From a virus, in IMG/VR virus record IMGVR_UViG_3300032156_000009, positions 1 to 60,386 of that record: a DNA stretch of 60,386 nucleotides. One strand, given 5' to 3'. How positions within the stretch are numbered: the first letter of the stretch is position 1; each line of letters begins with the position of its first letter. A program made the translations under genes and the position numbers. Shown piece after piece: positions 1-60,386 of the stretch. The notes under the pieces are model-generated. The model saw nothing but the letters and a program-made list of their open reading frames with translations. It did not search any database and was not told the origin of the DNA.

Positions 1-134
1 CTACTCGATGACTTCGTTTTTCATGATTACCGGTGATACATACCTTGTCGCGTCAGGTCGGCCAATGACGCCTCCGAAAGAGTTATTTGTATACCCTTCA
101 ACGGCGGTTACTGTATTGCCTGGGACTGATGGCT
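1..134. repeat. Left copy of terminal direct repeat
   Basis: Bases 1-134 match 60253-60386 except for one position (T at 127, A at 60379). The first 126 bases are identical. The repeat lies inside the portal gene, whose reading frame continues across the join. This is what a circular or circularly permuted genome looks like after assembly. A true short terminal repeat inside a coding gene is less likely. Confidence 0.9.
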
Positions 135-1165
135 TCGTTCAGACGATGCTAACGACGTTGTATTGGGGGACAGACTTATATACACGCGATGAAATAAATA
201 AACATTTCCGCTTTTTCAACAAAGAGAAGACGTCCGAAATCTGTCATATAAAACATTTCAATCCAACGACTATTCAATCCAATGTTTATGGAATGTCTCC
301 GCTCAACCCGATTTATTACGAGATTAACCAACATCAAAGCGCTAATAGACATAACTTATCCGTCCTAGAACGCGGGGCTACTCCAAGCGGAATAATGAAT
401 ATTGACCCTCCAATTGATCATGATTCTTTTGTACGTTTGCAACAGCAGATAGACAAGCAATTTGCCGGTTCTGCTAATGCAGGTCGGGTTATGTTAGTCA
501 ACGGGCTTGGTAAGTATGAGCGTACGACAATGTCACAAAAAGATATGGACTTCTTAGAGCTCAAAAAGGAAGTGATTATTTCCATCTATCGTAATCTAAA
601 AATTCCTCTTGCCCTTATCACGCCTGAAACTATGACATACGACAATATGACGCGCGCAATGTTGATGCTGTACGATCTGGCAGTTTTGCCAATGGCAAAC
701 AGAATCTTTAGCGAACTCACAAACTTCTTGATCCCTCGTTATGGCCAGGATGTAAACGATTTTGTTATCACTTACGACCAAGGCGAAATCATAGCGCTAG
801 AAGCTCGCAGAAATGAGCAACTTAAAGTTGTGAAAGAATTAGAGATATTAACTGTAAATGAACTGCGTGCGTTAAATGGCGCTGATCCTTTGGACGGCGG
901 AGATGCCATTTATGGAGCGGCAAGTGAGATACCGATTGCGATTGACCCGAATGGAAGCACTGGAAAGATAAACTACGATGATCAACCGGCTATTGACGAG
1001 ATAGGCGGAAACGATGAACGAATCGGCACAGCAAAACCAAAACCGAAGAAAACATCACGAAGTAAATTCGCTGAGATTTTGAAAGCGAAGGTAGGCTCTG
1101 ATGGAAAGCCTCTTTTTAGAGACGACGAAATCAACAAAATAGCTGATAAACATGGCCTCGAATAA
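1..1165 (+). CDS. Portal protein, C-terminal part (wraps from 59924)
   Basis: This is the C-terminal ~387 residues of an HK97-family portal protein. The start is at 59924, and the frame crosses the terminal repeat to give about 497 residues in all. The dodecameric portal is the DNA entry and exit channel at the unique capsid vertex and docks the terminase. The central part has the look of portal stem and clip regions (for example LKIPLALITPETMTYDN). The tail end is Lys-rich. The stop overlaps the next gene by 14 nt, typical of phage head operons. No internal damage is seen, and the 8 ATG is an internal methionine rather than the start. Confidence 0.88.
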   Translation, partial: YSMTSFFMITGDTYLVASGRPMTPPKELFVYPSTAVTVLPGTDGFVQTMLTTLYWGTDLYTRDEINKHFRFFNKEKTSEICHIKHFNPTTIQSNVYGMSPLNPIYYEINQHQSANRHNLSVLERGATPSGIMNIDPPIDHDSFVRLQQQIDKQFAGSANAGRVMLVNGLGKYERTTMSQKDMDFLELKKEVIISIYRNLKIPLALITPETMTYDNMTRAMLMLYDLAVLPMANRIFSELTNFLIPRYGQDVNDFVITYDQGEIIALEARRNEQLKVVKELEILTVNELRALNGADPLDGGDAIYGAASEIPIAIDPNGSTGKINYDDQPAIDEIGGNDERIGTAKPKPKKTSRSKFAEILKAKVGSDGKPLFRDDEINKIADKHGLE

Positions 1166-2078
1166 TGATTTTGATGAGTTAGATGACTTGGATGATCTTG
1201 ACGCGGATGAGCGGGAAGAACTAGAAGAGTCAGAAGACGAATCACCAGAGAAAGACGAAAATTCAAAAAGAAAGGCGTTGCTAGCCGCCGCTGCAGCGGC
1301 TCTTGCATTGACGATGAAACAAGAAAAAAAGATCAAGGAAAAGTTATCTGCACATTTTGACGCACTCTCAAAAGAAGTACGAAAATATTACGCAACCCAT
1401 TCAAAATTACCCCCGTTAGATGATCACAGAAACACAATCAAAGAAATCATACAGAGTCACTATATATCTACCGCAGGTTTTGCTTCCCGCATGTTTCGTG
1501 ATGAGTTTGAAGATGTCACAGACACAGACGGAGAGCTCATCAATTCGATCGTTGACGATAAAATTGATAGGGATGCAGACGAGCATAGCGATAGTGCTTC
1601 CGATCTCATATCAGACACGACAGAAAGCAATTTTAAGGATTACATTAAAGATGCGATAGCGATAGCTGCCACGGCCGGCGTGTTAATGTCTGCGCGTGAT
1701 ATAGGTGAGGCGATATCGGAGAAGTTTGACGAAACAGCAGAAGGTCGAATCGATAATATTTCTCTCACTGAAACAGGTATTGCGGTAAGTGATGGGAAGC
1801 TTGACGAAATACAAGCACTAGAAGACGTCAAGGCAGACTTTGAAGATGGTACTAACATAACTGAGTACGCGCGTACTAAAACGTGGGTAGCGATCCTGGA
1901 CGATCGTACGAGGCCATGGCATGAAGAAGCGGATGGGCAAACGGTAGGGGTTGATGAACCATTCGTCGTGAACGGTGAAGAGTTGATGATGCCGCGTGAT
2001 GACTCATTAGGGGCTAGTCCTGATAATTTAATAAATTGTCGTTGCGAAGGAGTGATTTCTATGGAACTTTTAAATTAA
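1152..2078 (+). CDS. Minor head / head morphogenesis protein (Mu gpF-like)
   Basis: This 308-residue protein follows the portal directly and overlaps its end. The N-terminal 50 residues are very acidic (runs of D and E), then comes an Ala-rich stretch. The C-terminal domain shows the Phage_Mu_F pattern: DDRTRPWHEEADGQTV, then INCRC near the end. In this family the protein is a minor capsid component needed for head assembly or DNA ejection. The gene meets a leftward gene tail to tail (8-nt overlap at 2070-2078). That is where the structural operon is interrupted by the 2070-5539 block. Confidence 0.82.
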   Translation: MASNNDFDELDDLDDLDADEREELEESEDESPEKDENSKRKALLAAAAAALALTMKQEKKIKEKLSAHFDALSKEVRKYYATHSKLPPLDDHRNTIKEIIQSHYISTAGFASRMFRDEFEDVTDTDGELINSIVDDKIDRDADEHSDSASDLISDTTESNFKDYIKDAIAIAATAGVLMSARDIGEAISEKFDETAEGRIDNISLTETGIAVSDGKLDEIQALEDVKADFEDGTNITEYARTKTWVAILDDRTRPWHEEADGQTVGVDEPFVVNGEELMMPRDDSLGASPDNLINCRCEGVISMELLN

Positions 2079-2417
2079 CCGAATTGCGTGCTTTATTTCC
2101 TGATTAAATTCCTCGTTTAATTGCACTTCAAGTCTATCATATTCGCCATTGATAAAATCTTCCGCCTTCTTTCTGATTCCACTAAATGTTATTGAGATGT
2201 CGCCTTCAAAAACATAGAAGTGCCCGATTGGATTTTCTATGCGATAAATATTGCTTATTGTTGTGTATCTTTTCCTAGAAACGATAACCCCGCTCATCAA
2301 TGTTATCGAAGGAAATAATCTTTTTTTAGCTTTGCAGATTGGATCGTCGTAATCAATTCTTAAAAACAAAACGATTTTGTTTAGTTTGAATCTATAAGCG
2401 GGTTTATTTATTTTCAT
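2070..2417 (-). CDS. Hypothetical protein, 115 aa
   Basis: No family was recognised. The protein is rich in charged and aromatic residues and looks like a soluble beta-rich domain (VFEGDISITFSGI in the middle) with a helical C-terminus. It is the last gene of the leftward block and overlaps the previous gene by 4 nt, so it is translationally coupled. Its 3' end overlaps the gpF-like gene on the other strand. Confidence 0.6.
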   Translation of the reverse strand: MKINKPAYRFKLNKIVLFLRIDYDDPICKAKKRLFPSITLMSGVIVSRKRYTTISNIYRIENPIGHFYVFEGDISITFSGIRKKAEDFINGEYDRLEVQLNEEFNQEIKHAIRLI

Positions 2418-2599
2418 CGCTTCCCCCTCTTCTCTAAACAGTCATCGCATATAAAATAATCGGGCGCTCGTTCTCTTTCGCCCGTTGATTGATTCTTCGC
2501 AAAAACATTATCCACTTTCAGCCAACCCCAAGGCTGTATGCCTTTCTTGCATTCTCCCAATACTTTGCACTTGCTGCATGTAACAATGAGCTTTTTCAC
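2414..2599 (-). CDS. Small zinc-ribbon protein, 61 aa
   Basis: Two Cys pairs (CSKC near residue 8 and CDDC near residue 52), plus a Cys at about 17, suggest one treble-clef or zinc-ribbon knuckle. Such short zinc proteins are common among phage early genes, usually of unknown role. It is coupled by 4-nt overlaps to both the RNA ligase upstream and the 115-aa gene downstream. Confidence 0.65.
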   Translation of the reverse strand: MKKLIVTCSKCKVLGECKKGIQPWGWLKVDNVFAKNQSTGERERAPDYFICDDCLEKRGKR

Positions 2600-3468
2600 A
2601 CATGTATTTCCTGAACGCGTTTCTTGAATATTCTAGCCGTATTCGTTCCTATAGCCTTTCGCAGATCGGCCGTTATTTCGATCTCGCCTTTCGATTCTTT
2701 GATGACATCGTCATACATTGCTTTGATGATGGTGGGTATATCTTTAAGATCTACAGTCTCAGGAAACGCTTGTAGAACGTGCGTAAGGCGCATATCAGTC
2801 ACCCACTCATTGGCTATCGCTTTGGCTGCCTTAAGAACTTCTAGCTTGTCTGGATCGATGATTTTTCGATGTGTAGCCGTTTCTCTAAACTTCTCGCCTT
2901 TATGTTTGGATATGATTCTTTTGCCATCGTTACCGATTAGCTCAATTATTGGCCTGATCACTATTCCTTCTCTTTCGCGCGGTTCGATTATTCCATTTCT
3001 AACGGCTTGAACGGATGGTGCATCGCGTTCAGCGTCTAACGCTTCAATCGTTGTTGAGATGCGGTTGTAGTAAACAAACTCTAGGTCAAGCATTCGCGTG
3101 GCTAAATCATCGGCATGGTCTACACTCAACCAGTTATCATCGATCTTGACTTCAAACACAACGAACTTGAGTTTCTTGCCGTAGGTGTGGGACATGGCTT
3201 GCATCTTCCCACCATAAGCCTCACCGTAAACGATAACGCTTTCAGCGCATAACATATTGAATCTTAACAATAATTGCTCAAGATTGAACAAGTCTGAAAA
3301 TTCTTTAAGAGATGCCCCACCTGAAAAGAAAATGATTTTTGGTATGCCTTCTTCTTTCTTGTAGATTATCTTCGCGCTCGTTCCATGGATTTTCTCCATT
3401 GCAAAGCACTCGCGAAACATCAATATACGTTGATCTTTGTATAGATTTTCGATTTCGTAATAGCCCAT
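2596..3468 (-). CDS. RNA ligase, T4 Rnl2-like family
   Basis: This 290-residue ATP-dependent RNA ligase would seal 3'-OH/5'-phosphate RNA nicks through a covalent lysyl-AMP. The nucleotidyltransferase motifs appear in order. Motif I is MEKIHGTSA, with the adenylated Lys in KIHG. Motif III is VYGEAYGG, motif IIIa is FVVFEVKI, motif IV is REGIVIRP and motif V is ISKHKGEKF. The order and spacing fit the Rnl2 branch (T4 Rnl2, trypanosome editing ligases) rather than DNA ligases. No polynucleotide kinase/phosphatase was found nearby, so it would act on ends already 3'-OH/5'-P or made so by host enzymes. The genome also has RtcB, which joins the other kind of ends. Confidence 0.85.
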   Translation of the reverse strand: MGYYEIENLYKDQRILMFRECFAMEKIHGTSAKIIYKKEEGIPKIIFFSGGASLKEFSDLFNLEQLLLRFNMLCAESVIVYGEAYGGKMQAMSHTYGKKLKFVVFEVKIDDNWLSVDHADDLATRMLDLEFVYYNRISTTIEALDAERDAPSVQAVRNGIIEPREREGIVIRPIIELIGNDGKRIISKHKGEKFRETATHRKIIDPDKLEVLKAAKAIANEWVTDMRLTHVLQAFPETVDLKDIPTIIKAMYDDVIKESKGEIEITADLRKAIGTNTARIFKKRVQEIHV

Positions 3469-3470
3469 GG

Positions 3471-3839
3471 TTATTCCTCATTAAGTTCTTCGATTAGTTC
3501 TATTTTTTTGGCTACTATTTCTGATTCTTTTTCAATCAACCTAAATTCATTATAAATCATCACCCTTTTGCATTGATTGAAAGTTAAATATATGTCTTCT
3601 TCGAAAATGCTGTTGCTATATAGAGTACTGATAGTCTGAGAATCTTGATAATCTTTATAAACCCCGTATTTTATTTCCTGAAAAGCTTTTGCGAAATTGG
3701 GTTGCATTGATTTCTCAAACCCCGCAGGTTCAGCGGTAATTTTATAAATGATTCCCTTTTCGATTTTTGGTTCTTTTTCGTATTCGTTTTTATAGTAGAC
3801 TACCTGCCCGATTTTGTATTTTGGGTTTATCGCGTTCAT
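3471..3839 (-). CDS. Hypothetical protein, 122 aa
   Basis: No family was assigned. The N-terminus (KIGQVVYYKNEYE) resembles the small beta-barrel starts of many phage proteins that begin with a KxGDxVxY pattern. It has a good AGGTG ribosome binding site and sits 2 nt upstream of the RNA ligase in the same leftward operon. Confidence 0.6.
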   Translation of the reverse strand: MNAINPKYKIGQVVYYKNEYEKEPKIEKGIIYKITAEPAGFEKSMQPNFAKAFQEIKYGVYKDYQDSQTISTLYSNSIFEEDIYLTFNQCKRVMIYNEFRLIEKESEIVAKKIELIEELNEE

Positions 3840-3856
3840 AGAGCACCTCTGTTAAA

Positions 3857-4081
3857 TTACATAAGGAAAAATGAAAACGTTTCTTTGATAACCGACAGGT
3901 TAATGTTGTGACATATCAGCCATTTCATCCATGCAAAAGGCCAGAATATGCCGTCGACAATGCACCAAAATATACTTTTGGTGATGTGATAGGCAATAAT
4001 TGAAGTAAAAACTGCCAGTACTATAACGTATAACGACTGCGTCCCAGATGAAACGCTTATATTTGCAGAAGATTTTGTCAT
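3857..4081 (-). CDS. Small membrane protein, 74 aa
   Basis: Two hydrophobic segments (about residues 17-35 and 38-58) predict an inner-membrane hairpin. Translation starts after AGGTGTTCT. An overlapping frame at 3900-4088 is also open, but this frame has the correctly placed ribosome binding site and a hydrophobic profile. Function is unknown. Confidence 0.55.
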   Translation of the reverse strand: MTKSSANISVSSGTQSLYVIVLAVFTSIIAYHITKSIFWCIVDGIFWPFAWMKWLICHNINLSVIKETFSFFLM

Positions 4082-4104
4082 AGAACACCTTTGTTTTGAT
4101 TGAA

Positions 4105-4329
4105 TTATTTTTTCTTTTTGTTCAACTTGTCGGTTTGTTCTTTAAAGTATTTGAAAATTTCTAGTTGTTCTTTATGTTCTATTTCTTGAACGCATAATTG
4201 GTTTCTTATTTCGCTCAACGAACGGTATAAAGGTATTGTCATTTCACAGATATAAGCAGTTAACATCTTATAGACAATAAACGTGATTATGATCGCTTCG
4301 CATAACATTAAAAACATATAAAGGTTCAT
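4105..4329 (-). CDS. Small membrane protein with coiled coil, 74 aa
   Basis: One N-terminal membrane segment (residues 4-26) is followed by a long amphipathic, Lys/Glu/Gln-rich helix likely to be a coiled coil. It overlaps the upstream gene by 4 nt. The architecture (N-in anchor, cytoplasmic or periplasmic helix) is seen in many accessory phage proteins. No specific role can be assigned. Confidence 0.6.
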   Translation of the reverse strand: MNLYMFLMLCEAIIITFIVYKMLTAYICEMTIPLYRSLSEIRNQLCVQEIEHKEQLEIFKYFKEQTDKLNKKKK

Positions 4330-4712
4330 TTCTTTTTCTCCTCTTCCAGTTTTCCAATAAAAGTTTGTTTTGCTTTCTCAAGTATTTTGATCAAAGCAGC
4401 AGCTTTATCTATCGCAGTATCGGGATAATTCATATATGCATCGTTACACATAAAGAATATATCCACGTTTACATAATTAATTTTGTTTATTAATTCCAAA
4501 ATCTCTTGAAGGGTAAAGGCTGCCGCGACAAGCCTATATTCGTCTGAGACGTTATTTTCGGCGTTATATACCTCATCATGAGTAAACAGTAGCCCTTGTT
4601 TTTTTATCCCATATTCAAACACGTCATAATACCCACAAAATATCGAGTCTTGAGTAACCCCCAGCTCTTTTAACTTGATCGCCTGTTCTAGCGTGCAGAC
4701 ATAGTTTCTCAT
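4326..4712 (-). CDS. Hypothetical protein, 128 aa
   Basis: The sequence starts MRNYVCTLEQAIKLKELGV, a pattern seen at the start of many small phage and plasmid proteins of unknown function. Mixed alpha/beta with a Lys-rich end. It is coupled by 4-nt overlaps on both sides. Confidence 0.6.
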   Translation of the reverse strand: MRNYVCTLEQAIKLKELGVTQDSIFCGYYDVFEYGIKKQGLLFTHDEVYNAENNVSDEYRLVAAAFTLQEILELINKINYVNVDIFFMCNDAYMNYPDTAIDKAAALIKILEKAKQTFIGKLEEEKKK

Positions 4713-4912
4713 TGCTTGTGCTCCTCTTCATTGATCTTCATCCCCATTGGATTTAGCACTCTTTCAAAATATCTTTTATTAAAAGAAGCATCATCTTCAT
4801 TCTCTTTCCTGTAGATATTATGGAACGCAGCCCACCTATCTAAATTTTCATTTTCAAATTGACACGCGTAGATTTTTTTTATCTTTTTCTTGAATGATAA
4901 TTTTTTACTCAC
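4709..4912 (-). CDS. Hypothetical basic protein, 67 aa (GTG start)
   Basis: The start is probably the GTG at 4912, which overlaps the previous stop (GTGA) and has GAGGAA about 8 nt upstream. A GTG further upstream lies too close to the end of the neighbouring gene. The N-terminus is Lys-rich (KKLSFKKKIKKIY) and the rest is charged and helical. Function is unknown. Confidence 0.5.
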   Translation of the reverse strand: MSKKLSFKKKIKKIYACQFENENLDRWAAFHNIYRKENEDDASFNKRYFERVLNPMGMKINEEEHKQ

Positions 4913-5091
4913 TGCTTGTGTTCCTCTATCCACTTCTCAAAAGCGTCAGTATTAATCAATATCTTGACGCCTATTCGCCTAATGCAGACTTTGAGCCCGT
5001 TCTCTTTTGCACGCTTGATAAGCCCGCGCAAAGCGTACTCTGTAAACGATGGGTACTGCTCTGCGACTTGTCTAACTGTCAAAAATTGCAT
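4909..5091 (-). CDS. Helix-turn-helix protein, excisionase/AlpA-like, 60 aa
   Basis: A winged-helix DNA-binding protein of the excisionase or helix_turn_helix_17 type. The residues TVRQVAEQYPSFTEYALRGL match the typical HTH start, and the end (DAFEKWIEEHK) matches the family's last helix. The start at 5091 has AGGAA upstream. It probably represses or activates local promoters rather than acting in excision, since no integrase was found. Confidence 0.7.
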   Translation of the reverse strand: MQFLTVRQVAEQYPSFTEYALRGLIKRAKENGLKVCIRRIGVKILINTDAFEKWIEEHKQ

Positions 5092-5101
5092 TGTTTGTTT
5101 C

Positions 5102-5539
5102 CTAGTGTTTAATTCTTGAGAGGAATTCACACAAATCACCAGGTAAGTGTTTTTTAAGTGATGCGCTTCTTGATTGTAAAATATATTCAATTTCTTTGAC
5201 TGACTTTTCTCCAATACCAGGTACACATTCCAACATAGTTCTGCTTAATCTTGTTAGATCTCTGATCGTTTGTAGCCAAGTTATTCTTCTTAAACCATTC
5301 ATTGCCCTTCCGCTCAGTTCAAGATCCTCTATTGGTTTGTCAAGTCCAGCTGGTTCAACAAACTCAAAATTATGTGTATCGTCCATAAGCAGAAAACTTA
5401 AAGGAAAGGTTATATGCAGGGCAGGGTCATAAACAATGACATGATCATTAGTGACTTCTTTTACGATTACATGTCTTGGCCGATAGAACGATATCTTATC
5501 GCCAGCCTTTATTTTTTCTTTTAACTCGCTAAGTTTCAT
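5102..5539 (-). CDS. Protein ending in an RNA polymerase alpha-CTD-like domain
   Basis: 145 residues in two parts. Residues 1-65 (MKLSELKEKIKAGDKISF) form a small beta domain shared with other proteins of this phage. From about residue 68 the sequence follows the C-terminal domain of bacterial RNA polymerase alpha: PIEDLELSGRAMNGL, then IRDLTRLSRTML, then the helix-hairpin-helix VPGIGEKSVKEIEYIL. In the host subunit this domain contacts UP-element DNA and activators. A free phage copy could compete for activators, bind DNA as a decoy, or recruit polymerase. It is the first gene of the leftward block. A generic HhH DNA-binding domain is the main alternative. Confidence 0.75.
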   Translation of the reverse strand: MKLSELKEKIKAGDKISFYRPRHVIVKEVTNDHVIVYDPALHITFPLSFLLMDDTHNFEFVEPAGLDKPIEDLELSGRAMNGLRRITWLQTIRDLTRLSRTMLECVPGIGEKSVKEIEYILQSRSASLKKHLPGDLCEFLSRIKH

Positions 5540-5669
5540 TTTTTTATCTTCCCAATCATGGCCTATCTATACCTTTGTATGTTACCACACGCTAAACAAA
5601 GATAAAAGGGACAACGCAGAACTAATCAAATTATTCTTATATTTCAATGAGTTATGAATTGGTTTCTGA

Positions 5670-5697
5670 TTGACACTCATACCTATGCGGATATTAT
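5670..5697 (+). promoter_or_regulatory. Sigma70-type promoter for the head operon
   Basis: TTGACA (5670-5675), a 16-nt spacer and TATTAT (5692-5697) lie 57-84 bases upstream of the prohead protease start. The -35 is a perfect consensus. It would restart rightward transcription of the capsid genes after the leftward insertion, and suggests that host RNA polymerase reads the structural genes. Confidence 0.55.
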
Positions 5698-5753
5698 CCT
5701 TTCTCCATATCTCACTTATTTTGTTTTGAAATACGAGTACAGGATATTCCACT

Positions 5754-6527
5754 ATGCCATCAGCCAAAGAACACGCTGCAAAAAATGATTCAACCCGAAT
5801 GGAACATAAAATTTTCTCATTCCAGCTATTAGAAGCGATTGATACGAAATCAGACAGTTTCAATGAAACCGCTTGTTATGGTGTTGTGAAAGGCTATGCC
5901 TCTACTTATGGAAACGTAGATGCTTGCAATGACATCGTGTTGGAAGGCGCATTCTTGGAATCCATTCAAGACTACAAGAACAAAAATAGGCTGATAAAGG
6001 TTTACTACCAACATAATCCAATGGGCATGTCTTTACCTGTCGGCGGTATTAAACCCGAAAACATCGACAGCGATAAAGTGGGTTTGCCCGTTTCTATCGA
6101 TATCAACAAAGATGTCCAGCTCGCACGAGAAGTTTATTCGCTTACAAAACAGCGCGTACTCTGCGATATGTCCATTGGTTATAGCGTCGATGATTATTCA
6201 TACAATGCAGACGGTCAAAGACTTCTCAAAAAATTAAAGCTGTGGGAAGTCTCTATTGTCGGAGAACCAGCTAATTCGCTCGCCAAAATAAGCGAAGTCA
6301 AAACAAGAGATAAAAACAGATTTTTCACCATCGATGAAATTAAAAACATCGATACAAAAAGAGAATTAGAAGACGTCCTAAGAGAATCAGGAGCGTTTTC
6401 AAAAGAGGCGGCCGTTTATTTGGCCAGCCACTTTATCGAGAAGTCGCGGAGAGATTCCGAGCCATCACAAGATAAAGATATATTGAGTTCCATCGAGGAA
6501 CTTAAAAAACTATTAATCAAAATTTAG
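5754..6527 (+). CDS. Prohead protease (HK97-type, U35/S78)
   Basis: A 257-residue serine protease that cleaves scaffold and capsid N-termini during maturation. The core of the family is visible at residues ~45-165: VVKGYASTYGNVD, then YQHNPMG with the catalytic His, then CDMSIGYSV with the catalytic Ser, then LWEVSIVGEPAN. The C-terminal 90 residues are charged and may act as a scaffold segment. It sits 8 nt before the capsid gene, the normal order. The family members usually run 180-260 residues, so it is full length. Confidence 0.88.
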   Translation: MPSAKEHAAKNDSTRMEHKIFSFQLLEAIDTKSDSFNETACYGVVKGYASTYGNVDACNDIVLEGAFLESIQDYKNKNRLIKVYYQHNPMGMSLPVGGIKPENIDSDKVGLPVSIDINKDVQLAREVYSLTKQRVLCDMSIGYSVDDYSYNADGQRLLKKLKLWEVSIVGEPANSLAKISEVKTRDKNRFFTIDEIKNIDTKRELEDVLRESGAFSKEAAVYLASHFIEKSRRDSEPSQDKDILSSIEELKKLLIKI

Positions 6528-6535
6528 AGGTCAAT

Positions 6536-7798
6536 ATGCCATTAGATGTACAACCGCTAGATAACCTAACCCAGGTTGTCGGCCAATTACGCGAGCTTGT
6601 CGAGACGAAGTCCAAAGAGAGCGCGGAATATAAAGAAAAGATGGAAAAACTTTCCATCGCAATGGACAACGCAGAGAAGAAACAGAACGAATTAGTCGCA
6701 AAAATTTCTGCTGAGAAAGATGCGGCTAAATTAGCTGAGAAAGCATTAACCGATAAAATTGACCAACTTGAGACAAAAGCTTTCCGTCCGAATGGAAATG
6801 GCGAAATCAAAGTGAAGTCGGAATCAACCAGATCATGGGATAGAGCTATTCGTTCACCAGAGAGAGAGGGCACACTTTCAGAATTCAAAAAAATGTGCTT
6901 AGCCTCCGCTGATGAATATAACGCAGGTATTGATATTGAGAAGAAATATTTGCGCACTGATAGCAATATCGATGGTGGTTATCTATGCCCCCCAGAATGG
7001 GCAAAAGAAATTGCCAAGAAAAAGGTAGAAATTACCCCCATGAGACAATTGGCTCGTTCAGCGACTGTTGGTACAAAAGCTTGGGAACAACCGATCAGAA
7101 ATACCATTGCAGAAGCAACTTATGAAGGTGAAGCCGAGGCCGTTGGAGATACCAATTCACAATATGGTTTATTGGAAATCACCAACAATCGTTTAACCGC
7201 ATCAGTCCCTGTGACTTATGAAATGTTGAATGATGGACACTATGATATCCAAGCCGAAATCCAAAACGACATCACGATTCAATTCGCTAAAAAAGAAGGT
7301 TACATGTTCTTAAAAGGAACTGGTGCAAAACAACCTTATGGTTTGATGAATGATACTACTGTGCCAACAAGAGTGAGTGGCGTTGCTGCTGATATTACTT
7401 TCGACACAATCAAATTGGTCGTCGGTGATTTGAAAGTGGGTTATGACCCAACCTTCATGTTGAATCGTAAAACTGTTGCCTATCTTTCCACCTTGAAAAA
7501 CTCTATTGGGGCTTACTTGTGGCAAGAAGGATCAACCGGTGATGGCGTTCCTTCAACATTAGCTGGTCATCCTTATGTAAGAGCTATTGATATGGACGAT
7601 ATCGGTGCAAACCTTTATCCGATTATCTTTGGTGACTTCAAAGAGGGTTATCAGATTGTGGATCGTTTTGGTATGTACGTCATTAGAGATGAGATCACCA
7701 AAGCGAACAAAGGAATGATCAACTACATATTCCACCTCTATAACGGCGGACGTGTCAGATTATCAGAAGCCTTTGTCAAATTACAATGCCATGTCTAA
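6536..7798 (+). CDS. Major capsid protein, HK97 fold
   Basis: 420 residues. The N-terminal ~105 residues are a charged coiled coil (the delta/scaffold domain removed by the protease), and the mature region follows. Typical HK97-family signatures are seen: GGYLCPPEWAKEI at the start of the mature part, then ITNNRLTASVPVTYEML and the end HLYNGGRVRLSEAFVKLQC. A strong AGAGGTC ribosome binding site precedes it, as expected for the most abundant virion protein. Confidence 0.9.
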   Translation: MPLDVQPLDNLTQVVGQLRELVETKSKESAEYKEKMEKLSIAMDNAEKKQNELVAKISAEKDAAKLAEKALTDKIDQLETKAFRPNGNGEIKVKSESTRSWDRAIRSPEREGTLSEFKKMCLASADEYNAGIDIEKKYLRTDSNIDGGYLCPPEWAKEIAKKKVEITPMRQLARSATVGTKAWEQPIRNTIAEATYEGEAEAVGDTNSQYGLLEITNNRLTASVPVTYEMLNDGHYDIQAEIQNDITIQFAKKEGYMFLKGTGAKQPYGLMNDTTVPTRVSGVAADITFDTIKLVVGDLKVGYDPTFMLNRKTVAYLSTLKNSIGAYLWQEGSTGDGVPSTLAGHPYVRAIDMDDIGANLYPIIFGDFKEGYQIVDRFGMYVIRDEITKANKGMINYIFHLYNGGRVRLSEAFVKLQCHV

Positions 7799-7833
7799 TC
7801 GGTGTTTTAACAATTTAATATGAGGAAAATTTT

Positions 7834-8256
7834 ATGGCTCAAATAGATATTCATTCCCGTGCAACGGTTGCTTCTGCTCTTAATATCCAAGCGATCACAA
7901 CTGATACAACCACAGTTGGAGCTATTATTGATACGCAAGATCAAAATTCATTGGAATTCATTTTCAATTATGGAACTGTTTCCGCAGGTGTTTTGACCCC
8001 ATTAATACATGAGGGAGACAACGCATCTCTAACTGATGCTGCTGTTGTTTCTACTGATTACCTTTTGGGAACTATCGCATCAGCGACTTTTACTTTTGGT
8101 ACTTCCACCAATAACGTCCCTAAGAGCTTAGGCTATGTGGGCAAAAAGCGTTATGTGCGTGTCAGCATTGTTAGTACAGTCTCTGCTAATGGAACTGTTG
8201 GAGTGATTGCGCTCAAAGAGAATCCAGGCATTGCCAGCGTCGATGCTTTGTCCTAA
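7834..8256 (+). CDS. Putative head decoration protein, 140 aa
   Basis: A Thr/Ala/Val-rich beta protein placed directly after the capsid gene. The pattern (DIHSRATVASALNIQAI, then QDQNSLEFIFNYG, then KRYVRVSI) is common in a family of unnamed phage proteins that follow the major capsid gene. Capsid decoration is inferred from position. No catalytic motif is seen. Confidence 0.6.
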   Translation: MAQIDIHSRATVASALNIQAITTDTTTVGAIIDTQDQNSLEFIFNYGTVSAGVLTPLIHEGDNASLTDAAVVSTDYLLGTIASATFTFGTSTNNVPKSLGYVGKKRYVRVSIVSTVSANGTVGVIALKENPGIASVDALS

Positions 8257-8272
8257 CTGAAAAAGTTAAATT

Positions 8273-8524
8273 ATGAAAATTAAAATAACTGAATATTGCT
8301 TTGAAAGAATCGATGGTCGAATCCTCATTTTAGATGCGGGAAAGGTCATGGATGTTTCAGAAAAAGAAGCATTTAGTTTAATAGACAAAAATTTAGCTAT
8401 AGAAATCAATGAGTTAGGTGGTTCTAATACAGAGTCACCTACTTCATTTGAAAATAAAATGATTGATGTTGTTTATAAAAAACGCGGTCGTCCGCGAAAA
8501 GAGGTAAAAGATGGGAACATATAA
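8273..8524 (+). CDS. Small head-region protein, 83 aa
   Basis: The first ~45 residues resemble the short phage proteins that begin with KITxYxFxxxDGR and keep an Asp-rich beta start. The basic end (KKRGRPRKEV) resembles an AT-hook and could touch DNA. It overlaps the next gene by 14 nt. Function is unknown. Confidence 0.55.
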   Translation: MKIKITEYCFERIDGRILILDAGKVMDVSEKEAFSLIDKNLAIEINELGGSNTESPTSFENKMIDVVYKKRGRPRKEVKDGNI

Positions 8525-9002
8525 TTTAAATAACTATGTTGCGCAGCCAGTAGGTCTTTCAAAAGACAACCCAGTTCATTTGGCTAATTCCGTTTATCAC
8601 GATCTTGGGAATATCGAACATTTCAATGGCAATCCATATACGCCAGTACAAATAGACGCAGTATTAAGCGGGTCTGGTAATGGGACGGTTATTCTTAACC
8701 AAGTTGTCACAAAATATTCTACCGCGACTGCAATTGCTGTTGCAGGTAGAGCTGTTATTGCTGGCGGAACTGGTTTGGCGATGACTTTAGCAGCTCCTGT
8801 CCAATATGGATTATGCGATATCAATGTTCTTTCGTTGGCATCCGGTAACGTTGTAGTGACTTGTGCTGTTGGTGTGACTTTCGACGGTACGAACAACACG
8901 GCGACATTTAATGCTGCTGCTGATCGTTTGACCATCGGATATAAATCAGCCACTCAATGGGAAATCTTTTTGAATAACAGCGTTGTATTGAGCGCAGTGT
9001 AA
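8511..9002 (+). CDS. Putative capsid-associated or decoration protein, 163 aa
   Basis: A Gly/Ala/Val/Thr-rich all-beta protein with no charged core, as in surface proteins of virions. The last 60 residues (VTFDGTNNTATFNAAADRLTI) look like a C-terminal beta domain of a decoration or head-fibre protein. Placement between capsid and connector genes supports a structural role. Confidence 0.5.
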   Translation: MGTYNLNNYVAQPVGLSKDNPVHLANSVYHDLGNIEHFNGNPYTPVQIDAVLSGSGNGTVILNQVVTKYSTATAIAVAGRAVIAGGTGLAMTLAAPVQYGLCDINVLSLASGNVVVTCAVGVTFDGTNNTATFNAAADRLTIGYKSATQWEIFLNNSVVLSAV

Positions 9003-9008
9003 TTTTTA

Positions 9009-9038
9009 AAAGGGTTATTTATTGTAAATAGTCCCTTT
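9009..9038 (+). terminator. Terminator-like or attenuator hairpin
   Basis: AAAGGG (9009-9014) pairs with CCCTTT (9033-9038), with an inner TATTTA/TAAATA helix. A run of six T follows about 15 nt downstream (9055-9060). It separates the highly expressed capsid genes from later structural genes, so it may reduce read-through. The stem is AT-rich, so strength is uncertain. Confidence 0.45.
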
Positions 9039-9064
9039 AATTATACATTTATGGTTTTTTAATT

Positions 9065-9976
9065 ATGCCATTAGCTAAGTTTGTAATAACAAGCCATCAA
9101 ACAGGAGAAGAGTTGAAATCAATGACATTCAACCCAGACGTTGATGGTGTTGGTGTACTTAGAGATTTAGTCGATACTCCTTTTGAATATGATTATCCTG
9201 ATGATAGTAGAAGATATGCAACAATAGAATTGCCTGGATATGCTGGAATAGTTATTGCGATAAGAGGTGAAGGGGTTTACGAAGCCAGATTAGACAAATT
9301 ATTCACTGTTAATGATGTTGGCTCTATTTGGGATCAATTGATATCTATTCATAATATCTCAGGTACTTTTGGAGCTAAATGTAGGCGATTAATTCCAAGC
9401 GAAACATTATCTGATTATTACACTAATTTAACTCCAGTAACCAGTACTATGGCATTAAATGCTACCGTAGCCAAGGATTCGACGGTAGCTAAAGATGCAA
9501 CCGTAGCTAAAGATGCAACCGTAGCGAAAGCCTCTGATCTTACAACATTAGCCGGATTAGTAGCGCTAGATTCTACGGTTGCGAAAGAAGCGACGAATAC
9601 AGCGATCAAAGCTCAAACGGATTTGTTGCATTTCAACGGAGATAATGTTCAAGCGCGAGTTGCAGATAAAGGCGTATTTGGTTCATTGTCCGAAACAACG
9701 ATAAAAAATGCTGTTTGGGATGCATTATTAGCTGATCATACTGCAACAGGATCCATGGGGTTGGCGTTATCAAAAGCTAGTCAAAATTGCATCTATAGCA
9801 ATATGTATATTGATCAACCGGTTTACTCTTCCAATAACATTTTAACTTCTTGTCGCATACGCGTTTATAGCGTTCCAGGAAGTGTAGGGACAGATAGCGA
9901 TGTGTTATTCACTTATACGATGATGGCAACAGAAACAGCGGGAAGAGTCTTAACCTATAAAACGGTGAGAGTATGA
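9065..9976 (+). CDS. Virion-associated protein with VAKD repeats, 303 aa
   Basis: Position suggests a structural protein. Residues ~133-156 are four copies of a six-residue repeat (ATVAKD), and two degenerate copies follow (STVAKE). Such heptad-like Ala/Val/Lys stretches form trimeric coiled coils in fibres. The C-terminal 100 residues are beta-rich. It could be a head or neck fibre. A strong -A-T-V-A-K- bias distinguishes it from its neighbours. No enzyme motif was seen. Confidence 0.55.
   Translation: MPLAKFVITSHQTGEELKSMTFNPDVDGVGVLRDLVDTPFEYDYPDDSRRYATIELPGYAGIVIAIRGEGVYEARLDKLFTVNDVGSIWDQLISIHNISGTFGAKCRRLIPSETLSDYYTNLTPVTSTMALNATVAKDSTVAKDATVAKDATVAKASDLTTLAGLVALDSTVAKEATNTAIKAQTDLLHFNGDNVQARVADKGVFGSLSETTIKNAVWDALLADHTATGSMGLALSKASQNCIYSNMYIDQPVYSSNNILTSCRIRVYSVPGSVGTDSDVLFTYTMMATETAGRVLTYKTVRV
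9461..9532 (+). repeat. Four tandem 18-bp coding repeats
   Basis: Four in-frame 18-base units encode ATVAKD-type hexapeptides. The units differ mainly at synonymous positions (GTAGCC, GTAGCT, GTAGCG), so they are selected as protein or are old duplications. Confidence 0.8.
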
Positions 9977-10119
9977 ACCCTTTAGCCATAGTTACTTTTG
10001 GGATTCAGTCTTATGTATCGGCTTCTATTATTGTTTATCCATTAATTGGTGAATTGGTTGTTTATTCATTAATTGGTGAATTGGTTGTTTATTCATTAAT
10101 TGGTGAATTGGTTTTATAA
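9973..10119 (+). CDS. Small repeat protein, 48 aa
   Basis: ATGA overlaps the stop of the preceding gene. The product is hydrophobic and ends in three 9-residue repeats (VYSLIGELV), each encoded by a 27-bp direct repeat. It may be a membrane or amphipathic peptide, or simply a by-product of repeat expansion. The intact frame through all copies and the coupled start argue that it is translated. Confidence 0.5.
   Translation: MNPLAIVTFGIQSYVSASIIVYPLIGELVVYSLIGELVVYSLIGELVL
10033..10113 (+). repeat. Three 27-bp tandem repeats
   Basis: Copies at 10033-10059, 10060-10086 and 10087-10113 are identical except for one C/T change in the first. The unit length is divisible by 3, so copy-number change would keep the small frame open. 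Confidence 0.9.
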
Positions 10120-10122
10120 ATT

Positions 10123-10488
10123 ATGAAAATTAAAATCGGCGACACAATAGAATTATTATTTTTGATAAAAGAATCAACTGGATCAATCGTTCAGAATCTT
10201 AGCTCTGCTACGGCTGTGAGATTCATGGTCAAAGTAAATGAAACTGATACTAATTTACAGGCGGTAATATCAAAAACTTTAGGCGATGGAATAACAATCG
10301 ATACTCCAACAATTGGGAATGTAAAAGTCTCATTGTCGGCAACTAATACAACTCTTCTAGCCAGTCAATATTTTATGGCTCTTCAAATTGAATGGGCAAC
10401 TATAAAACAAGAAGTCATGATTAAACAAACATTTGATGCGGTAGATGAAATAAATTCTATTCAATTTATACAGGACATTATTCGATGA
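10123..10488 (+). CDS. Hypothetical beta-sandwich protein, 121 aa
   Basis: The pattern KIKIGDTIELLFLIKE, then ATAVRFMVK, then ISKTLGDGITIDT resembles the N-terminal domain of BppU-like baseplate proteins and other phage Ig-like modules. Genes of this type often sit just before the head-tail connector. It overlaps the next gene by 4 nt. A neck-associated structural role is inferred. Confidence 0.5.
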   Translation: MKIKIGDTIELLFLIKESTGSIVQNLSSATAVRFMVKVNETDTNLQAVISKTLGDGITIDTPTIGNVKVSLSATNTTLLASQYFMALQIEWATIKQEVMIKQTFDAVDEINSIQFIQDIIR

Positions 10489-11135
10489 TTGCAAGTTTAA
10501 ACTTCCAGTCAGATTCGGCGTTCATGTACAAGACAAGGTCATATCCCTATACGGCTATTCTTCCTCGTACTGTGCGACCTATTGATGTCAACGATTTAAA
10601 ACCACACGTCAAAATTGATTTCGTCGATGAAACCCAAGAAAACTACCTCAATTTTTTAATTGATGCGGCTGTAGATTCAGCCGAACGATTTTGCAATCGT
10701 AGTTTCATCAATCAGAAATGGCGTACTTATCGCGATTATTTTCTTTGGTTTATTACGTTGGAAAAAGGCGGGGTTAGTGCGACGTTGGATAGTTTTAAAT
10801 ATTTGAATACATCTAATGTCCTCACTACTGTTGATCCAACGCTTTATTATCTTTCCGTAAAAGATCCTTATTCTCAGATCATTTTAAATGATGGATTCTT
10901 CTATCCACCTGATTTAATGGATCAACAGAATTCCGTTCAGATCGAATTTACAACGGGTTATGGAGCAACCAAAGACACCATACCACCAATGTTGAGATTG
11001 TTATTGTGCCAGCATGTCACTTGGCTATACGAAAATAAAGGAAATTGCCCTGTCGATGCAATGCCTAAGATGGTTGAGAATGGATATAAATCACATTATA
11101 GAGTGGTGGATCTAAATGCCTCAACTTATCTATAA
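10485..11135 (+). CDS. Head-tail connector protein (HK97 gp6-like)
   Basis: 216 residues. The segment VNDLKPHVKIDFVDETQENY, then LIDAAVDSAERFCNRSF, is the hallmark of the Phage_connect_1/gp6-like family, an all-alpha ring that attaches under the portal. The family is usually ~100 residues for the core. Here there is an added beta-rich middle that resembles longer versions in myophages. It is coupled by ATGA to the previous gene. Confidence 0.8.
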   Translation: MIASLNFQSDSAFMYKTRSYPYTAILPRTVRPIDVNDLKPHVKIDFVDETQENYLNFLIDAAVDSAERFCNRSFINQKWRTYRDYFLWFITLEKGGVSATLDSFKYLNTSNVLTTVDPTLYYLSVKDPYSQIILNDGFFYPPDLMDQQNSVQIEFTTGYGATKDTIPPMLRLLLCQHVTWLYENKGNCPVDAMPKMVENGYKSHYRVVDLNASTYL

Positions 11136-11505
11136 ACCACTTGATTATCCCATGCCTGAACTGGGCGATTTGAAACATCGAATCACGATTAAATCGCGCG
11201 CAATAAAAGCACCCATTGATGCGAGCGAAAATTATGGTTTAGATTTTAAAGACTTGATTGTGGTTTGGGCGTCTATCAAGACAATCAAAGGCGATGTGAT
11301 ATTCGATAGCACGACAATGGACAAATCGATTAGCCATATTATGACTATTCGTTACCTTCCTTTTTTGACACAAGAATATTGGATTACGTATAACCAAAAA
11401 TATTACGACATTATTCGAGTCCAAGACATCAACGAACAAATGCGATTTCAGATTCTTTATTGCAACCTCCGTGGTGATATGAACAAGGAGGTAAATAAAG
11501 CATGA
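11116..11505 (+). CDS. Head closure / head-tail joining protein
   Basis: 129 residues. GDLKHRITIKSRAI at the start and LIVVWASIKTIKGDVIFD followed by MTIRYLPFL fit the Phage_H_T_join (SPP1 gp16-like) family, which seals the connector after packaging. It sits between the connector and the tail-completion gene, the usual order. Confidence 0.78.
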   Translation: MPQLIYKPLDYPMPELGDLKHRITIKSRAIKAPIDASENYGLDFKDLIVVWASIKTIKGDVIFDSTTMDKSISHIMTIRYLPFLTQEYWITYNQKYYDIIRVQDINEQMRFQILYCNLRGDMNKEVNKA

Positions 11506-12032
11506 TGAAGATTTATCCGAACAGAGACGCCGAAAAATTATCTATGCGATTGGTCGGTATGAGTCTTGTTCCTAAACGCGCTGCTCGAAAAGCTTTTTAC
11601 GATATCGGAAAAGATTTAGTTAAAACAGCAGTGGCTTTAATCGACAAGAAACCAAAACATGGCCGTGTATATCGTTTGACCATTGGGCTTGGAGGCAGAA
11701 GAAGGCCTCTTTACAACCATTTCGCTTCTGCGCCTGGCGAAGCCCCTGCTGTTATTACAGGCGAACTACGTGAGAGCGTTAACTTCACTGTTCATGGTTC
11801 AAACAAACTACAATTTGGTGTGGATCTAACTCGCGGGAATGCGCCCTATGGAAAATTCCTAGAGTACGCAAACCTAATTTCAATGACTGGGTGGGGTTCT
11901 AAAAATATTGCCCCACGTCCTTTTATCAGCGCATCGTATGAGCAAAATAAAAAACAGTTCCCTATCCGTTTTCACAACGAAATCATGACTGAAATAGGGA
12001 AGATCATGAGCTTTTCAGGAGGGTTATCCTGA
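11502..12032 (+). CDS. Tail completion protein (HK97 gp10-like)
   Basis: 176 residues. The C-terminal half carries GELRESVNFTVHG, then APYGKFLEYA and RPFISASYEQN, the pattern of HK97-gp10-like proteins (minor tail or neck proteins). The basic N-terminal half (LVPKRAARKAFYDIGKD) also fits. Coupled to the preceding gene by 4 nt and to the next by a TGATG overlap. Confidence 0.75.
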   Translation: MMKIYPNRDAEKLSMRLVGMSLVPKRAARKAFYDIGKDLVKTAVALIDKKPKHGRVYRLTIGLGGRRRPLYNHFASAPGEAPAVITGELRESVNFTVHGSNKLQFGVDLTRGNAPYGKFLEYANLISMTGWGSKNIAPRPFISASYEQNKKQFPIRFHNEIMTEIGKIMSFSGGLS

Positions 12033-13117
12033 TGAAAGCGGTGGATATCATCAAAAAATTAAAAGAAATCATTCCTAAATATAGCGGATTATTTTCGAGC
12101 AATTTCACCGTGAACTCTCTCACTTTTAGCGGGGGTTATGTGACTTGCACCTGCTCTATCCCACATGAATTATCTGTAGGTGATGAAGTATTTGTGAGTG
12201 GCGCTTTAACGCCTATAACAATTAACTCATTGAATAGATTGAATAATTTAGTGACTGCTGTGACTAATAGTAATCACGATTTAACGCGCGATTATCAATT
12301 GAATGTCGATATCATTGGGGCAAGCCCTGCCGCTTACAACGGATCACATCCTCTAGTAGATGTTCCAAATCGTCGAACATTTATTTATTCTTTGACAACG
12401 ACGCCCAGCACTCCGGCCAGTGGTCATCCTAAAATTCTTGAGAATATCAAAGCAGGATATAACGGTATTCAAACTGTCCATTCTGTGATTGATCAATTCT
12501 CATTTACATATGCAATCACGAGCACGCCAGAGAGTCCGGCAGAAGGTTCGATTACTTTAAGAACCGGTTTATGTATTACGGGCGATATCACTATACAACG
12601 TTTCCTAGAAGCTTATACGAAGCAAGCGACAGATCATTTATTTGCAGTCGTTATCCTAGGGGCAACCAATTCGAGCAAAGATCGTTTTACAGTTTCAGAT
12701 GCAACTAACACAGGAACATCGCCGACAGTGGATGCGCGTATTCGTATCATTGATCCTTTTTCAATTTATATCGTTGTACCAACCACAAGTACTATTACCG
12801 CGATGACTGCGCGGGATGCAATGGAAGATTTATGGAGAATTTTAAACAAAAGCATTTTGTTTCAGAACTTCCCAACCGATTCAGAATCACAATCAAATAT
12901 GAGTGTGACTTTTGTGAGCCATGGTGTTTTCTCTTATGAGAAAGCCTATTACCTCCATGAATTTAATTATGAATTTGTTTATGACTTAGTTCGTGAAGAT
13001 GGCGCTGATAATGATGACAGCGTGGCCTTCCGAGACATTGACTTACATTTTTTGAATCCAAATAACGTGGACATTATGCACACGCTGGTGGATTTAGATG
13101 ATCAACCTTTACCTTAA
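12032..13117 (+). CDS. Tail terminator-like protein with inserted beta modules
   Basis: 361 residues, in the position held by Mu gp37 just before the sheath. The N-terminal ~25 and C-terminal ~150 residues (ARDAMEDLWRILNKSIL, then YLHEFNYEFVYD) look like a tail terminator fold. Between them are two copies of a beta module with the pattern HxL..GDxVxVSGA, YNG, FTY and SPAxG. The same module occurs in gp47 (20432-21739). The terminator ring stops tail growth and joins the head. Assignment rests on position and the C-terminal pattern. Confidence 0.6.
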   Translation: MKAVDIIKKLKEIIPKYSGLFSSNFTVNSLTFSGGYVTCTCSIPHELSVGDEVFVSGALTPITINSLNRLNNLVTAVTNSNHDLTRDYQLNVDIIGASPAAYNGSHPLVDVPNRRTFIYSLTTTPSTPASGHPKILENIKAGYNGIQTVHSVIDQFSFTYAITSTPESPAEGSITLRTGLCITGDITIQRFLEAYTKQATDHLFAVVILGATNSSKDRFTVSDATNTGTSPTVDARIRIIDPFSIYIVVPTTSTITAMTARDAMEDLWRILNKSILFQNFPTDSESQSNMSVTFVSHGVFSYEKAYYLHEFNYEFVYDLVREDGADNDDSVAFRDIDLHFLNPNNVDIMHTLVDLDDQPLP

Positions 13118-13132
13118 AATGAGGATATTGTT

Positions 13133-14710
13133 ATGACTATAAGAGTGCCTGATATTTCGATCAGCTTACTACCAGCGAGCCATAAAGTGGCGAATGATGA
13201 GCAAAAATTATTGTTCGTTGGCCAAATGACATCGGCCGGAACAGCGACTACGGGTTCACTTTATGCCGATATTGGGAATAATGCCGATCAAGATACTTTG
13301 TTCGGTAAAAATTCAATGTTGGCGAGAATGATTCGCACCGCTCGTATTTATAATAAAGTATCAAGATTTGATGCCATTCCATTGGCAGATAATGGCTCTG
13401 GAAATAAAGCAGCAGGATCAATTGTATTTTCGGGTACTGCTGGGGCTGCCGGAACTTTTATCATTTCGATTGGGTCAAAAAGCAGCAATACAAAACTAAG
13501 CCATATTTACAGTTTACCGATTGCGGCTTCTGAAACGGCTGATGCAGCGGGAACGGCTTTAGCCGCTCTCATTAATGCAGATACCACTTGTCCAGTTACC
13601 GCGGTTAATACTACTGGATCAGTAGCTTTAACAGCTATCCATAAAGGAACTGAAGATAATTTTATTGGAATTGAAGTAACCGGAACTATTGCTAGTTTGA
13701 CTTATGCCGTTACTGGTATGACGGGTGGGACAAGTGATCCTTCTCTAACAACTTTATATGATGTCGCACAAGATGTCCGTTATCAAAGAGTGATTTATCC
13801 TTCCTATGCAAGAACAGCGACTAAAACATTCTTAGATGCCCGTTTCAATTTGGACAAGAAAATCAGAGATGGTGTCGGTATTGATTTCATGACTAATACC
13901 AAAGCTAATATTGTTACGGCGGTCAATGCATTCAATTCTCAAAGCATTGTGGTGGGTGCTAATAAAGTGATTGCAAGTCCTACTACTTTTTATGTGGGTT
14001 CAGGAATTTTTGAATTGAATACCGTTATTGCTTCACAAATAGCGGCCATTAGCGCATTGCGTTTGACCACCGATTCTAATTTGGGACAATTTATATCCGC
14101 TTCTTATGGCGCTCGTGATTCCTTTGGTGGTATGCACATGGCGAGTTTCCCATATTTCAATACTTTGCTTCCTGATTTATCGTTAGAAGAAGCAGGTAAT
14201 AGTTTTACTGATGATGAGTTATCGGCCTTAACTACGGCTGGCGCTTTAACCATTGGAAACAATATTGGGAATACATCTGTAATCATGGGAACGGCGGGGA
14301 CTACTTATAAAACAGATACATCGAGTGAACCCGATCCAAGCTTCAAATATTGGGAATATGTGGATACGGGGGTGACTTGCCGTGAGTATATGTACAATAA
14401 TTTGAGAGAGCGTTTTGCACAATCTCGTTTAACGACAGGTAGCATGATTGTGGGCTTCAGTATGGCCAATAAAGAAATGATTGAAGCCTTTATTACAGGT
14501 CTTTATTCAGATTTGGCGGCTGAGGCTTTGACCAGAATCGGAAAAGATCCTGATACAGGAACAGATTGGTTTGTCTATTTCAAAAATAACCTAGACGTTA
14601 TATTAGATTTATCTTTAGGAAAGGCCACCGTCTCCATGTTGCTCCCCATTGTGACTCAATTGAGAACAATGGTTATTTCGATGCAATTTTCATTTTCAGC
14701 TAACAGCTAA
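13133..14710 (+). CDS. Contractile tail sheath protein (Mu gpL-like)
   Basis: 525 residues. The start (VPDISISLLPASHKVANDEQ) matches the Mu gpL family start, and a TARIYNKVSRFDAIPL segment is followed by a Gly/Thr-rich beta insertion domain. The C-terminal part (VILDLSLGKATVSMLLPIV) gives the linker strand used in sheath meshwork. The sheath contracts around the tube for DNA injection. This gene shows that the phage is a myovirus. Mu gpL is ~495 residues, so the length fits. Confidence 0.9.
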   Translation: MTIRVPDISISLLPASHKVANDEQKLLFVGQMTSAGTATTGSLYADIGNNADQDTLFGKNSMLARMIRTARIYNKVSRFDAIPLADNGSGNKAAGSIVFSGTAGAAGTFIISIGSKSSNTKLSHIYSLPIAASETADAAGTALAALINADTTCPVTAVNTTGSVALTAIHKGTEDNFIGIEVTGTIASLTYAVTGMTGGTSDPSLTTLYDVAQDVRYQRVIYPSYARTATKTFLDARFNLDKKIRDGVGIDFMTNTKANIVTAVNAFNSQSIVVGANKVIASPTTFYVGSGIFELNTVIASQIAAISALRLTTDSNLGQFISASYGARDSFGGMHMASFPYFNTLLPDLSLEEAGNSFTDDELSALTTAGALTIGNNIGNTSVIMGTAGTTYKTDTSSEPDPSFKYWEYVDTGVTCREYMYNNLRERFAQSRLTTGSMIVGFSMANKEMIEAFITGLYSDLAAEALTRIGKDPDTGTDWFVYFKNNLDVILDLSLGKATVSMLLPIVTQLRTMVISMQFSFSANS

Positions 14711-14724
14711 GAGAGGAAAAATTT

Positions 14725-15108
14725 ATGGCTATTAAAGCTTTATCCGTACCATTGTTGGTCATCAATAATGTCACTGTGCCCTACATGCCGAACAGTTTGA
14801 CTTATACAGAGGGAACTCCTGAAAAAAAGATTCGCGCTCAAACGGGCGGCGGCGGATCAATTCAAATGGTTTCCTCTGTGAATGTGGAAACTCAATTTTC
14901 AAATGTGAAATTCTCAGTCTATGACACGGTGGCTAATATTGAAATGGTCAAGGGTTGGGTGAATAACGATTTTGATAATGCCATTAGCATTACCGATACG
15001 AATTTTACCCGTCATGGATCAAATGCTGGAATCATCAATAAATACGAAGTCACCACAGGAATGGACGGAAAGATTGATGTGGAATTTCAATGTGATTCAG
15101 TCGTGTAA
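14725..15108 (+). CDS. Tail tube protein (Mu gpM-like)
   Basis: 127 residues, directly after the sheath, as in Mu. The pattern PNSLTYTEGTPEKKIRAQTG and the all-beta composition fit the Phage_tail_tube/gpM family, whose hexameric rings stack to form the inner tube. It has a strong GAGAGG ribosome binding site. Confidence 0.85.
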   Translation: MAIKALSVPLLVINNVTVPYMPNSLTYTEGTPEKKIRAQTGGGGSIQMVSSVNVETQFSNVKFSVYDTVANIEMVKGWVNNDFDNAISITDTNFTRHGSNAGIINKYEVTTGMDGKIDVEFQCDSVV

Positions 15109-15132
15109 TTATCAACAAAAAAGGTGCTTATT

Positions 15133-15618
15133 ATGTTAAAGAAAGAATTTGAGTTTGTTCTACAAGATGAATTGATCTATTCCCATGACGGTAAAGCTGG
15201 GCTGGTGGCCAAGAAATTGCTTTTGAGAGCACCTTCTTGCAAGCTACTTGGCCTAGCCAATAAGCTCAGCTCTGCCGTCACGGGTGCATTTATGCGCGCG
15301 TATGAAAAAACGCAATCAGCATCTAAAAATTCAAAAGCTTCAAAAGCATCGGTTAATTCTGATGAAGCTTTGACAGGAGATGCTTGTTATATGATTGTAT
15401 CTTCTTCCTTTGAAAATGAAGATCAGGCAGAAAGATTTGCTAATGCCTTCAAAGAATTAGTGACAAGTTCTTACATTTGTTTAATCGATGGAAAAGAGCC
15501 AATGACATCCGATTTATGGGATCAATTAGATGCGCGAGAATTATTTAGATTAATGGGAGATTACATCTCAAATTTTTTGTTACCATCAGTTATGAATCAA
15601 TCAAAGAAGATGATGTAG
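15133..15618 (+). CDS. Tail assembly chaperone, short product (Mu gp41-like)
   Basis: 161 residues from the ATG at 15133, which has AAGGTG at the correct distance (a GTG at 15124 is too close to that site). It is the N-terminal product of a two-frame chaperone pair that coats the tape measure before tube polymerisation. Its 3' end contains two overlapping slippery heptamers, and the -1 frame continues for 66 more residues (see 15579-15779). Acid and Lys-rich middle, helical end. Confidence 0.78.
   Translation: MLKKEFEFVLQDELIYSHDGKAGLVAKKLLLRAPSCKLLGLANKLSSAVTGAFMRAYEKTQSASKNSKASKASVNSDEALTGDACYMIVSSSFENEDQAERFANAFKELVTSSYICLIDGKEPMTSDLWDQLDARELFRLMGDYISNFLLPSVMNQSKKMM
15570..15579 (+). promoter_or_regulatory. 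Programmed -1 ribosomal frameshift site
   Basis: In the zero frame the codons read tcA AAT TTT TTG. AAATTTT (15570-15576) and TTTTTTG (15573-15579) are both X-XXY-YYZ heptamers. Slipping back one base leads into an open frame ending at 15779. The same arrangement makes the G/GT fusion in lambda and the gp41/gp42 fusion in Mu-like phages. Confidence 0.8.
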
Positions 15619-15779
15619 ATTTTTTGATGGCTAATTTGATGGTGTTTTATAAAGGGGCAGTGACATATCGAGATTTTGAAAATATGACATTGCCTGAAAT
15701 GATGAATCTAAAAGCCAATGCCGATAAGATCAACCAAGAGTTGATTCGAGAACAAGAGAAGGCGGCGAGGAAGAGATAA
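15579..15779 (+). CDS. Tail assembly chaperone, -1 frame extension (Mu gp42-like)
   Basis: This 66-codon frame has no plausible start of its own. It begins (VTISYESIKEDDVDFLM) exactly where a -1 shift at 15573-15579 would enter it. It ends one base before the tape measure ATG with a basic tail (EQEKAARKR). The fusion from 15133 would be about 215 residues. In the family, the extended form is made at a few percent and recruits tube subunits to the tape measure. Confidence 0.8.
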   Translation, partial: VTISYESIKEDDVDFLMANLMVFYKGAVTYRDFENMTLPEMMNLKANADKINQELIREQEKAARKR

Positions 15780-15780
15780 T

Positions 15781-17097
15781 ATGAGCAATTACGCGTTATC
15801 CTATATTTTTAAAGCCATCGACGAGTTTTCGCCTGCCGTCGCAAAGATGACTGAGAAAATTAAAGTTTTTGAAGGACAAATCGAAAAAGGAACAAAAGGA
15901 TTTGAAAAATTCTCCAATCAAGCAAGAGCCTTTGGAATGGGTCTTTTCAAATATGTCGTTGCCCCTATGGCCGCTATTGGGATCTATGCGTTAAAAAATG
16001 CCGAGAATATCGAACTCATGCGCATTAAACTTAATGCTTTTACGGGTTCGGCTCAATCCACTGCACAAATTATGGGAAGCATACGAAGTTTAGCCTTAGC
16101 CACGGGGCTCAATCCTGAAGAGTTGGGTGGATCAGCGGCAGGATTACTGAGACAAGGATATCGAATTGATCAAATCAACGAAAAATTACGTCAAATGTCG
16201 GTATTGTCAGTCGTCAGCGGTCAAAGCATTGAATCAATTACAAGCGCTCTTGGTAGAATCAATTTAACAGGTTCTATCAGTACGGGATTAATGGCTCGTA
16301 TGGATCGTTTGAAAATCCCTCTCACGAAAGCCTTCAAAGAATTTTATGATATTAGTGATGCCAATTGGGCTAAGAATTTCAAAGGGAAATCTATTAGTGC
16401 TGCGCTCATGGAGCCGGTACTTGCTTCGATGACAGGAAGAGGGAGTAAATTTTCAGCGGCTTATGATGAACGATTGAGAACGATGGGAAGTTCGCTTGAG
16501 CGTATCCATGTTGCTATTCGCTATATTGCCGGTGATTTTGGAACGGTATTAATGTCCACATTAGGAATAGATACAGGACTACAAGGGATTGCTGATAAAT
16601 TGGCATCATTTGCTCAAAAATCAAAACCGTTTTTTGAATCCCACCGAGGCTTTATTAAGTTCTTGGCTATTGGAGTAGCTATAGCCGCCGTTATAGGTGG
16701 TATAGCTATTGTTATCAGCAGCACGATAGGTCTTATTTCGATAGGTCTTGTGGGTGGATTAGCTATGGCTTATATGATGGCCAAAAAACTTCTTTATCCA
16801 TTTATCCTCATAAAAGATATTGTCATGGCGATTGTTCATGGGATAGAAAAAATAAGTAATTTCGCTTCTTCTCATTTGGCTGGACAACAATCTGGGATAG
16901 GCGGGTTGGGTAGTTCGAGCATTTTGAGCCAATTAAATCCATCCAATCTTAACGTCAATTTGAATGCTCCTAAAAGTATCGCTATCACACAAGGCGGGAA
17001 AACGGTTGGTTCTGTGCCTTTCAATGTGGATAAAGGAACATCCAATATGATCCCAGGTCTTGGGTATCATTCCGTATTTGGAGGGGCTTTTTCATGA
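15781..17097 (+). CDS. Tail tape measure protein
   Basis: 438 residues. It starts with a helical N-terminus (FKAIDEFSPAVAKMTEKIKV) typical of tape measures, followed by a TMP-family core (ALGRINLTGSIST), and has two hydrophobic segments near residues 295-345 that could insert in the host membrane. It is short. At the usual ~0.15 nm per residue a tail of roughly 65 nm is expected. It overlaps the next gene by 4 nt. Confidence 0.82.
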   Translation: MSNYALSYIFKAIDEFSPAVAKMTEKIKVFEGQIEKGTKGFEKFSNQARAFGMGLFKYVVAPMAAIGIYALKNAENIELMRIKLNAFTGSAQSTAQIMGSIRSLALATGLNPEELGGSAAGLLRQGYRIDQINEKLRQMSVLSVVSGQSIESITSALGRINLTGSISTGLMARMDRLKIPLTKAFKEFYDISDANWAKNFKGKSISAALMEPVLASMTGRGSKFSAAYDERLRTMGSSLERIHVAIRYIAGDFGTVLMSTLGIDTGLQGIADKLASFAQKSKPFFESHRGFIKFLAIGVAIAAVIGGIAIVISSTIGLISIGLVGGLAMAYMMAKKLLYPFILIKDIVMAIVHGIEKISNFASSHLAGQQSGIGGLGSSSILSQLNPSNLNVNLNAPKSIAITQGGKTVGSVPFNVDKGTSNMIPGLGYHSVFGGAFS

Positions 17098-18278
17098 GTC
17101 TATTCAATCAGTTATTTACCGCCTCTTATAATGGCGTGCCTTTCTTGGTTGACACGAGCGAAATGCAACAAGGTAGGAAAACTCATACATTTGAATATCC
17201 CAATAAGAAATATCGATATGTGGAGGATTTGGGGGAAAACTTAAAAACGTTTACCGTTAACGCCGTTGTTTCGGGTGGTGATGATTACTTAATTCGACGA
17301 GAAGCATTGATACTCGCTCTCCAAAGGAAAGGAATGGGTGTATTAACTCATCCATTTTACGGTTTGGTTTTTGTCACCGTCGTGAATTACACCGTTTCTG
17401 AAAGTATGACAAGCTTAGGCGAATGTATATTCAATATTACTTTTCTTGAAACGAGAGAGAATATTTTCCCTATCGCAGGTGAAGAATCGATTGCAAGTAT
17501 CGAAGGACTCATCAACGAAATAGCGCCATATCTTGAAGGACATGTCATTACTAATTTTTCTCTTAATTTTAAACACAATACAACGGATGCGGGTGCAAAA
17601 TGTACAGCACTTAATCAAGTTCTCACTCCTACACGCCCCGTATCAGTTGAAAATGATGTTTTGAATAATTTTTCTGTTCAAAATGAGTCTTTCAATGAAA
17701 ACAAATATACACTCTTGCAAGACAATACCAATTTATCGACAGCCATTCATAATTTAATCAATGCTTACAATGATTTAGGAACAAACGATAGTGATCAATA
17801 TAAACTGAATCAGTCGATTTATTATTTTGGGCAAATGGATATTCCTTTTTCTTTAACCACCGCCGAAAGAACAGAACGTTATAAAAATAGGGTTATTTTG
17901 AATTGCTTCATCAATGCATTGACGCTGATGAATCTTTATTCAAGTGCTATTCAGATTGATTATCTAGATGATCAAGAGATCTTGTCAGTAGAGAACGATC
18001 TCGAAATAAAATATCAATATTTAATTCTCAATAATAATTTTGATACGGATGTGCTCACGCGATTAGCAAAAATTAGAAATTCGGTTAAGAAATATTTTAA
18101 TTCTATTCAAGTGAACGTGAGCAAAGTGATACAAGTCACTGTTCCTAAAACTCCTTTGTCTGTTCTGCTCTATCGTTATTATGCCAATTTTGATAACGAA
18201 AATGAGATTATATCTTTGAATAATATAACGCAAATGATTGATATACATGGACAAATTAATATTTTAACCGAGAGTTAA
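17094..18278 (+). CDS. Baseplate/tail protein, Mu gpN (DNA circularisation) family
   Basis: 394 residues. The N-terminal domain (SYNGVPFLVDTSEMQQGRK, then LGENLKTFTVNAVVSGGDDY) is the DNA-circulation N-terminal family found in Mu gpN. The family name is historic; the protein is a baseplate component linking tube and hub. It is found between tape measure and gpP, the Mu order. Confidence 0.82.
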   Translation: MSLFNQLFTASYNGVPFLVDTSEMQQGRKTHTFEYPNKKYRYVEDLGENLKTFTVNAVVSGGDDYLIRREALILALQRKGMGVLTHPFYGLVFVTVVNYTVSESMTSLGECIFNITFLETRENIFPIAGEESIASIEGLINEIAPYLEGHVITNFSLNFKHNTTDAGAKCTALNQVLTPTRPVSVENDVLNNFSVQNESFNENKYTLLQDNTNLSTAIHNLINAYNDLGTNDSDQYKLNQSIYYFGQMDIPFSLTTAERTERYKNRVILNCFINALTLMNLYSSAIQIDYLDDQEILSVENDLEIKYQYLILNNNFDTDVLTRLAKIRNSVKKYFNSIQVNVSKVIQVTVPKTPLSVLLYRYYANFDNENEIISLNNITQMIDIHGQINILTES

Positions 18279-19463
18279 ATGAGCGAAATGCTTTTAGAAA
18301 TCAATGGGATTCCTTATGGGGGCTTTACAGAAGCCAACGCAGAAATCTCTATGATTGATATGAGTGGATCATTTACATTTTCAATATCAGCGCTTTCTAA
18401 TTTAACTAAGTTCCCTATTCTGATAGGGGATGCTTGCCGAGTATTGATCAATAATCAACCAATCATTACGGGTTGGGTCGAAAAAATCAATGTGAATTAT
18501 GATAGCGCCAATCATACTATTTCCATTAGTGGTCGTGATAAAACGTGTGATGTGATTGATAGTACGCTTGGCGAGAGCAGTTTGTCGTTTAACTCTTCCA
18601 TTAGTCTTATCGATCTCACCAAACGAGTTTTAGCCTATTTGGGCATTACTGATATTAAAGTTTCAAGTACGGTTGATATTCCCATTTTTAATGTAACTGA
18701 AATCGGTAACATTAGTATTGAGACGGGCGAAAGCGCTTTTGAGTTCATTGAGAAATATGCTCAACAGCGTCAAGTACTCCCAACGACCGATGGGAGTGGT
18801 AATATCGTTTTCACCCGTACGGGAAGCACTGTTTTAAAAACTATTTTAACGTCAAGCCCAAGTGCTAAAAGTACCATTTTAAGTGCATCAGTTGATTATG
18901 ATTATACCAAGAGATTCTATAAATATGTTTTGAGTACTCAAATGAATTCAATCAATTTGAGTGTTATTACAGATACAGAACACCCCAATGCTGAAAAACA
19001 AACCAGTGTTGTTTCAACTGCTTATGATCAGGGATCGGGGAGTTTACCCCCAACAAGAAAGACAAGAACCTATAATCTGATTCAGAGTGAAAGCTCCTAT
19101 AATAATTTGAAATATCTACAGGATAGAGCGTGGTACGAATCAAACTTTAGACGTTCAAGGAGCTTTATCTATAAAGCGATGGTGCAGGGATTTTCACCTG
19201 TTAATGATCCCACATTGATTTGGCGCCCGAATTATATGATTAACGTACAAGACGCCTATTGCAATATCGATTCAATTTTATTGATTAATTCAGTGAAGTT
19301 TAGTTATTCGGTGGACGGGGGTAGCACCACTGTTTTGGAGTTGATTGATCGCGACAGTTATACCATTGATGTTTTGTTGGGAATTAAATACAAAAACAAA
19401 TATAAGCAATCCAATCAGGGTAATAGTTTGATTACTGACATTAAACCATATCAGCATAAGTAA
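18279..19463 (+). CDS. Baseplate hub protein, Mu gpP (gp44)-like
   Basis: 394 residues starting directly at the previous stop. EITGWVEKI-type hub signature is seen as ITGWVEKINVNYD followed by ISISGRDKTCDVIDSTL, and then KRVLAYLGI. This family resembles T4 gp27 and forms the trimeric hub on which the spike sits. Confidence 0.85.
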   Translation: MSEMLLEINGIPYGGFTEANAEISMIDMSGSFTFSISALSNLTKFPILIGDACRVLINNQPIITGWVEKINVNYDSANHTISISGRDKTCDVIDSTLGESSLSFNSSISLIDLTKRVLAYLGITDIKVSSTVDIPIFNVTEIGNISIETGESAFEFIEKYAQQRQVLPTTDGSGNIVFTRTGSTVLKTILTSSPSAKSTILSASVDYDYTKRFYKYVLSTQMNSINLSVITDTEHPNAEKQTSVVSTAYDQGSGSLPPTRKTRTYNLIQSESSYNNLKYLQDRAWYESNFRRSRSFIYKAMVQGFSPVNDPTLIWRPNYMINVQDAYCNIDSILLINSVKFSYSVDGGSTTVLELIDRDSYTIDVLLGIKYKNKYKQSNQGNSLITDIKPYQHK

Positions 19464-19472
19464 TTGTATTTT

Positions 19473-19964
19473 ATGAAAAATTTATTAACTAAATTATCGA
19501 ATTTGATCAAAAGAGCGGTCATCACTTTGACAAACGCTGATGATAAAGTGATATCCTATAATCAAGTAAAATATTTAGGAAAATCGGCCATTGTCGAAAA
19601 TGTCTATCCTTATGGCTTAAGCGCTAACGCACCTGTAGGCGGTATCTCGTTGTTATTCGTGGTTGGAAACAATGAAGGGAATTTAGCGGCTATTCCCTAT
19701 TGCCAATCTGAGCGATTAAAGAATAAAAATCCAGGGGAAGTAACAGTAGGAAGCCCTCTTACAGGTAGTTACATAAAATTTTTAGCGGACGGTGATATCG
19801 TGATTCATTCCGTGAAAAATGTCACTATCGAATGTGCGACTTTGAATGTGACAGGTAAAACAAATTTAGGATCAGGTGGTGCGGCTATTGCAAGAGTGGG
19901 GGATACAGTTGATTTGGGTTCTGGTCTTATTCTTACAGGAAGTACAAACAATACGAGTAATTAA
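19473..19964 (+). CDS. Baseplate spike/assembly protein, Mu gp45-like
   Basis: 163 residues from the ATG at 19473. The N-terminal OB-like part (NLIKRAVITLTNADDKVI) and the middle GDIVIHSVKNVTIECATLNV, a triple-stranded beta-helix pattern, fit Mu gp45, the membrane-piercing central spike. The end (GGAAIARVGDTVDLGSG) resembles the tip repeats. Metal-binding His residues typical of some spike tips are not obvious. Confidence 0.8.
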   Translation: MKNLLTKLSNLIKRAVITLTNADDKVISYNQVKYLGKSAIVENVYPYGLSANAPVGGISLLFVVGNNEGNLAAIPYCQSERLKNKNPGEVTVGSPLTGSYIKFLADGDIVIHSVKNVTIECATLNVTGKTNLGSGGAAIARVGDTVDLGSGLILTGSTNNTSN

Positions 19965-19965
19965 T

Positions 19966-20403
19966 ATGGCAGATATAGCATTAACAAAAATAAATTCTTA
20001 TTATGATTTTTCTATTGAAAATGGCGATTTTGCTCTTACTCAAGGAATGGACACCGCATTATTGATGTCCATTTTTTGCGAGAAACGAGCCGATATTAGC
20101 GAAATGCCTTTTGCTGAAACACGTCGAGGATGGTGGGGTAATACCGTTTTAGATACGGAGAATTACGAAATCGGCTCTAAACTTTGGTTGCTCGAACAGG
20201 CGCGTCGAGATTTGACTTCACTTTCTCTTGCTAAAACTTATGCACAAGATTGTCTGCAATGGCTCATTGAAGACAGTTTGGCTAAAGAAATTCAAACAGA
20301 TTCCGCTTTTAGTGAAAATGGAATTGATATCGATATAAATATCGTCACAAGTAGCAATAAAATAGTAAGCAAAGCTTATAATCTGTGGAATAATACAGCT
20401 TAG
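19966..20403 (+). CDS. Baseplate wedge protein, Mu gp46-like
   Basis: 145 residues from the ATG at 19966, one base after the previous stop. GDFALTQGMDTALLMSIFCE followed by RGWWGNTVL is the gp46 family signature. It corresponds to a gp25-like wedge component. Confidence 0.85.
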   Translation: MADIALTKINSYYDFSIENGDFALTQGMDTALLMSIFCEKRADISEMPFAETRRGWWGNTVLDTENYEIGSKLWLLEQARRDLTSLSLAKTYAQDCLQWLIEDSLAKEIQTDSAFSENGIDIDINIVTSSNKIVSKAYNLWNNTA

Positions 20404-20431
20404 GGTGCTCTTGATAATATGATAAGATTAT

Positions 20432-21739
20432 ATGAGCATCATCTATCCAGAAAATCGAAAAGAAGTCTTTGACCGTGTCGCGACTGATATTCAGACTAAC
20501 CTTCCAGAAAGCGAACCATTCTTAAGAAATTCCTATATCGAATCTTTAGCGATTGCCTATGCTGGGGCTCTTTATGATGCTTATCAAGTCATAAAACAGC
20601 TTCAATTGAATTTATTGCCCGATACAGCCACAGGAGAATTTGCCGATCGATGGGCATCATATAAAGGGATCGTACGTAATCCCGCTTCTCAATCATCGGG
20701 TTTTATTACAGTGACAGGCAATCCAGGTACTCCTATTCCACTTGGGACTCTTTTCCAATCGGCAACCGGTGTTCAATATTACGCGAATCAAGCGACTAGT
20801 ATTCAGTCTATTTCCATTCAAACCTATTTAACGAGAAGTGGTTCATTAGTCACAGCAACAACGTCAAGCACACATCATTTAGCGAATGGAAATTCGGTGG
20901 TAATTAGTGGTGCCGTTCCTACTGATTATAATGGGACTAAAACGATTACAGTTACTGCTGCTGATCAATTCACTTTTACGATTGATACGACTCCAACAAG
21001 TCCAGCTATTGGTTATATCTTAACAACTGCCAGTTTTTCTAATTGTCCTGTTAATTCTCTTACATTTGGAACAACGACTAATTTAGTTGGTGGAAGTTCG
21101 CTTTCTTTGACTTCTATTATTTCCGGAGTGGATTCAACAGCTTATGTCCAATTCGGTGGTTTAACGGGTGGAACAGATTTAGAGAGTGATCAAAATTTCA
21201 GAAATCGATATCTCTATATTTATCAACATCCCGTTTCTTATTTTAATGTCGCTGAAATTGTTACAATCTGTCAAGAAGTGACTGGTGTCACACGAGTATT
21301 CGTTCAAGAAATTACGCCTGATGTTGGACAGGTTACTATTTATTTTATGCGTGATAATGATGTTTATCCCATTCCATCTCCTGCTGATGTAATCACTGTC
21401 AAAAACAAATTATTAGAAATAAAACCAGCTCATGTTGATCCTAATGATGTGATTGTAGCTGCTCCTACACCTAAGACTTTAAATTTTAAATTTGCCATTC
21501 TTAGCCCTGATACTTCATCCATGCGTGATGCTATTCAAAAAAGCTTAGAAGCATTTTTTAGTGAAGTCCCAGTCGTTGGTAAAATGTTATCAGAAAAAGC
21601 TTATAACTCTGCTATTTATTCCACTGTTGATCCTTCGACAGGTCAATTGCTCAATAATTTTACGTTAGCAGAACCTATTGGCAACAAGATACCTTTAGGC
21701 AATGAAATATATGTTTTAGGGACTATTACATGGCCTTAA
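20432..21739 (+). CDS. Baseplate J-like protein, Mu gp47
   Basis: 435 residues. The N-terminus and SGFITVTGNPGTPIPLGTLF match the Baseplate_J family, and the C-terminal half (QNFRNRYLYIYQHP, then VTRVFVQEITPDVGQVTIYF) is typical. Inserted at about residues 130-195 is a beta module (HHLANGNSVVISGAVP, YNG, FTFTID, SPAIG) also present twice in 12032-13117. It forms the baseplate wedge. Confidence 0.88.
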   Translation: MSIIYPENRKEVFDRVATDIQTNLPESEPFLRNSYIESLAIAYAGALYDAYQVIKQLQLNLLPDTATGEFADRWASYKGIVRNPASQSSGFITVTGNPGTPIPLGTLFQSATGVQYYANQATSIQSISIQTYLTRSGSLVTATTSSTHHLANGNSVVISGAVPTDYNGTKTITVTAADQFTFTIDTTPTSPAIGYILTTASFSNCPVNSLTFGTTTNLVGGSSLSLTSIISGVDSTAYVQFGGLTGGTDLESDQNFRNRYLYIYQHPVSYFNVAEIVTICQEVTGVTRVFVQEITPDVGQVTIYFMRDNDVYPIPSPADVITVKNKLLEIKPAHVDPNDVIVAAPTPKTLNFKFAILSPDTSSMRDAIQKSLEAFFSEVPVVGKMLSEKAYNSAIYSTVDPSTGQLLNNFTLAEPIGNKIPLGNEIYVLGTITWP

Positions 21740-22347
21740 TCAATGATTTTAAACAAAGAACGATCGTCGAAAATACTAATGGGTTAGTTGCTTATCTCCC
21801 TGATGGAAGGTTGTTTGCCGCAAAAAATATAGAAGGAACTAATTTGAGAAATCTCTATCAATCGTTTTCGGGCGAATATCAGCGATTACAAAATAAAATT
21901 TATGAATTAGCGATAGAAGATGATTTGGCCAATACCACAAATCTAATTAATGAATGGGAACATGCATTGCTGATTCCTGATACTTGTTTGACTAACAACA
22001 CAACTTTAGTTCAAAGACGAAAACAAATAGTGGCTAAATTTGCGTTGATGAATCTTGTAACGAAAACCGACTGGATCGCCTTAGCTAAGTTTTTTGGTTA
22101 TGACATTATTATAAGATCAGGAACTTCTGCTGATCTATTTACGATGACTTTCCCTATTAATTTTTCGGGTTCATCGAAAGCCGCTCGATTCACCATGATT
22201 ATTAAATTCATGGGACTATCTCAGCCTGCTAATGTTTTTACTTGTACATTCCCTATCATTTTTTCGAGTAGTGAAAATTTTCTTATTTGTTTATTCCATT
22301 ATCTCAAACCGGCGAATGTCAATTTGCTGTTTGAATGGGAATTATAA
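21730..22347 (+). CDS. Tail protein, Mu gp48 family (DUF2313)
   Basis: 205 residues overlapping gp47 by 10 nt. YLPDGRLFAAKNIEGTNLRN followed by IYELAIEDDLANTTNLINEW matches the gp48/DUF2313 family, which anchors side-tail fibres to the baseplate. The C-terminal part has two copies of an FTxTFPIxFS pattern. Confidence 0.82.
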   Translation: MALINDFKQRTIVENTNGLVAYLPDGRLFAAKNIEGTNLRNLYQSFSGEYQRLQNKIYELAIEDDLANTTNLINEWEHALLIPDTCLTNNTTLVQRRKQIVAKFALMNLVTKTDWIALAKFFGYDIIIRSGTSADLFTMTFPINFSGSSKAARFTMIIKFMGLSQPANVFTCTFPIIFSSSENFLICLFHYLKPANVNLLFEWEL

Positions 22348-22369
22348 TTTTTTATAGAGGTAATTTTGT

Positions 22370-23620
22370 ATGGAAAATGTTCCCGTAAAAGTCACTGGCG
22401 ATAATTTAACTGCGGTTGAATATAATACTGGATTACAAACAGAAGCCAAAAACGCAGTAACCAGTAGTGGACAGACGCTTTCAGGCGGTGATCTTTATCA
22501 ATTATCAAAATCCATGGCGATCTATACCGCTTCTGGCGATTTTTATGTTGATTCTGGTACGGTTAATAATTATGTATTATCAACAGTCGCTTCTATGCAA
22601 GCTCCTATTCAATACATTGATGGAATGAGCGTGCGATTTAGGGTTGCAAATACCAATACAGGAGCATCGCAAGTCAATGTCACTAGTCTTGGGCTGAAAG
22701 ATATATTAAGGAAAGATCGGGTTTCTCCTCTCAGTGCAGGTGACCTACCAATTAATCAACACGCCGTATTGATTTACCATTCGGATATCGATGCTTTCAC
22801 TTTGAGCGATACATTGGCAGAAGTCGTTATTCCAAATGAGATTTGGGGGCTAACGATGTCCAATGATGCTGGCGATCTTACTCATGATATCGCCATCTCA
22901 ACGGGTGGTGGAGTAGATAATTTCAACTCTTATCTGTTATTAAATACAGGGATCATCAAAAAAACGGATGCGAATTGGGCAGTAGGAACTAATGCGGGTG
23001 GTTTCCCAAGTGGTATAACTCTAACGGCTAATACTTGTTATCACGTTTTTCTTATTGGCAAAACAGATGGTACAACTGATGCGGGTTTTGATACGAGTTT
23101 AACAGCTACGAATCTACGTTCAGATGCAACTGGTTATACGAAATATCTTAGGGTTGGATCATTTTATACTGATGCTGCCGCAACGACTATCAGGGCATTT
23201 TATCATTTTGTTTATAACAATGGTCGCAGAGTATTTTTATGGAAGTCTCCTATTGTAGATGTAGCTGATACTAACCCAGGAATAAGTGCTGTTTTAAAAA
23301 CTCTTCATGTTCCGCTTGGAATCAATATTGGTGCTATGTTAAATGTTGCTTTAACTAGAACTGGTGGATCTGGTGTTGCGTCAGAAGTTTATGTGAGTTC
23401 TCCTAACGTGAATGATTTATCACCTGTTGATATGTATGTTTCACCAATAAGCCCTTTATATACTGTTTATACACCCGCTATTGCCACTGCCAATGAAACA
23501 AGTAGCTCATGCTATATCCCATCAATCATTACTAATACATCTGCGCAAATACGATATCGATTAATTGCTTCAGATGCTGGAATAGCCATTTATATAGCAA
23601 CAGTAGGCTGGGAAGAATAA
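22370..23620 (+). CDS. Tail fibre protein, 416 aa
   Basis: First gene after gp48, where Mu has its fibre gene. Residues ~85-150 (VRFRVANTNTGASQVNVTSL) are a repeated-type domain common in fibres. The rest is beta-rich with little charge. The C-terminal part (ANETSSSCYIPSII, then GWEE) is probably the distal domain. Receptor binding is inferred from position. Confidence 0.7.
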   Translation: MENVPVKVTGDNLTAVEYNTGLQTEAKNAVTSSGQTLSGGDLYQLSKSMAIYTASGDFYVDSGTVNNYVLSTVASMQAPIQYIDGMSVRFRVANTNTGASQVNVTSLGLKDILRKDRVSPLSAGDLPINQHAVLIYHSDIDAFTLSDTLAEVVIPNEIWGLTMSNDAGDLTHDIAISTGGGVDNFNSYLLLNTGIIKKTDANWAVGTNAGGFPSGITLTANTCYHVFLIGKTDGTTDAGFDTSLTATNLRSDATGYTKYLRVGSFYTDAAATTIRAFYHFVYNNGRRVFLWKSPIVDVADTNPGISAVLKTLHVPLGINIGAMLNVALTRTGGSGVASEVYVSSPNVNDLSPVDMYVSPISPLYTVYTPAIATANETSSSCYIPSIITNTSAQIRYRLIASDAGIAIYIATVGWEE

Positions 23621-23653
23621 TTTTAAATTAATAATTTTTAAGAGGAAAACATT

Positions 23654-23959
23654 ATGGCATTTACATTATTGAATGAAGTGGCCGTTGATACAACTCCTGC
23701 AGATTCTGCTTGTTATGTGTCAGACGGTTCAGCCAAAAATCTATTGATTGATGCAATTTCATTTGGAGGAGGTTCGGTCACGATAGAAGTAAAACGCGTG
23801 GGTGGTCAATGGGTAGTTCCAAAGCTGGCAGATGGAAGTTATGCCATATTTACAGCGGGAGCTGTGGAGAAAGTGGACTTTGTGGCTCAAGGCGATTTAG
23901 TTAGAGCAAAATTAACAGGATCCATTGGTGCTTCAAAAGTAAATGCCAAGTTGGGTTAA
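23654..23959 (+). CDS. Small tail-region protein, 101 aa
   Basis: A compact beta protein (SVTIEVKRVGGQWVVPKLAD). Small genes of this type occur between fibre genes and often encode fibre-tip or accessory virion proteins. It has a good AGAGGA ribosome binding site. Confidence 0.5.
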   Translation: MAFTLLNEVAVDTTPADSACYVSDGSAKNLLIDAISFGGGSVTIEVKRVGGQWVVPKLADGSYAIFTAGAVEKVDFVAQGDLVRAKLTGSIGASKVNAKLG

Positions 23960-23976
23960 TTTAGGAAGAAAATTCT

Positions 23977-24156
23977 ATGTCATTTTTAAGAAAACCTGTT
24001 CGCTCCATTATCAAAGATCCAGTCCGAACCATTATTGATGATGACAATGGAGGAACGCCTCCTCCACCCATTGGGGATTTTCTCTTATTAGAATCTGGTG
24101 ATTATCTTTTATTAGAAAGTGGTGACAAGATCATTTTGGATTCAACAATTAATTAA
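23977..24156 (+). CDS. Small repeat protein, 59 aa
   Basis: The product starts MSFLRKPVRSIIKDPVRTII and ends in tandem LLLESGDYLLLESGD repeats, a motif found in many virion proteins of diverse phages. A Pro stretch (TPPPPIG) separates the halves. The start has AGGAAG upstream. Its role is probably structural. Confidence 0.6.
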   Translation: MSFLRKPVRSIIKDPVRTIIDDDNGGTPPPPIGDFLLLESGDYLLLESGDKIILDSTIN

Positions 24157-24180
24157 AGAAAGAGGTTTGAAGAAATTTTT

Positions 24181-27100
24181 ATGGCTAATCAAAAAGAAAG
24201 TGCATTACCCTTATCGACTTCGTTTAATTCGAGCGATACGTTAACTGGTCTGCATGGGGGCATGAATTTCAATTTTAATGGAGCTTTAGTTAACTTTTTT
24301 CATCCTTATGGAGTGGGATTAGAAAATCTATTCGCAGGAAACTTTGCGGGTAATGCGGCGATTACAGGATCTTATAACGTTTGTATGGGAAATTTAAGCG
24401 GAGCCGCTTTAACCAGTGGTTCTAAAAACAATTCGCTTGGACAAATGACCCTTTCGTCAACCACTACGGGTGAAGGAAACCAGGCCATAGGAAACTTTTC
24501 ATTAACAAGTAACGTTTCAGGAAATTACAATTGTGCTCTAGGTGAATCATCTTTAGCGATCAATACTACTGGAAATTACAACTGTGCCACAGGATATGGA
24601 TCACTTTCCACCAGCAATGCTAGTGGAAACTGTGCCTATGGTTATAACTCTCTCAATAAAAATACAAGCGGAACCCCCAATTGTGCTTTTGGGACTCAAT
24701 CGCTTTTCAATAATACGAGCGGCGTAAATAATTGTGCATTTGGTGACAGTTCGCTTTATAGCGTTGCCGTTTCTTCAGGTAACTGCGCATTTGGATCAGC
24801 CTCTCTTAGAGCAAATACGGCTAATGACAATTCGGCTTTTGGATATTCATCACTGACTAATAACGTGGCTGCTGCTAATAGTGCCTTTGGAAGTGGTTCT
24901 CTATACACCAATACTTCGGGTGTTGGAAACAGTGGATTTGGTTATCAATCCTTATATAACAATAGCGTGGGGAATGGGAACTGTGGATTTGGATATAACA
25001 CCTTACGAAATAACGTGGGGAGTTATAACGATGCTGTAGGTTATAATGCCCTATATACCAATACATCAGGAAATAGCAACTGCGCATTTGGTCATCAATC
25101 ACTTTATTCCAATATTACGACAAGTGAAAACAATGCGTTTGGCTATCAATCCTTATACAATAATATTTCTAATGGAAGTCAAGCTTTTGGTTATCAGTCA
25201 TCCTATTCTAACACGACTGGTATAAACAGCGCCTTTGGTTATCAATCCTTATATTCAAATACCACAGGAACGTCCAACAGCGCCTTTGGTCAAGCATCCT
25301 TATATTCCAACACGGTAGGAAATTCCAACTGTAGCTTTGGTTATGGTTCGATGCTCCACAATATTGGTGGGAGTAGCAACAGTTCTTTTGGGCTTCGTTC
25401 TTTATCTGCAAATACCTCCGGAAATGAGAACTCGGCTTTTGGGTATGAGTCATTAGCGGCCATCACCACCGGCACACAGGGATGCGCATTTGGATTCCAA
25501 GCTCTTACAAGTAACACGGCTTCAGGAACAAGTGCTTTTGGCTATCAAGCTCTTTATTCTAACACCACCGGAGTAAACAACGCTTTTGGATTAAGTGCCC
25601 TTTATACCAATACCACAGGAACGTCCAACTGCGCATTTGGAAAGAGTTCTTTGGTCTACAATCTAAGCGGAAATTACAATAGCGCTTTTGGCCAAGAATC
25701 CTTATTAGCCAATTCGACTGGGTCAAATAATACAGCGATAGGCTATCAATCTCTTAATGCAAATACAGCCAGCAATAACAGCGCTTTTGGCTATCAATCT
25801 CTATTGGCCAATACAGCGGCTTCCAACAGCGCTTTTGGAAGTGGTTCTCTAAAAGCTAATACGAGTGGCGGTTTTAACAGCGCGTTTGGTTTTAATTCAC
25901 TTACAGCCAATATCACAGGCGGTTGGAATTGTGCTTTTGGCCATTCTTCCTTAGCGGCCAATACCACAGGGTTAGGCTGCAGTGCTTTTGGTTATCAAGC
26001 ATTAGCTCTAAGTAATGCCAATGCCAATAGTGCTTTTGGTATTCAAGCCCTTGCGACCAACGTAAGCGGTGTCAATAATAGTGCATTCGGTAATGCAGCA
26101 TTAGACATGAATACGGCTTCTTATAATGATGCGTTTGGAGCTGAAACCCTTGGCCAAAATACGACCGGGACAGGGAATGCAGCATTTGGAGGATCATCGC
26201 TCAGCGCTAATGTATCGGGAAACTATAACACAGCCTGTGGGGTAGGAGCTTTAGGTAACAGTACTTCCAATAATAATACCGCTGTTGGATATCAATGTTT
26301 AGTGCTAAATACCAGTGGAAATAATAATTCTGCATTAGGTTATTTAGCATTAGCGACTAATGTTACATCACATAATTGCAGCGCTTTTGGTTCTCAAGCT
26401 TTAACTTCAAATACAGGGGCTAGCAATACCGCCGTTGGAAGTAGTTCTCTAAAAGCAAATACGGGTGGTACGGGTAATACCGCATCGGGAGCAAGAGCAC
26501 TTTATTCCAATACAAGTGCTAATAGTAATAGCGCGTTTGGTTTTAATTCACTTTTTACCAATTCAACGGGCGAGAATAATTCAGCATTTGGTGCAAATGC
26601 TCTTTATACAAATGCGACCGTGAACGGAAGCAGTGCCTTCGGTTATGCTGCTCTTTACAATAGCGTTTCGGCCAATAACAGTGCTTTTGGATCGACCGCT
26701 CTTTTCAATAGCGTTTCGGCCAATAACAGTGCTTTTGGATCGTCCACTCTTTTTTCTAATACATCAGGTGTCAACGATGCATTTGGTTATTTAGCTCTTT
26801 ATAGCAATACGACAGGGACGAGAAACAGCGCATTCGGGAATGGTTCATTAATCACCAATGTTTCTGGAAATTATAACTGTGCGTTTGGTACGGATGTTTT
26901 ACGGTTAGCCACAGGTTCTGATAACGTCGGTATGGGTTACCAATCTCTTTATACCAATAGTAGTGGCGCTGGTAGTGTCGCGATTGGATGGAGAGCTCTT
27001 TATAGCAATACCACAGCTTCTTCTCATGTGGCTATTGGTAAAAATGCGTTATTTAGCAATACGACAGGCGGGGGTAATACCGCTGTTGGAGCTAATGCGC

Positions 27101-27951
27101 TTTATGGAAATACGACAGGGGCTGCTAATACAGCGTGCGGTAATTCCGCTCTTAATTTAAGTTCTTTAGGAAATTACAACTGCGCCTTTGGGTCAGGAGC
27201 TCTTTATACGACGGATGGTGATAATAACTGCGGATTTGGTAGACAGTCATTATATGCCGGTACAACCGCTGTCAGTAATTCGGCGTTTGGTAATGATTCT
27301 TTAAGTTCATTAACATCAGGAGGATACAATACGGCCGTTGGGACAAGCTCCAATGTGAATTTATTAACAGGAAGTTACAATACCTCCGTTGGTTATGGTT
27401 CTGGTAATAACTATACCAGCTCAGAATCTTCTAACATCGCGATTGGCCATGCAGGGGTGACGGGTGAGAGTAACGTTATTAGGATTGGTGAGACAGGATC
27501 AGGAGTTCTCCAGCAAAACAAAACTTTTGTGGCCGCTGTTTATAATACGGCGATTGGTGCGACAGTTCAGCCTGTTTCTGTGGACTCCTCGGGTCAAGTA
27601 GGGGCAAGCCAATTTAGTTACCACCCAGTAACAGATAGCATCACTGCCGCTAACAACTCAGGGGGACAATCGACCGCCACACAATTAACAACTGAAATTA
27701 ACTTTGTCACTGCGGCTACTGGTGGTGTCCAGGGAGCTGTTAAGTTGCCTGTTGCAGTGAAAGGAATGTTAATAACCGTATGCAATCGTTGGACAAATCA
27801 AATTTCCATTTATCCTCAATCGGGCTCGTATATTAATGATTCACTGGATTATCAATATATTGTTGGCTCTCAATTCTACAATGCTACATTTATCGCAGTC
27901 GATACGACCCATTGGAAAGAAATAAGCTTCTCTGCAATAGCTCAACCTTAA
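24181..27951 (+). CDS. Giant repeat fibre/adhesin, 1256 aa
   Basis: Residues ~50-1110 are built of about 60 tandem repeats of ~17 residues with the consensus NSAFGYQSLYSNTTGTS. The pattern NxAxGxxSLxxN and the spacing resemble the left-handed beta-roll head repeats of YadA-type trimeric adhesins and repeat fibres of other phages. The N-terminal 45 residues should attach to the virion. The C-terminal ~140 residues (VSVDSSGQVGASQFSYHP onwards) are non-repetitive and could be the receptor-binding or trimerisation tip. There is no S74 peptidase triad that I can see. Cys is common in the repeats (NCAFG), which is unusual for an extracellular roll. Function in host binding is inferred. Confidence 0.75.
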   Translation: MANQKESALPLSTSFNSSDTLTGLHGGMNFNFNGALVNFFHPYGVGLENLFAGNFAGNAAITGSYNVCMGNLSGAALTSGSKNNSLGQMTLSSTTTGEGNQAIGNFSLTSNVSGNYNCALGESSLAINTTGNYNCATGYGSLSTSNASGNCAYGYNSLNKNTSGTPNCAFGTQSLFNNTSGVNNCAFGDSSLYSVAVSSGNCAFGSASLRANTANDNSAFGYSSLTNNVAAANSAFGSGSLYTNTSGVGNSGFGYQSLYNNSVGNGNCGFGYNTLRNNVGSYNDAVGYNALYTNTSGNSNCAFGHQSLYSNITTSENNAFGYQSLYNNISNGSQAFGYQSSYSNTTGINSAFGYQSLYSNTTGTSNSAFGQASLYSNTVGNSNCSFGYGSMLHNIGGSSNSSFGLRSLSANTSGNENSAFGYESLAAITTGTQGCAFGFQALTSNTASGTSAFGYQALYSNTTGVNNAFGLSALYTNTTGTSNCAFGKSSLVYNLSGNYNSAFGQESLLANSTGSNNTAIGYQSLNANTASNNSAFGYQSLLANTAASNSAFGSGSLKANTSGGFNSAFGFNSLTANITGGWNCAFGHSSLAANTTGLGCSAFGYQALALSNANANSAFGIQALATNVSGVNNSAFGNAALDMNTASYNDAFGAETLGQNTTGTGNAAFGGSSLSANVSGNYNTACGVGALGNSTSNNNTAVGYQCLVLNTSGNNNSALGYLALATNVTSHNCSAFGSQALTSNTGASNTAVGSSSLKANTGGTGNTASGARALYSNTSANSNSAFGFNSLFTNSTGENNSAFGANALYTNATVNGSSAFGYAALYNSVSANNSAFGSTALFNSVSANNSAFGSSTLFSNTSGVNDAFGYLALYSNTTGTRNSAFGNGSLITNVSGNYNCAFGTDVLRLATGSDNVGMGYQSLYTNSSGAGSVAIGWRALYSNTTASSHVAIGKNALFSNTTGGGNTAVGANALYGNTTGAANTACGNSALNLSSLGNYNCAFGSGALYTTDGDNNCGFGRQSLYAGTTAVSNSAFGNDSLSSLTSGGYNTAVGTSSNVNLLTGSYNTSVGYGSGNNYTSSESSNIAIGHAGVTGESNVIRIGETGSGVLQQNKTFVAAVYNTAIGATVQPVSVDSSGQVGASQFSYHPVTDSITAANNSGGQSTATQLTTEINFVTAATGGVQGAVKLPVAVKGMLITVCNRWTNQISIYPQSGSYINDSLDYQYIVGSQFYNATFIAVDTTHWKEISFSAIAQP

Positions 27952-27971
27952 TTGGTTATTAAGAGGATTTT

Positions 27972-28310
27972 ATGAAGCTCTCCGAACAACAATTCATCTT
28001 CTCTAGAAACTTCTACAAGCTCTTTGGAGCGATTTTCGCCATGGGATATGAAGTTACCTTTGGTGAGTGTTACCGCACGACTGAGCAAGCCCTATGGAAC
28101 TCACAGCATGGTTTAGGGATAAAGAAGAGCTTGCATTGTGATCGGATGGCCATTGATCTAAATATTTGGAAGGATGGAGTGCTTTCTAATGACCCTGAAG
28201 ATTATTCAAAAGCAGGAAAATATTGGAAAGCTCTTAATCCTTTAAATAGATGGGGTGGTGATTTTTCCACCTTAAACGATTATTACCATTTCGAGATGCA
28301 AGAACAATGA
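27972..28310 (+). CDS. Endolysin, M15-type peptidase (VanY/L-Ala-D-Glu-like)
   Basis: 112 residues. ECYRTTEQA, then SLHCDRMAIDLNIW, which holds the zinc ligands His and Asp, and YYHFEMQE with the third ligand His follow the small Peptidase_M15_4 endolysins. It would cut peptide cross-links of peptidoglycan. It has no signal sequence, so it needs the holin. It overlaps the next gene by 4 nt in a compact lysis cassette. Confidence 0.85.
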   Translation: MKLSEQQFIFSRNFYKLFGAIFAMGYEVTFGECYRTTEQALWNSQHGLGIKKSLHCDRMAIDLNIWKDGVLSNDPEDYSKAGKYWKALNPLNRWGGDFSTLNDYYHFEMQEQ

Positions 28311-28555
28311 ACAATTTTATCCAAGATGGCGATGGGGATCAAGACGAGAAGCGGCTGGCTGGTCTTATCGTGACTGGGATAGGTCTTTTAATGGCCATTA
28401 TCTATTTCACGGTCGGCATGTGTGTGACGAGAGAGTTAAACCAATCTCTATTGCCGTTAATTTATTTTTTGGTTTCGGCCGGTTTTGCTCTTCTTGGTTG
28501 GGCAAATGTTTCAGATGGGATAGCTAAAAAACTAAAAGGTGAAACTGATGTTTAA
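28307..28555 (+). CDS. Putative holin, 82 aa
   Basis: Two membrane segments (residues ~17-40 and ~48-68) with a charged N-terminus and a short Lys-rich C-terminus. Size, topology and location between the endolysin and spanin genes fit a class II holin. Sequence alone does not place it in a named family. Confidence 0.65.
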   Translation: MNNFIQDGDGDQDEKRLAGLIVTGIGLLMAIIYFTVGMCVTRELNQSLLPLIYFLVSAGFALLGWANVSDGIAKKLKGETDV

Positions 28556-28769
28556 AGTTTTATGGGCAATGATTGCTTCTTTATTGGGGATGCTTGCTCT
28601 GATATATGCCAGTTGGAAAGGACATAAAGCAGGAAAGGAAGAGGCAATAGCTCAACAAAAATCGGAGATGTTAGATGAATTTGTCAAAGTGGATAAAGAG
28701 ATACGCGATCACGCTGATGATCCTATCGATGACGTGCTTAGCCGCATGTCAAACCGCGCCGATCGTTAA
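28548..28769 (+). CDS. i-spanin (Rz-like), 73 aa
   Basis: Starts at the ATG at 28548 (AAAGGTG upstream), overlapping the holin gene. One N-terminal membrane anchor (residues ~4-20) is followed by a periplasmic Lys/Glu-rich helix. That is the i-spanin layout, though shorter than the ~150 residues of lambda Rz. The Rz1-type lipoprotein gene begins inside it in another frame. Confidence 0.72.
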   Translation: MFKVLWAMIASLLGMLALIYASWKGHKAGKEEAIAQQKSEMLDEFVKVDKEIRDHADDPIDDVLSRMSNRADR

Positions 28770-28905
28770 GGACTTTTGCCATCATTATATTCCTGTCAAT
28801 CCTTCTAAAAAAGAAGTTCAGGACTTTAAGAAGTACGGTTTTTCTGATAGAACGATTCGTCGAATAGAACAGAACGATCGTATTTATTCTCAGCAATGTC
28901 GTTGA
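28675..28905 (+). CDS. o-spanin lipoprotein (Rz1-like), 76 aa
   Basis: A lipoprotein signal peptide with the lipobox LAAC (Cys 25) is followed by a short periplasmic chain with further Cys residues. The gene starts 95 nt before the end of the i-spanin gene in a different frame, the embedded/overlapping Rz/Rz1 arrangement. The pair fuses inner and outer membranes in the last step of lysis. This shows that the host has an outer membrane. Confidence 0.78.
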   Translation: MNLSKWIKRYAITLMILSMTCLAACQTAPIVKDFCHHYIPVNPSKKEVQDFKKYGFSDRTIRRIEQNDRIYSQQCR

Positions 28906-28915
28906 GGTTTTATTT

Positions 28916-29203
28916 ATGTTACAAGAACAAGAACAAATCTCTATTATGACAATGCACGAACAAAACTATTCCATGCTGATGTCTATCCAAAGAGATTTGG
29001 GGACGATTATGGAAAAGGTTAAAAAACTGGAAGAGTCGGTTGATAAAATCCAATCCTCTTTAAATGAAAACGAAAAACAGCATTATCTTTTCAATTCCAT
29101 TTCAGGTTGGGTTAAACCTTCTATTTTAGTCTTTTTCATTTTTGGGCTAAAATGGGTTGGGACGACTATATGGACTATGATTGCCAATAAGCCTGGAGTT
29201 TAA
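28916..29203 (+). CDS. Coiled-coil membrane protein, 95 aa (haemolysin XhlA-like)
   Basis: A long N-terminal helix with heptads (IMEKVKKLEESVDKIQSSL) and one C-terminal membrane segment (VKPSILVFFIFGLKWVG). XhlA-type accessory lysis proteins have this layout. It is the last gene of the lysis cassette and overlaps the end of a leftward gene by 4 nt. Confidence 0.6.
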   Translation: MLQEQEQISIMTMHEQNYSMLMSIQRDLGTIMEKVKKLEESVDKIQSSLNENEKQHYLFNSISGWVKPSILVFFIFGLKWVGTTIWTMIANKPGV

Positions 29204-29427
29204 TATTCTTCTAATCGATCCTTCTTGCTGCATTTAGGACAAATGCGTTTAGTATTCCATCCTGCTATTGTTTTAGTAGATTTGATCGTCCATCCCTTTT
29301 CAGATAAGAACTGATTCAATAATTGATTATCAGAAGCTAATACATTTTCTACTTGTATTTCGTAGTTGCATCGATCGCATTTGACAATGAAATCTTTTTG
29401 ATAATCTTTATTTATTTGAGAAGACAT
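29200..29427 (-). CDS. Small zinc-ribbon protein, 75 aa
   Basis: CDRC at about residue 17 and CPKC near residue 64 form a zinc ribbon. The chain between holds Trp-rich beta strands. It is the last gene of the leftward early block. Function is unknown. Confidence 0.6.
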   Translation of the reverse strand: MSSQINKDYQKDFIVKCDRCNYEIQVENVLASDNQLLNQFLSEKGWTIKSTKTIAGWNTKRICPKCSKKDRLEEY

Positions 29428-29545
29428 AAACGTCTTGATCGCAAGATTTTATTAAATCGAGATGAATTTGATGCATTTCAAATAGAAATGTCATACCCAT
29501 CCCGATAAGAATAATAAAACAAATGAAAAAAAATAATTTTTTCAT
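29408..29545 (-). CDS. Single-pass membrane peptide, 45 aa
   Basis: Starts KKLFFFICFIILIG, one membrane helix, then a short polar tail. It overlaps both neighbours (20 nt and 4 nt). I support it because of this overlap and the hydrophobic pattern. A secreted peptide is the alternative. Confidence 0.55.
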   Translation of the reverse strand: MKKLFFFICFIILIGMGMTFLFEMHQIHLDLIKSCDQDVYVFSNK

Positions 29546-29736
29546 TGAGTCACTGGTTCTTTTTCCGTCACTGCTTTTTTAGAAGCATCACGCAAGATTT
29601 TATTGAATTCTTGAAGTGCAATAGATAAATCCATTTGTTGACCAAGAGTAAGAGTAGATAACTGAATCTGAGTCATTGAAGAAAAAATAACTTGAGCTAA
29701 TTCTAATGGAATAGGAATAATGGTTTGTTGTGGCAT
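29542..29736 (-). CDS. Hypothetical protein, 64 aa
   Basis: A short helical, Gln/Leu-rich protein with a perfect GAGAGGTC ribosome binding site. No family was recognised. Confidence 0.55.
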   Translation of the reverse strand: MPQQTIIPIPLELAQVIFSSMTQIQLSTLTLGQQMDLSIALQEFNKILRDASKKAVTEKEPVTQ

Positions 29737-29760
29737 ATTGACCTCTCAATTGTGAATAAT

Positions 29761-29792
29761 GGTCGCTGATTCTCTATGCTGGCTCAGCGGCC
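29761..29792 (+). terminator. Hairpin in the 29737-29858 gap
   Basis: GGTCGCTGA (29761-29769) pairs with TCAGCGGCC (29784-29792), one pair being G-T in the + strand. There is no T run after it, so it may be a weak or Rho-assisted stop for rightward late transcripts or a leader structure. Otherwise the gap holds nothing recognisable. Confidence 0.4.
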
Positions 29793-29858
29793 GAAACCTC
29801 TGTGCATTCCATACCGCTTGGTAAAGAATCAAAGAAAGAAGAGATTCTAGCACTTATC

Positions 29859-30476
29859 TTAAGCAACGAAAGGATTGAATGTAACACTTCCTGGTTGAAT
29901 TTCCTCTTCTTTTTTAAACATAGAAAATCCATTATCTCTCAAAGAATAACTGGGAAAGTTTTCCGTGTTTTGTTCTGTTGCAGGAGGAAGAAAAATAGGA
30001 TCAATAACGCCTTCATTGGAAAGTTCATGGATTCGAATTATATGAGGAGGTGTACTATCTAATGATTCCCCCGCTATTGTTATTTTTGGGACTCCCTTTT
30101 CATCATTGGGGGTATTGGCAGGTACTCGGGTAGATACCGAAAATCTTGATATAAATGATTGGCTGATCAAAGAACTCGTGGATTGTTGCATTTTATAGAC
30201 TTTCTCTCTCTCACCTATGAAGTAACGATTCATGAGTGGAGATTGAGGGCTTGAAACATTCTCTTTCGATTCTGGTTTGGCTTCTTGTAGATTTCTCTTG
30301 CATAGAAAATAAACCAATCCACACAATAGAAGTGCTTTTAGAATCTGTGCTGATGCATCCAGTCCTTCCAAAGGATTGCTTGTGTAGGAGAGTTTATTGA
30401 TGTTTTCACCAATTGTTAAAAGGTTAATAGCCGTATAACCGGTTAATATAAATATCAGTATTTCTTTGTTTTTCAT
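29859..30476 (-). CDS. Membrane protein with long soluble tail, 205 aa
   Basis: Two membrane segments in the first 65 residues, then a Ser/Pro/Glu-rich tail. The layout recurs in the neighbouring genes at 30771, 31159 and 44483: short membrane hairpin followed by a disordered tail. These may be a paralogous family of phage inner-membrane proteins. Function is unknown. Confidence 0.6.
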   Translation of the reverse strand: MKNKEILIFILTGYTAINLLTIGENINKLSYTSNPLEGLDASAQILKALLLCGLVYFLCKRNLQEAKPESKENVSSPQSPLMNRYFIGEREKVYKMQQSTSSLISQSFISRFSVSTRVPANTPNDEKGVPKITIAGESLDSTPPHIIRIHELSNEGVIDPIFLPPATEQNTENFPSYSLRDNGFSMFKKEEEIQPGSVTFNPFVA

Positions 30477-30488
30477 AAGTATCTCTCA

Positions 30489-30758
30489 TTAATAACTTTC
30501 AAAAATTTTAATCAATGTAACGTCCTTTGGGATATCGGAAACTTTTAATAAATAACCTTCTTCACTATCTTCGGCGAGTTTTTTCAATGATAAATCGACT
30601 TCTACTCCATTGTCCGATGGTGGATCGTAATTAAAAAACTCATCTACTTCTTTTGGAGTTGCAACATTGGCTTTTTCGCAAGAATCATAAATCGCTTTCA
30701 TTTGTTTCCATTTCTCATCGGGGGGTTTAAAACCAATGACAGAAAATGTGATACTCAT
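30489..30758 (-). CDS. Hypothetical acidic protein, 89 aa
   Basis: A small soluble protein (TFSVIGFKPPDEKWKQMKAI near the start) similar in pattern to short phage proteins that begin with KPPDEKW. Excellent GAGAGGT ribosome binding site. Function is unknown. Confidence 0.55.
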   Translation of the reverse strand: MSITFSVIGFKPPDEKWKQMKAIYDSCEKANVATPKEVDEFFNYDPPSDNGVEVDLSLKKLAEDSEEGYLLKVSDIPKDVTLIKIFESY

Positions 30759-30770
30759 AAATACCTCTCG

Positions 30771-31151
30771 TTAGTTGGGTGAAAAAGAACGCGGACTCAA
30801 TGCGACTAATCGTTCTGAGCTCGAGTTTTTGATGATAAAAGAACTAGAACTCTGTACCGATATTTCTTGAGTCTTAATTTCAACAGTTGATTTATTATCA
30901 GAGATTTCTTTCTTTTGGCTTTTCTGTTCCTTTTCTATCTGATCCTCATTCCTAGATATTAGCCTAGCAAAATAAAGGAATAATGGAAACATCGCTGCAT
31001 TCAAAAGGATATTGTTAACCGCTTTAAATACCCCATAGTTATCGCCAGAACTTCTTAAATCCGAGGCATCTTTTATACCCGTGAAGATATTAATTGCGTT
31101 GGCTGAACAGATAATCGTATAAAGGAATAATAGTATTTTTTTTGTGCTCAT
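30771..31151 (-). CDS. Membrane protein with soluble tail, 126 aa
   Basis: Start chosen at 31151, where TAGGAGAATT precedes ATG; upstream codons overlap the next gene and lack a site. Two membrane segments (residues ~5-22 and ~45-66) and a polar C-terminal tail. Same layout as 29859-30476 and 44483-44866. Confidence 0.6.
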   Translation of the reverse strand: MSTKKILLFLYTIICSANAINIFTGIKDASDLRSSGDNYGVFKAVNNILLNAAMFPLFLYFARLISRNEDQIEKEQKSQKKEISDNKSTVEIKTQEISVQSSSSFIIKNSSSERLVALSPRSFSPN

Positions 31152-31158
31152 AATTCTC

Positions 31159-31464
31159 CTAAGATGGCCGTGGATGATTTTGTATGATGATATTTGGAGT
31201 GGGTAAATTTCTACCTCTACCACCAAATAGTTCTATTGCTTCTTGTTCAATTCTTCTCGCTACTTGGACATTGCTATACCAGATATAACCCACGAGCATC
31301 ATGATAACTATTGTTACGTCTTTTAAAGTGGTTGTCACAGCCATTTGCGCATCTTCAAACGTTCCAGAATTTCTTGATCGTACGATATTTCCTGCCGTGT
31401 TGGATGCGACAAAAATAAGCAGGGATCCATACAAAACACCCAGGGCTAGTTCTTCTTTTCTCAT
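31159..31464 (-). CDS. Two-helix membrane protein, 101 aa
   Basis: Membrane segments at residues ~5-26 and ~45-63, short basic tail. Overlaps the HTH gene by 4 nt, so the regulator and this protein are co-translated. Function is unknown. Confidence 0.6.
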   Translation of the reverse strand: MRKEELALGVLYGSLLIFVASNTAGNIVRSRNSGTFEDAQMAVTTTLKDVTIVIMMLVGYIWYSNVQVARRIEQEAIELFGGRGRNLPTPNIIIQNHPRPS

Positions 31465-31766
31465 GCGACACTCCTACTCTTCAGTTTTTCTACTGCATTT
31501 TTATATTTAATATCCAAAGCTTCTCTGTATTTTTGCGTTCTGATTGTAAACGCTAAATCAAACAGCTTTTTTGCTGGATATTCTAAAATTCTCGCTAATC
31601 TTGAAATATATTCAGCCGAAGGAATCTCATCATGTAATTCTATTCGACTCAAATAAGATTTTGTGTTCGCTCTAAGTTGAGTTACTAATTCTGTGCTTGA
31701 TAATCCTTTATCTTTTCTAATAGAACGAACCAAACGACCAAAGCTATTTTTATCTATATCAATCAT
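31461..31766 (-). CDS. XRE-family HTH regulator, 101 aa
   Basis: FGRLVRSIRKDKGLSSTEL, then SYLSRIELHDEIPSAEYI and LARILEYPAKKLFDLA give a complete HTH_3/XRE domain. A Lys/Arg-rich helix follows. XRE proteins of this size are phage repressors or antirepressors. Here it lies inside an operon next to the SPFH gene rather than next to an integrase, so it could be a local regulator. Overlaps both neighbours by 4 nt. Confidence 0.78.
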   Translation of the reverse strand: MIDIDKNSFGRLVRSIRKDKGLSSTELVTQLRANTKSYLSRIELHDEIPSAEYISRLARILEYPAKKLFDLAFTIRTQKYREALDIKYKNAVEKLKSRSVA

Positions 31767-32656
31767 CTAGAACTCCCTGGCAATGGGATATTGATAAGTG
31801 CATTCGCGCCTGTAATTTGCGGCAATTGTCCATTCCATTTATCGACGGCTTTGTTCTCTACGAGTAATGTCGTCAGAGTTTGTTGCAAAAGATTATTGGC
31901 TTTCGCTTGTGCGTTGGCCTCGATCAATAGTGCATTAGCTTTACCTTCTGATTGTGCTACGAGCGCTTGAGCCAACATCTTTTGCTTTTGTAGTTCGTAT
32001 TCAGCTTGTTGTGCTTGTTGCTGTGCGGCCATCTTCTGCTGCATTTGATTTTCAATTGTCTCAGGAAGATGTGAAGCCCCTAAATTTACTTTATCTAAGA
32101 AGAATCCCATCTTTAAAAGTTCAGCGCCTAAGTCTTTATAAATGGCTTCTTGAAGACTTACTCTTGCAGATGAAATAAGATCCGATAAAGACATTTGACC
32201 TGCTTCGTTTTGAGCGATGGTCATGATAGTTCGTCGTATATAAGTAGACTCAATATCTTGTATATCTGCACCTTTGAAAGCTTTAAAAACTTCCGCGGCT
32301 TTTTCGGGACTGGTATTGTAAGTAATAGAGATGTCTTGCTTAATATGCTGACCTTCCTTAGTTGGCAAATCAATTGAATCATCTCCATGTCTTCCATCTT
32401 GGGCGAGAGTGAAAGTTCTAAGGGCAACGGGATATTCTTGCACGGTGGTGATGAAGGGAACTTTAAAGGTCATCCCTTGCTGTACTGCTCTTAGTCCTCC
32501 TGTCACTTTATTGAACATGACCCCGTCATAACCTGGTTCGATGATCACATAAGAACCAAAGAAGACACAAACTAGAAAAATTGCAGCGATAACAAACAGC
32601 CATATCGCGGTTGTATTATCGAGTATTGTTTTTTCGTTTCTTTCGTCGTAACTCAT
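31763..32656 (-). CDS. SPFH/prohibitin (Band 7) membrane protein
   Basis: 297 residues. One N-terminal membrane anchor (~15-40) precedes the SPFH domain: VIIEPGYDGVMFNKVTGGLR, then GMTFKVPFITTVQEYPVALR. A long Ala/Gln-rich coiled coil follows (QQKMAAQQQAQQAEYELQKQ) and a flotillin-like end. Members such as HflK/HflC form membrane cages that regulate the FtsH protease. Start set at 32656 because GAGGT directly abuts the earlier ATG. A phage copy could steer host FtsH or organise membrane patches. Confidence 0.85.
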   Translation of the reverse strand: MSYDERNEKTILDNTTAIWLFVIAAIFLVCVFFGSYVIIEPGYDGVMFNKVTGGLRAVQQGMTFKVPFITTVQEYPVALRTFTLAQDGRHGDDSIDLPTKEGQHIKQDISITYNTSPEKAAEVFKAFKGADIQDIESTYIRRTIMTIAQNEAGQMSLSDLISSARVSLQEAIYKDLGAELLKMGFFLDKVNLGASHLPETIENQMQQKMAAQQQAQQAEYELQKQKMLAQALVAQSEGKANALLIEANAQAKANNLLQQTLTTLLVENKAVDKWNGQLPQITGANALINIPLPGSSR

Positions 32657-32801
32657 TTTCATACCTCGTTTGATGAATAAAATTGAAAAATTGTCTTAAA
32701 CCTTTTTCAATGAAAGGCCTAAAGACAAACAGAACTCTTGCCGCGAGCAGTGTAATTAAAATTAAAATTAAAAATCGAGGAAAGAGTTCTAAGAACCACA
32801 T
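32616..32801 (-). CDS. Small membrane protein, 61 aa
   Basis: One membrane helix (residues ~8-27) and a very basic C-terminal tail (ELRRKKRKNNTR). Its end overlaps the start of the SPFH gene in another frame by about 40 nt. The tight overlap suggests linked expression with the SPFH protein. Confidence 0.5.
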   Translation of the reverse strand: MWFLELFPRFLILILITLLAARVLFVFRPFIEKGLRQFFNFIHQTRYENELRRKKRKNNTR

Positions 32802-32802
32802 A

Positions 32803-33057
32803 TTAACCCTTATTTGTTGGCTTAAACGCAGAGGTATATTTCATAGCCTCTGAAAGCGTTCCCATCACTTTGGTTGAGTTTTTAGACATTCTCCATAGTT
32901 GTGTATAGGCCAATGCCATTTCGCGCTGCTGATGAACGGGGTTCATCATTTGGAAGCCTTCGGCCAATGTTTTTGTAAAACTCTTCTTAGGAAGCTTTAC
33001 GATTTGTCTTTCTAAAAGCGCTGTTAAGCGCAGTATTTCATTCATGGATGTTTTCAT
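32803..33057 (-). CDS. Hypothetical helical protein, 84 aa
   Basis: Basic, helical, no recognised motif. Good AGAGGT site before the first ATG. It is in the same leftward run as the recombination ATPase. Confidence 0.5.
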   Translation of the reverse strand: MKTSMNEILRLTALLERQIVKLPKKSFTKTLAEGFQMMNPVHQQREMALAYTQLWRMSKNSTKVMGTLSEAMKYTSAFKPTNKG

Positions 33058-33072
33058 GTTGTACCTCTGTTA

Positions 33073-33270
33073 TTAGGTTTTAAAAATTTCAATTGCACAT
33101 GCAAATGCAATTACTGAAAGCAAAACGAATATGGGTGTAAAAAGAATCGTCATGATTAATGATGTCGTATCTCTATAAATCATTATCGATGTCAATAAAC
33201 ATCCAATACAAGAGCTGGAAAATACCGATACCAATAATGACTTTAAAAGGATATTTATAAATTTACTCAT
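33073..33270 (-). CDS. Two-helix membrane protein, 65 aa
   Basis: Almost entirely hydrophobic, with two predicted helices and a small Cys cluster (SSSCIGCL). Its ATG overlaps the stop of the gene upstream (ATGA). Function is unknown. Confidence 0.55.
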   Translation of the reverse strand: MSKFINILLKSLLVSVFSSSCIGCLLTSIMIYRDTTSLIMTILFTPIFVLLSVIAFACAIEIFKT

Positions 33271-33440
33271 TTGTTAACTTTCTCTTTTAAACGTAGCGAT
33301 TTATCCACCTTTAAACTGGTCGATTTTGGCCAGTTTTCAACATTCTCAGTTAGCGTAATCTCAATTTTCACTTTAATTTCCGCCCCTACATCTTCAGGTA
33401 GATTTTTTAATTCTTTGATCAGCTCTGTGATTGTCATCAT
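33267..33440 (-). CDS. Small MTITEL-type protein, 57 aa
   Basis: Begins MMTITELIKELKNLPEDVGA, a pattern of many phage small proteins (compare 41978-42133, which begins MTVKELREKLEAMPQDLQ). The rest is a beta strand pair and a basic tail. Coupled downstream by ATGA. Function is unknown. Confidence 0.6.
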   Translation of the reverse strand: MMTITELIKELKNLPEDVGAEIKVKIEITLTENVENWPKSTSLKVDKSLRLKEKVNK

Positions 33441-33447
33441 TCATCAC

Positions 33448-34590
33448 CTAAAACGTGATCTTTGACATATCATCATCAATGCTGATTGTGTTATCTAAGT
33501 TAGCCGGTGGATTTGCTTCAATCCCATCATCCAACGTGATCTTGCTAAGAACAAAACTCTCTCCATTCCCTGGTTTCCCTGGTGTGAAATAACCCGTAAT
33601 CACCGCCTTTTTTCCAATCCAAGAATCATCTACTGATGCATACGTTTTATGCGTGTTGAATAATGCACATTTAATCGGAGTTTTTGTTCCTTCTCCTCCT
33701 AGTTCATTACATGTTATTTGCATCACTTTCGGGAATTTCATAAGCGAGAAGATAGATACGTTCATTGTGACGTCTGGCTTTCTCTTTTCCTTTTGTACGG
33801 GTACAGGTGCTACAGCTTTAGGAGGATATGTTTTCTGTTGCGCTTGTTGTTGTGCTATTGGTTGCGTGACTGCTGGCTCTGGTTTAGGGGGTACATCTTT
33901 CCCTGATTCCAACCATTCTTTTAACTTTTTACCTGTTTCGATTGACGGTCTGAAGCATTCGTTTCTGAATAAATCTGTTCTGTCTTTAGAGACTGAGGCG
34001 ATGTTCCCATCGTTACTGACGTCAAATACAGTTGTAAATTCGTAATCCATTCCTTCGCGCTGTATTGGCTTCATACCCACTTTCTTCGGCTTTGATTTCC
34101 CCTTGTCATCTACGTCCAGTATATATTCTGTTTTAGCTCTCATCGTTGCGATGATGTGAGACTTTGAAGTGATCATCGCGTTAATCAAAGCGTTGTGCCA
34201 CGGTGTGATTTCTCTCCAAGCCATGTAACTATTGCCAGATTTTGAAGCGCGCGAAGCTTTGTCGTGCATATCCAGCTCTCCGCCCTCACCCTCCCAAGCG
34301 TGAGAAAGAGAATCGATAACGATCGTATCAAAATCTTCTTTCTCTGCCGTTTTGATTGCTTCGATGTATCGTTGAGGTGAAAATGGTTTTTCTAGTTGTA
34401 GAGTAAAATATTCGCCCAGGTGTTCATATAGATTAGCGCTTTCGCTCTCAGTATCAATCACACAAATCTTTCCACCTATTCCAAAACCAATCAGTAGAGC
34501 GCTGTAAGTTTTGCCAGATCCAGACGACCCCACTATCCCTAAGCGTAGTTTGCTTTTTCTTCTTTCAGCTTTATTGATTATAAAAGCCAT
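33448..34590 (-). CDS. RecA-like ATPase (AAA_24 / Sak4-type) for recombination
   Basis: 380 residues. Walker A GSSGSGKT at ~21-28, Walker B-like DTIVIDSLSH, and conserved SYMAWREITPWHNALI and REGMDYEFTTVFDV segments identify the phage nucleotide-binding AAA_24 family, to which Sak4 single-strand annealing ATPases belong. After a Pro/Gln-rich linker (~240-275) comes a C-terminal ~100-residue domain with an OB-like pattern. It probably acts with replication or recombination genes. Confidence 0.8.
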   Translation of the reverse strand: MAFIINKAERRKSKLRLGIVGSSGSGKTYSALLIGFGIGGKICVIDTESESANLYEHLGEYFTLQLEKPFSPQRYIEAIKTAEKEDFDTIVIDSLSHAWEGEGGELDMHDKASRASKSGNSYMAWREITPWHNALINAMITSKSHIIATMRAKTEYILDVDDKGKSKPKKVGMKPIQREGMDYEFTTVFDVSNDGNIASVSKDRTDLFRNECFRPSIETGKKLKEWLESGKDVPPKPEPAVTQPIAQQQAQQKTYPPKAVAPVPVQKEKRKPDVTMNVSIFSLMKFPKVMQITCNELGGEGTKTPIKCALFNTHKTYASVDDSWIGKKAVITGYFTPGKPGNGESFVLSKITLDDGIEANPPANLDNTISIDDDMSKITF

Positions 34591-34592
34591 AA

Positions 34593-34667
34593 TTATTTTT
34601 CCTCTTGTTCTCTTTGATCATTTGATTTTTGTTCATAGTCTTCATAAAAATCATCACGTTCGCTCAT
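34593..34667 (-). CDS. Very small acidic protein, 24 aa
   Basis: A short frame rich in Asp/Glu/Gln with an excellent AAAGGTGA site 5 nt before its ATG. It overlaps the next gene by 14 nt. A real micro-protein or a spacer between neighbours. Confidence 0.4.
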   Translation of the reverse strand: MSERDDFYEDYEQKSNDQREQEEK

Positions 34668-34842
34668 TCTTCACCTTTTTTACTTTATTTAAAACCCCAA
34701 GCCCCGGATTAGGTTTATGCCATTTTGGCTTTTTCTTTTTTGATATAATTTCCGCTGTATGGTGGAAACGAAGACTTAGGTCTGGAACTCCATTCATTTC
34801 TTCACCTGCATTCATCCCAAACATATTCTCTTTTTTCTTCAT
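34654..34842 (-). CDS. Hypothetical basic protein, 62 aa
   Basis: Lys-rich ([16 protein letters not shown]) and Met-rich at the start. Its start overlaps the csrA stop by 4 nt, so it is co-translated with CsrA. Possible nucleic-acid binder. Function is unknown. Confidence 0.5.
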
Positions 34843-35153
34843 GGTTTCCCCGTAATGGTTAAATGTCTTCTTTTGTTGATTATTTCGAGAATCTTTTTTG
34901 TTTTTGCTGGGTCAACATTGCCCACATTATCTTCTTCCATTTCCGTTACTTCTTTTTGTTTTTCTAGCGCGTGACTTGGCACAGAGCCTTTTTCTGCCAA
35001 TATCCGCTCGTATATTTCTTGCCGATTGACTGCGATATTTTTTGGTGCGTTTATCCCGAGTCGCACTTGATTGCCATTCACATCCAAAATTGTTATTACG
35101 ATATCATCTCCGATGATGAGTTTCTCGCCTAAGCGCCTTGTAAGTATGAGCAT
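34839..35153 (-). CDS. csrA: CsrA/RsmA-type RNA-binding regulator with C-terminal extension
   Basis: Residues 1-58 are a full Csr[34 protein letters not shown] and NRQEIYERI. The conserved RNA contacts (Leu4 region, the Arg of VNRQEIY) are kept. CsrA dimers bind GGA loops in mRNA leaders and block translation. This one carries 45 extra acidic/basic residues, absent from the usual ~61-residue form. A phage copy could reset host carbon and virulence regulation or control phage mRNAs, whose AGGTG sites lack an obvious AGGA loop. Confidence 0.9.
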
Positions 35154-35154
35154 G

Positions 35155-35523
35155 TTATTCCTCCTTGTTGAGTGATTCGATTGCGCTGATGATCTGTTCT
35201 GTTGCAGCGACTAGCTTTGATCGGATTGGGGCAAATGGATCTTCTTTTTCTTTTTCTTTGAAATCAATCTCTTCGCGCTTAAGCTGAAAATCATTCTCTA
35301 TCATCTTGAAAATAGCTTCTTCTAAACGATGTTTACAAAATTCTTTATTTCTTTCTAAAGTTGGATAGATAATTTCTATTCCAATTGTATACGAGGAGTA
35401 TGGAATCGCCGCCTTCTCTTCGCATAAAATATCGGCTATCTCTTTTATTTTATCGAAATTGACTTCTCCCCAACATTCATATTCATTGGCTATTTCCAAA
35501 ATTTTCGTTTGATATCTGTTCAT
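35155..35523 (-). CDS. Hypothetical helical protein, 122 aa
   Basis: Charged, helical, with an amphipathic C-terminal helix ([19 protein letters not shown]). It ends 1 nt before csrA. It starts just downstream of the structured RNA region at 35618-35731, so its leader may contain part of that structure. Confidence 0.55.
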
Positions 35524-35617
35524 ACGTTTTCTCCTATGTTTCCGTTTCCTAAAATAGTGGGCTCTTCAACGCCATTTATCACCTTATTTTTATTCTTTCA
35601 GTCTCCGAGCCCATTAG

Positions 35618-35731
35618 TAGAAGATGCCTAAAGGACGTTTTAAAAGCATATATTCTTAAGGACATGCTCTGTTCCGCCTTAGGCATCCACGAATGGATAT
35701 CAATTACGGATCGCCCCTTAAACATCTTCTA
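35618..35731 (-). ncRNA. Structured RNA downstream of the Ro60 gene
   Basis: On the minus strand the ends form a continuous ~17-bp helix (35715-35731 with 35618-35634). Three pairs are G-U on this strand and would be mismatched in the other strand, so the RNA is read leftward. Inside are ATCCA-TTCG-TGGAT, a UUCG-capped hairpin, and AGCAT...ATGCT. An inner GATGCCTAAGG can also pair with the 3' arm, giving an alternative fold. The element lies 46 nt after the Ro60 stop. The rest of the gap (35524-35617) holds another 7-bp inverted repeat (TGGGCTC/GAGCCCA). It is a candidate Ro60 ligand or leader switch. Confidence 0.6.
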
Positions 35732-35777
35732 TTAACACATCATACGCTAAGTTTTTATAAAATCAATCTTTTTATGA

Positions 35778-37097
35778 TTAAATGTTAATATTTTCCAATT
35801 CTTGAATAAAACTGATGACCGATTCGCTAAATCCATCGATGTGAATCCATTCCCTATATCCTACACCGTTTTTATTAGTCGAAACATTAATCATATAGCC
35901 TTTCCCTAACGGATTTTTGACATCATCATGCGATTGCTCGTCTGTGATGACAATTATACGATTATATTCTTTTTCAAGGTTATTGACCGAATCAATAGCC
36001 GCACCTAAATACGTCCCACTATTTTCTTGAGAATTATTGATCGCGTCTCTTAAAGCAAATCCTCTACGTGGTGGCACTAAAGCTATTTTGTTTGAAAAAG
36101 TATAAATCGAAACTGATTCGCAGATTTCGCGCAATAAAATAGCTAATCCATTAGCGGCATCAGTGCATTTCATATCTGATTTTGCAGATAAAGTGCTATT
36201 CATAGATCCTGATACGTCAACTAACAAAACTGTTTTTCCTTTTAGCTTTTGCATTCCTTCCACACATTTAAACATTGTAGTTTCTAACTCTGGCTCTAGT
36301 TGTGGTGCATGAGTAGCAGCGGCAATGAATCTGAATGGTAATACTCTTTCGACTTTCATCAATTCTAGCGCGCGTTTAATTAAACCTTCGCTTACGTCGA
36401 CCTCTTTCATATTTCGTAGATTCCGAAGCAATGCCAAAGCTCCTAGTTTATTTCCAAGTAAAAGCGTTTCCCAAATTTCTTTCTTGTCTTTACCAGCAGA
36501 CAGAGCTACTTCCCATGTGTCGGGAGATTCAAGTGTCCCATCAACTAATTTCTTCCAAATCAATTCTTGTTCTTTATCTCTTGGTTTTGCGTGTACCATA
36601 AAAAGTACATCGCGTAGTTTTATCGCGTTATCTCGATTGTATTTACCGAGCGAATAGGCATCGAACTTTTGGAATGCCATAGCCAAACCTTTCTTGACCT
36701 GGGCAGATAACGGTTGCTTCTTATCGCTCCAATAGAGAGCAAGAAATTCGGCTAATTCGTCAGGACGCTGAATGATTGTGGATAAAATATTTCTTATACA
36801 AACTTTCCACTCGCATTGTTTATGTCTGGCTAATTCTCTAACTAACAACAATGGCACATGTCGAAGCTTCATTTTTGTTCTCGCTTCAATAGCAAGATTG
36901 GCAACAAAAAGGGGATCGTTCTTATGAACTAAATCCACAATTCTTTCAGCAATGGAAACCCCATCTTCATAAGCATTTTTTTCCCACAGAAGACAAGATG
37001 CAACAGTTCGTCGTAAATGAAGATCAACAGGGATGTGACATGCTTTTCCACCTTCAGCAGTCACCAAAGATTCGATTTTTTTATTGATTGCAGACAT
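35778..37097 (-). CDS. rsr: Ro60 (TROVE-vWA) RNA-binding protein
   Basis: 439 residues. The N-terminal ~270 residues are a helical TROVE ring: LRRTVASCLLWEKNAYEDG, then HVPLLLVRELARH and FRFIAAATHAP. The C-terminal vWA domain keeps the MIDAS: DVSGSMNS, the Thr of GTYLG and the Asp in ITDEQSHDD. Ro60 rings bind Y RNAs on the outside and the 3' ends of misfolded RNAs in the hole. In bacteria they work with PNPase in RNA decay. At 439 residues it is shorter than the ~530 of animal and Deinococcus forms. It starts at 37097 after TAGGAGG, immediately downstream of the Y RNA array, in the same orientation. Confidence 0.9.
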   Translation of the reverse strand: MSAINKKIESLVTAEGGKACHIPVDLHLRRTVASCLLWEKNAYEDGVSIAERIVDLVHKNDPLFVANLAIEARTKMKLRHVPLLLVRELARHKQCEWKVCIRNILSTIIQRPDELAEFLALYWSDKKQPLSAQVKKGLAMAFQKFDAYSLGKYNRDNAIKLRDVLFMVHAKPRDKEQELIWKKLVDGTLESPDTWEVALSAGKDKKEIWETLLLGNKLGALALLRNLRNMKEVDVSEGLIKRALELMKVERVLPFRFIAAATHAPQLEPELETTMFKCVEGMQKLKGKTVLLVDVSGSMNSTLSAKSDMKCTDAANGLAILLREICESVSIYTFSNKIALVPPRRGFALRDAINNSQENSGTYLGAAIDSVNNLEKEYNRIIVITDEQSHDDVKNPLGKGYMINVSTNKNGVGYREWIHIDGFSESVISFIQELENINI

Positions 37098-37112
37098 ACA
37101 TACCTCCTAAAT

Positions 37113-37172
37113 AAATGGGGAACAAACGGGAGAGCACTAAACCGAAGTATCTCTTCCCTACACCACCATTTT
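37113..37172 (-). ncRNA. Y RNA-like unit D (short, next to the Ro60 start)
   Basis: 60 nt. Outer stem AAATGG/CCATTT, inner stem GGGAAGAG/CTCTCCC, and the shared side segments TGGTGTAG (5') and CCGTTTGTTC (3'). No tRNA mimic; the top is ACT-TCGGTTT-AGT. The unit ends about 7 nt before the Ro60 ribosome binding site, so in a long transcript Ro60 bound here could affect its own translation. Confidence 0.65.
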
Positions 37173-37176
37173 TATA

Positions 37177-37309
37177 AAACAAAGAACAAACGAAAAGAGC
37201 TTTTTTTACTTTTGCTCTACCAACTGAGCTAACTTTGAGTAAACTCAAAGTATCAGGATCGAACTGATGACACTAAGTGCCGATGAAACTCTTTCCTACA
37301 CTATTGTTT
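37177..37309 (-). ncRNA. YrlA-like Y RNA, unit C (with permuted tRNA mimic)
   Basis: 133 nt. Outer stem AAACAA/TTGTTT, shared TAGTGTAG and CGTTTGTTC, then the effector module. That is a T arm (ATCAG-TTCGATC-CTGAT, 37252-37268), a perfect 8-bp closed acceptor-like hairpin (ACTTTGAG-TTTA-CTCAAAGT) and a D arm (GCTC-AGTTGGTA-GAGC, 37214-37229). The order T, acceptor, D is the circular permutation of bacterial YrlA RNAs. It cannot be an ordinary tRNA, which would read acceptor, D, anticodon, T. Confidence 0.82.
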
Positions 37310-37313
37310 AAAT

Positions 37314-37460
37314 GAAATGAAGAACAGGCGAGACAAGAGATTTTCGCGCTCTACCAACTGAGCTACCAGACTTGAAGGTTTCCCTTGTCGGACTAGGTTG
37401 GGCTCGAACCAACGACATCGTCATTATAAGTGAAGTAACTCATCTCTACACTATCATTTC
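37314..37460 (-). ncRNA. YrlA-like Y RNA, unit B (with permuted tRNA mimic)
   Basis: 147 nt. Outer stem GAAATGA/TCATTTC, shared TAGTGTAG and CGCCTGTTC. The tRNA-like part has a T arm (GTTGG-TTCGAGC-CCAAC, 37397-37413), an acceptor-like hairpin closed by a GAAA tetraloop (AAGG-GAAA-CCTT with further pairs below), and a D arm (GCTC-AGTTGGTA-GAGC, 37348-37363). In known YrlA RNAs this mimic is modified like tRNA and may gate access to Ro60 or bind a partner. Its first ~40 nt are nearly the same as unit A. Confidence 0.82.
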
Positions 37461-37464
37461 AAAA

Positions 37465-37532
37465 GAGATGAAGAACAAGCGATAGAGTATTTTCATTTTA
37501 AGCGAAGTAACTCATATCTCCACTATCATCTC
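37465..37532 (-). ncRNA. Y RNA-like unit A (short)
   Basis: 68 nt, first in the array. Outer stem GAGATGA/TCATCTC, shared TAGTGGAG and CGCTTGTTC, inner stem GAT..GAGT/ACTC..ATC. It lacks the tRNA mimic. It aligns with unit B at both ends, as if B had lost the module or A had gained none. The promoter's predicted start is within 2-4 nt of its 5' end. Confidence 0.7.
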
Positions 37533-37540
37533 AGTAAAAG

Positions 37541-37568
37541 ATAATAACTAAAGTTTGTATAAAGTAAA
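37541..37568 (-). promoter_or_regulatory. Promoter of the Y RNA array
   Basis: On the minus strand, TTTACT (37568-37563), 16 nt, then TATTAT (37546-37541). Start would be near 37534, the first base of unit A within error. It lies between the HTH gene stop (37587) and the array, so the Y RNAs are probably transcribed from here, with read-through into Ro60. Confidence 0.6.
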
Positions 37569-37586
37569 GTATTTTGTGATTATTTT

Positions 37587-38153
37587 TTAAAAATCTTTGG
37601 AACTGATATATGGCATCCTTATCGGCTCGGGTTCTTTTTCTTTGATCAATTTGCCTTGCTCTGTTATTTCAACAATGGTCGGGGGATAAGTTGTGCTATC
37701 TGCTGCGACATAAGTTTTTGTCTCATAGCGAGCCTGCGGTTTGGCTTCTAATGCAGAAATATCGAAAATACCAGAAATACCAGGGGCTATAGAAGCTAAT
37801 TCTTCGTTGATTTTTTTCTCTAAAGCCATTGTCTCTGTAGGGGTTTTAGGCGTTTCCTCCTCAAATGTTCCATGTGGAACATTATTTTCAATAGGGGTCA
37901 TTGCTTGGGGTATTTCCGAGACAACGCCCTTGGCCATGTACGCAAATCTTTTATTTCTACCTGTCTTTTCCATGAAGTCGTAGACGTCTTTTGTCTCGTA
38001 TCGATAAACGCGTTTCGATAATCGGGTTGCCCTGGGGAAACCCGGCGTACACATTTCTGGGTATCGATACCAATTTTGTAGTGCTGTCACTGAAACATTT
38101 AACAGTTTAGACACTTCTTTTCGTGTCAAATATAATTTTTTTAGAATTTGCAT
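37587..38153 (-). CDS. MerR/AlpA-like HTH protein, 188 aa
   Basis: Start chosen at 38153 (AAGGA upstream, next to the helix-turn-helix). Residues ~6-60 (YLTRKEVSKLLNVSVTALQN, then TRLSKRVYRYETKDVYDFM) form a MerR-type or phage helix_turn_helix_17 DNA-binding domain. The C-terminal 120 residues are Pro/Thr/Glu-rich and disordered. It is divergent from the replication genes and directly upstream of the Y RNA promoter, so it could regulate either. Confidence 0.7.
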   Translation of the reverse strand: MQILKKLYLTRKEVSKLLNVSVTALQNWYRYPEMCTPGFPRATRLSKRVYRYETKDVYDFMEKTGRNKRFAYMAKGVVSEIPQAMTPIENNVPHGTFEEETPKTPTETMALEKKINEELASIAPGISGIFDISALEAKPQARYETKTYVAADSTTYPPTIVEITEQGKLIKEKEPEPIRMPYISSKDF

Positions 38154-38190
38154 TATTGTCCTTATTCGGTGGATAGAGATATAAAAAAGG

Positions 38191-38219
38191 ATGATCGGGA
38201 AAAATCGATGATTTGTCAA
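38191..38219 (-). promoter_or_regulatory. Possible leftward promoter in divergent region
   Basis: On the minus strand, TTGACA (38219-38214), 17 nt, then GATCAT (38196-38191). The -35 is perfect and the -10 poor, as for an activated promoter. It would drive the HTH gene at 38153. Confidence 0.4.
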
Positions 38220-38292
38220 ACGAAAAAACGTAGGAAAAGAAAAAAGAACGTTTGTTTTCCGTGGGTTATTTTGTTAGAGTGCCAGTCCAATG

Positions 38293-38316
38293 AAAAAGCC
38301 CGCTAGTATCGGGCTT
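38293..38316 (-). terminator. Intrinsic terminator or leader hairpin
   Basis: AAGCCCG (38296-38302) and CGGGCTT (38310-38316) with a 7-nt loop. Read leftward it is followed by TTTTTC. There is no leftward gene immediately to its right, so it may protect the divergent promoters from stray transcription. The rest of the 38154-38486 region holds the promoter above and a tiny frame. Confidence 0.5.
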
Positions 38317-38388
38317 CTTCGATTTACACAGAGAGATGAAATATCAATAAAATCTCTCTAAATTTCCGTATATAGGAGCATCAATATT

Positions 38389-38469
38389 ATGCCATTCAAA
38401 AAAGAAAGTCAAACAAATTCAACGATATTTATCGCTAACACAACAATTTCATATCCAAAGTGTTTATAA
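38389..38469 (+). CDS. Possible leader peptide, 26 aa
   Basis: A short frame with TAGGAGC about 10 nt upstream, ending 17 nt before the replication gene. It is Thr/Ser/Ile-rich. It could be a translated leader; support is weak. Confidence 0.3.
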   Translation: MPFKKESQTNSTIFIANTTISYPKCL

Positions 38470-38486
38470 GTTAAAGGAGAATAACT

Positions 38487-39281
38487 ATGGCTCAGCGCCG
38501 AATGTTCAGCCCAAAAATAACGGCTTCTGACAAATTTCTTGATATGCCAGTTTCCGCAAGAGAACTGTATTTCCAATTGGGAATGTATGCGGACGATGAT
38601 GGGTTCGTTACGCCAAAAAGAATAGTTAGGATGCTTGGGGCAAGTGAAGATGATTTAAAAGTTTTAATAGCCAAAAGTTTTGTCATGCCTTTCCAAAGCG
38701 GGGTAATTGTAATCACCGCATGGAAAATAAATAATCTAGTGAGGAAAGATTGGTATCAGGAAACAATTTATAAAGATGAAAGACGATTGTTAGTCATTGA
38801 TTCTAATGGAGAATATCGTCTCGTTAACGAAATGTTAACGAATTGTCAACAAAATGTCGACATAGGTAAGGTTAGGTTAGGTAAGGTTAATATAGATAAT
38901 ATCTCTATGTCGAGTTCGCAGGAATCGAACATCGACGTTGCACCTGTTTTTAAAAAATTAGAGAGAGGGACACAGGAATATATTAATTTTTGTTCAACCC
39001 CTATCGACCCGACTAATACACGGGCGCTCGATTGGGGAGCAAAAGAAATTTTGGATTTCTTAAACAACAACTGTGGGAGACACTACAGGGTGAACGAAGT
39101 CAATCTGGGGTTTATAAAACAACGCTTGAAATCTGGGGTATCTATCACCGATTGTCGAAGCATTATCGAAGCGAAGCGGAAAGAGTGGCAATCCAAGCCT
39201 GATATGGAAAAGTACTTAAGACCAGCGACGCTTTTTAATAAAACAAAATTTGAACAATATCTCGGAGAACTCCATGCCTAA
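38487..39281 (+). CDS. Replication initiation / helicase-loader-like protein
   Basis: 264 residues. The N-terminal half begins MAQRRMFSPKITASDKFLDM and continues LGMYADDDGFVTPKRIVRML, the winged-helix start common to phage replication initiators of the DnaD/replisome-organiser type. The end (YLRPATLFNKTKFEQYL) is the conserved phage C-terminal domain that binds a helicase or its loader. Such proteins are best known from phages of Gram-positive bacteria. The gene has a strong AAAGGAG site and opens the replication module. Confidence 0.75.
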   Translation: MAQRRMFSPKITASDKFLDMPVSARELYFQLGMYADDDGFVTPKRIVRMLGASEDDLKVLIAKSFVMPFQSGVIVITAWKINNLVRKDWYQETIYKDERRLLVIDSNGEYRLVNEMLTNCQQNVDIGKVRLGKVNIDNISMSSSQESNIDVAPVFKKLERGTQEYINFCSTPIDPTNTRALDWGAKEILDFLNNNCGRHYRVNEVNLGFIKQRLKSGVSITDCRSIIEAKRKEWQSKPDMEKYLRPATLFNKTKFEQYLGELHA

Positions 39282-39795
39282 TTATTGCGGGAAATGTGGT
39301 AATGTCACAATCAATGGCCATTGCCAAACGTGCGATATGGGAAAATTACCCAGTTATAAAAAAGAATTTTCTTCTGCTTTAACGTGTGAGAAATGCGGAA
39401 AGCATGGGCGATATACACAAACAGACGAAAAAACAAAACAGCCTAAAACCCCCATACTTTGTTACGAATGCGCGGTAGCTAATCGTAATCATGATTTTTT
39501 TAGAGCACACTTTGACGGGACATATTCAAACCCTGTCGAAGCCTTAGATTCCAATAAACGCGCTGACATTCAATCCAAACTTTATTGGGGTGAAAAAGTT
39601 GGATATGATGACGATGAATATTTGCAAGCCATCTTTGTTGATTTCGGAAGCGATGGTTTCGAAAAAGCGAAATCAGCAATGGACAAACACAAAGAGCTTG
39701 TTGCAGAAGGATATACGCAACAACAAGCTTTGAGAGATGTCACAGGAAGATTGAAACCAAGCGAGTTTAAAAAAATATGCGAACGATTAGAATAA
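39274..39795 (+). CDS. Zinc-binding replication-associated protein, 173 aa
   Basis: Start at 39274, overlapping the preceding stop. N-terminal zinc knuckles YCGKCG, CQTC, CEKCGKHG and CYEC (two metal sites) are followed by a helical acidic domain ending in EFKKICERLE. Position between initiator and nuclease suggests a helicase loader or primase-partner role, but no Walker motif is present. Confidence 0.6.
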   Translation: MPNYCGKCGNVTINGHCQTCDMGKLPSYKKEFSSALTCEKCGKHGRYTQTDEKTKQPKTPILCYECAVANRNHDFFRAHFDGTYSNPVEALDSNKRADIQSKLYWGEKVGYDDDEYLQAIFVDFGSDGFEKAKSAMDKHKELVAEGYTQQQALRDVTGRLKPSEFKKICERLE

Positions 39796-40202
39796 GAACG
39801 AAAGTAAAGAGAAGACACCCAGAGCACGATTTGCAGAAATCTTTTTTTCAATGGTTACGCGATTGTTTGCCGAAATATCGTCGTTATTTTTATGCGAATG
39901 TGAACGCGGCAAAACTTAGTAAGTTTCAAGGCCAGTGGCTAATCGACGAAGGAAAGCAAGCGGGGGTTTTAGATGTGTTCTGCATGATACCCGCAGGCGG
40001 GAAACACGGATTTTACATTGAGTTCAAAATCGGTAATAACAAACTCACGTCTGAACAAAAAGATTTTGCGGCTCAAGCATTGGCTATGGATTATGCCGTA
40101 GCTGTTTGTTATACGCTTGATCAAGCCATGAAAGTCGTTAAAAGTTATCTGACTTCTGATTCTGACCAGACATCGACGGGTGATTTTAGTGCAATTTCTT
40201 GA
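39777..40202 (+). CDS. VRR-NUC-type nuclease
   Basis: 141 residues. EHDLQKSFFQWLRD supplies the first acidic residue, followed by QAGVLDVFCM (conserved GxxDxF) and FYIEFKIGNNKLTSEQKDF (ExK). This is the PD-(D/E)XK VRR-NUC family, often structure-specific nucleases beside phage replication genes. It could resolve Holliday junctions. It overlaps the zinc gene by 19 nt. Confidence 0.82.
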   Translation: MRTIRIRTKVKRRHPEHDLQKSFFQWLRDCLPKYRRYFYANVNAAKLSKFQGQWLIDEGKQAGVLDVFCMIPAGGKHGFYIEFKIGNNKLTSEQKDFAAQALAMDYAVAVCYTLDQAMKVVKSYLTSDSDQTSTGDFSAIS

Positions 40203-40203
40203 T

Positions 40204-40271
40204 ATGCCTTTAAAAAGGCATTCTAGGCTACTAGAATCAATTTTGATTGGTTATGCGTGTAGTGTACGCAT
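40204..40271. terminator. Cluster of four hairpins after the replication operon
   Basis: ATGCCTTT/AAAGGCAT (40204-40221), TTCTAG/CTAGAA (40221-40236), AATCAA/TTGATT (40235-40248) and ATGCGT/ACGCAT (40253-40271) follow the nuclease stop at once. The region is between convergent genes, so a bidirectional terminator set is likely. The 40272-40387 rest shows nothing clear. Confidence 0.5.
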
Positions 40272-40387
40272 GTATCTGTGATCGTTTAACCTATAGCGGT
40301 TTGCTGCATCTTGGGAGGGTTATTTGAGGTGATCCGACATGGATAGAACATTTAAAACTATACTTCTTTCTAATTCATTGCTCATTT

Positions 40388-40600
40388 TTAACCTTTAACC
40401 TCAAATATTAATGATATTTTCATTTTTTCGATATCACACACAATTTGACCATCATCGACCCAAAGATAGAAAAAGAACTCTTCCTCAGCGGGCGTCGCCC
40501 ACACCGCGCGCCAAAGCAAATATTTTTGTTCTTCGTTTAGCGTGTCGTAGATAGACTTAAGCTTTTTCTCGTTAAACTTTTTACTCTTTTTTGGTTCCAT
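40388..40600 (-). CDS. Hypothetical acidic protein, 70 aa
   Basis: Start at 40600 (AGGGGGAT upstream) rather than the earlier in-frame ATG. Starts MEPKKSKKF, Trp-rich middle. Last gene of the long leftward block. Function is unknown. Confidence 0.5.
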   Translation of the reverse strand: MEPKKSKKFNEKKLKSIYDTLNEEQKYLLWRAVWATPAEEEFFFYLWVDDGQIVCDIEKMKISLIFEVKG

Positions 40601-40601
40601 A

Positions 40602-40913
40602 TCATATCCCCCTAGGCTGGCTAAAAACATTCTGTCTTTCCATCGCTGGCTCTTTCTTCCACTTCCTCACTGCCGCCGATTCAGACTCCCAGAACTCAGA
40701 CTTAAGATTTTGCTCGTGTATCTTATAAAATATTGTTTTCGGATTTTCTCTCAAATCCTTCTGCATGATTTCAATATGAGCTTTGATTGTACAAAGAAAG
40801 AAAGTATAATCAGGGTTTAAATCTTCTTTGAGAAGATAAGTCAGCATCTCTTTGACTTTCTTGTTCATCTGATCGAGTTCTTCATAAAATTCTTCTTTCG
40901 TTATTCTAAACAT
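40602..40913 (-). CDS. Hypothetical helical protein, 103 aa
   Basis: Charged helices with a possible coiled coil at the start (FYEELDQMNKKVKEMLTYL). AGAGGT site present. Function is unknown. Confidence 0.55.
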   Translation of the reverse strand: MFRITKEEFYEELDQMNKKVKEMLTYLLKEDLNPDYTFFLCTIKAHIEIMQKDLRENPKTIFYKIHEQNLKSEFWESESAAVRKWKKEPAMERQNVFSQPRGI

Positions 40914-40931
40914 AGTTACCTCTTTGTTGTT

Positions 40932-40954
40932 AAAAAATCGCCGTCTCTCCGGCG
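40932..40954 (-). terminator. Rho-independent terminator (leftward)
   Basis: On the minus strand CGCCG-gagaga-CGGCG is followed by ATTTTTT. It separates the 41044-48357 operon from the last two genes at 40388-40913. Confidence 0.75.
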
Positions 40955-40961
40955 TGTCACG

Positions 40962-41033
40962 TCAATTTTTGGGTTTACCATGGGTGCCAATGGGGAGACG
41001 TTCGCCAAATTCCAGCTTACACGCCATATGCAT
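40962..41033 (-). CDS. Possible micro-protein, 23 aa
   Basis: A short frame (MHMACKLEFGERLPIGTHG) that ends just before the terminator. No strong ribosome binding site. Low support. Confidence 0.25.
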   Translation of the reverse strand: MHMACKLEFGERLPIGTHGKPKN

Positions 41034-41043
41034 CTGGAATTCT

Positions 41044-41355
41044 TTAATTATTTCTATAAATTTTTGAAAAACATCCACTTTCCTTTTGAATAGTTTGCCA
41101 ATAAGAAAGGCCTAATATTCCCCCAACTTTATTGTTTGTATAACCTCTCAATTTCATCCAGAGTAAAATTTTGTCTGTTATAGAAAGATAATCAAGATCG
41201 TGAAATTTTTCTTTTTCTAAAATTTCTTCTGCTCTAGCTCTTGTTTCAATATCTTCCTCTGTGCTTCCATCTCTAATACCATCCTTATAAAATTCTTCAC
41301 TAAAAACCGGAAAGTTATAATCAACTTTCTTTTGTATATATGTTTTTCTTTTCAT
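41044..41355 (-). CDS. HTH-like protein, 103 aa
   Basis: The C-terminal part (ILLWMKLRGYTNNKVGGILG) resembles a sigma-region-4-like or LuxR-like HTH without the final helices. The N-terminal half is charged. A regulatory role is possible. Confidence 0.5.
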   Translation of the reverse strand: MKRKTYIQKKVDYNFPVFSEEFYKDGIRDGSTEEDIETRARAEEILEKEKFHDLDYLSITDKILLWMKLRGYTNNKVGGILGLSYWQTIQKESGCFSKIYRNN

Positions 41356-41480
41356 GAATACCCATCGTCTTTGTCGCTATCCGCGCGATTGAATATCAAA
41401 CCAAAAATAAACTTCAAACCTATTAGCGCGACGCATACGCCTGCTGCTATAGCGATCGTTCGCCAAGATAAACAGATCAT
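41352..41480 (-). CDS. Single-pass membrane protein, 42 aa
   Basis: TAGGAGAAATTT lies before its ATG, one hydrophobic helix (IAIAAGVCVALIGLKFIFG) fills most of the chain, and its TGA overlaps the next ATG. Strong translation signals make it likely real. Confidence 0.62.
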   Translation of the reverse strand: MICLSWRTIAIAAGVCVALIGLKFIFGLIFNRADSDKDDGYS

Positions 41481-41500
41481 AAATTTCTCCTAAACCATTA

Positions 41501-41653
41501 AGTAGGTGGCTATCGGCCGGATTTGAACCGGCATATTCAGCGGTACATACGAGTAGTGACGGTTAATTACTCCGTTTCCTCATACAATCCGCCTAGCGTC
41601 CGCCTTCATGGAGCTACCATTACTTATCTTTTTCGCCACAATAGCCACCTACT
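41501..41653 (-). ncRNA. tRNA-like structured RNA, unclassified
   Basis: A perfect 13-bp terminal inverted repeat (AGTAGGTGGCTAT/ATAGCCACCTACT) closes a 153-nt element. Read leftward it has a canonical T arm (GCCGG-TTCAAAT-CCGGC) followed at once by CGATAGC, which pairs with GCTATTG near the 5' end (7 bp, one wobble). Between them are a hairpin ATGG-TAGCT-CCAT and a long arm (GCGG...CCGC, with TGTATGAG/CTCGTATG). No normal anticodon arm is visible and no CCA. It could be a tRNA with insertions or an intron, or a tRNA mimic. Confidence 0.55.
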
Positions 41654-41679
41654 GAATAATCTCTATTTGTGATAAATAC

Positions 41680-41940
41680 CTATTCACTTATGCAAAAAGG
41701 ATGAAATCTATCAAGTGGATACAAATCAAAATTAACCAATTTCTTGTCTTCAATTTCTACCCATCCTTTTGTTAGATGCCCGACGTATGTTGTAGGAGAA
41801 ACTCCCAATCCAAAGTTTTCAAGTCCGGACGAATCTCTTTTATACAATGATAAACATTTATCAATAGCTTCTTTTTTCGTTTTAAAAGCGCCATAGTTGT
41901 TTCCCCTATAATGTACAAAATACCCTTCTTTTCTTATCAT
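41680..41940 (-). CDS. Hypothetical protein, 86 aa
   Basis: Begins IRKEGYFVHYRGNNYGAF, followed by KTKKEAIDKCLSLYK, resembling a small domain with one strand pair and a helix found in phages and plasmids. Function is unknown. Confidence 0.55.
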   Translation of the reverse strand: MIRKEGYFVHYRGNNYGAFKTKKEAIDKCLSLYKRDSSGLENFGLGVSPTTYVGHLTKGWVEIEDKKLVNFDLYPLDRFHPFCISE

Positions 41941-41977
41941 AAGAACCTCTATTTGTGATAGAACATATTATTACCAA

Positions 41978-42133
41978 TTACTTAAGCAAAACGATGTCTC
42001 TTTTGTTATGCTCTCCAATTGCTCTTATAATGACTTCCCAAATCCTAGTCTCTCCAAATTCTCCGTCATCATACATAACTTGTAAGTCCTGAGGCATCGC
42101 CTCTAGCTTCTCTCTCAGCTCTTTAACTGTCAT
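41978..42133 (-). CDS. Small MTVKEL-family protein, 51 aa
   Basis: MTVKELREKLEAMPQDLQVM followed by DDGEF is a widespread small phage family. AAAAAGGTGACAC precedes the ATG. Its start overlaps the stop of the gene upstream. Other genes here begin with the same pattern (42130-42546, 42536-42724). Function is unknown. Confidence 0.68.
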   Translation of the reverse strand: MTVKELREKLEAMPQDLQVMYDDGEFGETRIWEVIIRAIGEHNKRDIVLLK

Positions 42134-42546
42134 GTGTCACCTTTTTCTACAAGTTCATCAATTACATTTTCGACCTCTTCTTTTATTTCTTTTGTAGTCC
42201 ACTGCTTGTTATAATAATCTTCACACAATGAATTAGAGGTGTATGAAGAATAATCGCCTAAATGCGCATAATCCCATCCAATCCAATAATATTCTTTAGG
42301 CAATCCTATATCGTGTACTCTGCCTTTATAATCTATAAAGCTGTAAGTAAGTCCGCCATGGCAATCTAAATGGATTTCGTTAGCAGTTTTACCTGAAAAA
42401 GGATGATCTGGCGGTAACCCGATATACGCGCATGGATATGCTCCAAGACTTCTTATTTGGTAATTAATTCCTTTGTAAACTCCTTCGTCGAGAGTTTCGC
42501 GAAAACCTTTATACGGTTTAAAATACTTCATTTCTTTAACGGTCAT
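42130..42546 (-). CDS. Hypothetical protein, 138 aa
   Basis: Begins MTVKEMKYFKPY and continues with a domain containing YPCAYIGLPPDHPFSGK and a Trp/Tyr-rich region (YYWIGWDYAHLGDY). This block is a recurring unnamed phage and plasmid domain. AGAGGTGGC site. Function is unknown. Confidence 0.6.
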   Translation of the reverse strand: MTVKEMKYFKPYKGFRETLDEGVYKGINYQIRSLGAYPCAYIGLPPDHPFSGKTANEIHLDCHGGLTYSFIDYKGRVHDIGLPKEYYWIGWDYAHLGDYSSYTSNSLCEDYYNKQWTTKEIKEEVENVIDELVEKGDT

Positions 42547-42724
42547 TTGCCACCTCTTTTATTCTTTTGGTTCTATCTATTCTTTCGTTCATACAGCCCT
42601 CGCAATGCGGTTCAGGGTCATCATCATTAAGATTTGAATATAGCTCATCCGGTTTAACTAGCTTATGACATATCCTGCATGATAAAAGTTGGGAGTGTTT
42701 GACCCATAGCTCTTTAACTGTCAT
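42536..42724 (-). CDS. Small zinc-finger protein, 62 aa
   Basis: CRICHK and HCEGCMNER give a CxxC...CxxC zinc site. It starts MTVKELWVKHSQ, sharing the MTVKEL start. Overlaps neighbours on both sides. Confidence 0.6.
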   Translation of the reverse strand: MTVKELWVKHSQLLSCRICHKLVKPDELYSNLNDDDPEPHCEGCMNERIDRTKRIKEVANDR

Positions 42725-43023
42725 GTGTCACCTCTAAGTTTTAAAATTCTTTTCCAGCGTTCGTTTTCGACAATCTCAATTTTGTAGTCTTTTTCGTCGT
42801 AAATATTATCAAAGCTAAAACCACAAATATTGGAATCTGGGTATCCCCATTCTCCTATCTTCGGATGAAAGCACTCAAACCATCCCTTCGGGCAATAACG
42901 TTCTTCTTCTTTTCCAATTTCGCATATTCTCCATATCTGCGTTGGAATGATTCTTATATTTGTCCCCACGTCTACAAGGCCTCTTTTTATCAGTTCTCTC
43001 ACGTCGCTCAGCTTTACTCTCAT
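42721..43023 (-). CDS. Hypothetical protein, 100 aa
   Basis: Begins VKLSDVRELIKRGLVDVG, again the VKLSx/MKLSx N-terminal pattern of this phage, followed by a Trp/Cys-rich domain. TAGGTGAAATC site. Function is unknown. Confidence 0.58.
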   Translation of the reverse strand: MRVKLSDVRELIKRGLVDVGTNIRIIPTQIWRICEIGKEEERYCPKGWFECFHPKIGEWGYPDSNICGFSFDNIYDEKDYKIEIVENERWKRILKLRGDT

Positions 43024-43027
43024 GATT

Positions 43028-43354
43028 TCACCTATTCGTTTTTATTTTCGCGTGCGGGTATTCTTTACATTTTCTTAAAAGCTCTTCTGCTACCGACAGC
43101 AAGGAATCGTAGTCTCCATAATTATTCGCAGGGTTATACTTCTTGAATTTATTTGGCTTCGCTCTTAATCTATTTATTCCCTCAAACAATTTTGGGATGA
43201 TATCTCTTGCATAAAAAAATCCATGCTCAACTGGCGTCCACATGACGTCATAAATCCCTGCTTTCCCCGCCATTGTATTGAGATTATGGGTAATATTTGC
43301 GCAATAAAAGCTATGGCTACAACATGGGCACATCAAGTAAATGTCTAAGCTCAT
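43028..43354 (-). CDS. Hypothetical protein, 108 aa (MSLDIYL family)
   Basis: MSLDIYLMCPCC followed by SFYCANITHNLNTMAGKAGI is a common unnamed phage family. Two CxxC-like Cys groups at the start may bind metal. AGAGGTGAAG site. Confidence 0.62.
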   Translation of the reverse strand: MSLDIYLMCPCCSHSFYCANITHNLNTMAGKAGIYDVMWTPVEHGFFYARDIIPKLFEGINRLRAKPNKFKKYNPANNYGDYDSLLSVAEELLRKCKEYPHAKIKTNR

Positions 43355-44289
43355 GACTTCACCTCTTTATTTTGTGCGTCACAATAAATCTCGCCTTGAT
43401 TATATAGAGGACTATTCGGAAATTGAGGATTATTAAGGTATGGATTTGGCGCGAATGGAGATGGATAAATCGGCTTCCACGGGGATACTGGTTTAAATGG
43501 GGTCGGCTGCAACAGGGCTACCTGATTAAGTTGTTGCTCTATCAGCCACAAACGATTCTTTAGAGATTCGTTTTCCTTCTTCAACTTTTGAACTTGATCC
43601 TCGCGCTCGTCGATTCGCTCTGAGTGGTCTTTTATTACAGCTTCTATCCCCCCAATCTTCTTTAAAATACTCGCTATCTGATTCTCTTGACCTGCTTTGT
43701 CTATCTCGAGTGCAGAGAGGCGCTTTTCGCTTTCTTCTAAGCGTCTATCAAAGCGACTAGTAAATGTTTCAAGCTTATCTTCAACAGTCGTATCTTTCAC
43801 TTGAACTGGTAAGGAATCCTTAACTGTTGGATCGGATAGGATTTTGACTGTCAATTTTGCAGTGAACCATTGAATAGAAGCAGAATAATAGTGATTGTTT
43901 TCTTCGATATTAAAATGAGTAGAACTAATATCATTAATTTTTCCTTCTATAAGCAGTTGTTTACCTCCCTTAAAATCGTCCCCCCATACTTTTACTTTCA
44001 TCCCCACTTTCAAATGTTCTTTTGCCTCTGATAGTTTAAACGTCTTCACAACATCTGAAGCCGTGTCGTGACAATCTGTCACGGGTTCAGTTACCGAGGA
44101 TTGCTCGGGTACTGGATTGACCCATTCCATTAGTTCCATTTCTTTTGTGGTAAAAAAAGTACCATCAACATCTTTATGTATTTCAAGACGCGGTAAACCA
44201 TCTTGATGAAGAAATTTAGCTTTAAAAGATACCTCTATGGTGTCCCCTTCTTTGACGAGCCATTTTTCGATCGCTTCGCTAAGTTTCAT
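43351..44289 (-). CDS. Modular protein with coiled coil and two beta domains, 312 aa
   Basis: Residues 1-55 (MKLSEAIEKWLVKEGDTIEV) and ~85-150 (FKLSEAKEHLKVGMKVKVWG) are two copies of the phage's MKLSx beta domain. Residues ~165-245 are a long coiled coil (RLEESEKRLSALEIDKAG, then KIGGIEAVIKDHSERIDE). The last 55 are Pro/Asn-rich. It looks like an oligomeric scaffold or RNA/DNA binder. Function is unknown. Confidence 0.6.
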   Translation of the reverse strand: MKLSEAIEKWLVKEGDTIEVSFKAKFLHQDGLPRLEIHKDVDGTFFTTKEMELMEWVNPVPEQSSVTEPVTDCHDTASDVVKTFKLSEAKEHLKVGMKVKVWGDDFKGGKQLLIEGKINDISSTHFNIEENNHYYSASIQWFTAKLTVKILSDPTVKDSLPVQVKDTTVEDKLETFTSRFDRRLEESEKRLSALEIDKAGQENQIASILKKIGGIEAVIKDHSERIDEREDQVQKLKKENESLKNRLWLIEQQLNQVALLQPTPFKPVSPWKPIYPSPFAPNPYLNNPQFPNSPLYNQGEIYCDAQNKEVKS

Positions 44290-44450
44290 ATTGTTTTCTC
44301 CTCTGTTATTGATGGTGACAAAATCTCGATTTCCATTTGAATAAATCTGTTATCTTCCCATTCCCAATATTCTATTTCGGCATCTTCTAATAATTTAATA
44401 GTCGCACCCTTTTTTAATAGCCCTTGATTAAATGCTGCGTCTAATTTCAT
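44286..44450 (-). CDS. Small protein, 54 aa
   Basis: Start at 44450 (GGGGGAAAC upstream). MKLDAAFNQGLLKKGATIKL is another variant of the MKLSx domain start. Coupled to the next gene. Confidence 0.5.
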   Translation of the reverse strand: MKLDAAFNQGLLKKGATIKLLEDAEIEYWEWEDNRFIQMEIEILSPSITEEKTI

Positions 44451-44482
44451 ATTGTTTCCCCCTATGTTAAGTTGTTTGCATT

Positions 44483-44866
44483 TCAAAGTGATGGCATTGA
44501 CCGTATAGTTGTTTGTATTTCAATTGGTGCTGAATTTAAACTATTCTCCGATAAAGGCTCTTCAAAATACTCCGGCATATCATTGCGTTCATTGAAACTG
44601 CTATATCGGTTAGGAGGATTTTTCTTTTCTTCTGTCGCCATCTTTGGTTTAGATGATCGGATAACATGGACATTTAAGCGTTGAGGAGTTCGCCCTAAAG
44701 AGTAAATAATCAACGCCGAAAAGAGCAGCAGAAAATCTTTAGTCACAGATAGTGCTGCCTCCCAGCGTTTAGGCTCGTAGTTGATAATCCAATCGGTCGT
44801 TTGGGCTGAATCTAAAGCCGCATAAATCCCGATCATCAGTGAAAGAAATTTTCGTTTATTTAACAT
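44483..44866 (-). CDS. Membrane protein with disordered tail, 127 aa
   Basis: Two membrane segments in the first 60 residues then a polar Asn/Ser/Glu-rich tail. The same layout appears at 29859-30476 and 30771-31151, suggesting a paralogous family. Good AGGAGGG site. Confidence 0.55.
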   Translation of the reverse strand: MLNKRKFLSLMIGIYAALDSAQTTDWIINYEPKRWEAALSVTKDFLLLFSALIIYSLGRTPQRLNVHVIRSSKPKMATEEKKNPPNRYSSFNERNDMPEYFEEPLSENSLNSAPIEIQTTIRSMPSL

Positions 44867-45090
44867 AAACCCTCCTTAATTTTCATCTTCCATTCTCTCA
44901 CAGTATGAAACATTTCTTCAAAAAAATGGCGAGTAATTTTGTTCTTTAATTTTTTATCACTAATAATTTTCGTTAATGCTTCCAGATACATAATCACTGC
45001 AAATGTTTCGGACAAAATTCTTTTACCAACGGATTGATCCAGCAATTCAAAAGCGCGATTTTTAACTTCTTCAAGATTTAATTTATACAT
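44860..45090 (-). CDS. Hypothetical helical protein, 76 aa
   Basis: Start at the ATG at 45090 with GAGGAT 6 nt upstream. Helical, basic. Function is unknown. Confidence 0.5.
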   Translation of the reverse strand: MYKLNLEEVKNRAFELLDQSVGKRILSETFAVIMYLEALTKIISDKKLKNKITRHFFEEMFHTVREWKMKIKEGLC

Positions 45091-45092
45091 TG

Positions 45093-45590
45093 TCACATCC
45101 TCAGTAAGTTAAGTTGTAGAGGATCTCGTTGGTTCACCCCTTTTGATTCTTCCTTCTTTTCAAGGCCTTTCTTCCAGTCAACAAACAGTTTCCAGAGCTC
45201 ATCTCCGCGAAGTTCTCTCCGCAGTTTTTCTCGCTCAGAGTATTTGAGATTTCTGGGGAAAATAGTGCTATTGGACATTTTAGGAGCAAACATAAGTGTA
45301 CCCTCTTCTAAGATAATATTTTTTTGTTGCATCAGATAAGCGACGGATAAAACTGCGAGATCAATGCCATCGATAGAGGCATAGCCTATCGCTCCCCAAG
45401 TTTCCCCTACGATTGTATCGACTTCTTTCTGATTGATCCTGGCGAAGAGAGAAACCGTAGTCGCCAGATCAAAGATCGATTCATCCCAGTAAGACGAAAG
45501 CATATCAATCGTCTTACCGTAGGAATCAAAAAACGTTCTCAGCATGTCTTCTGTCGTTGCATCCCGCGAAGGGGAACTTTTGGATCGCAT
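45093..45590 (-). CDS. Hypothetical protein, 165 aa
   Basis: A mixed protein beginning with a polar Ser/Thr/Asp-rich region and with a helical centre (TTVSLFARINQKEVDTIVGE). No family recognised. It has an AAGAGGTG site. Confidence 0.55.
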   Translation of the reverse strand: MRSKSSPSRDATTEDMLRTFFDSYGKTIDMLSSYWDESIFDLATTVSLFARINQKEVDTIVGETWGAIGYASIDGIDLAVLSVAYLMQQKNIILEEGTLMFAPKMSNSTIFPRNLKYSEREKLRRELRGDELWKLFVDWKKGLEKKEESKGVNQRDPLQLNLLRM

Positions 45591-45602
45591 AAATCACCTC
45601 TT

Positions 45603-45995
45603 TTATAAAGTTATGAATAAAACTTTTTTGTTATCTAGCTCTTCTATGACTTGTTTTTCCCATGATGAACATGGAGCTAATTTTAAAACAGGAACATCCA
45701 TTTGTTTGGTAATTAGATAAGTTCGGATGTTTAAACCTGGATTTTTGCACAGTTTAAGTCCCATCGTATCGCTCATCAAAAAAAAACTCTTTTTATCTTT
45801 TTTATGTTGATGAATAGCGATTCTATCGCCTGCTGTCCAGCCCATTTCGTGTACAAGATCATCACCAAAAATAATCGTTAGAATATTTTTCCCATTTTCT
45901 GTTCTAGACGACCTCCACACTTCATTTTCGCCTGTTTGTGAACAATAAGATTTGTTCGGCAAACGATAATAATCCGCTACATTAAATTTAATCAT
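45603..45995 (-). CDS. Hypothetical protein, 130 aa
   Basis: Resembles a small beta-barrel, with GWTAGDRIAIHQHKK in the middle, the pattern of AbrB-like or other phage DNA-binding barrels. GAGAGGTACGT site. Function is unknown. Confidence 0.55.
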   Translation of the reverse strand: MIKFNVADYYRLPNKSYCSQTGENEVWRSSRTENGKNILTIIFGDDLVHEMGWTAGDRIAIHQHKKDKKSFFLMSDTMGLKLCKNPGLNIRTYLITKQMDVPVLKLAPCSSWEKQVIEELDNKKVLFITL

Positions 45996-46012
45996 ACGTA
46001 CCTCTCGTTAAA

Positions 46013-46096
46013 TTATAAAAAATAGATAATCAATACCACTAATACCACGAGTATTAGGGCGTCCAATCCTTCAAGGATTACCTGTCTTTTGTCCAT
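46013..46096 (-). CDS. Membrane micro-protein, 27 aa
   Basis: ATG with AGAGGT 6 nt upstream. The chain (DALILVVLVVLIIYFL) is one membrane helix. It overlaps the end of the upstream gene by 26 nt. Too small for routine gene finders. Confidence 0.5.
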   Translation of the reverse strand: MDKRQVILEGLDALILVVLVVLIIYFL

Positions 46097-46292
46097 TCAA
46101 AACCTCTTTCTCTAACTTTTCTAAACGTTTGCATATTTCCAAATAGCGGTTTTTCTCGGCTTCAGCTTCTTCATCGAGATATTCAATGACCTGAACAACA
46201 TAATCAAACAAACGTGCTTCTTGTTCCTTTTGCGGGAGATAATCTCTGTCTTGATAAAGTAACATTTCAGTAATTTTTTTACTTGGTTTCAT
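46071..46292 (-). CDS. Hypothetical helical protein, 73 aa
   Basis: Charged, two helices, the second probably a coiled coil (LDEEAEAEKNRYLEICKRLE). CAGAGGTAC site. Confidence 0.52.
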   Translation of the reverse strand: MKPSKKITEMLLYQDRDYLPQKEQEARLFDYVVQVIEYLDEEAEAEKNRYLEICKRLEKLEKEVLNGQKTGNP

Positions 46293-46337
46293 TTGTAAGT
46301 ACCTCTGTTGTTAAAAAATAAAAAAACACAAATGGTT

Positions 46338-46565
46338 TCATTTGGCCACCTCTCTGCAACATTCTCCGCAAAACATTTCGGATGAATATCCGTCTCCAAT
46401 CATTGGATGTAATAAAGATGTCACGACCCTGTGACATCTAGGGCAAGCATATAAGTGTGACATCTGTATGAGATTATCGTATCCATCGCCATATTTATGA
46501 TCTCTCTCTCCTGTTTTGACAGGTACGAATGGGAAAGAAGGAAGTTCTTCCTTATTTTGTTTCAT
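46338..46565 (-). CDS. Small zinc-binding protein, 75 aa
   Basis: CPRCHR and CGECCRE form a zinc ribbon with a Tyr/Gly-rich loop. It overlaps its upstream neighbour by 4 nt. Confidence 0.58.
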   Translation of the reverse strand: MKQNKEELPSFPFVPVKTGERDHKYGDGYDNLIQMSHLYACPRCHRVVTSLLHPMIGDGYSSEMFCGECCREVAK

Positions 46566-47068
46566 TTCTCTTCCTCTTTCAGTTCTTCAAGCGCCTTTAA
46601 AACCCCCTCTAAACTTTTTATCTTTCTCTCGACTTCCTTTTTTATCGTCTTGCCGTATAAAATATCAATGTCTTCTCTTGCCTTTTCATTGACCCAATCC
46701 AATTGCTCTTGGAGGGTCTGTTGTTCGTTCCAAGTGTTCAAAGTGTCATGCCACAGAAAATCGCTGTACTCATCAATGAAAAGCCTAATTTTTTCTCTTA
46801 ATTTTTGAGATTGTTTTGTAGTCTCTACAATAAAATGTGTATCGCCAGCTTTCCTGTTAATATGTGAACCCATGACGCAAAACTGATTGGTATGATCATA
46901 ATATCGTAAAGCCATTACGTAATAACTTACCCACCTATAAGTAACTTTCTCCTTCCCAATCAAAATAAATCCATCACATCCTTCCCCTTCTTTCCTATTA
47001 GCTATTCTCGCGGAAAGTTCTTTTTGCTGTTGCTCTTCTGTTTTCCACTTTATTTCGTTTAGTTTCAT
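46562..47068 (-). CDS. Hypothetical protein, 168 aa
   Basis: The N-terminal half is beta-rich (GCDGFILIGKEKVTYRWVSY) and the C-terminal half is a coiled coil (EKAREDIDILYGKTIKKEVE). Found as 4-nt coupled gene. Function is unknown. Confidence 0.55.
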   Translation of the reverse strand: MKLNEIKWKTEEQQQKELSARIANRKEGEGCDGFILIGKEKVTYRWVSYYVMALRYYDHTNQFCVMGSHINRKAGDTHFIVETTKQSQKLREKIRLFIDEYSDFLWHDTLNTWNEQQTLQEQLDWVNEKAREDIDILYGKTIKKEVERKIKSLEGVLKALEELKEEEK

Positions 47069-47304
47069 TTCTTCACCTCTTCGTACGTCTTAAAAAACTG
47101 TGCAATCTGTCTAGCTGTAATCGGAGCGGGATTTTTAACCAGTATGCTTTTCTTGTGATACTTTCTATCTATCTCCGCTACTATCTTGTTATACACACGT
47201 AGTTTGATATCAGTTTTGCTTTTACTCACATAAGCAGCCCTGAAATAGTAATGCCCATTCTCATCTTTTAGTTCCAGCTCATGTGAGCAGTCATAGCCTA
47301 GCAT
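47065..47304 (-). CDS. Hypothetical protein, 79 aa
   Basis: MLGYDCSHELELKDENGHYY begins a small beta protein. No family recognised. Overlaps both neighbours. Confidence 0.52.
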   Translation of the reverse strand: MLGYDCSHELELKDENGHYYFRAAYVSKSKTDIKLRVYNKIVAEIDRKYHKKSILVKNPAPITARQIAQFFKTYEEVKK

Positions 47305-47482
47305 TTCCCTTTCCCCTGTTTATACTCTCTATTTTGTACATGCCCCTGTAAGGCTCTACGGTTACGTTTAAGCCACAATCTCGCAGCTCCTGTGTGGTAT
47401 CCTCAAGAATCTCTGTAACGATACCTATAAGCAACCTACGGCTCTCTAATAGAGCCTCTTGTGATTCTGTTAAGTTATTCAT
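47291..47482 (-). CDS. Hypothetical protein, 63 aa
   Basis: Small, helical at the start, beta at the end. A GGAGGCAAG site. Function is unknown. Confidence 0.52.
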   Translation of the reverse strand: MNNLTESQEALLESRRLLIGIVTEILEDTTQELRDCGLNVTVEPYRGMYKIESINRGKGNARL

Positions 47483-47676
47483 AGTCTTGCCTCCTGTTCT
47501 ATAGCCTGTCTGACTAAGTCATACGATTGATCTAAATAGTGTATAGCCGATGACGTATAAGCAGCAGATGCCATTGTTTTGTTGTATTTTTGATATTTCT
47601 GTCTAAGCTTTAGCATGTCTTCTGCTATTAGCGCCAGCTCGTCGGCTTTTTTAAGTGAATTAAGTTCGTTCCTCAT
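47479..47676 (-). CDS. Hypothetical helical protein, 65 aa (paralogue of 49701-49898)
   Basis: LKKADELALIAEDMLKLRQK is shared with the gene at 49701 on the opposite strand. Predicted two-helix protein. Function is unknown. Confidence 0.55.
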   Translation of the reverse strand: MRNELNSLKKADELALIAEDMLKLRQKYQKYNKTMASAAYTSSAIHYLDQSYDLVRQAIEQEARL

Positions 47677-47939
47677 AAATCCGCTACCTTTTCTAATTCC
47701 TCTAAAATTCTGGACAAAAAATACTCTATTTTAGATAACAAGCCGCCAAAGAATTCTTCAAATTCTTCTTTGCTTAAATCTTTTAATTTTAATGATGCTA
47801 AAATACATTTCCTGAAAATTCTTCCAGAAATCATCATCGCTATTGCATCACCACCCCCTTTCTCGTGTATCGATTGTAGAAAATTTTCAAAAATTTCGTC
47901 AGTTGAATCATTGATGTTAAACATTTTTGTCTTTTCCAT
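47673..47939 (-). CDS. Hypothetical helical protein, 88 aa
   Basis: Start set at 47939 (AGGAG 6 nt before ATG), not the GTG at 47975. Helical, hydrophobic C-terminal half. Function is unknown. Confidence 0.52.
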   Translation of the reverse strand: MEKTKMFNINDSTDEIFENFLQSIHEKGGGDAIAMMISGRIFRKCILASLKLKDLSKEEFEEFFGGLLSKIEYFLSRILEELEKVADL

Positions 47940-47947
47940 AAATTCTC

Positions 47948-48106
47948 CTAAAATTGTTGTGTCTGAGTCGGCCACTTGATTTGTTTCTCGGCCTGTATGA
48001 TCCTATCTACTAGCTCTTTGTCGCGTGGGGATAGCTCTGTGTAGTCCGTTGTCGATTGTCTTGCTTGAGCTTCTTTTAAGCTCGTTGCGTAGTGTTGTGT
48101 TTTCAT
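47948..48106 (-). CDS. Small protein, 52 aa
   Basis: A perfect GAGGAGGA site precedes its ATG. The product (TTDYTELSPRDKELVDRIIQ) resembles a short helical phage protein. Overlaps its upstream neighbour by 4 nt. Confidence 0.58.
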   Translation of the reverse strand: MKTQHYATSLKEAQARQSTTDYTELSPRDKELVDRIIQAEKQIKWPTQTQQF

Positions 48107-48357
48107 AAATCCTCCTCGGCGCCGTCGTTAGCGTCTAGCTCTATAATAGTGTCTAATGGGTTTTTTGCTTCAGTATCCCACATCAACCATGTACTTCCTG
48201 ATGCGCTTACTCCGGCAATATTTTGTCCCAATCCAACCCAGTCTAGGATTTTCAGCTCTCCGTTGTTATATCCACATATAATGTCATAGTCTGAGTTTCC
48301 TGCGTTTTTCAACTCTTTATAGAGTTTCAAAAGTCTGTTTTGTTGTAGTGTTTTCAT
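48103..48357 (-). CDS. Hypothetical protein, 84 aa
   Basis: First gene after the strong leftward promoter (48418-48445). Small alpha/beta protein with a Trp-rich centre. AGGAGTAA site. Function is unknown; being first in an early operon suggests an early host-takeover role. Confidence 0.55.
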   Translation of the reverse strand: MKTLQQNRLLKLYKELKNAGNSDYDIICGYNNGELKILDWVGLGQNIAGVSASGSTWLMWDTEAKNPLDTIIELDANDGAEEDL

Positions 48358-48417
48358 AAATTACTCCTGTTTCCGTTTTATTGTTTTCTTAATATCGATC
48401 TTGCGATCTTGATTATA

Positions 48418-48445
48418 ATTATATACACGTTCGTTACCGTGTCAA
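48418..48445 (-). promoter_or_regulatory. Strong leftward early promoter with operator-like repeat
   Basis: On the minus strand TTGACA (48445-48440), 16 nt, TATAAT (48423-48418), both perfect consensus. The spacer contains CGGTAACGAACGTGT, and ACACG/CGTGT form an inverted repeat over the core. The promoter at 58403-58431 shares TTGACACG...ACGA...GTGT, so a common regulator may act at both. It drives the 48357-41044 run. Confidence 0.75.
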
Positions 48446-48622
48446 CTAAATTAACGTTATATTTGTTTAAGCTTTCGATTAAAGTTTTGTAAGCGATCGC
48501 TTATAGCGTGAAGTTTTTTTATACACATTTTTTTAGTATGAAAAATACAGTACTAAAAATACATGGTGGGCTCGAGCACGTTTTCACGTGAGATATGTGA
48601 CTATATATTTCCTCAAGCCCAT

Positions 48623-48656
48623 AAAAAACCCCTCGGCAGGGTTGGCTATCGAGGGG
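48623..48656 (-). terminator. Rho-independent terminator (leftward)
   Basis: CCCCTCG (48629-48635) pairs with CGAGGGG (48650-48656). Read leftward TTTTTT follows. It ends the 49594-48839 genes before the promoter at 48418. Confidence 0.75.
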
Positions 48657-48716
48657 CGGAGGTACTTATGTTCTAAGACAAAACACAACATACCCGAGTA
48701 TTATATCACAACTGGC

Positions 48717-48831
48717 GGTGTGTGGAATCGATAAGTTGCTTTGAGCATAGAGTTTTATCCCGGTCTTATCGATTCTTTCGCTACATTTAAACATAGTTAA
48801 CTAGATCAAACGCGCGGAGCTCTCACACACC
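48717..48831. ncRNA. Candidate structured element with nested inverted repeats
   Basis: GGTGTGTG (48717-48724) can pair with CACACACC (48824-48831), enclosing GAATCGATAAG (48725-48735) and CTTATCGATTC (48765-48775), an 11-bp perfect pair. The gap 48358-48838 otherwise holds only the promoter and terminator above. It could be a small RNA, a replication or recombination site, or a leader. Confidence 0.4.
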
Positions 48832-48838
48832 ATTTTAA

Positions 48839-49075
48839 TCACAAACTGGATTTGATCATCACTTCTTTTAGATTTTTTACGCGTTTTGGATTAGGTTCTT
48901 CTTTTGAAGACACTACTAATGATTTAAAAAATCTCAATCGAAGAGAGTCACAATTCTTACAATCTTTGACCTTTTCTTTCGATTTTTTCGAGCAATAATA
49001 GGCTGTATCCTGTTCCAATTGTTTTGATTTTGCTTTCTTTTCTTTTTGATATGTACTGCAATCACCCCAGCTCAT
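48839..49075 (-). CDS. Hypothetical Cys-containing basic protein, 78 aa
   Basis: Lys/Ser-rich with CKNC in the middle and several other Cys residues. AGAGGTGAAAT site. Function is unknown. Confidence 0.5.
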   Translation of the reverse strand: MSWGDCSTYQKEKKAKSKQLEQDTAYYCSKKSKEKVKDCKNCDSLRLRFFKSLVVSSKEEPNPKRVKNLKEVMIKSSL

Positions 49076-49105
49076 ATTTCACCTCTTAGTTGTAGTTAAA
49101 TAAAT

Positions 49106-49594
49106 CTATTTGAAAATTATGCTAAATCTTATCGCTGGCGCAAAGATAATTCTATCAATGATATCGTATAATCCATCCAGATCACCTTCTGCACAGGTAT
49201 TATAACCATTAAAATCAGTAGAACAGTTAATTCCTCCACTTTGATGAGAGGCAACAATAATATTATAACGACCTGTCCCAGTTTTTAATTTTCCCATGGC
49301 ATAATAAGATGCTTTTACGCTTACGTTTGCATATATTCTCGAACTTCCATTTTCCTTTAAGTCAGTAAAAGTTAATTTTGCCTTTCCATTTTCTTGGGTT
49401 AATTCGCAATGACCTATACTGCTTGGAATTGGTTGACAGTTTTCAAGAATATAATCAAATTTAGCTCCAACATATGCTTGATTACCTTGAAGTATCAATC
49501 CAAGATAAGGGGGTAAAGTAGGCGGATCAGCAAAAGAAAATGATGAAAAGAATAGCAATGAAATTGCAATTGATTTAAATATACTCTTAAACAT
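49106..49594 (-). CDS. Secreted or periplasmic protein, 162 aa
   Basis: A clear signal peptide (FKSIFKSIAISLLFFSSFSF, cut at FA-DPP) followed by ~140 mature residues with four Cys that could form disulphides. It has its own consensus promoter (49631-49659). Single secreted phage proteins with their own promoter often change the host surface or exclude other phages. That role is only an inference. No domain recognised. Confidence 0.7.
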   Translation of the reverse strand: MFKSIFKSIAISLLFFSSFSFADPPTLPPYLGLILQGNQAYVGAKFDYILENCQPIPSSIGHCELTQENGKAKLTFTDLKENGSSRIYANVSVKASYYAMGKLKTGTGRYNIIVASHQSGGINCSTDFNGYNTCAEGDLDGLYDIIDRIIFAPAIRFSIIFK

Positions 49595-49630
49595 AGCTCT
49601 CTCCGTTGTTTTGTTTTATAGAAAGATAGT

Positions 49631-49659
49631 ATTCTATCTTTTAATCTGTATAATGTCAA
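49631..49659 (-). promoter_or_regulatory. Leftward promoter of the secreted protein gene
   Basis: On the minus strand TTGACA (49659-49654), 17 nt, TAGAAT (49636-49631). It lies 37 bases upstream of the signal-peptide gene. Confidence 0.7.
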
Positions 49660-49700
49660 TCTATTCCAGAAATCGAAAAGAAGGTGTAAAATATCACGCT

Positions 49701-49898
49701 ATGAGTACAAATCAATCTTTTAAAAAAGCAGATGAGCTAGTGATTATCGCAGAAGCTATGCTAAAGCTTAGGCAGAGATATCAGAAACATCAGAAAAACG
49801 AAACGATGCAACTGGCGATAAAATGCTTGAATAGCTCATACACTTTCGCCAAATTGGCGCTAGATGAAGAGGCCAAGCAATGCGAAATAAAAACATAG
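49701..49898 (+). CDS. Hypothetical helical protein, 65 aa (paralogue of 47479-47676)
   Basis: Start at 49701. SFKKADELVIIAEAMLKLRQ is near-identical in pattern to the leftward gene at 47479. The pair on opposite strands suggests duplication with inversion or separate acquisition. Function is unknown. Confidence 0.55.
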   Translation: MSTNQSFKKADELVIIAEAMLKLRQRYQKHQKNETMQLAIKCLNSSYTFAKLALDEEAKQCEIKT

Positions 49899-49914
49899 AA
49901 AATAAAAAGTGATT

Positions 49915-49933
49915 AAAGTAGAATATCTACTTT
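49915..49933 (+). terminator. Small hairpin between genes
   Basis: AAAGTAGA-ATA-TCTACTTT is a perfect 8-bp stem 22 bases before the next start. A-rich before, no long T run after. Possible attenuator. Confidence 0.35.
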
Positions 49934-49955
49934 ACAGAATATTCATTGGGTAATT

Positions 49956-50456
49956 ATGTCAAGCAAAGGAACAATAAAAAACCTAATTCCGTATAAGCCA
50001 GGCCAGTCTGGAAACCCAACGGGGAAACCTAAAGGAACAAAAGATAGAGCTACAATTTATCGTGATATCCTTGCATCAAGAGCAAAAGCGTTAAAACTTC
50101 CAAAGGTAAAAGAGCTAATGAAAGCTCTCAACGCCGCTGAGGACATTACGCTCGGCGAATTGATAGCCCTTAAAAACTCTACCATGTCCCTCTATACCAA
50201 CGCGCTAGGGCTGAAAGCCTCTGCTCACGTAGAAGACTCAGGCCATGGTAAGCTCACACAAAATACAGTGATAACAGGTGCAGACGGAACGCCTCTCGCT
50301 GTCAACATCGAGACGAAAACCGAGATGCAACATCAGGTGAAAGGCCTATCGGTTGAAGCTCTAAAAGAGATTCAGGATATCATTAAGAAGGATAAAGAAA
50401 AGAAGGCGGCGGAAGAAGAACAAATAAAAACATCGGCCGAGGCGGGAGCATCATGA
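49956..50456 (+). CDS. DUF5681-family protein, possible terminase small subunit
   Basis: 166 residues. The N-terminus YKPGQSGNPTGKPKGTKDR is the DUF5681 signature. Such genes often lie just before terminase large subunits or in packaging regions. Here TerL is 8 kb away and no other small subunit is seen, so this is the best candidate. The C-terminal part is a Lys/Glu-rich helix. Confidence 0.65.
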   Translation: MSSKGTIKNLIPYKPGQSGNPTGKPKGTKDRATIYRDILASRAKALKLPKVKELMKALNAAEDITLGELIALKNSTMSLYTNALGLKASAHVEDSGHGKLTQNTVITGADGTPLAVNIETKTEMQHQVKGLSVEALKEIQDIIKKDKEKKAAEEEQIKTSAEAGAS

Positions 50457-50614
50457 TTCTCCCTTGCGGCAAATCTTTTATCTATATGCATTCATCGCAT
50501 AATTATCATTTGTCGCGTGGAGATATCACCGCTTTTTTGTGTATAGAGGGCGTAATAATAGCGCTATTGATTTTTTGTATAATAATGGCTTTTTTAAATA
50601 ATAGAGATAACTAA
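50453..50614 (+). CDS. Membrane protein, 53 aa
   Basis: ATGA overlap with the preceding stop and GGGAG upstream. One membrane helix (CIEGVIIALLIFCIIMAFL). Function is unknown. Confidence 0.55.
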   Translation: MILPCGKSFIYMHSSHNYHLSRGDITAFLCIEGVIIALLIFCIIMAFLNNRDN

Positions 50615-50623
50615 AGGTGAAAA

Positions 50624-51010
50624 ATGAGTCAAAAAATATGGGTTAAAGATCAAGACGGTCTTGGGCTGTATCTGTGCGATAATATTGGCGGTAGATATAA
50701 ATCAGAATATGATGGCGCTGGAAATTTAATGAGATGTTTTTCTATTGTGACAGTTCTTGCATCGGGAAAAGAAGCAATATTGTGGGAAGGGATGGCTTTA
50801 GACGGAAAAGAGGGGGTAAGTTTAGGTGATAAACGAAAGTACATCGTCGACGCGATAGAAGAACAGATCCTAACTGGCTGTGATCATGTTTCTATTTCTG
50901 ACATCGAAGATGTGTACAAACACAGGAATGATAAATATGCCGGCAATAGTGATTTCAATTACGCTGACATAAAAAAAATGAGGGATGATCTGAATGGCTT
51001 TAACAACTAA
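50624..51010 (+). CDS. Hypothetical protein, 128 aa
   Basis: Mixed alpha/beta protein with a good AAAGGTGAA site. No family recognised. Next gene starts inside it (17-nt overlap). Confidence 0.55.
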   Translation: MSQKIWVKDQDGLGLYLCDNIGGRYKSEYDGAGNLMRCFSIVTVLASGKEAILWEGMALDGKEGVSLGDKRKYIVDAIEEQILTGCDHVSISDIEDVYKHRNDKYAGNSDFNYADIKKMRDDLNGFNN

Positions 51011-51230
51011 ACATTTTTTCTTTTCTGAAAGCGAGACAGACTTTCACATCCAGAAAAATGATGGGCTAGGAAAGGCACATGTCATCATAACGAAAAATCC
51101 CAAATCAATTAGCGAAGAGTCGATTGATATCGTACTATCAGCATCTCAGTTTGATGAATTGAATTTAGCATTTAGATGCTTCCAAGATTTTAAAGAGGAC
51201 AAAAAAGATGAAACTATTGCCGGAAATTGA
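50994..51230 (+). CDS. Hypothetical protein, 78 aa
   Basis: Small acidic protein with beta strands (HVIITKNPKSISEESIDIVL). Overlaps neighbours; its end overlaps the ferritin start by 23 nt, so they may be co-translated. Confidence 0.52.
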   Translation: MALTTKHFFFSESETDFHIQKNDGLGKAHVIITKNPKSISEESIDIVLSASQFDELNLAFRCFQDFKEDKKDETIAGN

Positions 51231-51699
51231 ACAGGCGATTAACGATCAGATCACGCTCGAGCGCTATTCTTCTGTTATGTACTTGCAGATGTCGTACTTC
51301 TTCCAGTCAATTAACTTGACCGGCTTTGCGAAGCTCTTAGCTGATCACGCAATCGAAGAAGCAGGACATGCCACAAAATGGGCTGACTACATTACTGATT
51401 GCGATAGTATGCCGGTGTTTCAATCTATCCAAGCCCCTGCACAATCAAAATTCTCTAGTTGCATAGAATTGTTTCAGACTGTGCTAGCGGCTGAACAAGA
51501 TACGACAAAGAACATTGTCGCACTATATGACCTTGCTATCGCAAAGAACGATCGTCCCACGCAGATTTTCGTCCAATGGTTTATCGAAGAGCAAATCAGC
51601 GAAGAGGCTGAGGCCATCGACATGATCAGAAAGTTACAGCTAATCGGTGGCGACAAAGGCGCTCTGTTAGAGATAGATGAAAAGTTGCAGGAAGAATAA
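51208..51699 (+). CDS. Non-haem ferritin
   Basis: 163 residues, the full length of bacterial FtnA. The four-helix bundle and ferroxidase residues are present: Glu18 and Tyr25 in LERYSSVMYLQM, Glu51 and His54 in HAIEEAGH, then the Glu in LAAEQDTT and WFIEEQISEE in the fourth helix. Ferritin 24-mers oxidise Fe(II) and store it as mineral. In phages it is unusual. It could store or withhold iron, protect from Fenton damage in infection, or be carried in virions. The end of the preceding gene overlaps by 23 nt, so it belongs to the same cassette and is not an isolated insert. Confidence 0.92.
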   Translation: MKLLPEIEQAINDQITLERYSSVMYLQMSYFFQSINLTGFAKLLADHAIEEAGHATKWADYITDCDSMPVFQSIQAPAQSKFSSCIELFQTVLAAEQDTTKNIVALYDLAIAKNDRPTQIFVQWFIEEQISEEAEAIDMIRKLQLIGGDKGALLEIDEKLQEE

Positions 51700-51711
51700 T
51701 CAAAATAAAAT

Positions 51712-51754
51712 ATCAAATTCAGTTGTACGAATTTCTCGTATAACTGAATTTGAT
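51712..51754 (+). promoter_or_regulatory. 19-bp hairpin after the ferritin gene
   Basis: ATCAAATTCAGTTGTACGA (51712-51730) pairs with its near-perfect complement at 51736-51754 around a 5-nt loop. The one G-U pair exists only in the + strand RNA. It is followed by AAAAAAGGTG, the ribosome binding site of the next gene, and not by a T run. It may stabilise the ferritin mRNA 3' end or control the next gene. Confidence 0.5.
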
Positions 51755-51768
51755 AAAAAAGGTGCTCT

Positions 51769-52101
51769 GTGAAAAAACAAAAAAAATCAATTTTTATTAA
51801 TGCAAATTCAATTTTGTTTTTTAACAAAGTTAAATCGATACAATTTAATGTCGATGTCAGAACCGCGAGCGGAAGAGAATATAAAGAATGTTTTGCCCCT
51901 GCTTTTATGTGTGTCGTTTTTGATGATGGCTCTTTTCAAGAATATCTAGTGCTTAAGAGTGATATTTATAACATAAAGAACAGAATTGATATGGGTTATG
52001 CTTCCGTTGCTTTTACCGACAAGTACAAGCCTATGATGGATCAGCATCATAAATTAATTGTTGAACTGAAAGATAACAAAGGTTCTAATGCCAAAAATTA
52101 A
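51769..52101 (+). CDS. Hypothetical protein, 110 aa (GTG start)
   Basis: Starts with GTG after AAAAAAGGTG. A beta domain (SIQFNVDVRTASGREYKECF) then a helix. No family recognised. Confidence 0.5.
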   Translation: MKKQKKSIFINANSILFFNKVKSIQFNVDVRTASGREYKECFAPAFMCVVFDDGSFQEYLVLKSDIYNIKNRIDMGYASVAFTDKYKPMMDQHHKLIVELKDNKGSNAKN

Positions 52102-52699
52102 ACAAGAAAAATAATCTTCCGAACTCGTCGACCTCTTCCACACCGAAAAGAGAAAGATCAACGATCTGATCCCCTTCGTCGGCAACCCACGCTCGATGAA
52201 CGAACATCAAGTCAATGCGCTCAAAAAGTCGTTGAAGAAATTCGGCGTTGCTGAATTGCCTGTGATCGACTCAGACAACGTCATCGTTGCAGGGCATCAA
52301 AGGCTAAAGGCTCTGCAAGATATTGGCTATGGCGAGGCTGAGATAGACGTACGCGTTGCATCGCGAAAGCTAACCGACAAAGAGTTTTCGATATACAACA
52401 TCGGGAGCAATAAGATAACGGGGGATTTTACGGATGAATTGTTTAATTTTGATTCTGAAATATTGCTAGATGCTGGCTTTACTCAAAATGAGATAGATAT
52501 TTTTTCACTCGGAGTTGATGATATTGGCGTAGAAAAAAGCTTTAAAGAATCAATAACGGAAGGTACTGAATTCACGGCTATTACATTCACGATAAAAAAT
52601 GAAGATTACTTCTTCATCAAAACCTATCTCGAAAATAAATCAAAAGAAGAACTCACAAAACAACTAGTGGAGATTTGCAAAAATGCCTCATTGCGGTAG
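52088..52699 (+). pseudogene. ParB-like nuclease/sulfiredoxin-fold gene with in-frame TAA
   Basis: From ATG 52088 the frame reads MPKIKQEK, then TAA at 52112-52114, then continues SSELVDLFHTEKRKINDLIP. The next ATG is at 52196. That stretch is the true N-terminus of a ParB-like domain (INDLIPFVGNPRS, then ALKKSLKKFGVAELPVI, then VIVAGHQRLKALQ). Translation from 52196 would lose the first strand. The domain normally sits before a phage methylase or acts as a nuclease. The gene is either broken, read through, or carries a population or assembly variant. Confidence 0.7.
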
Positions 52700-53000
52700 T
52701 CAAATTATTTTGTGTGATTTACCAATAAGAATGGATACATATACTGGGTGTTCTCATAATTGTACGTATTGTTTTACCAATTTTAAACTTGGTGAGTCGG
52801 CTGTAAAACCTTATGAATCAGTGCAAAGTTTGAAAAACTTCATTGATGGGAAAAGAAATGTTGAAACGCGATGGTGCGATTTTAAAATACCAATTCATCT
52901 TGGGGGTATGTCTGATCCATTACAGCCAGTGGAAGAAAAATACGGTATTACATATCAATGCTTATGCTTATTAGCTGAAACTAAATATCCTTTCTTATGA
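52683..53000 (+). pseudogene. Radical SAM gene, truncated
   Basis: Starts MPHCGSQIILCDLPIRMD; GCSHNCTYCF is a canonical CxxxCxxC [4Fe-4S] site. The family partner of ParB-like genes is ~300 residues in phages. This one stops after 105 residues (LLAETKYPFL), with only the first half of a TIM-barrel. The stop coincides with the end of a leftward gene (52981-53082), so the 3' part was probably lost by recombination. Confidence 0.65.
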
Positions 53001-53082
53001 GCTCAATTGTTTCATGATAGTACTGAAACCCCATTTTCTGCTCGTCGTAATTTTTTACAATTTCCTCAGCGATTGTTGACAT
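52981..53082 (-). CDS. Truncated small protein, 33 aa
   Basis: GAGGTTAATC lies before the ATG. The product (EEIVKNYDEQKMGFQYYHET) ends within the radical SAM gene end, so it is probably a remnant or short version of a longer gene cut at the same junction. Confidence 0.45.
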   Translation of the reverse strand: MSTIAEEIVKNYDEQKMGFQYYHETIELIRKDI

Positions 53083-53098
53083 GATTAACCTCGTGTTT

Positions 53099-53278
53099 CT
53101 ATTTTTCATCGATAGCAACGACTACGCATTCGTCGCATCTAACAATTTCAGTACGACCGCCATGCTGCCCTGGATTGATATAATCTTCTCGATATAAAGT
53201 GCCATCGGGGCTTAAAAAAAACGCATACACATTCGTAACGTCATGGTTGTCTTTTTTTCTGTAGACGTAGAATTTCAT
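53099..53278 (-). CDS. Small protein, 59 aa
   Basis: ACGAGGTTAAATT before the ATG. The start MKFYVYRKKDNHDVTNVYAF resembles other phage proteins with a short N-terminal beta domain; CDEC near the end could bind metal. Too short for most gene finders but well supported. Confidence 0.6.
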   Translation of the reverse strand: MKFYVYRKKDNHDVTNVYAFFLSPDGTLYREDYINPGQHGGRTEIVRCDECVVVAIDEK

Positions 53279-53284
53279 ATAAAT

Positions 53285-53797
53285 TTAACCTCGTGATAAA
53301 AATTCATTAAGCTCAACTGCCTGATAGCCCTCGTTCTCAAGTATAAAGAGTTTGTGGTGATCTTTTGTGACTAGCTTCTCTAGATCAGGCTCCCAGTTTT
53401 CGCGCGGGTTATTATGAAAGTGACCGTGGATGTTGATGTCAAAATATTTTGAATCATATTCAACAGGATAATGACTCAATAGGATGCGCTTATAATTTTC
53501 TATTATTCCATTGAACTCTGGTGTTATCGCATTCCATCCATGTTCCATATACTATTTGCAAGATTTTTTATCGTGATTTCCTGAAATTAGTGTTTTATTG
53601 AATGGGTATGTTGATAGTCTTTGATGCACTTCGATATCTTTTCCAAGACAGATATCGCCAAGGTGAAATAGCTGAGCATCAGAAGGAATTTTCTTTAAGT
53701 TCTCCCATATCAAATCCTCAAAGTTTTCAGGTCGCCCGCAATATTCAATCATATTTTTATGATTAAAATGCGTGTCGGAGATAATGTATATAGACAT
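53285..53797 (-). pseudogene. Metallophosphoesterase with in-frame TAG
   Basis: Two collinear frames in the same phase. The first half is SDTHFNHKNM (metal ligands), then LFHLGDICLG and ISGNHDKKS. After KKSCK comes TAG (53552-53554), then YMEHGWNAITPEF and LLSHYPVEYD, and GHFHNN at the end. All calcineurin-like motifs (D-x-H, GDxx, GNHD, H, GHxH) are present in sum. In the family the position often holds Trp (TGG), so one G-to-A change explains it. Such enzymes include 2',3'-cyclic phosphodiesterases. Confidence 0.7.
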
Positions 53798-53804
53798 AGG
53801 ATTT

Positions 53805-54476
53805 TTACTCTATTTGATGTTCATGTAGCAAGTCGCTTGCCTGTATCTTAGGCTGTTCTGTTCGCCAGTCATGTTTACCGTAGCGGTAATTCGGGAACTC
53901 TTTCTCTATTGTCGTCTCTCTCTTCATGATTCGCTTGACTAAATTTATGACTACTTTTGCCTCTTTTTGATCCCTGACTTCCATAGGAACACACAAGTTA
54001 ATTCCTATAGCCCAGGTGAGATGCTCTACTTGATATGATGGCCTCACTTCAAAATCAATACCAAACGTCTGCTTCTGCTTTAATATCGCCATATATCGTT
54101 CAAAATACTTATCATATTCTTCTGATGACGGGCTGCATTCATAACTGACAATAGTTTTTCGAGATTTGCCCGCTTTCTTGTAGTTCTTTTTCTCATTAGA
54201 GAAGAGATTTAATTTTGGTGCTTCTCCTGCTTCTTTGTGACTTATTTCGTTTATCTCATCTGAGTATTTCATTCGGGGGTGCTCCCACCATACCATCACG
54301 CGCCGCCTACCGTGGATAAACCCAAAATCATCCCACCAAGACAAGTCGTTTTCTGTAGGCTGTTTGTCTGAGTATAGATGACGTATGTATAGGCCATCTC
54401 CATTCAAATCCCATTGGTTATGACTGTGATATTCGCGCTGCATCTTACGCAGCAATTCATTGTGTTTGTTTTTCAT
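53805..54476 (-). CDS. Hypothetical protein, 223 aa
   Basis: His/Trp/Tyr-rich N-terminal half (WWDDFGFIHGRRRVMVWWEH) and a basic end. Similar proteins appear among unnamed phage genes. AGAGGTGCC site. No enzyme motif found. Confidence 0.55.
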   Translation of the reverse strand: MKNKHNELLRKMQREYHSHNQWDLNGDGLYIRHLYSDKQPTENDLSWWDDFGFIHGRRRVMVWWEHPRMKYSDEINEISHKEAGEAPKLNLFSNEKKNYKKAGKSRKTIVSYECSPSSEEYDKYFERYMAILKQKQTFGIDFEVRPSYQVEHLTWAIGINLCVPMEVRDQKEAKVVINLVKRIMKRETTIEKEFPNYRYGKHDWRTEQPKIQASDLLHEHQIE

Positions 54477-54590
54477 TCGGCACCTCTATTGAAATATACC
54501 TAATTCCTTCATTGTTGATCAATCTGAATGACTTTCAACTGTGGGTAGAAACGCAAAAAGTTGGAGGTGCAAAATGAACCGAGAATCAAT

Positions 54591-54627
54591 AAAAAAACCC
54601 AACTGCCAGAGTGAGGCAATTGGGTTT
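54591..54627 (-). terminator. Rho-independent terminator (leftward)
   Basis: Read leftward, AAACCCAA-T-TGCC pairs with GGCA-G-TTGGGTTT around TCACTCT. All 13 pairs form (one G-U), then TTTTATT follows. It ends the operon from 58396 and separates it from the 54476-52981 genes. A possible + strand frame at 54574-54669 overlaps it and is less likely. Confidence 0.8.
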
Positions 54628-54794
54628 AATAAAACGAACAACAAGCTGAATAATATGCGAATCAGATAAGGCGTTTTCAAATTTAGGATAACCGTTACGT
54701 TGGAGATGTTTGTTGAAAATACCTAATAACATATCGATACAAATTTTCAATTAATTCACTCCCCATATGCGGAATGCTACCTCCTTTCTTAGCG

Positions 54795-54853
54795 GCGACA
54801 TTCTTTGTCGAAAAAGCGACATTTTTTGTCGAAAAAGCGACATTTTTTGTCGC
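54795..54853. repeat. Three palindromic iterons, 21-bp period
   Basis: GCGACATTCTTTGTCG (54795-54810), GCGACATTTTTTGTCG (54816-54831) and GCGACATTTTTTGTCG (54837-54852) are separated by AAAAA. Each is an inverted repeat CGACA...TGTCG. The 21-bp period equals two helical turns, so proteins would stack on one face. It lies in the 54628-54915 gap, which holds nothing else clear. Operator or replication iterons are the options. Confidence 0.8.
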
Positions 54854-54915
54854 CCATTAGTTAGCGAGGGCAAATATTACTTTATCAAAGCAATTTTGCT
54901 CATTGTTAATATTAT

Positions 54916-55128
54916 TTAGGAGATTCTTATGACAGATAGTATCAATTGCAAATGGGTACTGGCCTCTTCTCTCCTTTTCTCTCGATAATTTCGATGTATG
55001 AGATTAACGATTTTTTTAATTGGTCTTTCATCTTCTTTTAATAACGCTCCTTCTCCAGCTGTTGTATAAACAAGCTTTCTCATGCAATGCAGAAATTCTT
55101 TTGCTTCTAAAAAGCTGTTACTTTTCAT
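54916..55128 (-). CDS. Hypothetical helical protein, 70 aa
   Basis: Basic helices (LVYTTAGEGALLKEDERPIK in the middle). AAAGGTGCTC site. Last gene of the operon that starts at 58396. Confidence 0.5.
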   Translation of the reverse strand: MKSNSFLEAKEFLHCMRKLVYTTAGEGALLKEDERPIKKIVNLIHRNYREKRREEASTHLQLILSVIRIS

Positions 55129-55325
55129 TGAGCACCTTTTTCATCTAAAAATTCAACATCAACTTTCTCATTGAGAGAAAATTTATGCACATCGGTTGGC
55201 GTTTTAAAATAAAACTTCGTATCAGTAACCAAGATTATTTCGCCTTCGACCGATCTATCTTCTACCCAGCTAAGCTTTACTTTCCTTCCTAATGTTATTT
55301 GTTTTTTCACTTTAGATAATTTCAT
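55125..55325 (-). CDS. MKLSx-domain protein, 66 aa
   Basis: MKLSKVKKQITLGRKVKLSW followed by GEIILVTDTKFYFKT. This is the small beta domain found at the start of the alpha-CTD protein and in the 312-residue protein. AGAAGGTGATC site. Confidence 0.6.
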   Translation of the reverse strand: MKLSKVKKQITLGRKVKLSWVEDRSVEGEIILVTDTKFYFKTPTDVHKFSLNEKVDVEFLDEKGAQ

Positions 55326-55335
55326 TGATCACCTT

Positions 55336-55515
55336 CTACAGATTTTTAATTAGCATCGTAAACATCGCAAATATAAAGGAGACAAGAGACAATATTCCAA
55401 AAAATATAGCGAATTTCGTATCAAGAAATAAGCATGTAAAGAAAAGATTAATCACAAACGAACACAGCCACTTGTATTCATTTTCCATCTTTTTTAACAT
55501 TTCTATTAGTATCAT
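55336..55515 (-). CDS. Membrane protein, 59 aa
   Basis: Two membrane segments after a short charged start. AGAGGTGCTC site; its ATG overlaps the previous stop (ATGA). Confidence 0.58.
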   Translation of the reverse strand: MILIEMLKKMENEYKWLCSFVINLFFTCLFLDTKFAIFFGILSLVSFIFAMFTMLIKNL

Positions 55516-55676
55516 TGAGCACCTCTACTTGCGTAAAAAAATTCACATTCACTTTCACTGTTAAAAGTTGGGTCGTTCTCGATATGATCTATCCACCAAC
55601 TGTTATGGTCTAATTCTTCTAAAAGTTTTATCTCTCTTTCTTTTAATGCTTCGAGCACACGCCAAAGAAGTTTCAT
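55512..55676 (-). CDS. Hypothetical helical protein, 54 aa
   Basis: Starts KLLWRVLEALKEREIKLLEE, one long helix, then polar. Overlaps the upstream and downstream genes by 4 nt. Function is unknown. Confidence 0.55.
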   Translation of the reverse strand: MKLLWRVLEALKEREIKLLEELDHNSWWIDHIENDPTFNSESECEFFYASRGAQ

Positions 55677-55861
55677 ATCACTACCCCATTATCAAAGTAT
55701 TCAATTCTGAGATTCTTTCTTTCTTTTTCATCGATCTCGTGGATTTCAAAATATGACCTATCAACCGTGAGTAGTGTTCCTGTTTCGCTAAGAACAAAAA
55801 AGTAATTTCCTCCCGTATCTACTTCTTTATTTTCTTTTATATTAAAAACTCGAAACTTCAT
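55673..55861 (-). CDS. Hypothetical protein, 62 aa
   Basis: Start at 55861 (AAGGTGCATT upstream). MKFRVFNIKENKEVDTGGNY resembles the YopX-like or other MKFR phage start. It lies 15 nt after the tRNA-Asn, so tRNA and mRNA may be cut from one transcript. Confidence 0.55.
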   Translation of the reverse strand: MKFRVFNIKENKEVDTGGNYFFVLSETGTLLTVDRSYFEIHEIDEKERKNLRIEYFDNGVVI

Positions 55862-55876
55862 AATGCACCTTCTAAA

Positions 55877-55951
55877 TGGCGATGCTGGCTGGACTTGAAC
55901 CAACGACCAAGTGGTTAACAGCCACTTGCTCTACCGCTGAGCTACAGCACC
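55877..55951 (-). tRNA. tRNA-Asn (GTT)
   Basis: 75 nt with encoded CCA. Acceptor GGTGCTG/CAGCATC (one G-U), D stem GCTC/GAGC, anticodon stem AGTGG/CCACT with loop CTGTTAA, T arm GTTGG-TTCAAGT-CCAGC. All arms are normal. It sits in the RtcB operon. Confidence 0.93.
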
Positions 55952-55961
55952 AAATAAATAA

Positions 55962-56038
55962 TGGCGGAGCGGATGGGGATCGAACCCATGACCCCTTGAT
56001 TGACAATCAAAGATTCTAACCAGCTGAACTACCGCTCC
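55962..56038 (-). tRNA. tRNA-Asp (GTC)
   Basis: 77 nt with encoded CCA. Acceptor GGAGCGG/CCGCTCC, D arm GTTC...GAAT, anticodon loop TTGTCAA, T arm ATGGG-TTCGATC-CCCAT. It begins 2 nt after the RtcB stop, so it is released from the rtcB transcript. Confidence 0.93.
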
Positions 56039-56040
56039 AT

Positions 56041-58104
56041 TTACGCTTTGATAACACCTAATGGACTAAGCTCAGCCAATATGTCGATCAAATCTAATTG
56101 ATTAGCCATGACGACATTAATGTCTTTATACGCGCTGGGGGCTTCATCTAAATCTTTTGCGTTACGTATAGCGTGTATGATCCCTTGATCATCAAGCATC
56201 TTTTTTTCAGCATCAAGGTTTAGAGTTCTTTGTGCTTCTTTTCTCCCCATCTTACGGCCTGCCCCATGAGAACAAGAATGGAAGCTTTCAGGGTTACCTT
56301 TTCCTGTCACTATATAGCTTTTTGTACCTTGAGATCCAGGGATAATACCTATCGTGTCCTCTCTCGCGAGCGTTGCCCCTTTTCGATGCACTAAAACATC
56401 TTGCCCGAAATGATGCTCCATAGCAGCATAGTTATGCGCGATGTTGATCATTGGTTCAAAGCCGCATTTTGTTATGTCGTAAAATATTTCTTCAACCCTA
56501 TCCATCATGAGTTTTCGATTAGCCAAAGCGAATTTAACGCAGTAATTCATTTCATCGAAATATTGTTGTCCTTCATCTTCCATGTCTAAGAATGCCAATT
56601 CTTTTTCTTTTGTGATTTTGCAGAAATACTTTTGATTGAGTTCAATAGCTTTGTGATTGTAATACTCTGCAACCTTTAGTCCAAAGTTCCTGCTTCCTGA
56701 GTGAATCATTACCCATATAAACCCATCAGAACCTTTTTGAATTTCGATGAAGTGATTGCCGCCGCCCAACGTTCCTATCTGATATAATGCAGAGTTGTAT
56801 TGTTGCGATACGACCGGGTATTTTTCTCTAAAGCACGTAACCGATTCTGGATAATGACTGTCATCCTCTGGCATCAAACTCTTATCTTGTATTTTTTCTT
56901 GATGATTAAAACCTACAGGAATGCGCTTTCTTATTTCGCCCATTATTTGTTTTAATGTTTTGGTTTCGAGAGATAACAAAGATGTTTTGATAGCGCACAT
57001 CCCGCAATTATGTACAAAAACGCCAGCAGATAATGCAAAATTATGGTGTTTTTCGACTGTTAGACAATAAACATCTTCTTTTCTGCTAATCTTCTTTGTA
57101 AACAGCAATTTGTGGTTGTTTCGTTTAAATCCATATTTTTTTCCATTTTCGGATGATTTAGCTCTCCCATTAGCCGATTTATTATAAGCAATTAAGAATT
57201 TAGCCCCTCTCTTACCAGAGAGTTTGTCATTTTCTTTCTTTTCTTCACTTTTGTTGTAAGCGTCGAGGTTTGCTAGGGCAATACTCTTTTTCTTCTCCTT
57301 AAATATAGGAGAGAAAAACCCATTTTCCCTTAGGGTTAATAGTCTCTTTTCTTTAAAAGAATCTTTTTTGAATGTTTCGTTTTTTAGCCCATGATGCCTG
57401 CTGTGATCTTTTGCGCTTTTATACTCCAAGTTTGAAGGGTCATTATTAAACCAATTTCCATCTTTGTGATGTACAACAAAGCATTTTGTGCCTTCTCCAA
57501 TAAAATATTTCGCGACCATTCGATGGGTGGCGCAACCAGCGGATGATGTTGTTTTTAAAAATTCATACCCATCTCTTGTTTGATATGTCCTGTATAATGG
57601 CATTAGAGAATCAAAATTTTGAAGATCTTCGGCCTTTTTATAAGTTCCGTCTGTTAACATAAATTGATGATCAGGCGTGCATTTTATTGATTCTCCTCCG
57701 CTTACGACAACCTCCATTAATTCAGCGTTCTTTCTTGTTAGCTTTGGAGTGGCTTTGCCAGGCACTATACGAAGATTTTCATCTAAAGAATAAACATAGA
57801 CATCCATTCCTGCGTCATACAGTTCTTTTAATGTTTTTTGTGTACCATTTAAAAGGGGTATTTTTGTATCACCAGAAAAACATCCAATATCTACACCAAC
57901 TGCATTGGGTACTATATATCCCTTCGTGGCCATTACTCCGCCTATAGGCATCCCATAGCCTTGATGGCTATCAGGCATTATCGCGATGTGTTTAAATGCG
58001 AACGGTAATTCGGCCAGATTCTTTGCTTGTTCTAAAGCTCCATCTTCGATGTCATCAAGCCATAGTTTGATCGGTAATCCGCCGTATTGTATTACTTTTT
58101 TCAT
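56041..58104 (-). CDS. rtcB: RtcB RNA ligase precursor with intein
   Basis: 687 residues, of which 395 are RtcB and 292 an intein (residues 75-366). RtcB joins 2',3'-cyclic phosphate or 3'-phosphate to 5'-OH ends with GTP and Mn. Conserved parts: MPDSHQGYGMPIGGVMA, VGVDIG-CGMCAIK after splicing, HSGSRNFG, and the guanylylated His in SFHSCSHGAGRKMGR. The GTP and metal sites look complete, so it should be active after splicing. It is the first large gene after the zinc protein at 58396 and is followed by two tRNAs. In several bacteria RtcB, Ro60 and Y RNAs share an operon. Here they lie about 19 kb apart. Confidence 0.93.
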   Translation of the reverse strand: MKKVIQYGGLPIKLWLDDIEDGALEQAKNLAELPFAFKHIAIMPDSHQGYGMPIGGVMATKGYIVPNAVGVDIGCFSGDTKIPLLNGTQKTLKELYDAGMDVYVYSLDENLRIVPGKATPKLTRKNAELMEVVVSGGESIKCTPDHQFMLTDGTYKKAEDLQNFDSLMPLYRTYQTRDGYEFLKTTSSAGCATHRMVAKYFIGEGTKCFVVHHKDGNWFNNDPSNLEYKSAKDHSRHHGLKNETFKKDSFKEKRLLTLRENGFFSPIFKEKKKSIALANLDAYNKSEEKKENDKLSGKRGAKFLIAYNKSANGRAKSSENGKKYGFKRNNHKLLFTKKISRKEDVYCLTVEKHHNFALSAGVFVHNCGMCAIKTSLLSLETKTLKQIMGEIRKRIPVGFNHQEKIQDKSLMPEDDSHYPESVTCFREKYPVVSQQYNSALYQIGTLGGGNHFIEIQKGSDGFIWVMIHSGSRNFGLKVAEYYNHKAIELNQKYFCKITKEKELAFLDMEDEGQQYFDEMNYCVKFALANRKLMMDRVEEIFYDITKCGFEPMINIAHNYAAMEHHFGQDVLVHRKGATLAREDTIGIIPGSQGTKSYIVTGKGNPESFHSCSHGAGRKMGRKEAQRTLNLDAEKKMLDDQGIIHAIRNAKDLDEAPSAYKDINVVMANQLDLIDILAELSPLGVIKA
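57007..57882 (-). mobile_element. Intein with HNH homing endonuclease in RtcB
   Basis: Starts at Cys75 (CFSGDTKIPLLNG, block A), block B-like ESIKCTPDHQF, an HNH region (FVVHHKDGNWFNNDPSNLEY, then AKDHSRHHG), and the C-terminal splicing blocks VYCLTVEKHHNFAL and VFVHN, followed by the +1 Cys of the host protein. It interrupts exactly at DIG-C-GM, the metal-binding Cys of RtcB, a site also used by archaeal RtcB inteins. It can be removed only by protein splicing. The ~110 residues of Lys-rich sequence after the HNH are unassigned. Confidence 0.9.
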
Positions 58105-58147
58105 CTCGCACCTTCTTTTTATATTTCAACTTAAATCTTACGTGGCT

Positions 58148-58396
58148 TCATTTCTTATACTTCTCCGATTTTTCAAAAAATGGGTAAATATCCCATGATT
58201 TATAGGGAATTATTTCTAAAGAATCAGGTGCCGCATCTATATTTCGTTGCTTCCGCCTCTTTCGTAGCTGCCGGCATTTGTTTGAATCGGTTATAGCCGT
58301 CTTCAAACCATAAAATTCTTTACCGCACTCTTGGCACGTATGTTTTACTATTTTTCGCATATGCGATAATGTAGACGCTGCTAGATTTTTACTCAT
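58148..58396 (-). CDS. Small zinc-binding basic protein, 82 aa
   Basis: CQECGKEFYG followed by KCRQLRKRRKQRN is a one-knuckle zinc finger with a very basic segment, probably nucleic-acid binding. It is the first gene behind the shared operator-type promoter. Confidence 0.55.
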   Translation of the reverse strand: MSKNLAASTLSHMRKIVKHTCQECGKEFYGLKTAITDSNKCRQLRKRRKQRNIDAAPDSLEIIPYKSWDIYPFFEKSEKYKK

Positions 58397-58402
58397 TTCG
58401 CC

Positions 58403-58431
58403 ACATTAACACATAATCGTATACGTGTCAA
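58403..58431 (-). promoter_or_regulatory. Leftward promoter of the rtcB operon
   Basis: On the minus strand TTGACA (58431-58426), 17 nt, TAATGT (58408-58403). It shares TTGACACG, ACGA and GTGT with the promoter at 48418-48445. It drives 58396 to 54916. It lies in the gap before the terminase gene, which has no clear ribosome binding site of its own. Confidence 0.6.
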
Positions 58432-58439
58432 TATAAATC

Positions 58440-59915
58440 ATGCTATCACAATATTTCGACCACCCAGACTTTGAATCAGAAATAGAACGCAATCTCTGCG
58501 AGAAAAGTTTTATTGAGTTTGTGAAACGCGCGTGGGAGATAGTTGACCCTGATGTGTTTATGCCGGCATGGCATATTGAATGTCTCTGTGTTCATGCAGA
58601 AGCTTTTAGAAGGCATGATTTTCCTATTGCGGACATAAATATTTCGCCAGGTCACGCGAAAAGTCTAATTTTCTCCGTGATGTTCCCTGCGTGGGTATGG
58701 ACGACAGAGCCAGGTATAAGATTTTTGACTGGCTCTCACAATAAAGACTTGGCCATTCGAGATACTTTAAAATCTCGTCGTCTAATAGAAAGCGAATGGT
58801 ATCAAAAACATTGGGGGCATCTCTTTCAGCTTACAACCGATCAAAATACAAAAGGGAATTATGAGAATAATAAGTTTGGTTCTCGTGTAGCATTCTCAAC
58901 AACCGGCGGAACTACTGGTTTACGTGGTGACTTTATCATCTTAGATGACGCGCTCAGCGCCGAACAAGCGGCGTCAGACGTGGAGAGAGAGGGGGTTAAT
59001 ATATTCCTCCGCGAAACTCTTTTTAATCGTCAGAACATCGTCAAAGAAACTGGCATTATTGGTATTGGGCAACGCTTTCATCCTCACGATTATCATGAGA
59101 TTTTGTTATCACTCCCTGGCTGTTTTCACCTCGTTTTGCCAGAGGAATATGTGCCGGAAAAAGCATCTACTAGCCCGTACTATAAAGATCCTCGAACACA
59201 AAGAGGTGAGCCACTTTGGAACATAAAAAAGTTTAGTCCTGATGGTATAAAATTATTAAAGATAACGTTGGGGGCGTCGGGGTACGAAGCTCAGTATCAA
59301 CAAAATCCATTGATACAAGAGGGCTCAATACTCAAACGCGGGTGGTGGAATTACTACAAACCTTCCTCTATCATAAACGAGCCAGGGAAGATAATTTTGT
59401 CATGGGATTGCGCCGCGAAAGACAAAGAAAAAAATGACTACACAGTTTGTCTCGTAGCAAAAAAGATCGGGAATAAATTTTATTTAATGCACTTGTATCG
59501 GAAAAAGGTAGAATTCCCACAACTCAAAAGAGATTTTACAGCGACGGCAGATACTTACAAACCGCATGTAATCTACATTGAGGATGCATCTAATGGCGCA
59601 CCATTAATACAAGAGATGAAACTAACTGCGTATAAAAATATGATCAACCCCCCTAGGATTGAAAACAGAGTGAAGATTGATCCAGGGAAAACGGGCGGTA
59701 AAGACAAAGTTGCGAGGGTTAACCCCGTTACCCCAGTAATTGAAGCAGGATGGGTTTTCATCCCAGAAGATGCCGAGTGGAAAGGAACGTTTGTAGACGA
59801 ATGCTCTGCTTTCCCGCTCGGCGAACATGACGACTGCGTTGATGCTTTAAGCTTGCTTTTAAATAACGAGCGAGTAAATATAGTCCCTGAAATTGCATTC
59901 GTTAACATTCGATAA
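58440..59915 (+). CDS. terL: Terminase large subunit
   Basis: 491 residues. ATPase: ISPGHAKSL (Walker A-like), then ETLFNRQNI and FIILDDAL (Walker B). Nuclease: SWDCAAKDKEKNDYT, VIYIEDASNGAPLI and EHDDCVDALSL supply the acidic residues of an RNase H-like fold. It packages DNA through the portal, encoded next. No ribosome binding site precedes the ATG, which lies directly after the divergent promoter, so a leaderless transcript is possible. Confidence 0.92.
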   Translation: MLSQYFDHPDFESEIERNLCEKSFIEFVKRAWEIVDPDVFMPAWHIECLCVHAEAFRRHDFPIADINISPGHAKSLIFSVMFPAWVWTTEPGIRFLTGSHNKDLAIRDTLKSRRLIESEWYQKHWGHLFQLTTDQNTKGNYENNKFGSRVAFSTTGGTTGLRGDFIILDDALSAEQAASDVEREGVNIFLRETLFNRQNIVKETGIIGIGQRFHPHDYHEILLSLPGCFHLVLPEEYVPEKASTSPYYKDPRTQRGEPLWNIKKFSPDGIKLLKITLGASGYEAQYQQNPLIQEGSILKRGWWNYYKPSSIINEPGKIILSWDCAAKDKEKNDYTVCLVAKKIGNKFYLMHLYRKKVEFPQLKRDFTATADTYKPHVIYIEDASNGAPLIQEMKLTAYKNMINPPRIENRVKIDPGKTGGKDKVARVNPVTPVIEAGWVFIPEDAEWKGTFVDECSAFPLGEHDDCVDALSLLLNNERVNIVPEIAFVNIR

Positions 59916-59923
59916 AAAAATCT

Positions 59924-60386
59924 ATGAAAAACCCTCTTCACTTTCTCGGATCAAAACTCTTTTCAAAAACAGTTCAAAAGAAAAATATGTCACCCATTGA
60001 TACAGCTTGGGATTTTGGGAATCTATACGACTATTTTACTCACTCTCAAAACTTTCTTATCACTAAAATTTTGGCCGTTAGTTACTATACAAAATGCTCT
60101 CCAATATACAACGCCATTGACTTGATCGCGGCTAACGTAGCGAATTTAATACCTAAAGTTTGGGACAAGAAAAATGAAATTTGGGTGGAAGATCATCCGG
60201 TGCTTGACTTGCTTAAGATGCCAAACGCGGATATAACTTTTTACGAACTCATCTACTCGATGACTTCGTTTTTCATGATTACCGGTGATACATACCTTGT
60301 CGCGTCAGGTCGGCCAATGACGCCTCCGAAAGAGTTATTTGTATACCCTTCAACGGCGGTTACTGTATTGCCTGGGACAGATGGCT
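59924..60386 (+). CDS. Portal protein, N-terminal part (continues at base 2)
   Basis: Starts 8 nt after the terminase stop. The first 110 codons precede the terminal repeat (YYTKCSPIYNAIDLIAANVA, then VWDKKNEIWVEDHPVLDLLK, the HK97 portal start). Codon 111 lies at 60254, equivalent to base 2, so both parts form one ~497-residue protein. The last 134 bases of the window are the repeat. Confidence 0.9.
   Translation, partial: MKNPLHFLGSKLFSKTVQKKNMSPIDTAWDFGNLYDYFTHSQNFLITKILAVSYYTKCSPIYNAIDLIAANVANLIPKVWDKKNEIWVEDHPVLDLLKMPNADITFYELIYSMTSFFMITGDTYLVASGRPMTPPKELFVYPSTAVTVLPGTDG
60253..60386. repeat. Right copy of terminal direct repeat
   Basis: Copy of bases 1-134 with a single difference (A at 60379 against T at 127). 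In the reading frame this changes the codon ACT to ACA, both Thr, so a silent population variant or a read error is likely. Confidence 0.9.

Follow-up and report, generated by a model that had tools for sequence, protein, structure and literature searches.

Ferritin, a cage protein, serves cells as a safe iron store, and a gene for such a protein in the window (the whole stretch of DNA analysed, 60,386 bases in length) raises the question of whether it is a genuine phage gene and, if so, what it would do for a phage. The record is circularly closed by a 126-bp end repeat (1–126 = 60253–60378) and represents a complete tailed-phage genome of about 60.25 kb, with virion genes for terminase, portal, MuF, S78 protease, HK97-type capsid, tape measure and baseplate J. 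This closure, together with the phage genes that flank the ferritin on both sides, confirms the proposal of the initial annotation that the gene is phage-encoded. Contamination or a prophage edge as the source of the window is rejected by genome closure and gene content. With regard to the host, the CsrA protein matches mainly gammaproteobacterial phages, and the terminase large subunit (TerL) matches alpha- and gammaproteobacterial phages.

The coordinates of the locus and of the packaging and head genes are collected in Table 1. Elsewhere, the window encodes an RNA-repair-like set consisting of an Rnl2-like RNA ligase, a Ro60/TROVE protein and RtcB with an intein (2596–3468, 35778–37097 and 56041–58104); the Ro60/TROVE protein is 55% identical to a plasmid protein of Deinococcus gobiensis. 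CsrA (34839–35153; 52% identical to that of contig L089) and an SPFH/Band 7 protein (31763–32662) are also present.

Table 1. Features of the ferritin locus and of the packaging and head genes in the window.
Feature	Position	Strand	Evidence or remark
DUF5681 protein	49956..50456	+	PF18932, E 2.5e-7
ORF, 128 aa, no assigned function	50624..51010	+	Pfam, PHROGs searched
Upstream ORF, 78 aa, no assigned function	50994..51230	+	overlaps ferritin start by 23 nt
Shine-Dalgarno-like AGAGGA	51194..51199	+	sequence; 8 nt 5' of ferritin ATG, within upstream ORF
Ferritin gene, 163 aa, bacterial-type non-haem ferritin	51208..51699	+	Pfam, PHROG, AF2, Foldseek; start codon ATG
Hairpin between ferritin and next ORF	51711..51755		20-nt arms, 5-nt loop
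ORF, 110 aa, no assigned function	51769..52101	+	starts 69 nt after ferritin stop
ParB-like protein	52196..52699	+	phrog_620, E 6.9e-17
Block between ParB and TerL: RtcB with intein, two tRNAs, others	53099..58396	-	
Terminase large subunit	58440..59915	+	phrog_38, E 5e-86; PF17289
Portal, first part (gene crosses closed end to 1165)	59924..60386	+	
Portal, second part	1..1165	+	PF04860, E 1.7e-37
MuF-like head protein	1152..2078	+	PF04233
Prohead protease S78	5754..6527	+	PF04586, E 5.6e-24
HK97-type major capsid protein	6536..7798	+	PF05065, E 1.6e-53

The protein itself is readily identified. Pfam Ferritin (PF00210) matches residues 9–146 with an E value of 8.3e-32, and phrog_16594 matches residues 5–160 (E 5.8e-24), which implies that related phage or prophage proteins have already been clustered. 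A sequence search of the PDB gives 277 distinct matching sequences, the top one being the ferritin of Archaeoglobus fulgidus. The AlphaFold (AF2) model has a pLDDT of 97.4 and contains five helices (5–34, 38–64, 85–112, 116–146 and 150–162), i.e., the four-helix bundle with a short fifth helix that characterizes ferritins of 160–175 aa, and in Foldseek it superimposes on FtnA-type ferritins with TM scores of 0.94–0.97 (0.95 for 1s3q, 0.94 for E. coli FtnA). Chance as the source of these matches is excluded. The chain ends at residue 163 without a long tail, and it matches the Ferritin and FtnA models, with no match to a bacterioferritin model. Its score against the NCBIfam FtnA model (PRK10304), 97.7 bits, lies below the curated cut-off of 178, indicating a true ferritin but not a close FtnA orthologue; the identity to E. 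coli FtnA is 37%. The protein is therefore an ordinary kind of ferritin, and the initial description of it as full-length is borne out.

The same description had all ferroxidase ligands present, which holds for sites A and B and does not hold for site C. In the alignment with E. coli FtnA and relatives, sites A and B are complete (E18, E51, H54, E96, Q129 and E132, corresponding to E17, E50, H53, E94, Q127 and E130 of FtnA), and Y25 and E128 are present as well; the ferroxidase and iron sites are named as is usual for the family. The third iron site is one ligand short, since FtnA E129 is replaced by Ser131, while E50, E128 and E132 are retained. Site C (E49, E126, E129 and E130 in FtnA) is usual in the family and dispensable for oxidation. 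Glutamate occupies both positions 50 and 131 in 50/50 host sequences compared. Among viral ferritins, position 50 is Gly or Asp in 10/45 (Fisher p 3e-4, uncorrected for kinship), and position 131 deviates in those of the window and of contigs L140 and L211. Residues E18, Y25, E51, H54, E96, E128 and Q129 are conserved in the window and in 44/44 other non-redundant viral ferritins. Because the search patterns required E128, Q129 and E132, and E131 for part of the set, unbiased counts are limited to E18, Y25, E50, E51, H54 and E96. The conservation of E18, Y25, E51, H54 and E96, upon which the patterns made no demand, suggests selection on ferroxidase activity. With its catalytic di-iron pair complete, the gene is probably a working one, and ferroxidase activity is predicted. 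A phage Dps was also considered as an identity and ruled out by the intra-subunit ligands of FtnA type, the FtnA fold and the fact that the nearest structures are ferritins.

The ferritin gene belongs to a + strand group (49611–53000) and has accessory genes as neighbours; TerL follows some 7 kb further downstream. We take DUF5681 proteins, one of which is encoded in this group, to be small-subunit-like and common neighbours of terminases. Two small ORFs, 47479–47676 and 49611–49898, are alike (KADEL..IAE.MLKLRQ.YQK), lie on opposite strands and are apparently paralogues. The gene had been regarded as coupled to its neighbours on both sides; the overlap of 23 nt with the upstream ORF agrees with this, but downstream the two genes are separated by a 69-nt gap with a hairpin. 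On the far side of this gap, the homologous ParB frame opens upstream of the annotated start, at about 52117, behind an in-frame TAA. Within 52090–52700, the frame reads MPKIKQEK, the stop and then SSELVDLFHTEKRKINDLIPFVGNPRSMNEHQ..., homologous to the N-terminus of the relatives, so the ParB gene may be damaged or start elsewhere. Beyond it, within 52683–58396, a radical-SAM ORF is truncated exactly at the start of the reverse-strand block with RtcB (intein and HNH) and tRNAs. The distance between ParB and TerL is within about 2 kb in L089, L161 and L211. Taking into account that the relatives lack the block and that the radical-SAM ORF is interrupted at its border, it was probably inserted here.

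The hairpin had been noted earlier with a stem of 19 bp, as a possible tuner of ferritin expression. It does exist, with arms that are complementary at 19/20 positions and a folding energy of -27.1 kcal/mol, compared with -7.8 ± 2.3 kcal/mol in shuffled sequences (z -8.3). It is the most perfect inverted repeat in the whole window, and it has A-rich flanks on both sides. A role as a standard terminator for ferritin was dismissed, since no T-run is found on the + strand. Comparison with Rfam gives no match, and inspection of the hairpin by eye reveals no likeness to a Fur box or iron operator. The gene after ferritin overlaps or abuts its stop in the contigs L089 and L211 and begins 3 nt later in L103; consequently, the hairpin is not common to these relatives.

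A near-identical host gene, named in advance as evidence against the proposal, was not found when 84,980 species genomes were screened for 8-residue patterns of ferritin and the results taken on to tblastn. The scan gave four relatives of the phage ferritin, the best at 43%; sampling of 250 genomes from the phylum of the best hit gave at most 44%, and 148 genomes from a second phylum gave at most 41%. The closest cellular relative found is thus 42–44% identical, and recent capture from a host is rejected on this basis. A ferritin of their own is frequent in the gammaproteobacterial and most other cellular hosts sampled.

The second finding that would have spoken against the proposal, the lack of the gene in any related phage, is contradicted by three distantly related phages that carry ferritin at the same place. 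Two of them, L089 and L103, were first met via ferritin and share with the window the portal (38–40% identity), MuF (36%), protease (39–41%) and capsid (33–34%); L089 additionally shares ParB and the CsrA mentioned above. In a ferritin-blind check, IMG/VR was scanned with a portal alignment that had L089 and L103 among its rows, and 27 records were then checked for ferritin. The gene was present in the contigs of L089 and L103 and in a new one, L211, found without using ferritin, in which the order is ferritin (36%), ParB, TerL, portal (33%) and MuF (37%). Ferritin lies upstream of TerL-portal-MuF in all three, with ParB between in L089 and L211. The ParB-like protein is 34% identical to those of L089 and L211 and 36% to that of L161. 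When records with portal identity of at least 33%, a TerL of the family and sequence that reaches upstream of TerL are counted as relatives, ferritin is present in three and absent in one, L212 (54 kb). L160, L161, L209 and L210 end too early to be counted; L160 and L161 are near relatives (capsid 68%; portal of L161 66%), and as their contigs stop before the ferritin place they are uninformative on ferritin.

Across the relatives, the identity of ferritin (33–36%) resembles that of portal (33–40%), major capsid protein (MCP; 33–34%) and ParB (34%). With its counterparts at a matching place in related phages, the gene looks kept rather than a recent accident. The ferritin region of the relatives also takes unrelated extras, namely HTH, GNAT, metallopeptidase and methyltransferase genes. 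When ferritin, DUF5681 and ParB were used as single queries in search of close relatives, the scans yielded no match or a single weak one. A further set, L002–L055, shares TerL alone, with no portal or capsid similarity and no ferritin in the 30 searched, and these were set aside as poor relatives.

In a tree of 73 ferritins, a branch with moderate support (81/82) separates those of the window, L211, L140, L089 and L103 from the rest, and L140 has ParB, ferritin and TerL in a row, its TerL belonging to the same PHROG family. As long as L211 was missing, the window had another position or was unresolved, as in a tree of 100 ferritins lacking it, and the AU test gave no rejection of the group (p 0.24). 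One old acquisition of ferritin in the lineage is favoured by these sequence comparisons, short of proof. The ferritin gene has the highest GC3 (0.51; 0.23–0.42 for the other 20) and the lowest codon fit (0.63) of the 21 genes measured, and this combination may reflect a later replacement by a related gene.

How widespread such genes are depends on the collection considered. The initial annotation held ferritins to be rare in phages, and tblastn of 50,697 GenBank phages supports this, with no verified phage record carrying ferritin at E 5 and likewise no verified relative for two viral ferritins used as queries; against it stand about 44 non-redundant viral ferritins obtained from IMG/VR by alignment and pattern scans. 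Six GenBank matches are unannotated metagenome or assembly contigs, UNVERIFIED where checked, and were not trusted as phages. In IMG/VR, records L069–L088 and L092 were accepted as prophage-edge or contamination cases, in which host ferritins are swept in at prophage edges. The TerL match also occurs in 11/38 ferritin records tested, and L136 and L143 carry nearly identical ferritins in two contigs, forming a separate phage lineage. Ferritin domains within longer ORFs, possibly fusions, occur in L105 (9542–10441, 299 aa) and L158 (8018–9280, 420 aa).

Several of these phages have ferritin inside the head module. The orders observed, in which x denotes another gene, are TerL-x-ferritin-portal-S78 protease-MCP (L127, L128), ferritin-portal-x-x-protease-MCP (L116, L129), ferritin-protease-MCP (L117, L118), TerL-portal-ferritin (L101, L125), TerL-x-ferritin-portal (L108) and portal-ferritin-x-MCP (L094, L096, L104, L112, L155). 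Outside the head module, ferritin stands beside replication genes in L136/L143, in accessory regions of large or jumbo phages in L119–L132, and likewise elsewhere in L109/L126. Adjacency to head genes is found in 5/15 lineages, for which a rough binomial p is 0.013 if the chance rate is 0.1 and 0.16 if it is 0.2. Since this value hinges on the chance rate assumed, the pattern is strong by eye and modest by number.

What computation establishes is the fold, the presence of the di-iron ligands, the completeness of the phage genome and the place common to related phages. What the gene does is best explained, in our judgement with fair though far from full assurance, by a late-made, iron-oxidising and iron-storing ferritin with sites A and B complete, long kept at the upstream edge of the packaging and head genes. 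The protein would be made late in infection together with the packaging genes, and its subunits would assemble into a 24-subunit cage that uses O2 or H2O2 to oxidise Fe2+ and keeps the iron as a ferric mineral. Withdrawal of labile iron from the dying cell could then reduce Fenton damage to the phage DNA, and the infected cell might be kept working until lysis. For gut phages that carry Dps and Mn-catalase genes, the same chemistry has been proposed (PMC8008677).

It is unlikely, by comparison, that the ferritin is carried in the virion, with the cage built into the head or prohead, where it would serve the packaged DNA or the cell infected next as a supply of iron or as a safeguard. The occurrence of ferritin inside the head modules of several unrelated uncultivated phages would fit such a role, and HK97-fold shells with ferritin-like cargo, the encapsulins, do exist (PMC11202242). 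However, the ferritin of the window is about 7 kb from TerL, among accessory genes and at a place where the relatives carry unrelated extras, other lineages place it in replication or jumbo-phage accessory regions, and the frequency of head adjacency is sensitive to the chance rate, as noted above. The broader form of this idea, in which ferritin is a recurrent, inherited head-module gene, virion-borne or used in head assembly, and a viral counterpart of the encapsulin-ferritin pair with site C relaxed accordingly, is to be regarded as similarly doubtful.

Less probable still is iron hoarding, in which iron would be locked away from host defences or rival phages, or filled cages left for nearby cells after lysis. 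Ferritin is a bulk iron store, and this property of the family is compatible with hoarding. The Ferrojan Horse idea ties iron to phage entry (PMC11705849), and giant viruses have a ferritin that is interpreted as nutrient control (PMC7136201). On the other hand, among the scanned genes of the window none was recognised as an iron uptake, siderophore or Fur-like gene, and nothing points to rivals. Very improbable, finally, is a functionless gene captured by chance from a host or brought in by bacterial contamination, to which the outlying GC3 and the host ferritins swept in at IMG/VR prophage edges could point, but which is opposed by the closed phage genome with phage genes on either side, host relatives of at most 44% identity, related phages with ferritin at the same place and the conserved active-site residues.

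If the gene works as an iron-storing ferritin, a phage lineage controls iron in the infected cell, with consequences for Fenton damage to packaged DNA, for the iron that lysis sets free and for the question, raised by the Ferrojan Horse idea, of iron in virions. What appears to be new is a phage lineage that seems to keep ferritin beside its packaging genes with site C relaxed; the recurrence of ferritin in head modules of unrelated phages is new as well. Searches of the open-access literature returned Dps and Mn-catalase of phages, ferritin of giant viruses, and encapsulins, but no account of ferritin beside the packaging genes or in the head modules of phages.

Among known systems, the protein is closest to FtnA-type ferritins (E. 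coli FtnA, 1eum; A. fulgidus, 1s3q), which it resembles in full length, five helices, TM scores of 0.94–0.96 and sites A and B. It differs from them in being at most 37% identical and phage-encoded, with Ser in place of Glu129 of site C. The family phrog_16594 is present in PHROGs, where it has no assigned function and is unannotated as ferritin. The Dps and Mn-catalase of Gratiaviridae and gut phages are likewise phage-borne enzymes of the ferritin-like superfamily, proposed to curb iron and peroxide, but they are not classical ferritins (Dps is a 12-mer), and the available part of the source reports no packaging-module location (PMC8008677). The ferritin of giant viruses is also virus-encoded, but these are eukaryotic viruses, the reading is of eukaryotic type and there is no link to phage packaging genes (PMC7136201). 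Encapsulins offer a parallel at the level of gene organization, in that genes for an HK97-fold shell and a ferritin-like protein share one neighbourhood (PMC11202242). In the phages the shell is a capsid accompanied by portal and terminase, and the protein that might be its cargo is a classical ferritin. The recurrence of ferritin among terminase, portal, protease and capsid genes ties it to HK97-type capsids in a way that can be put to the test.
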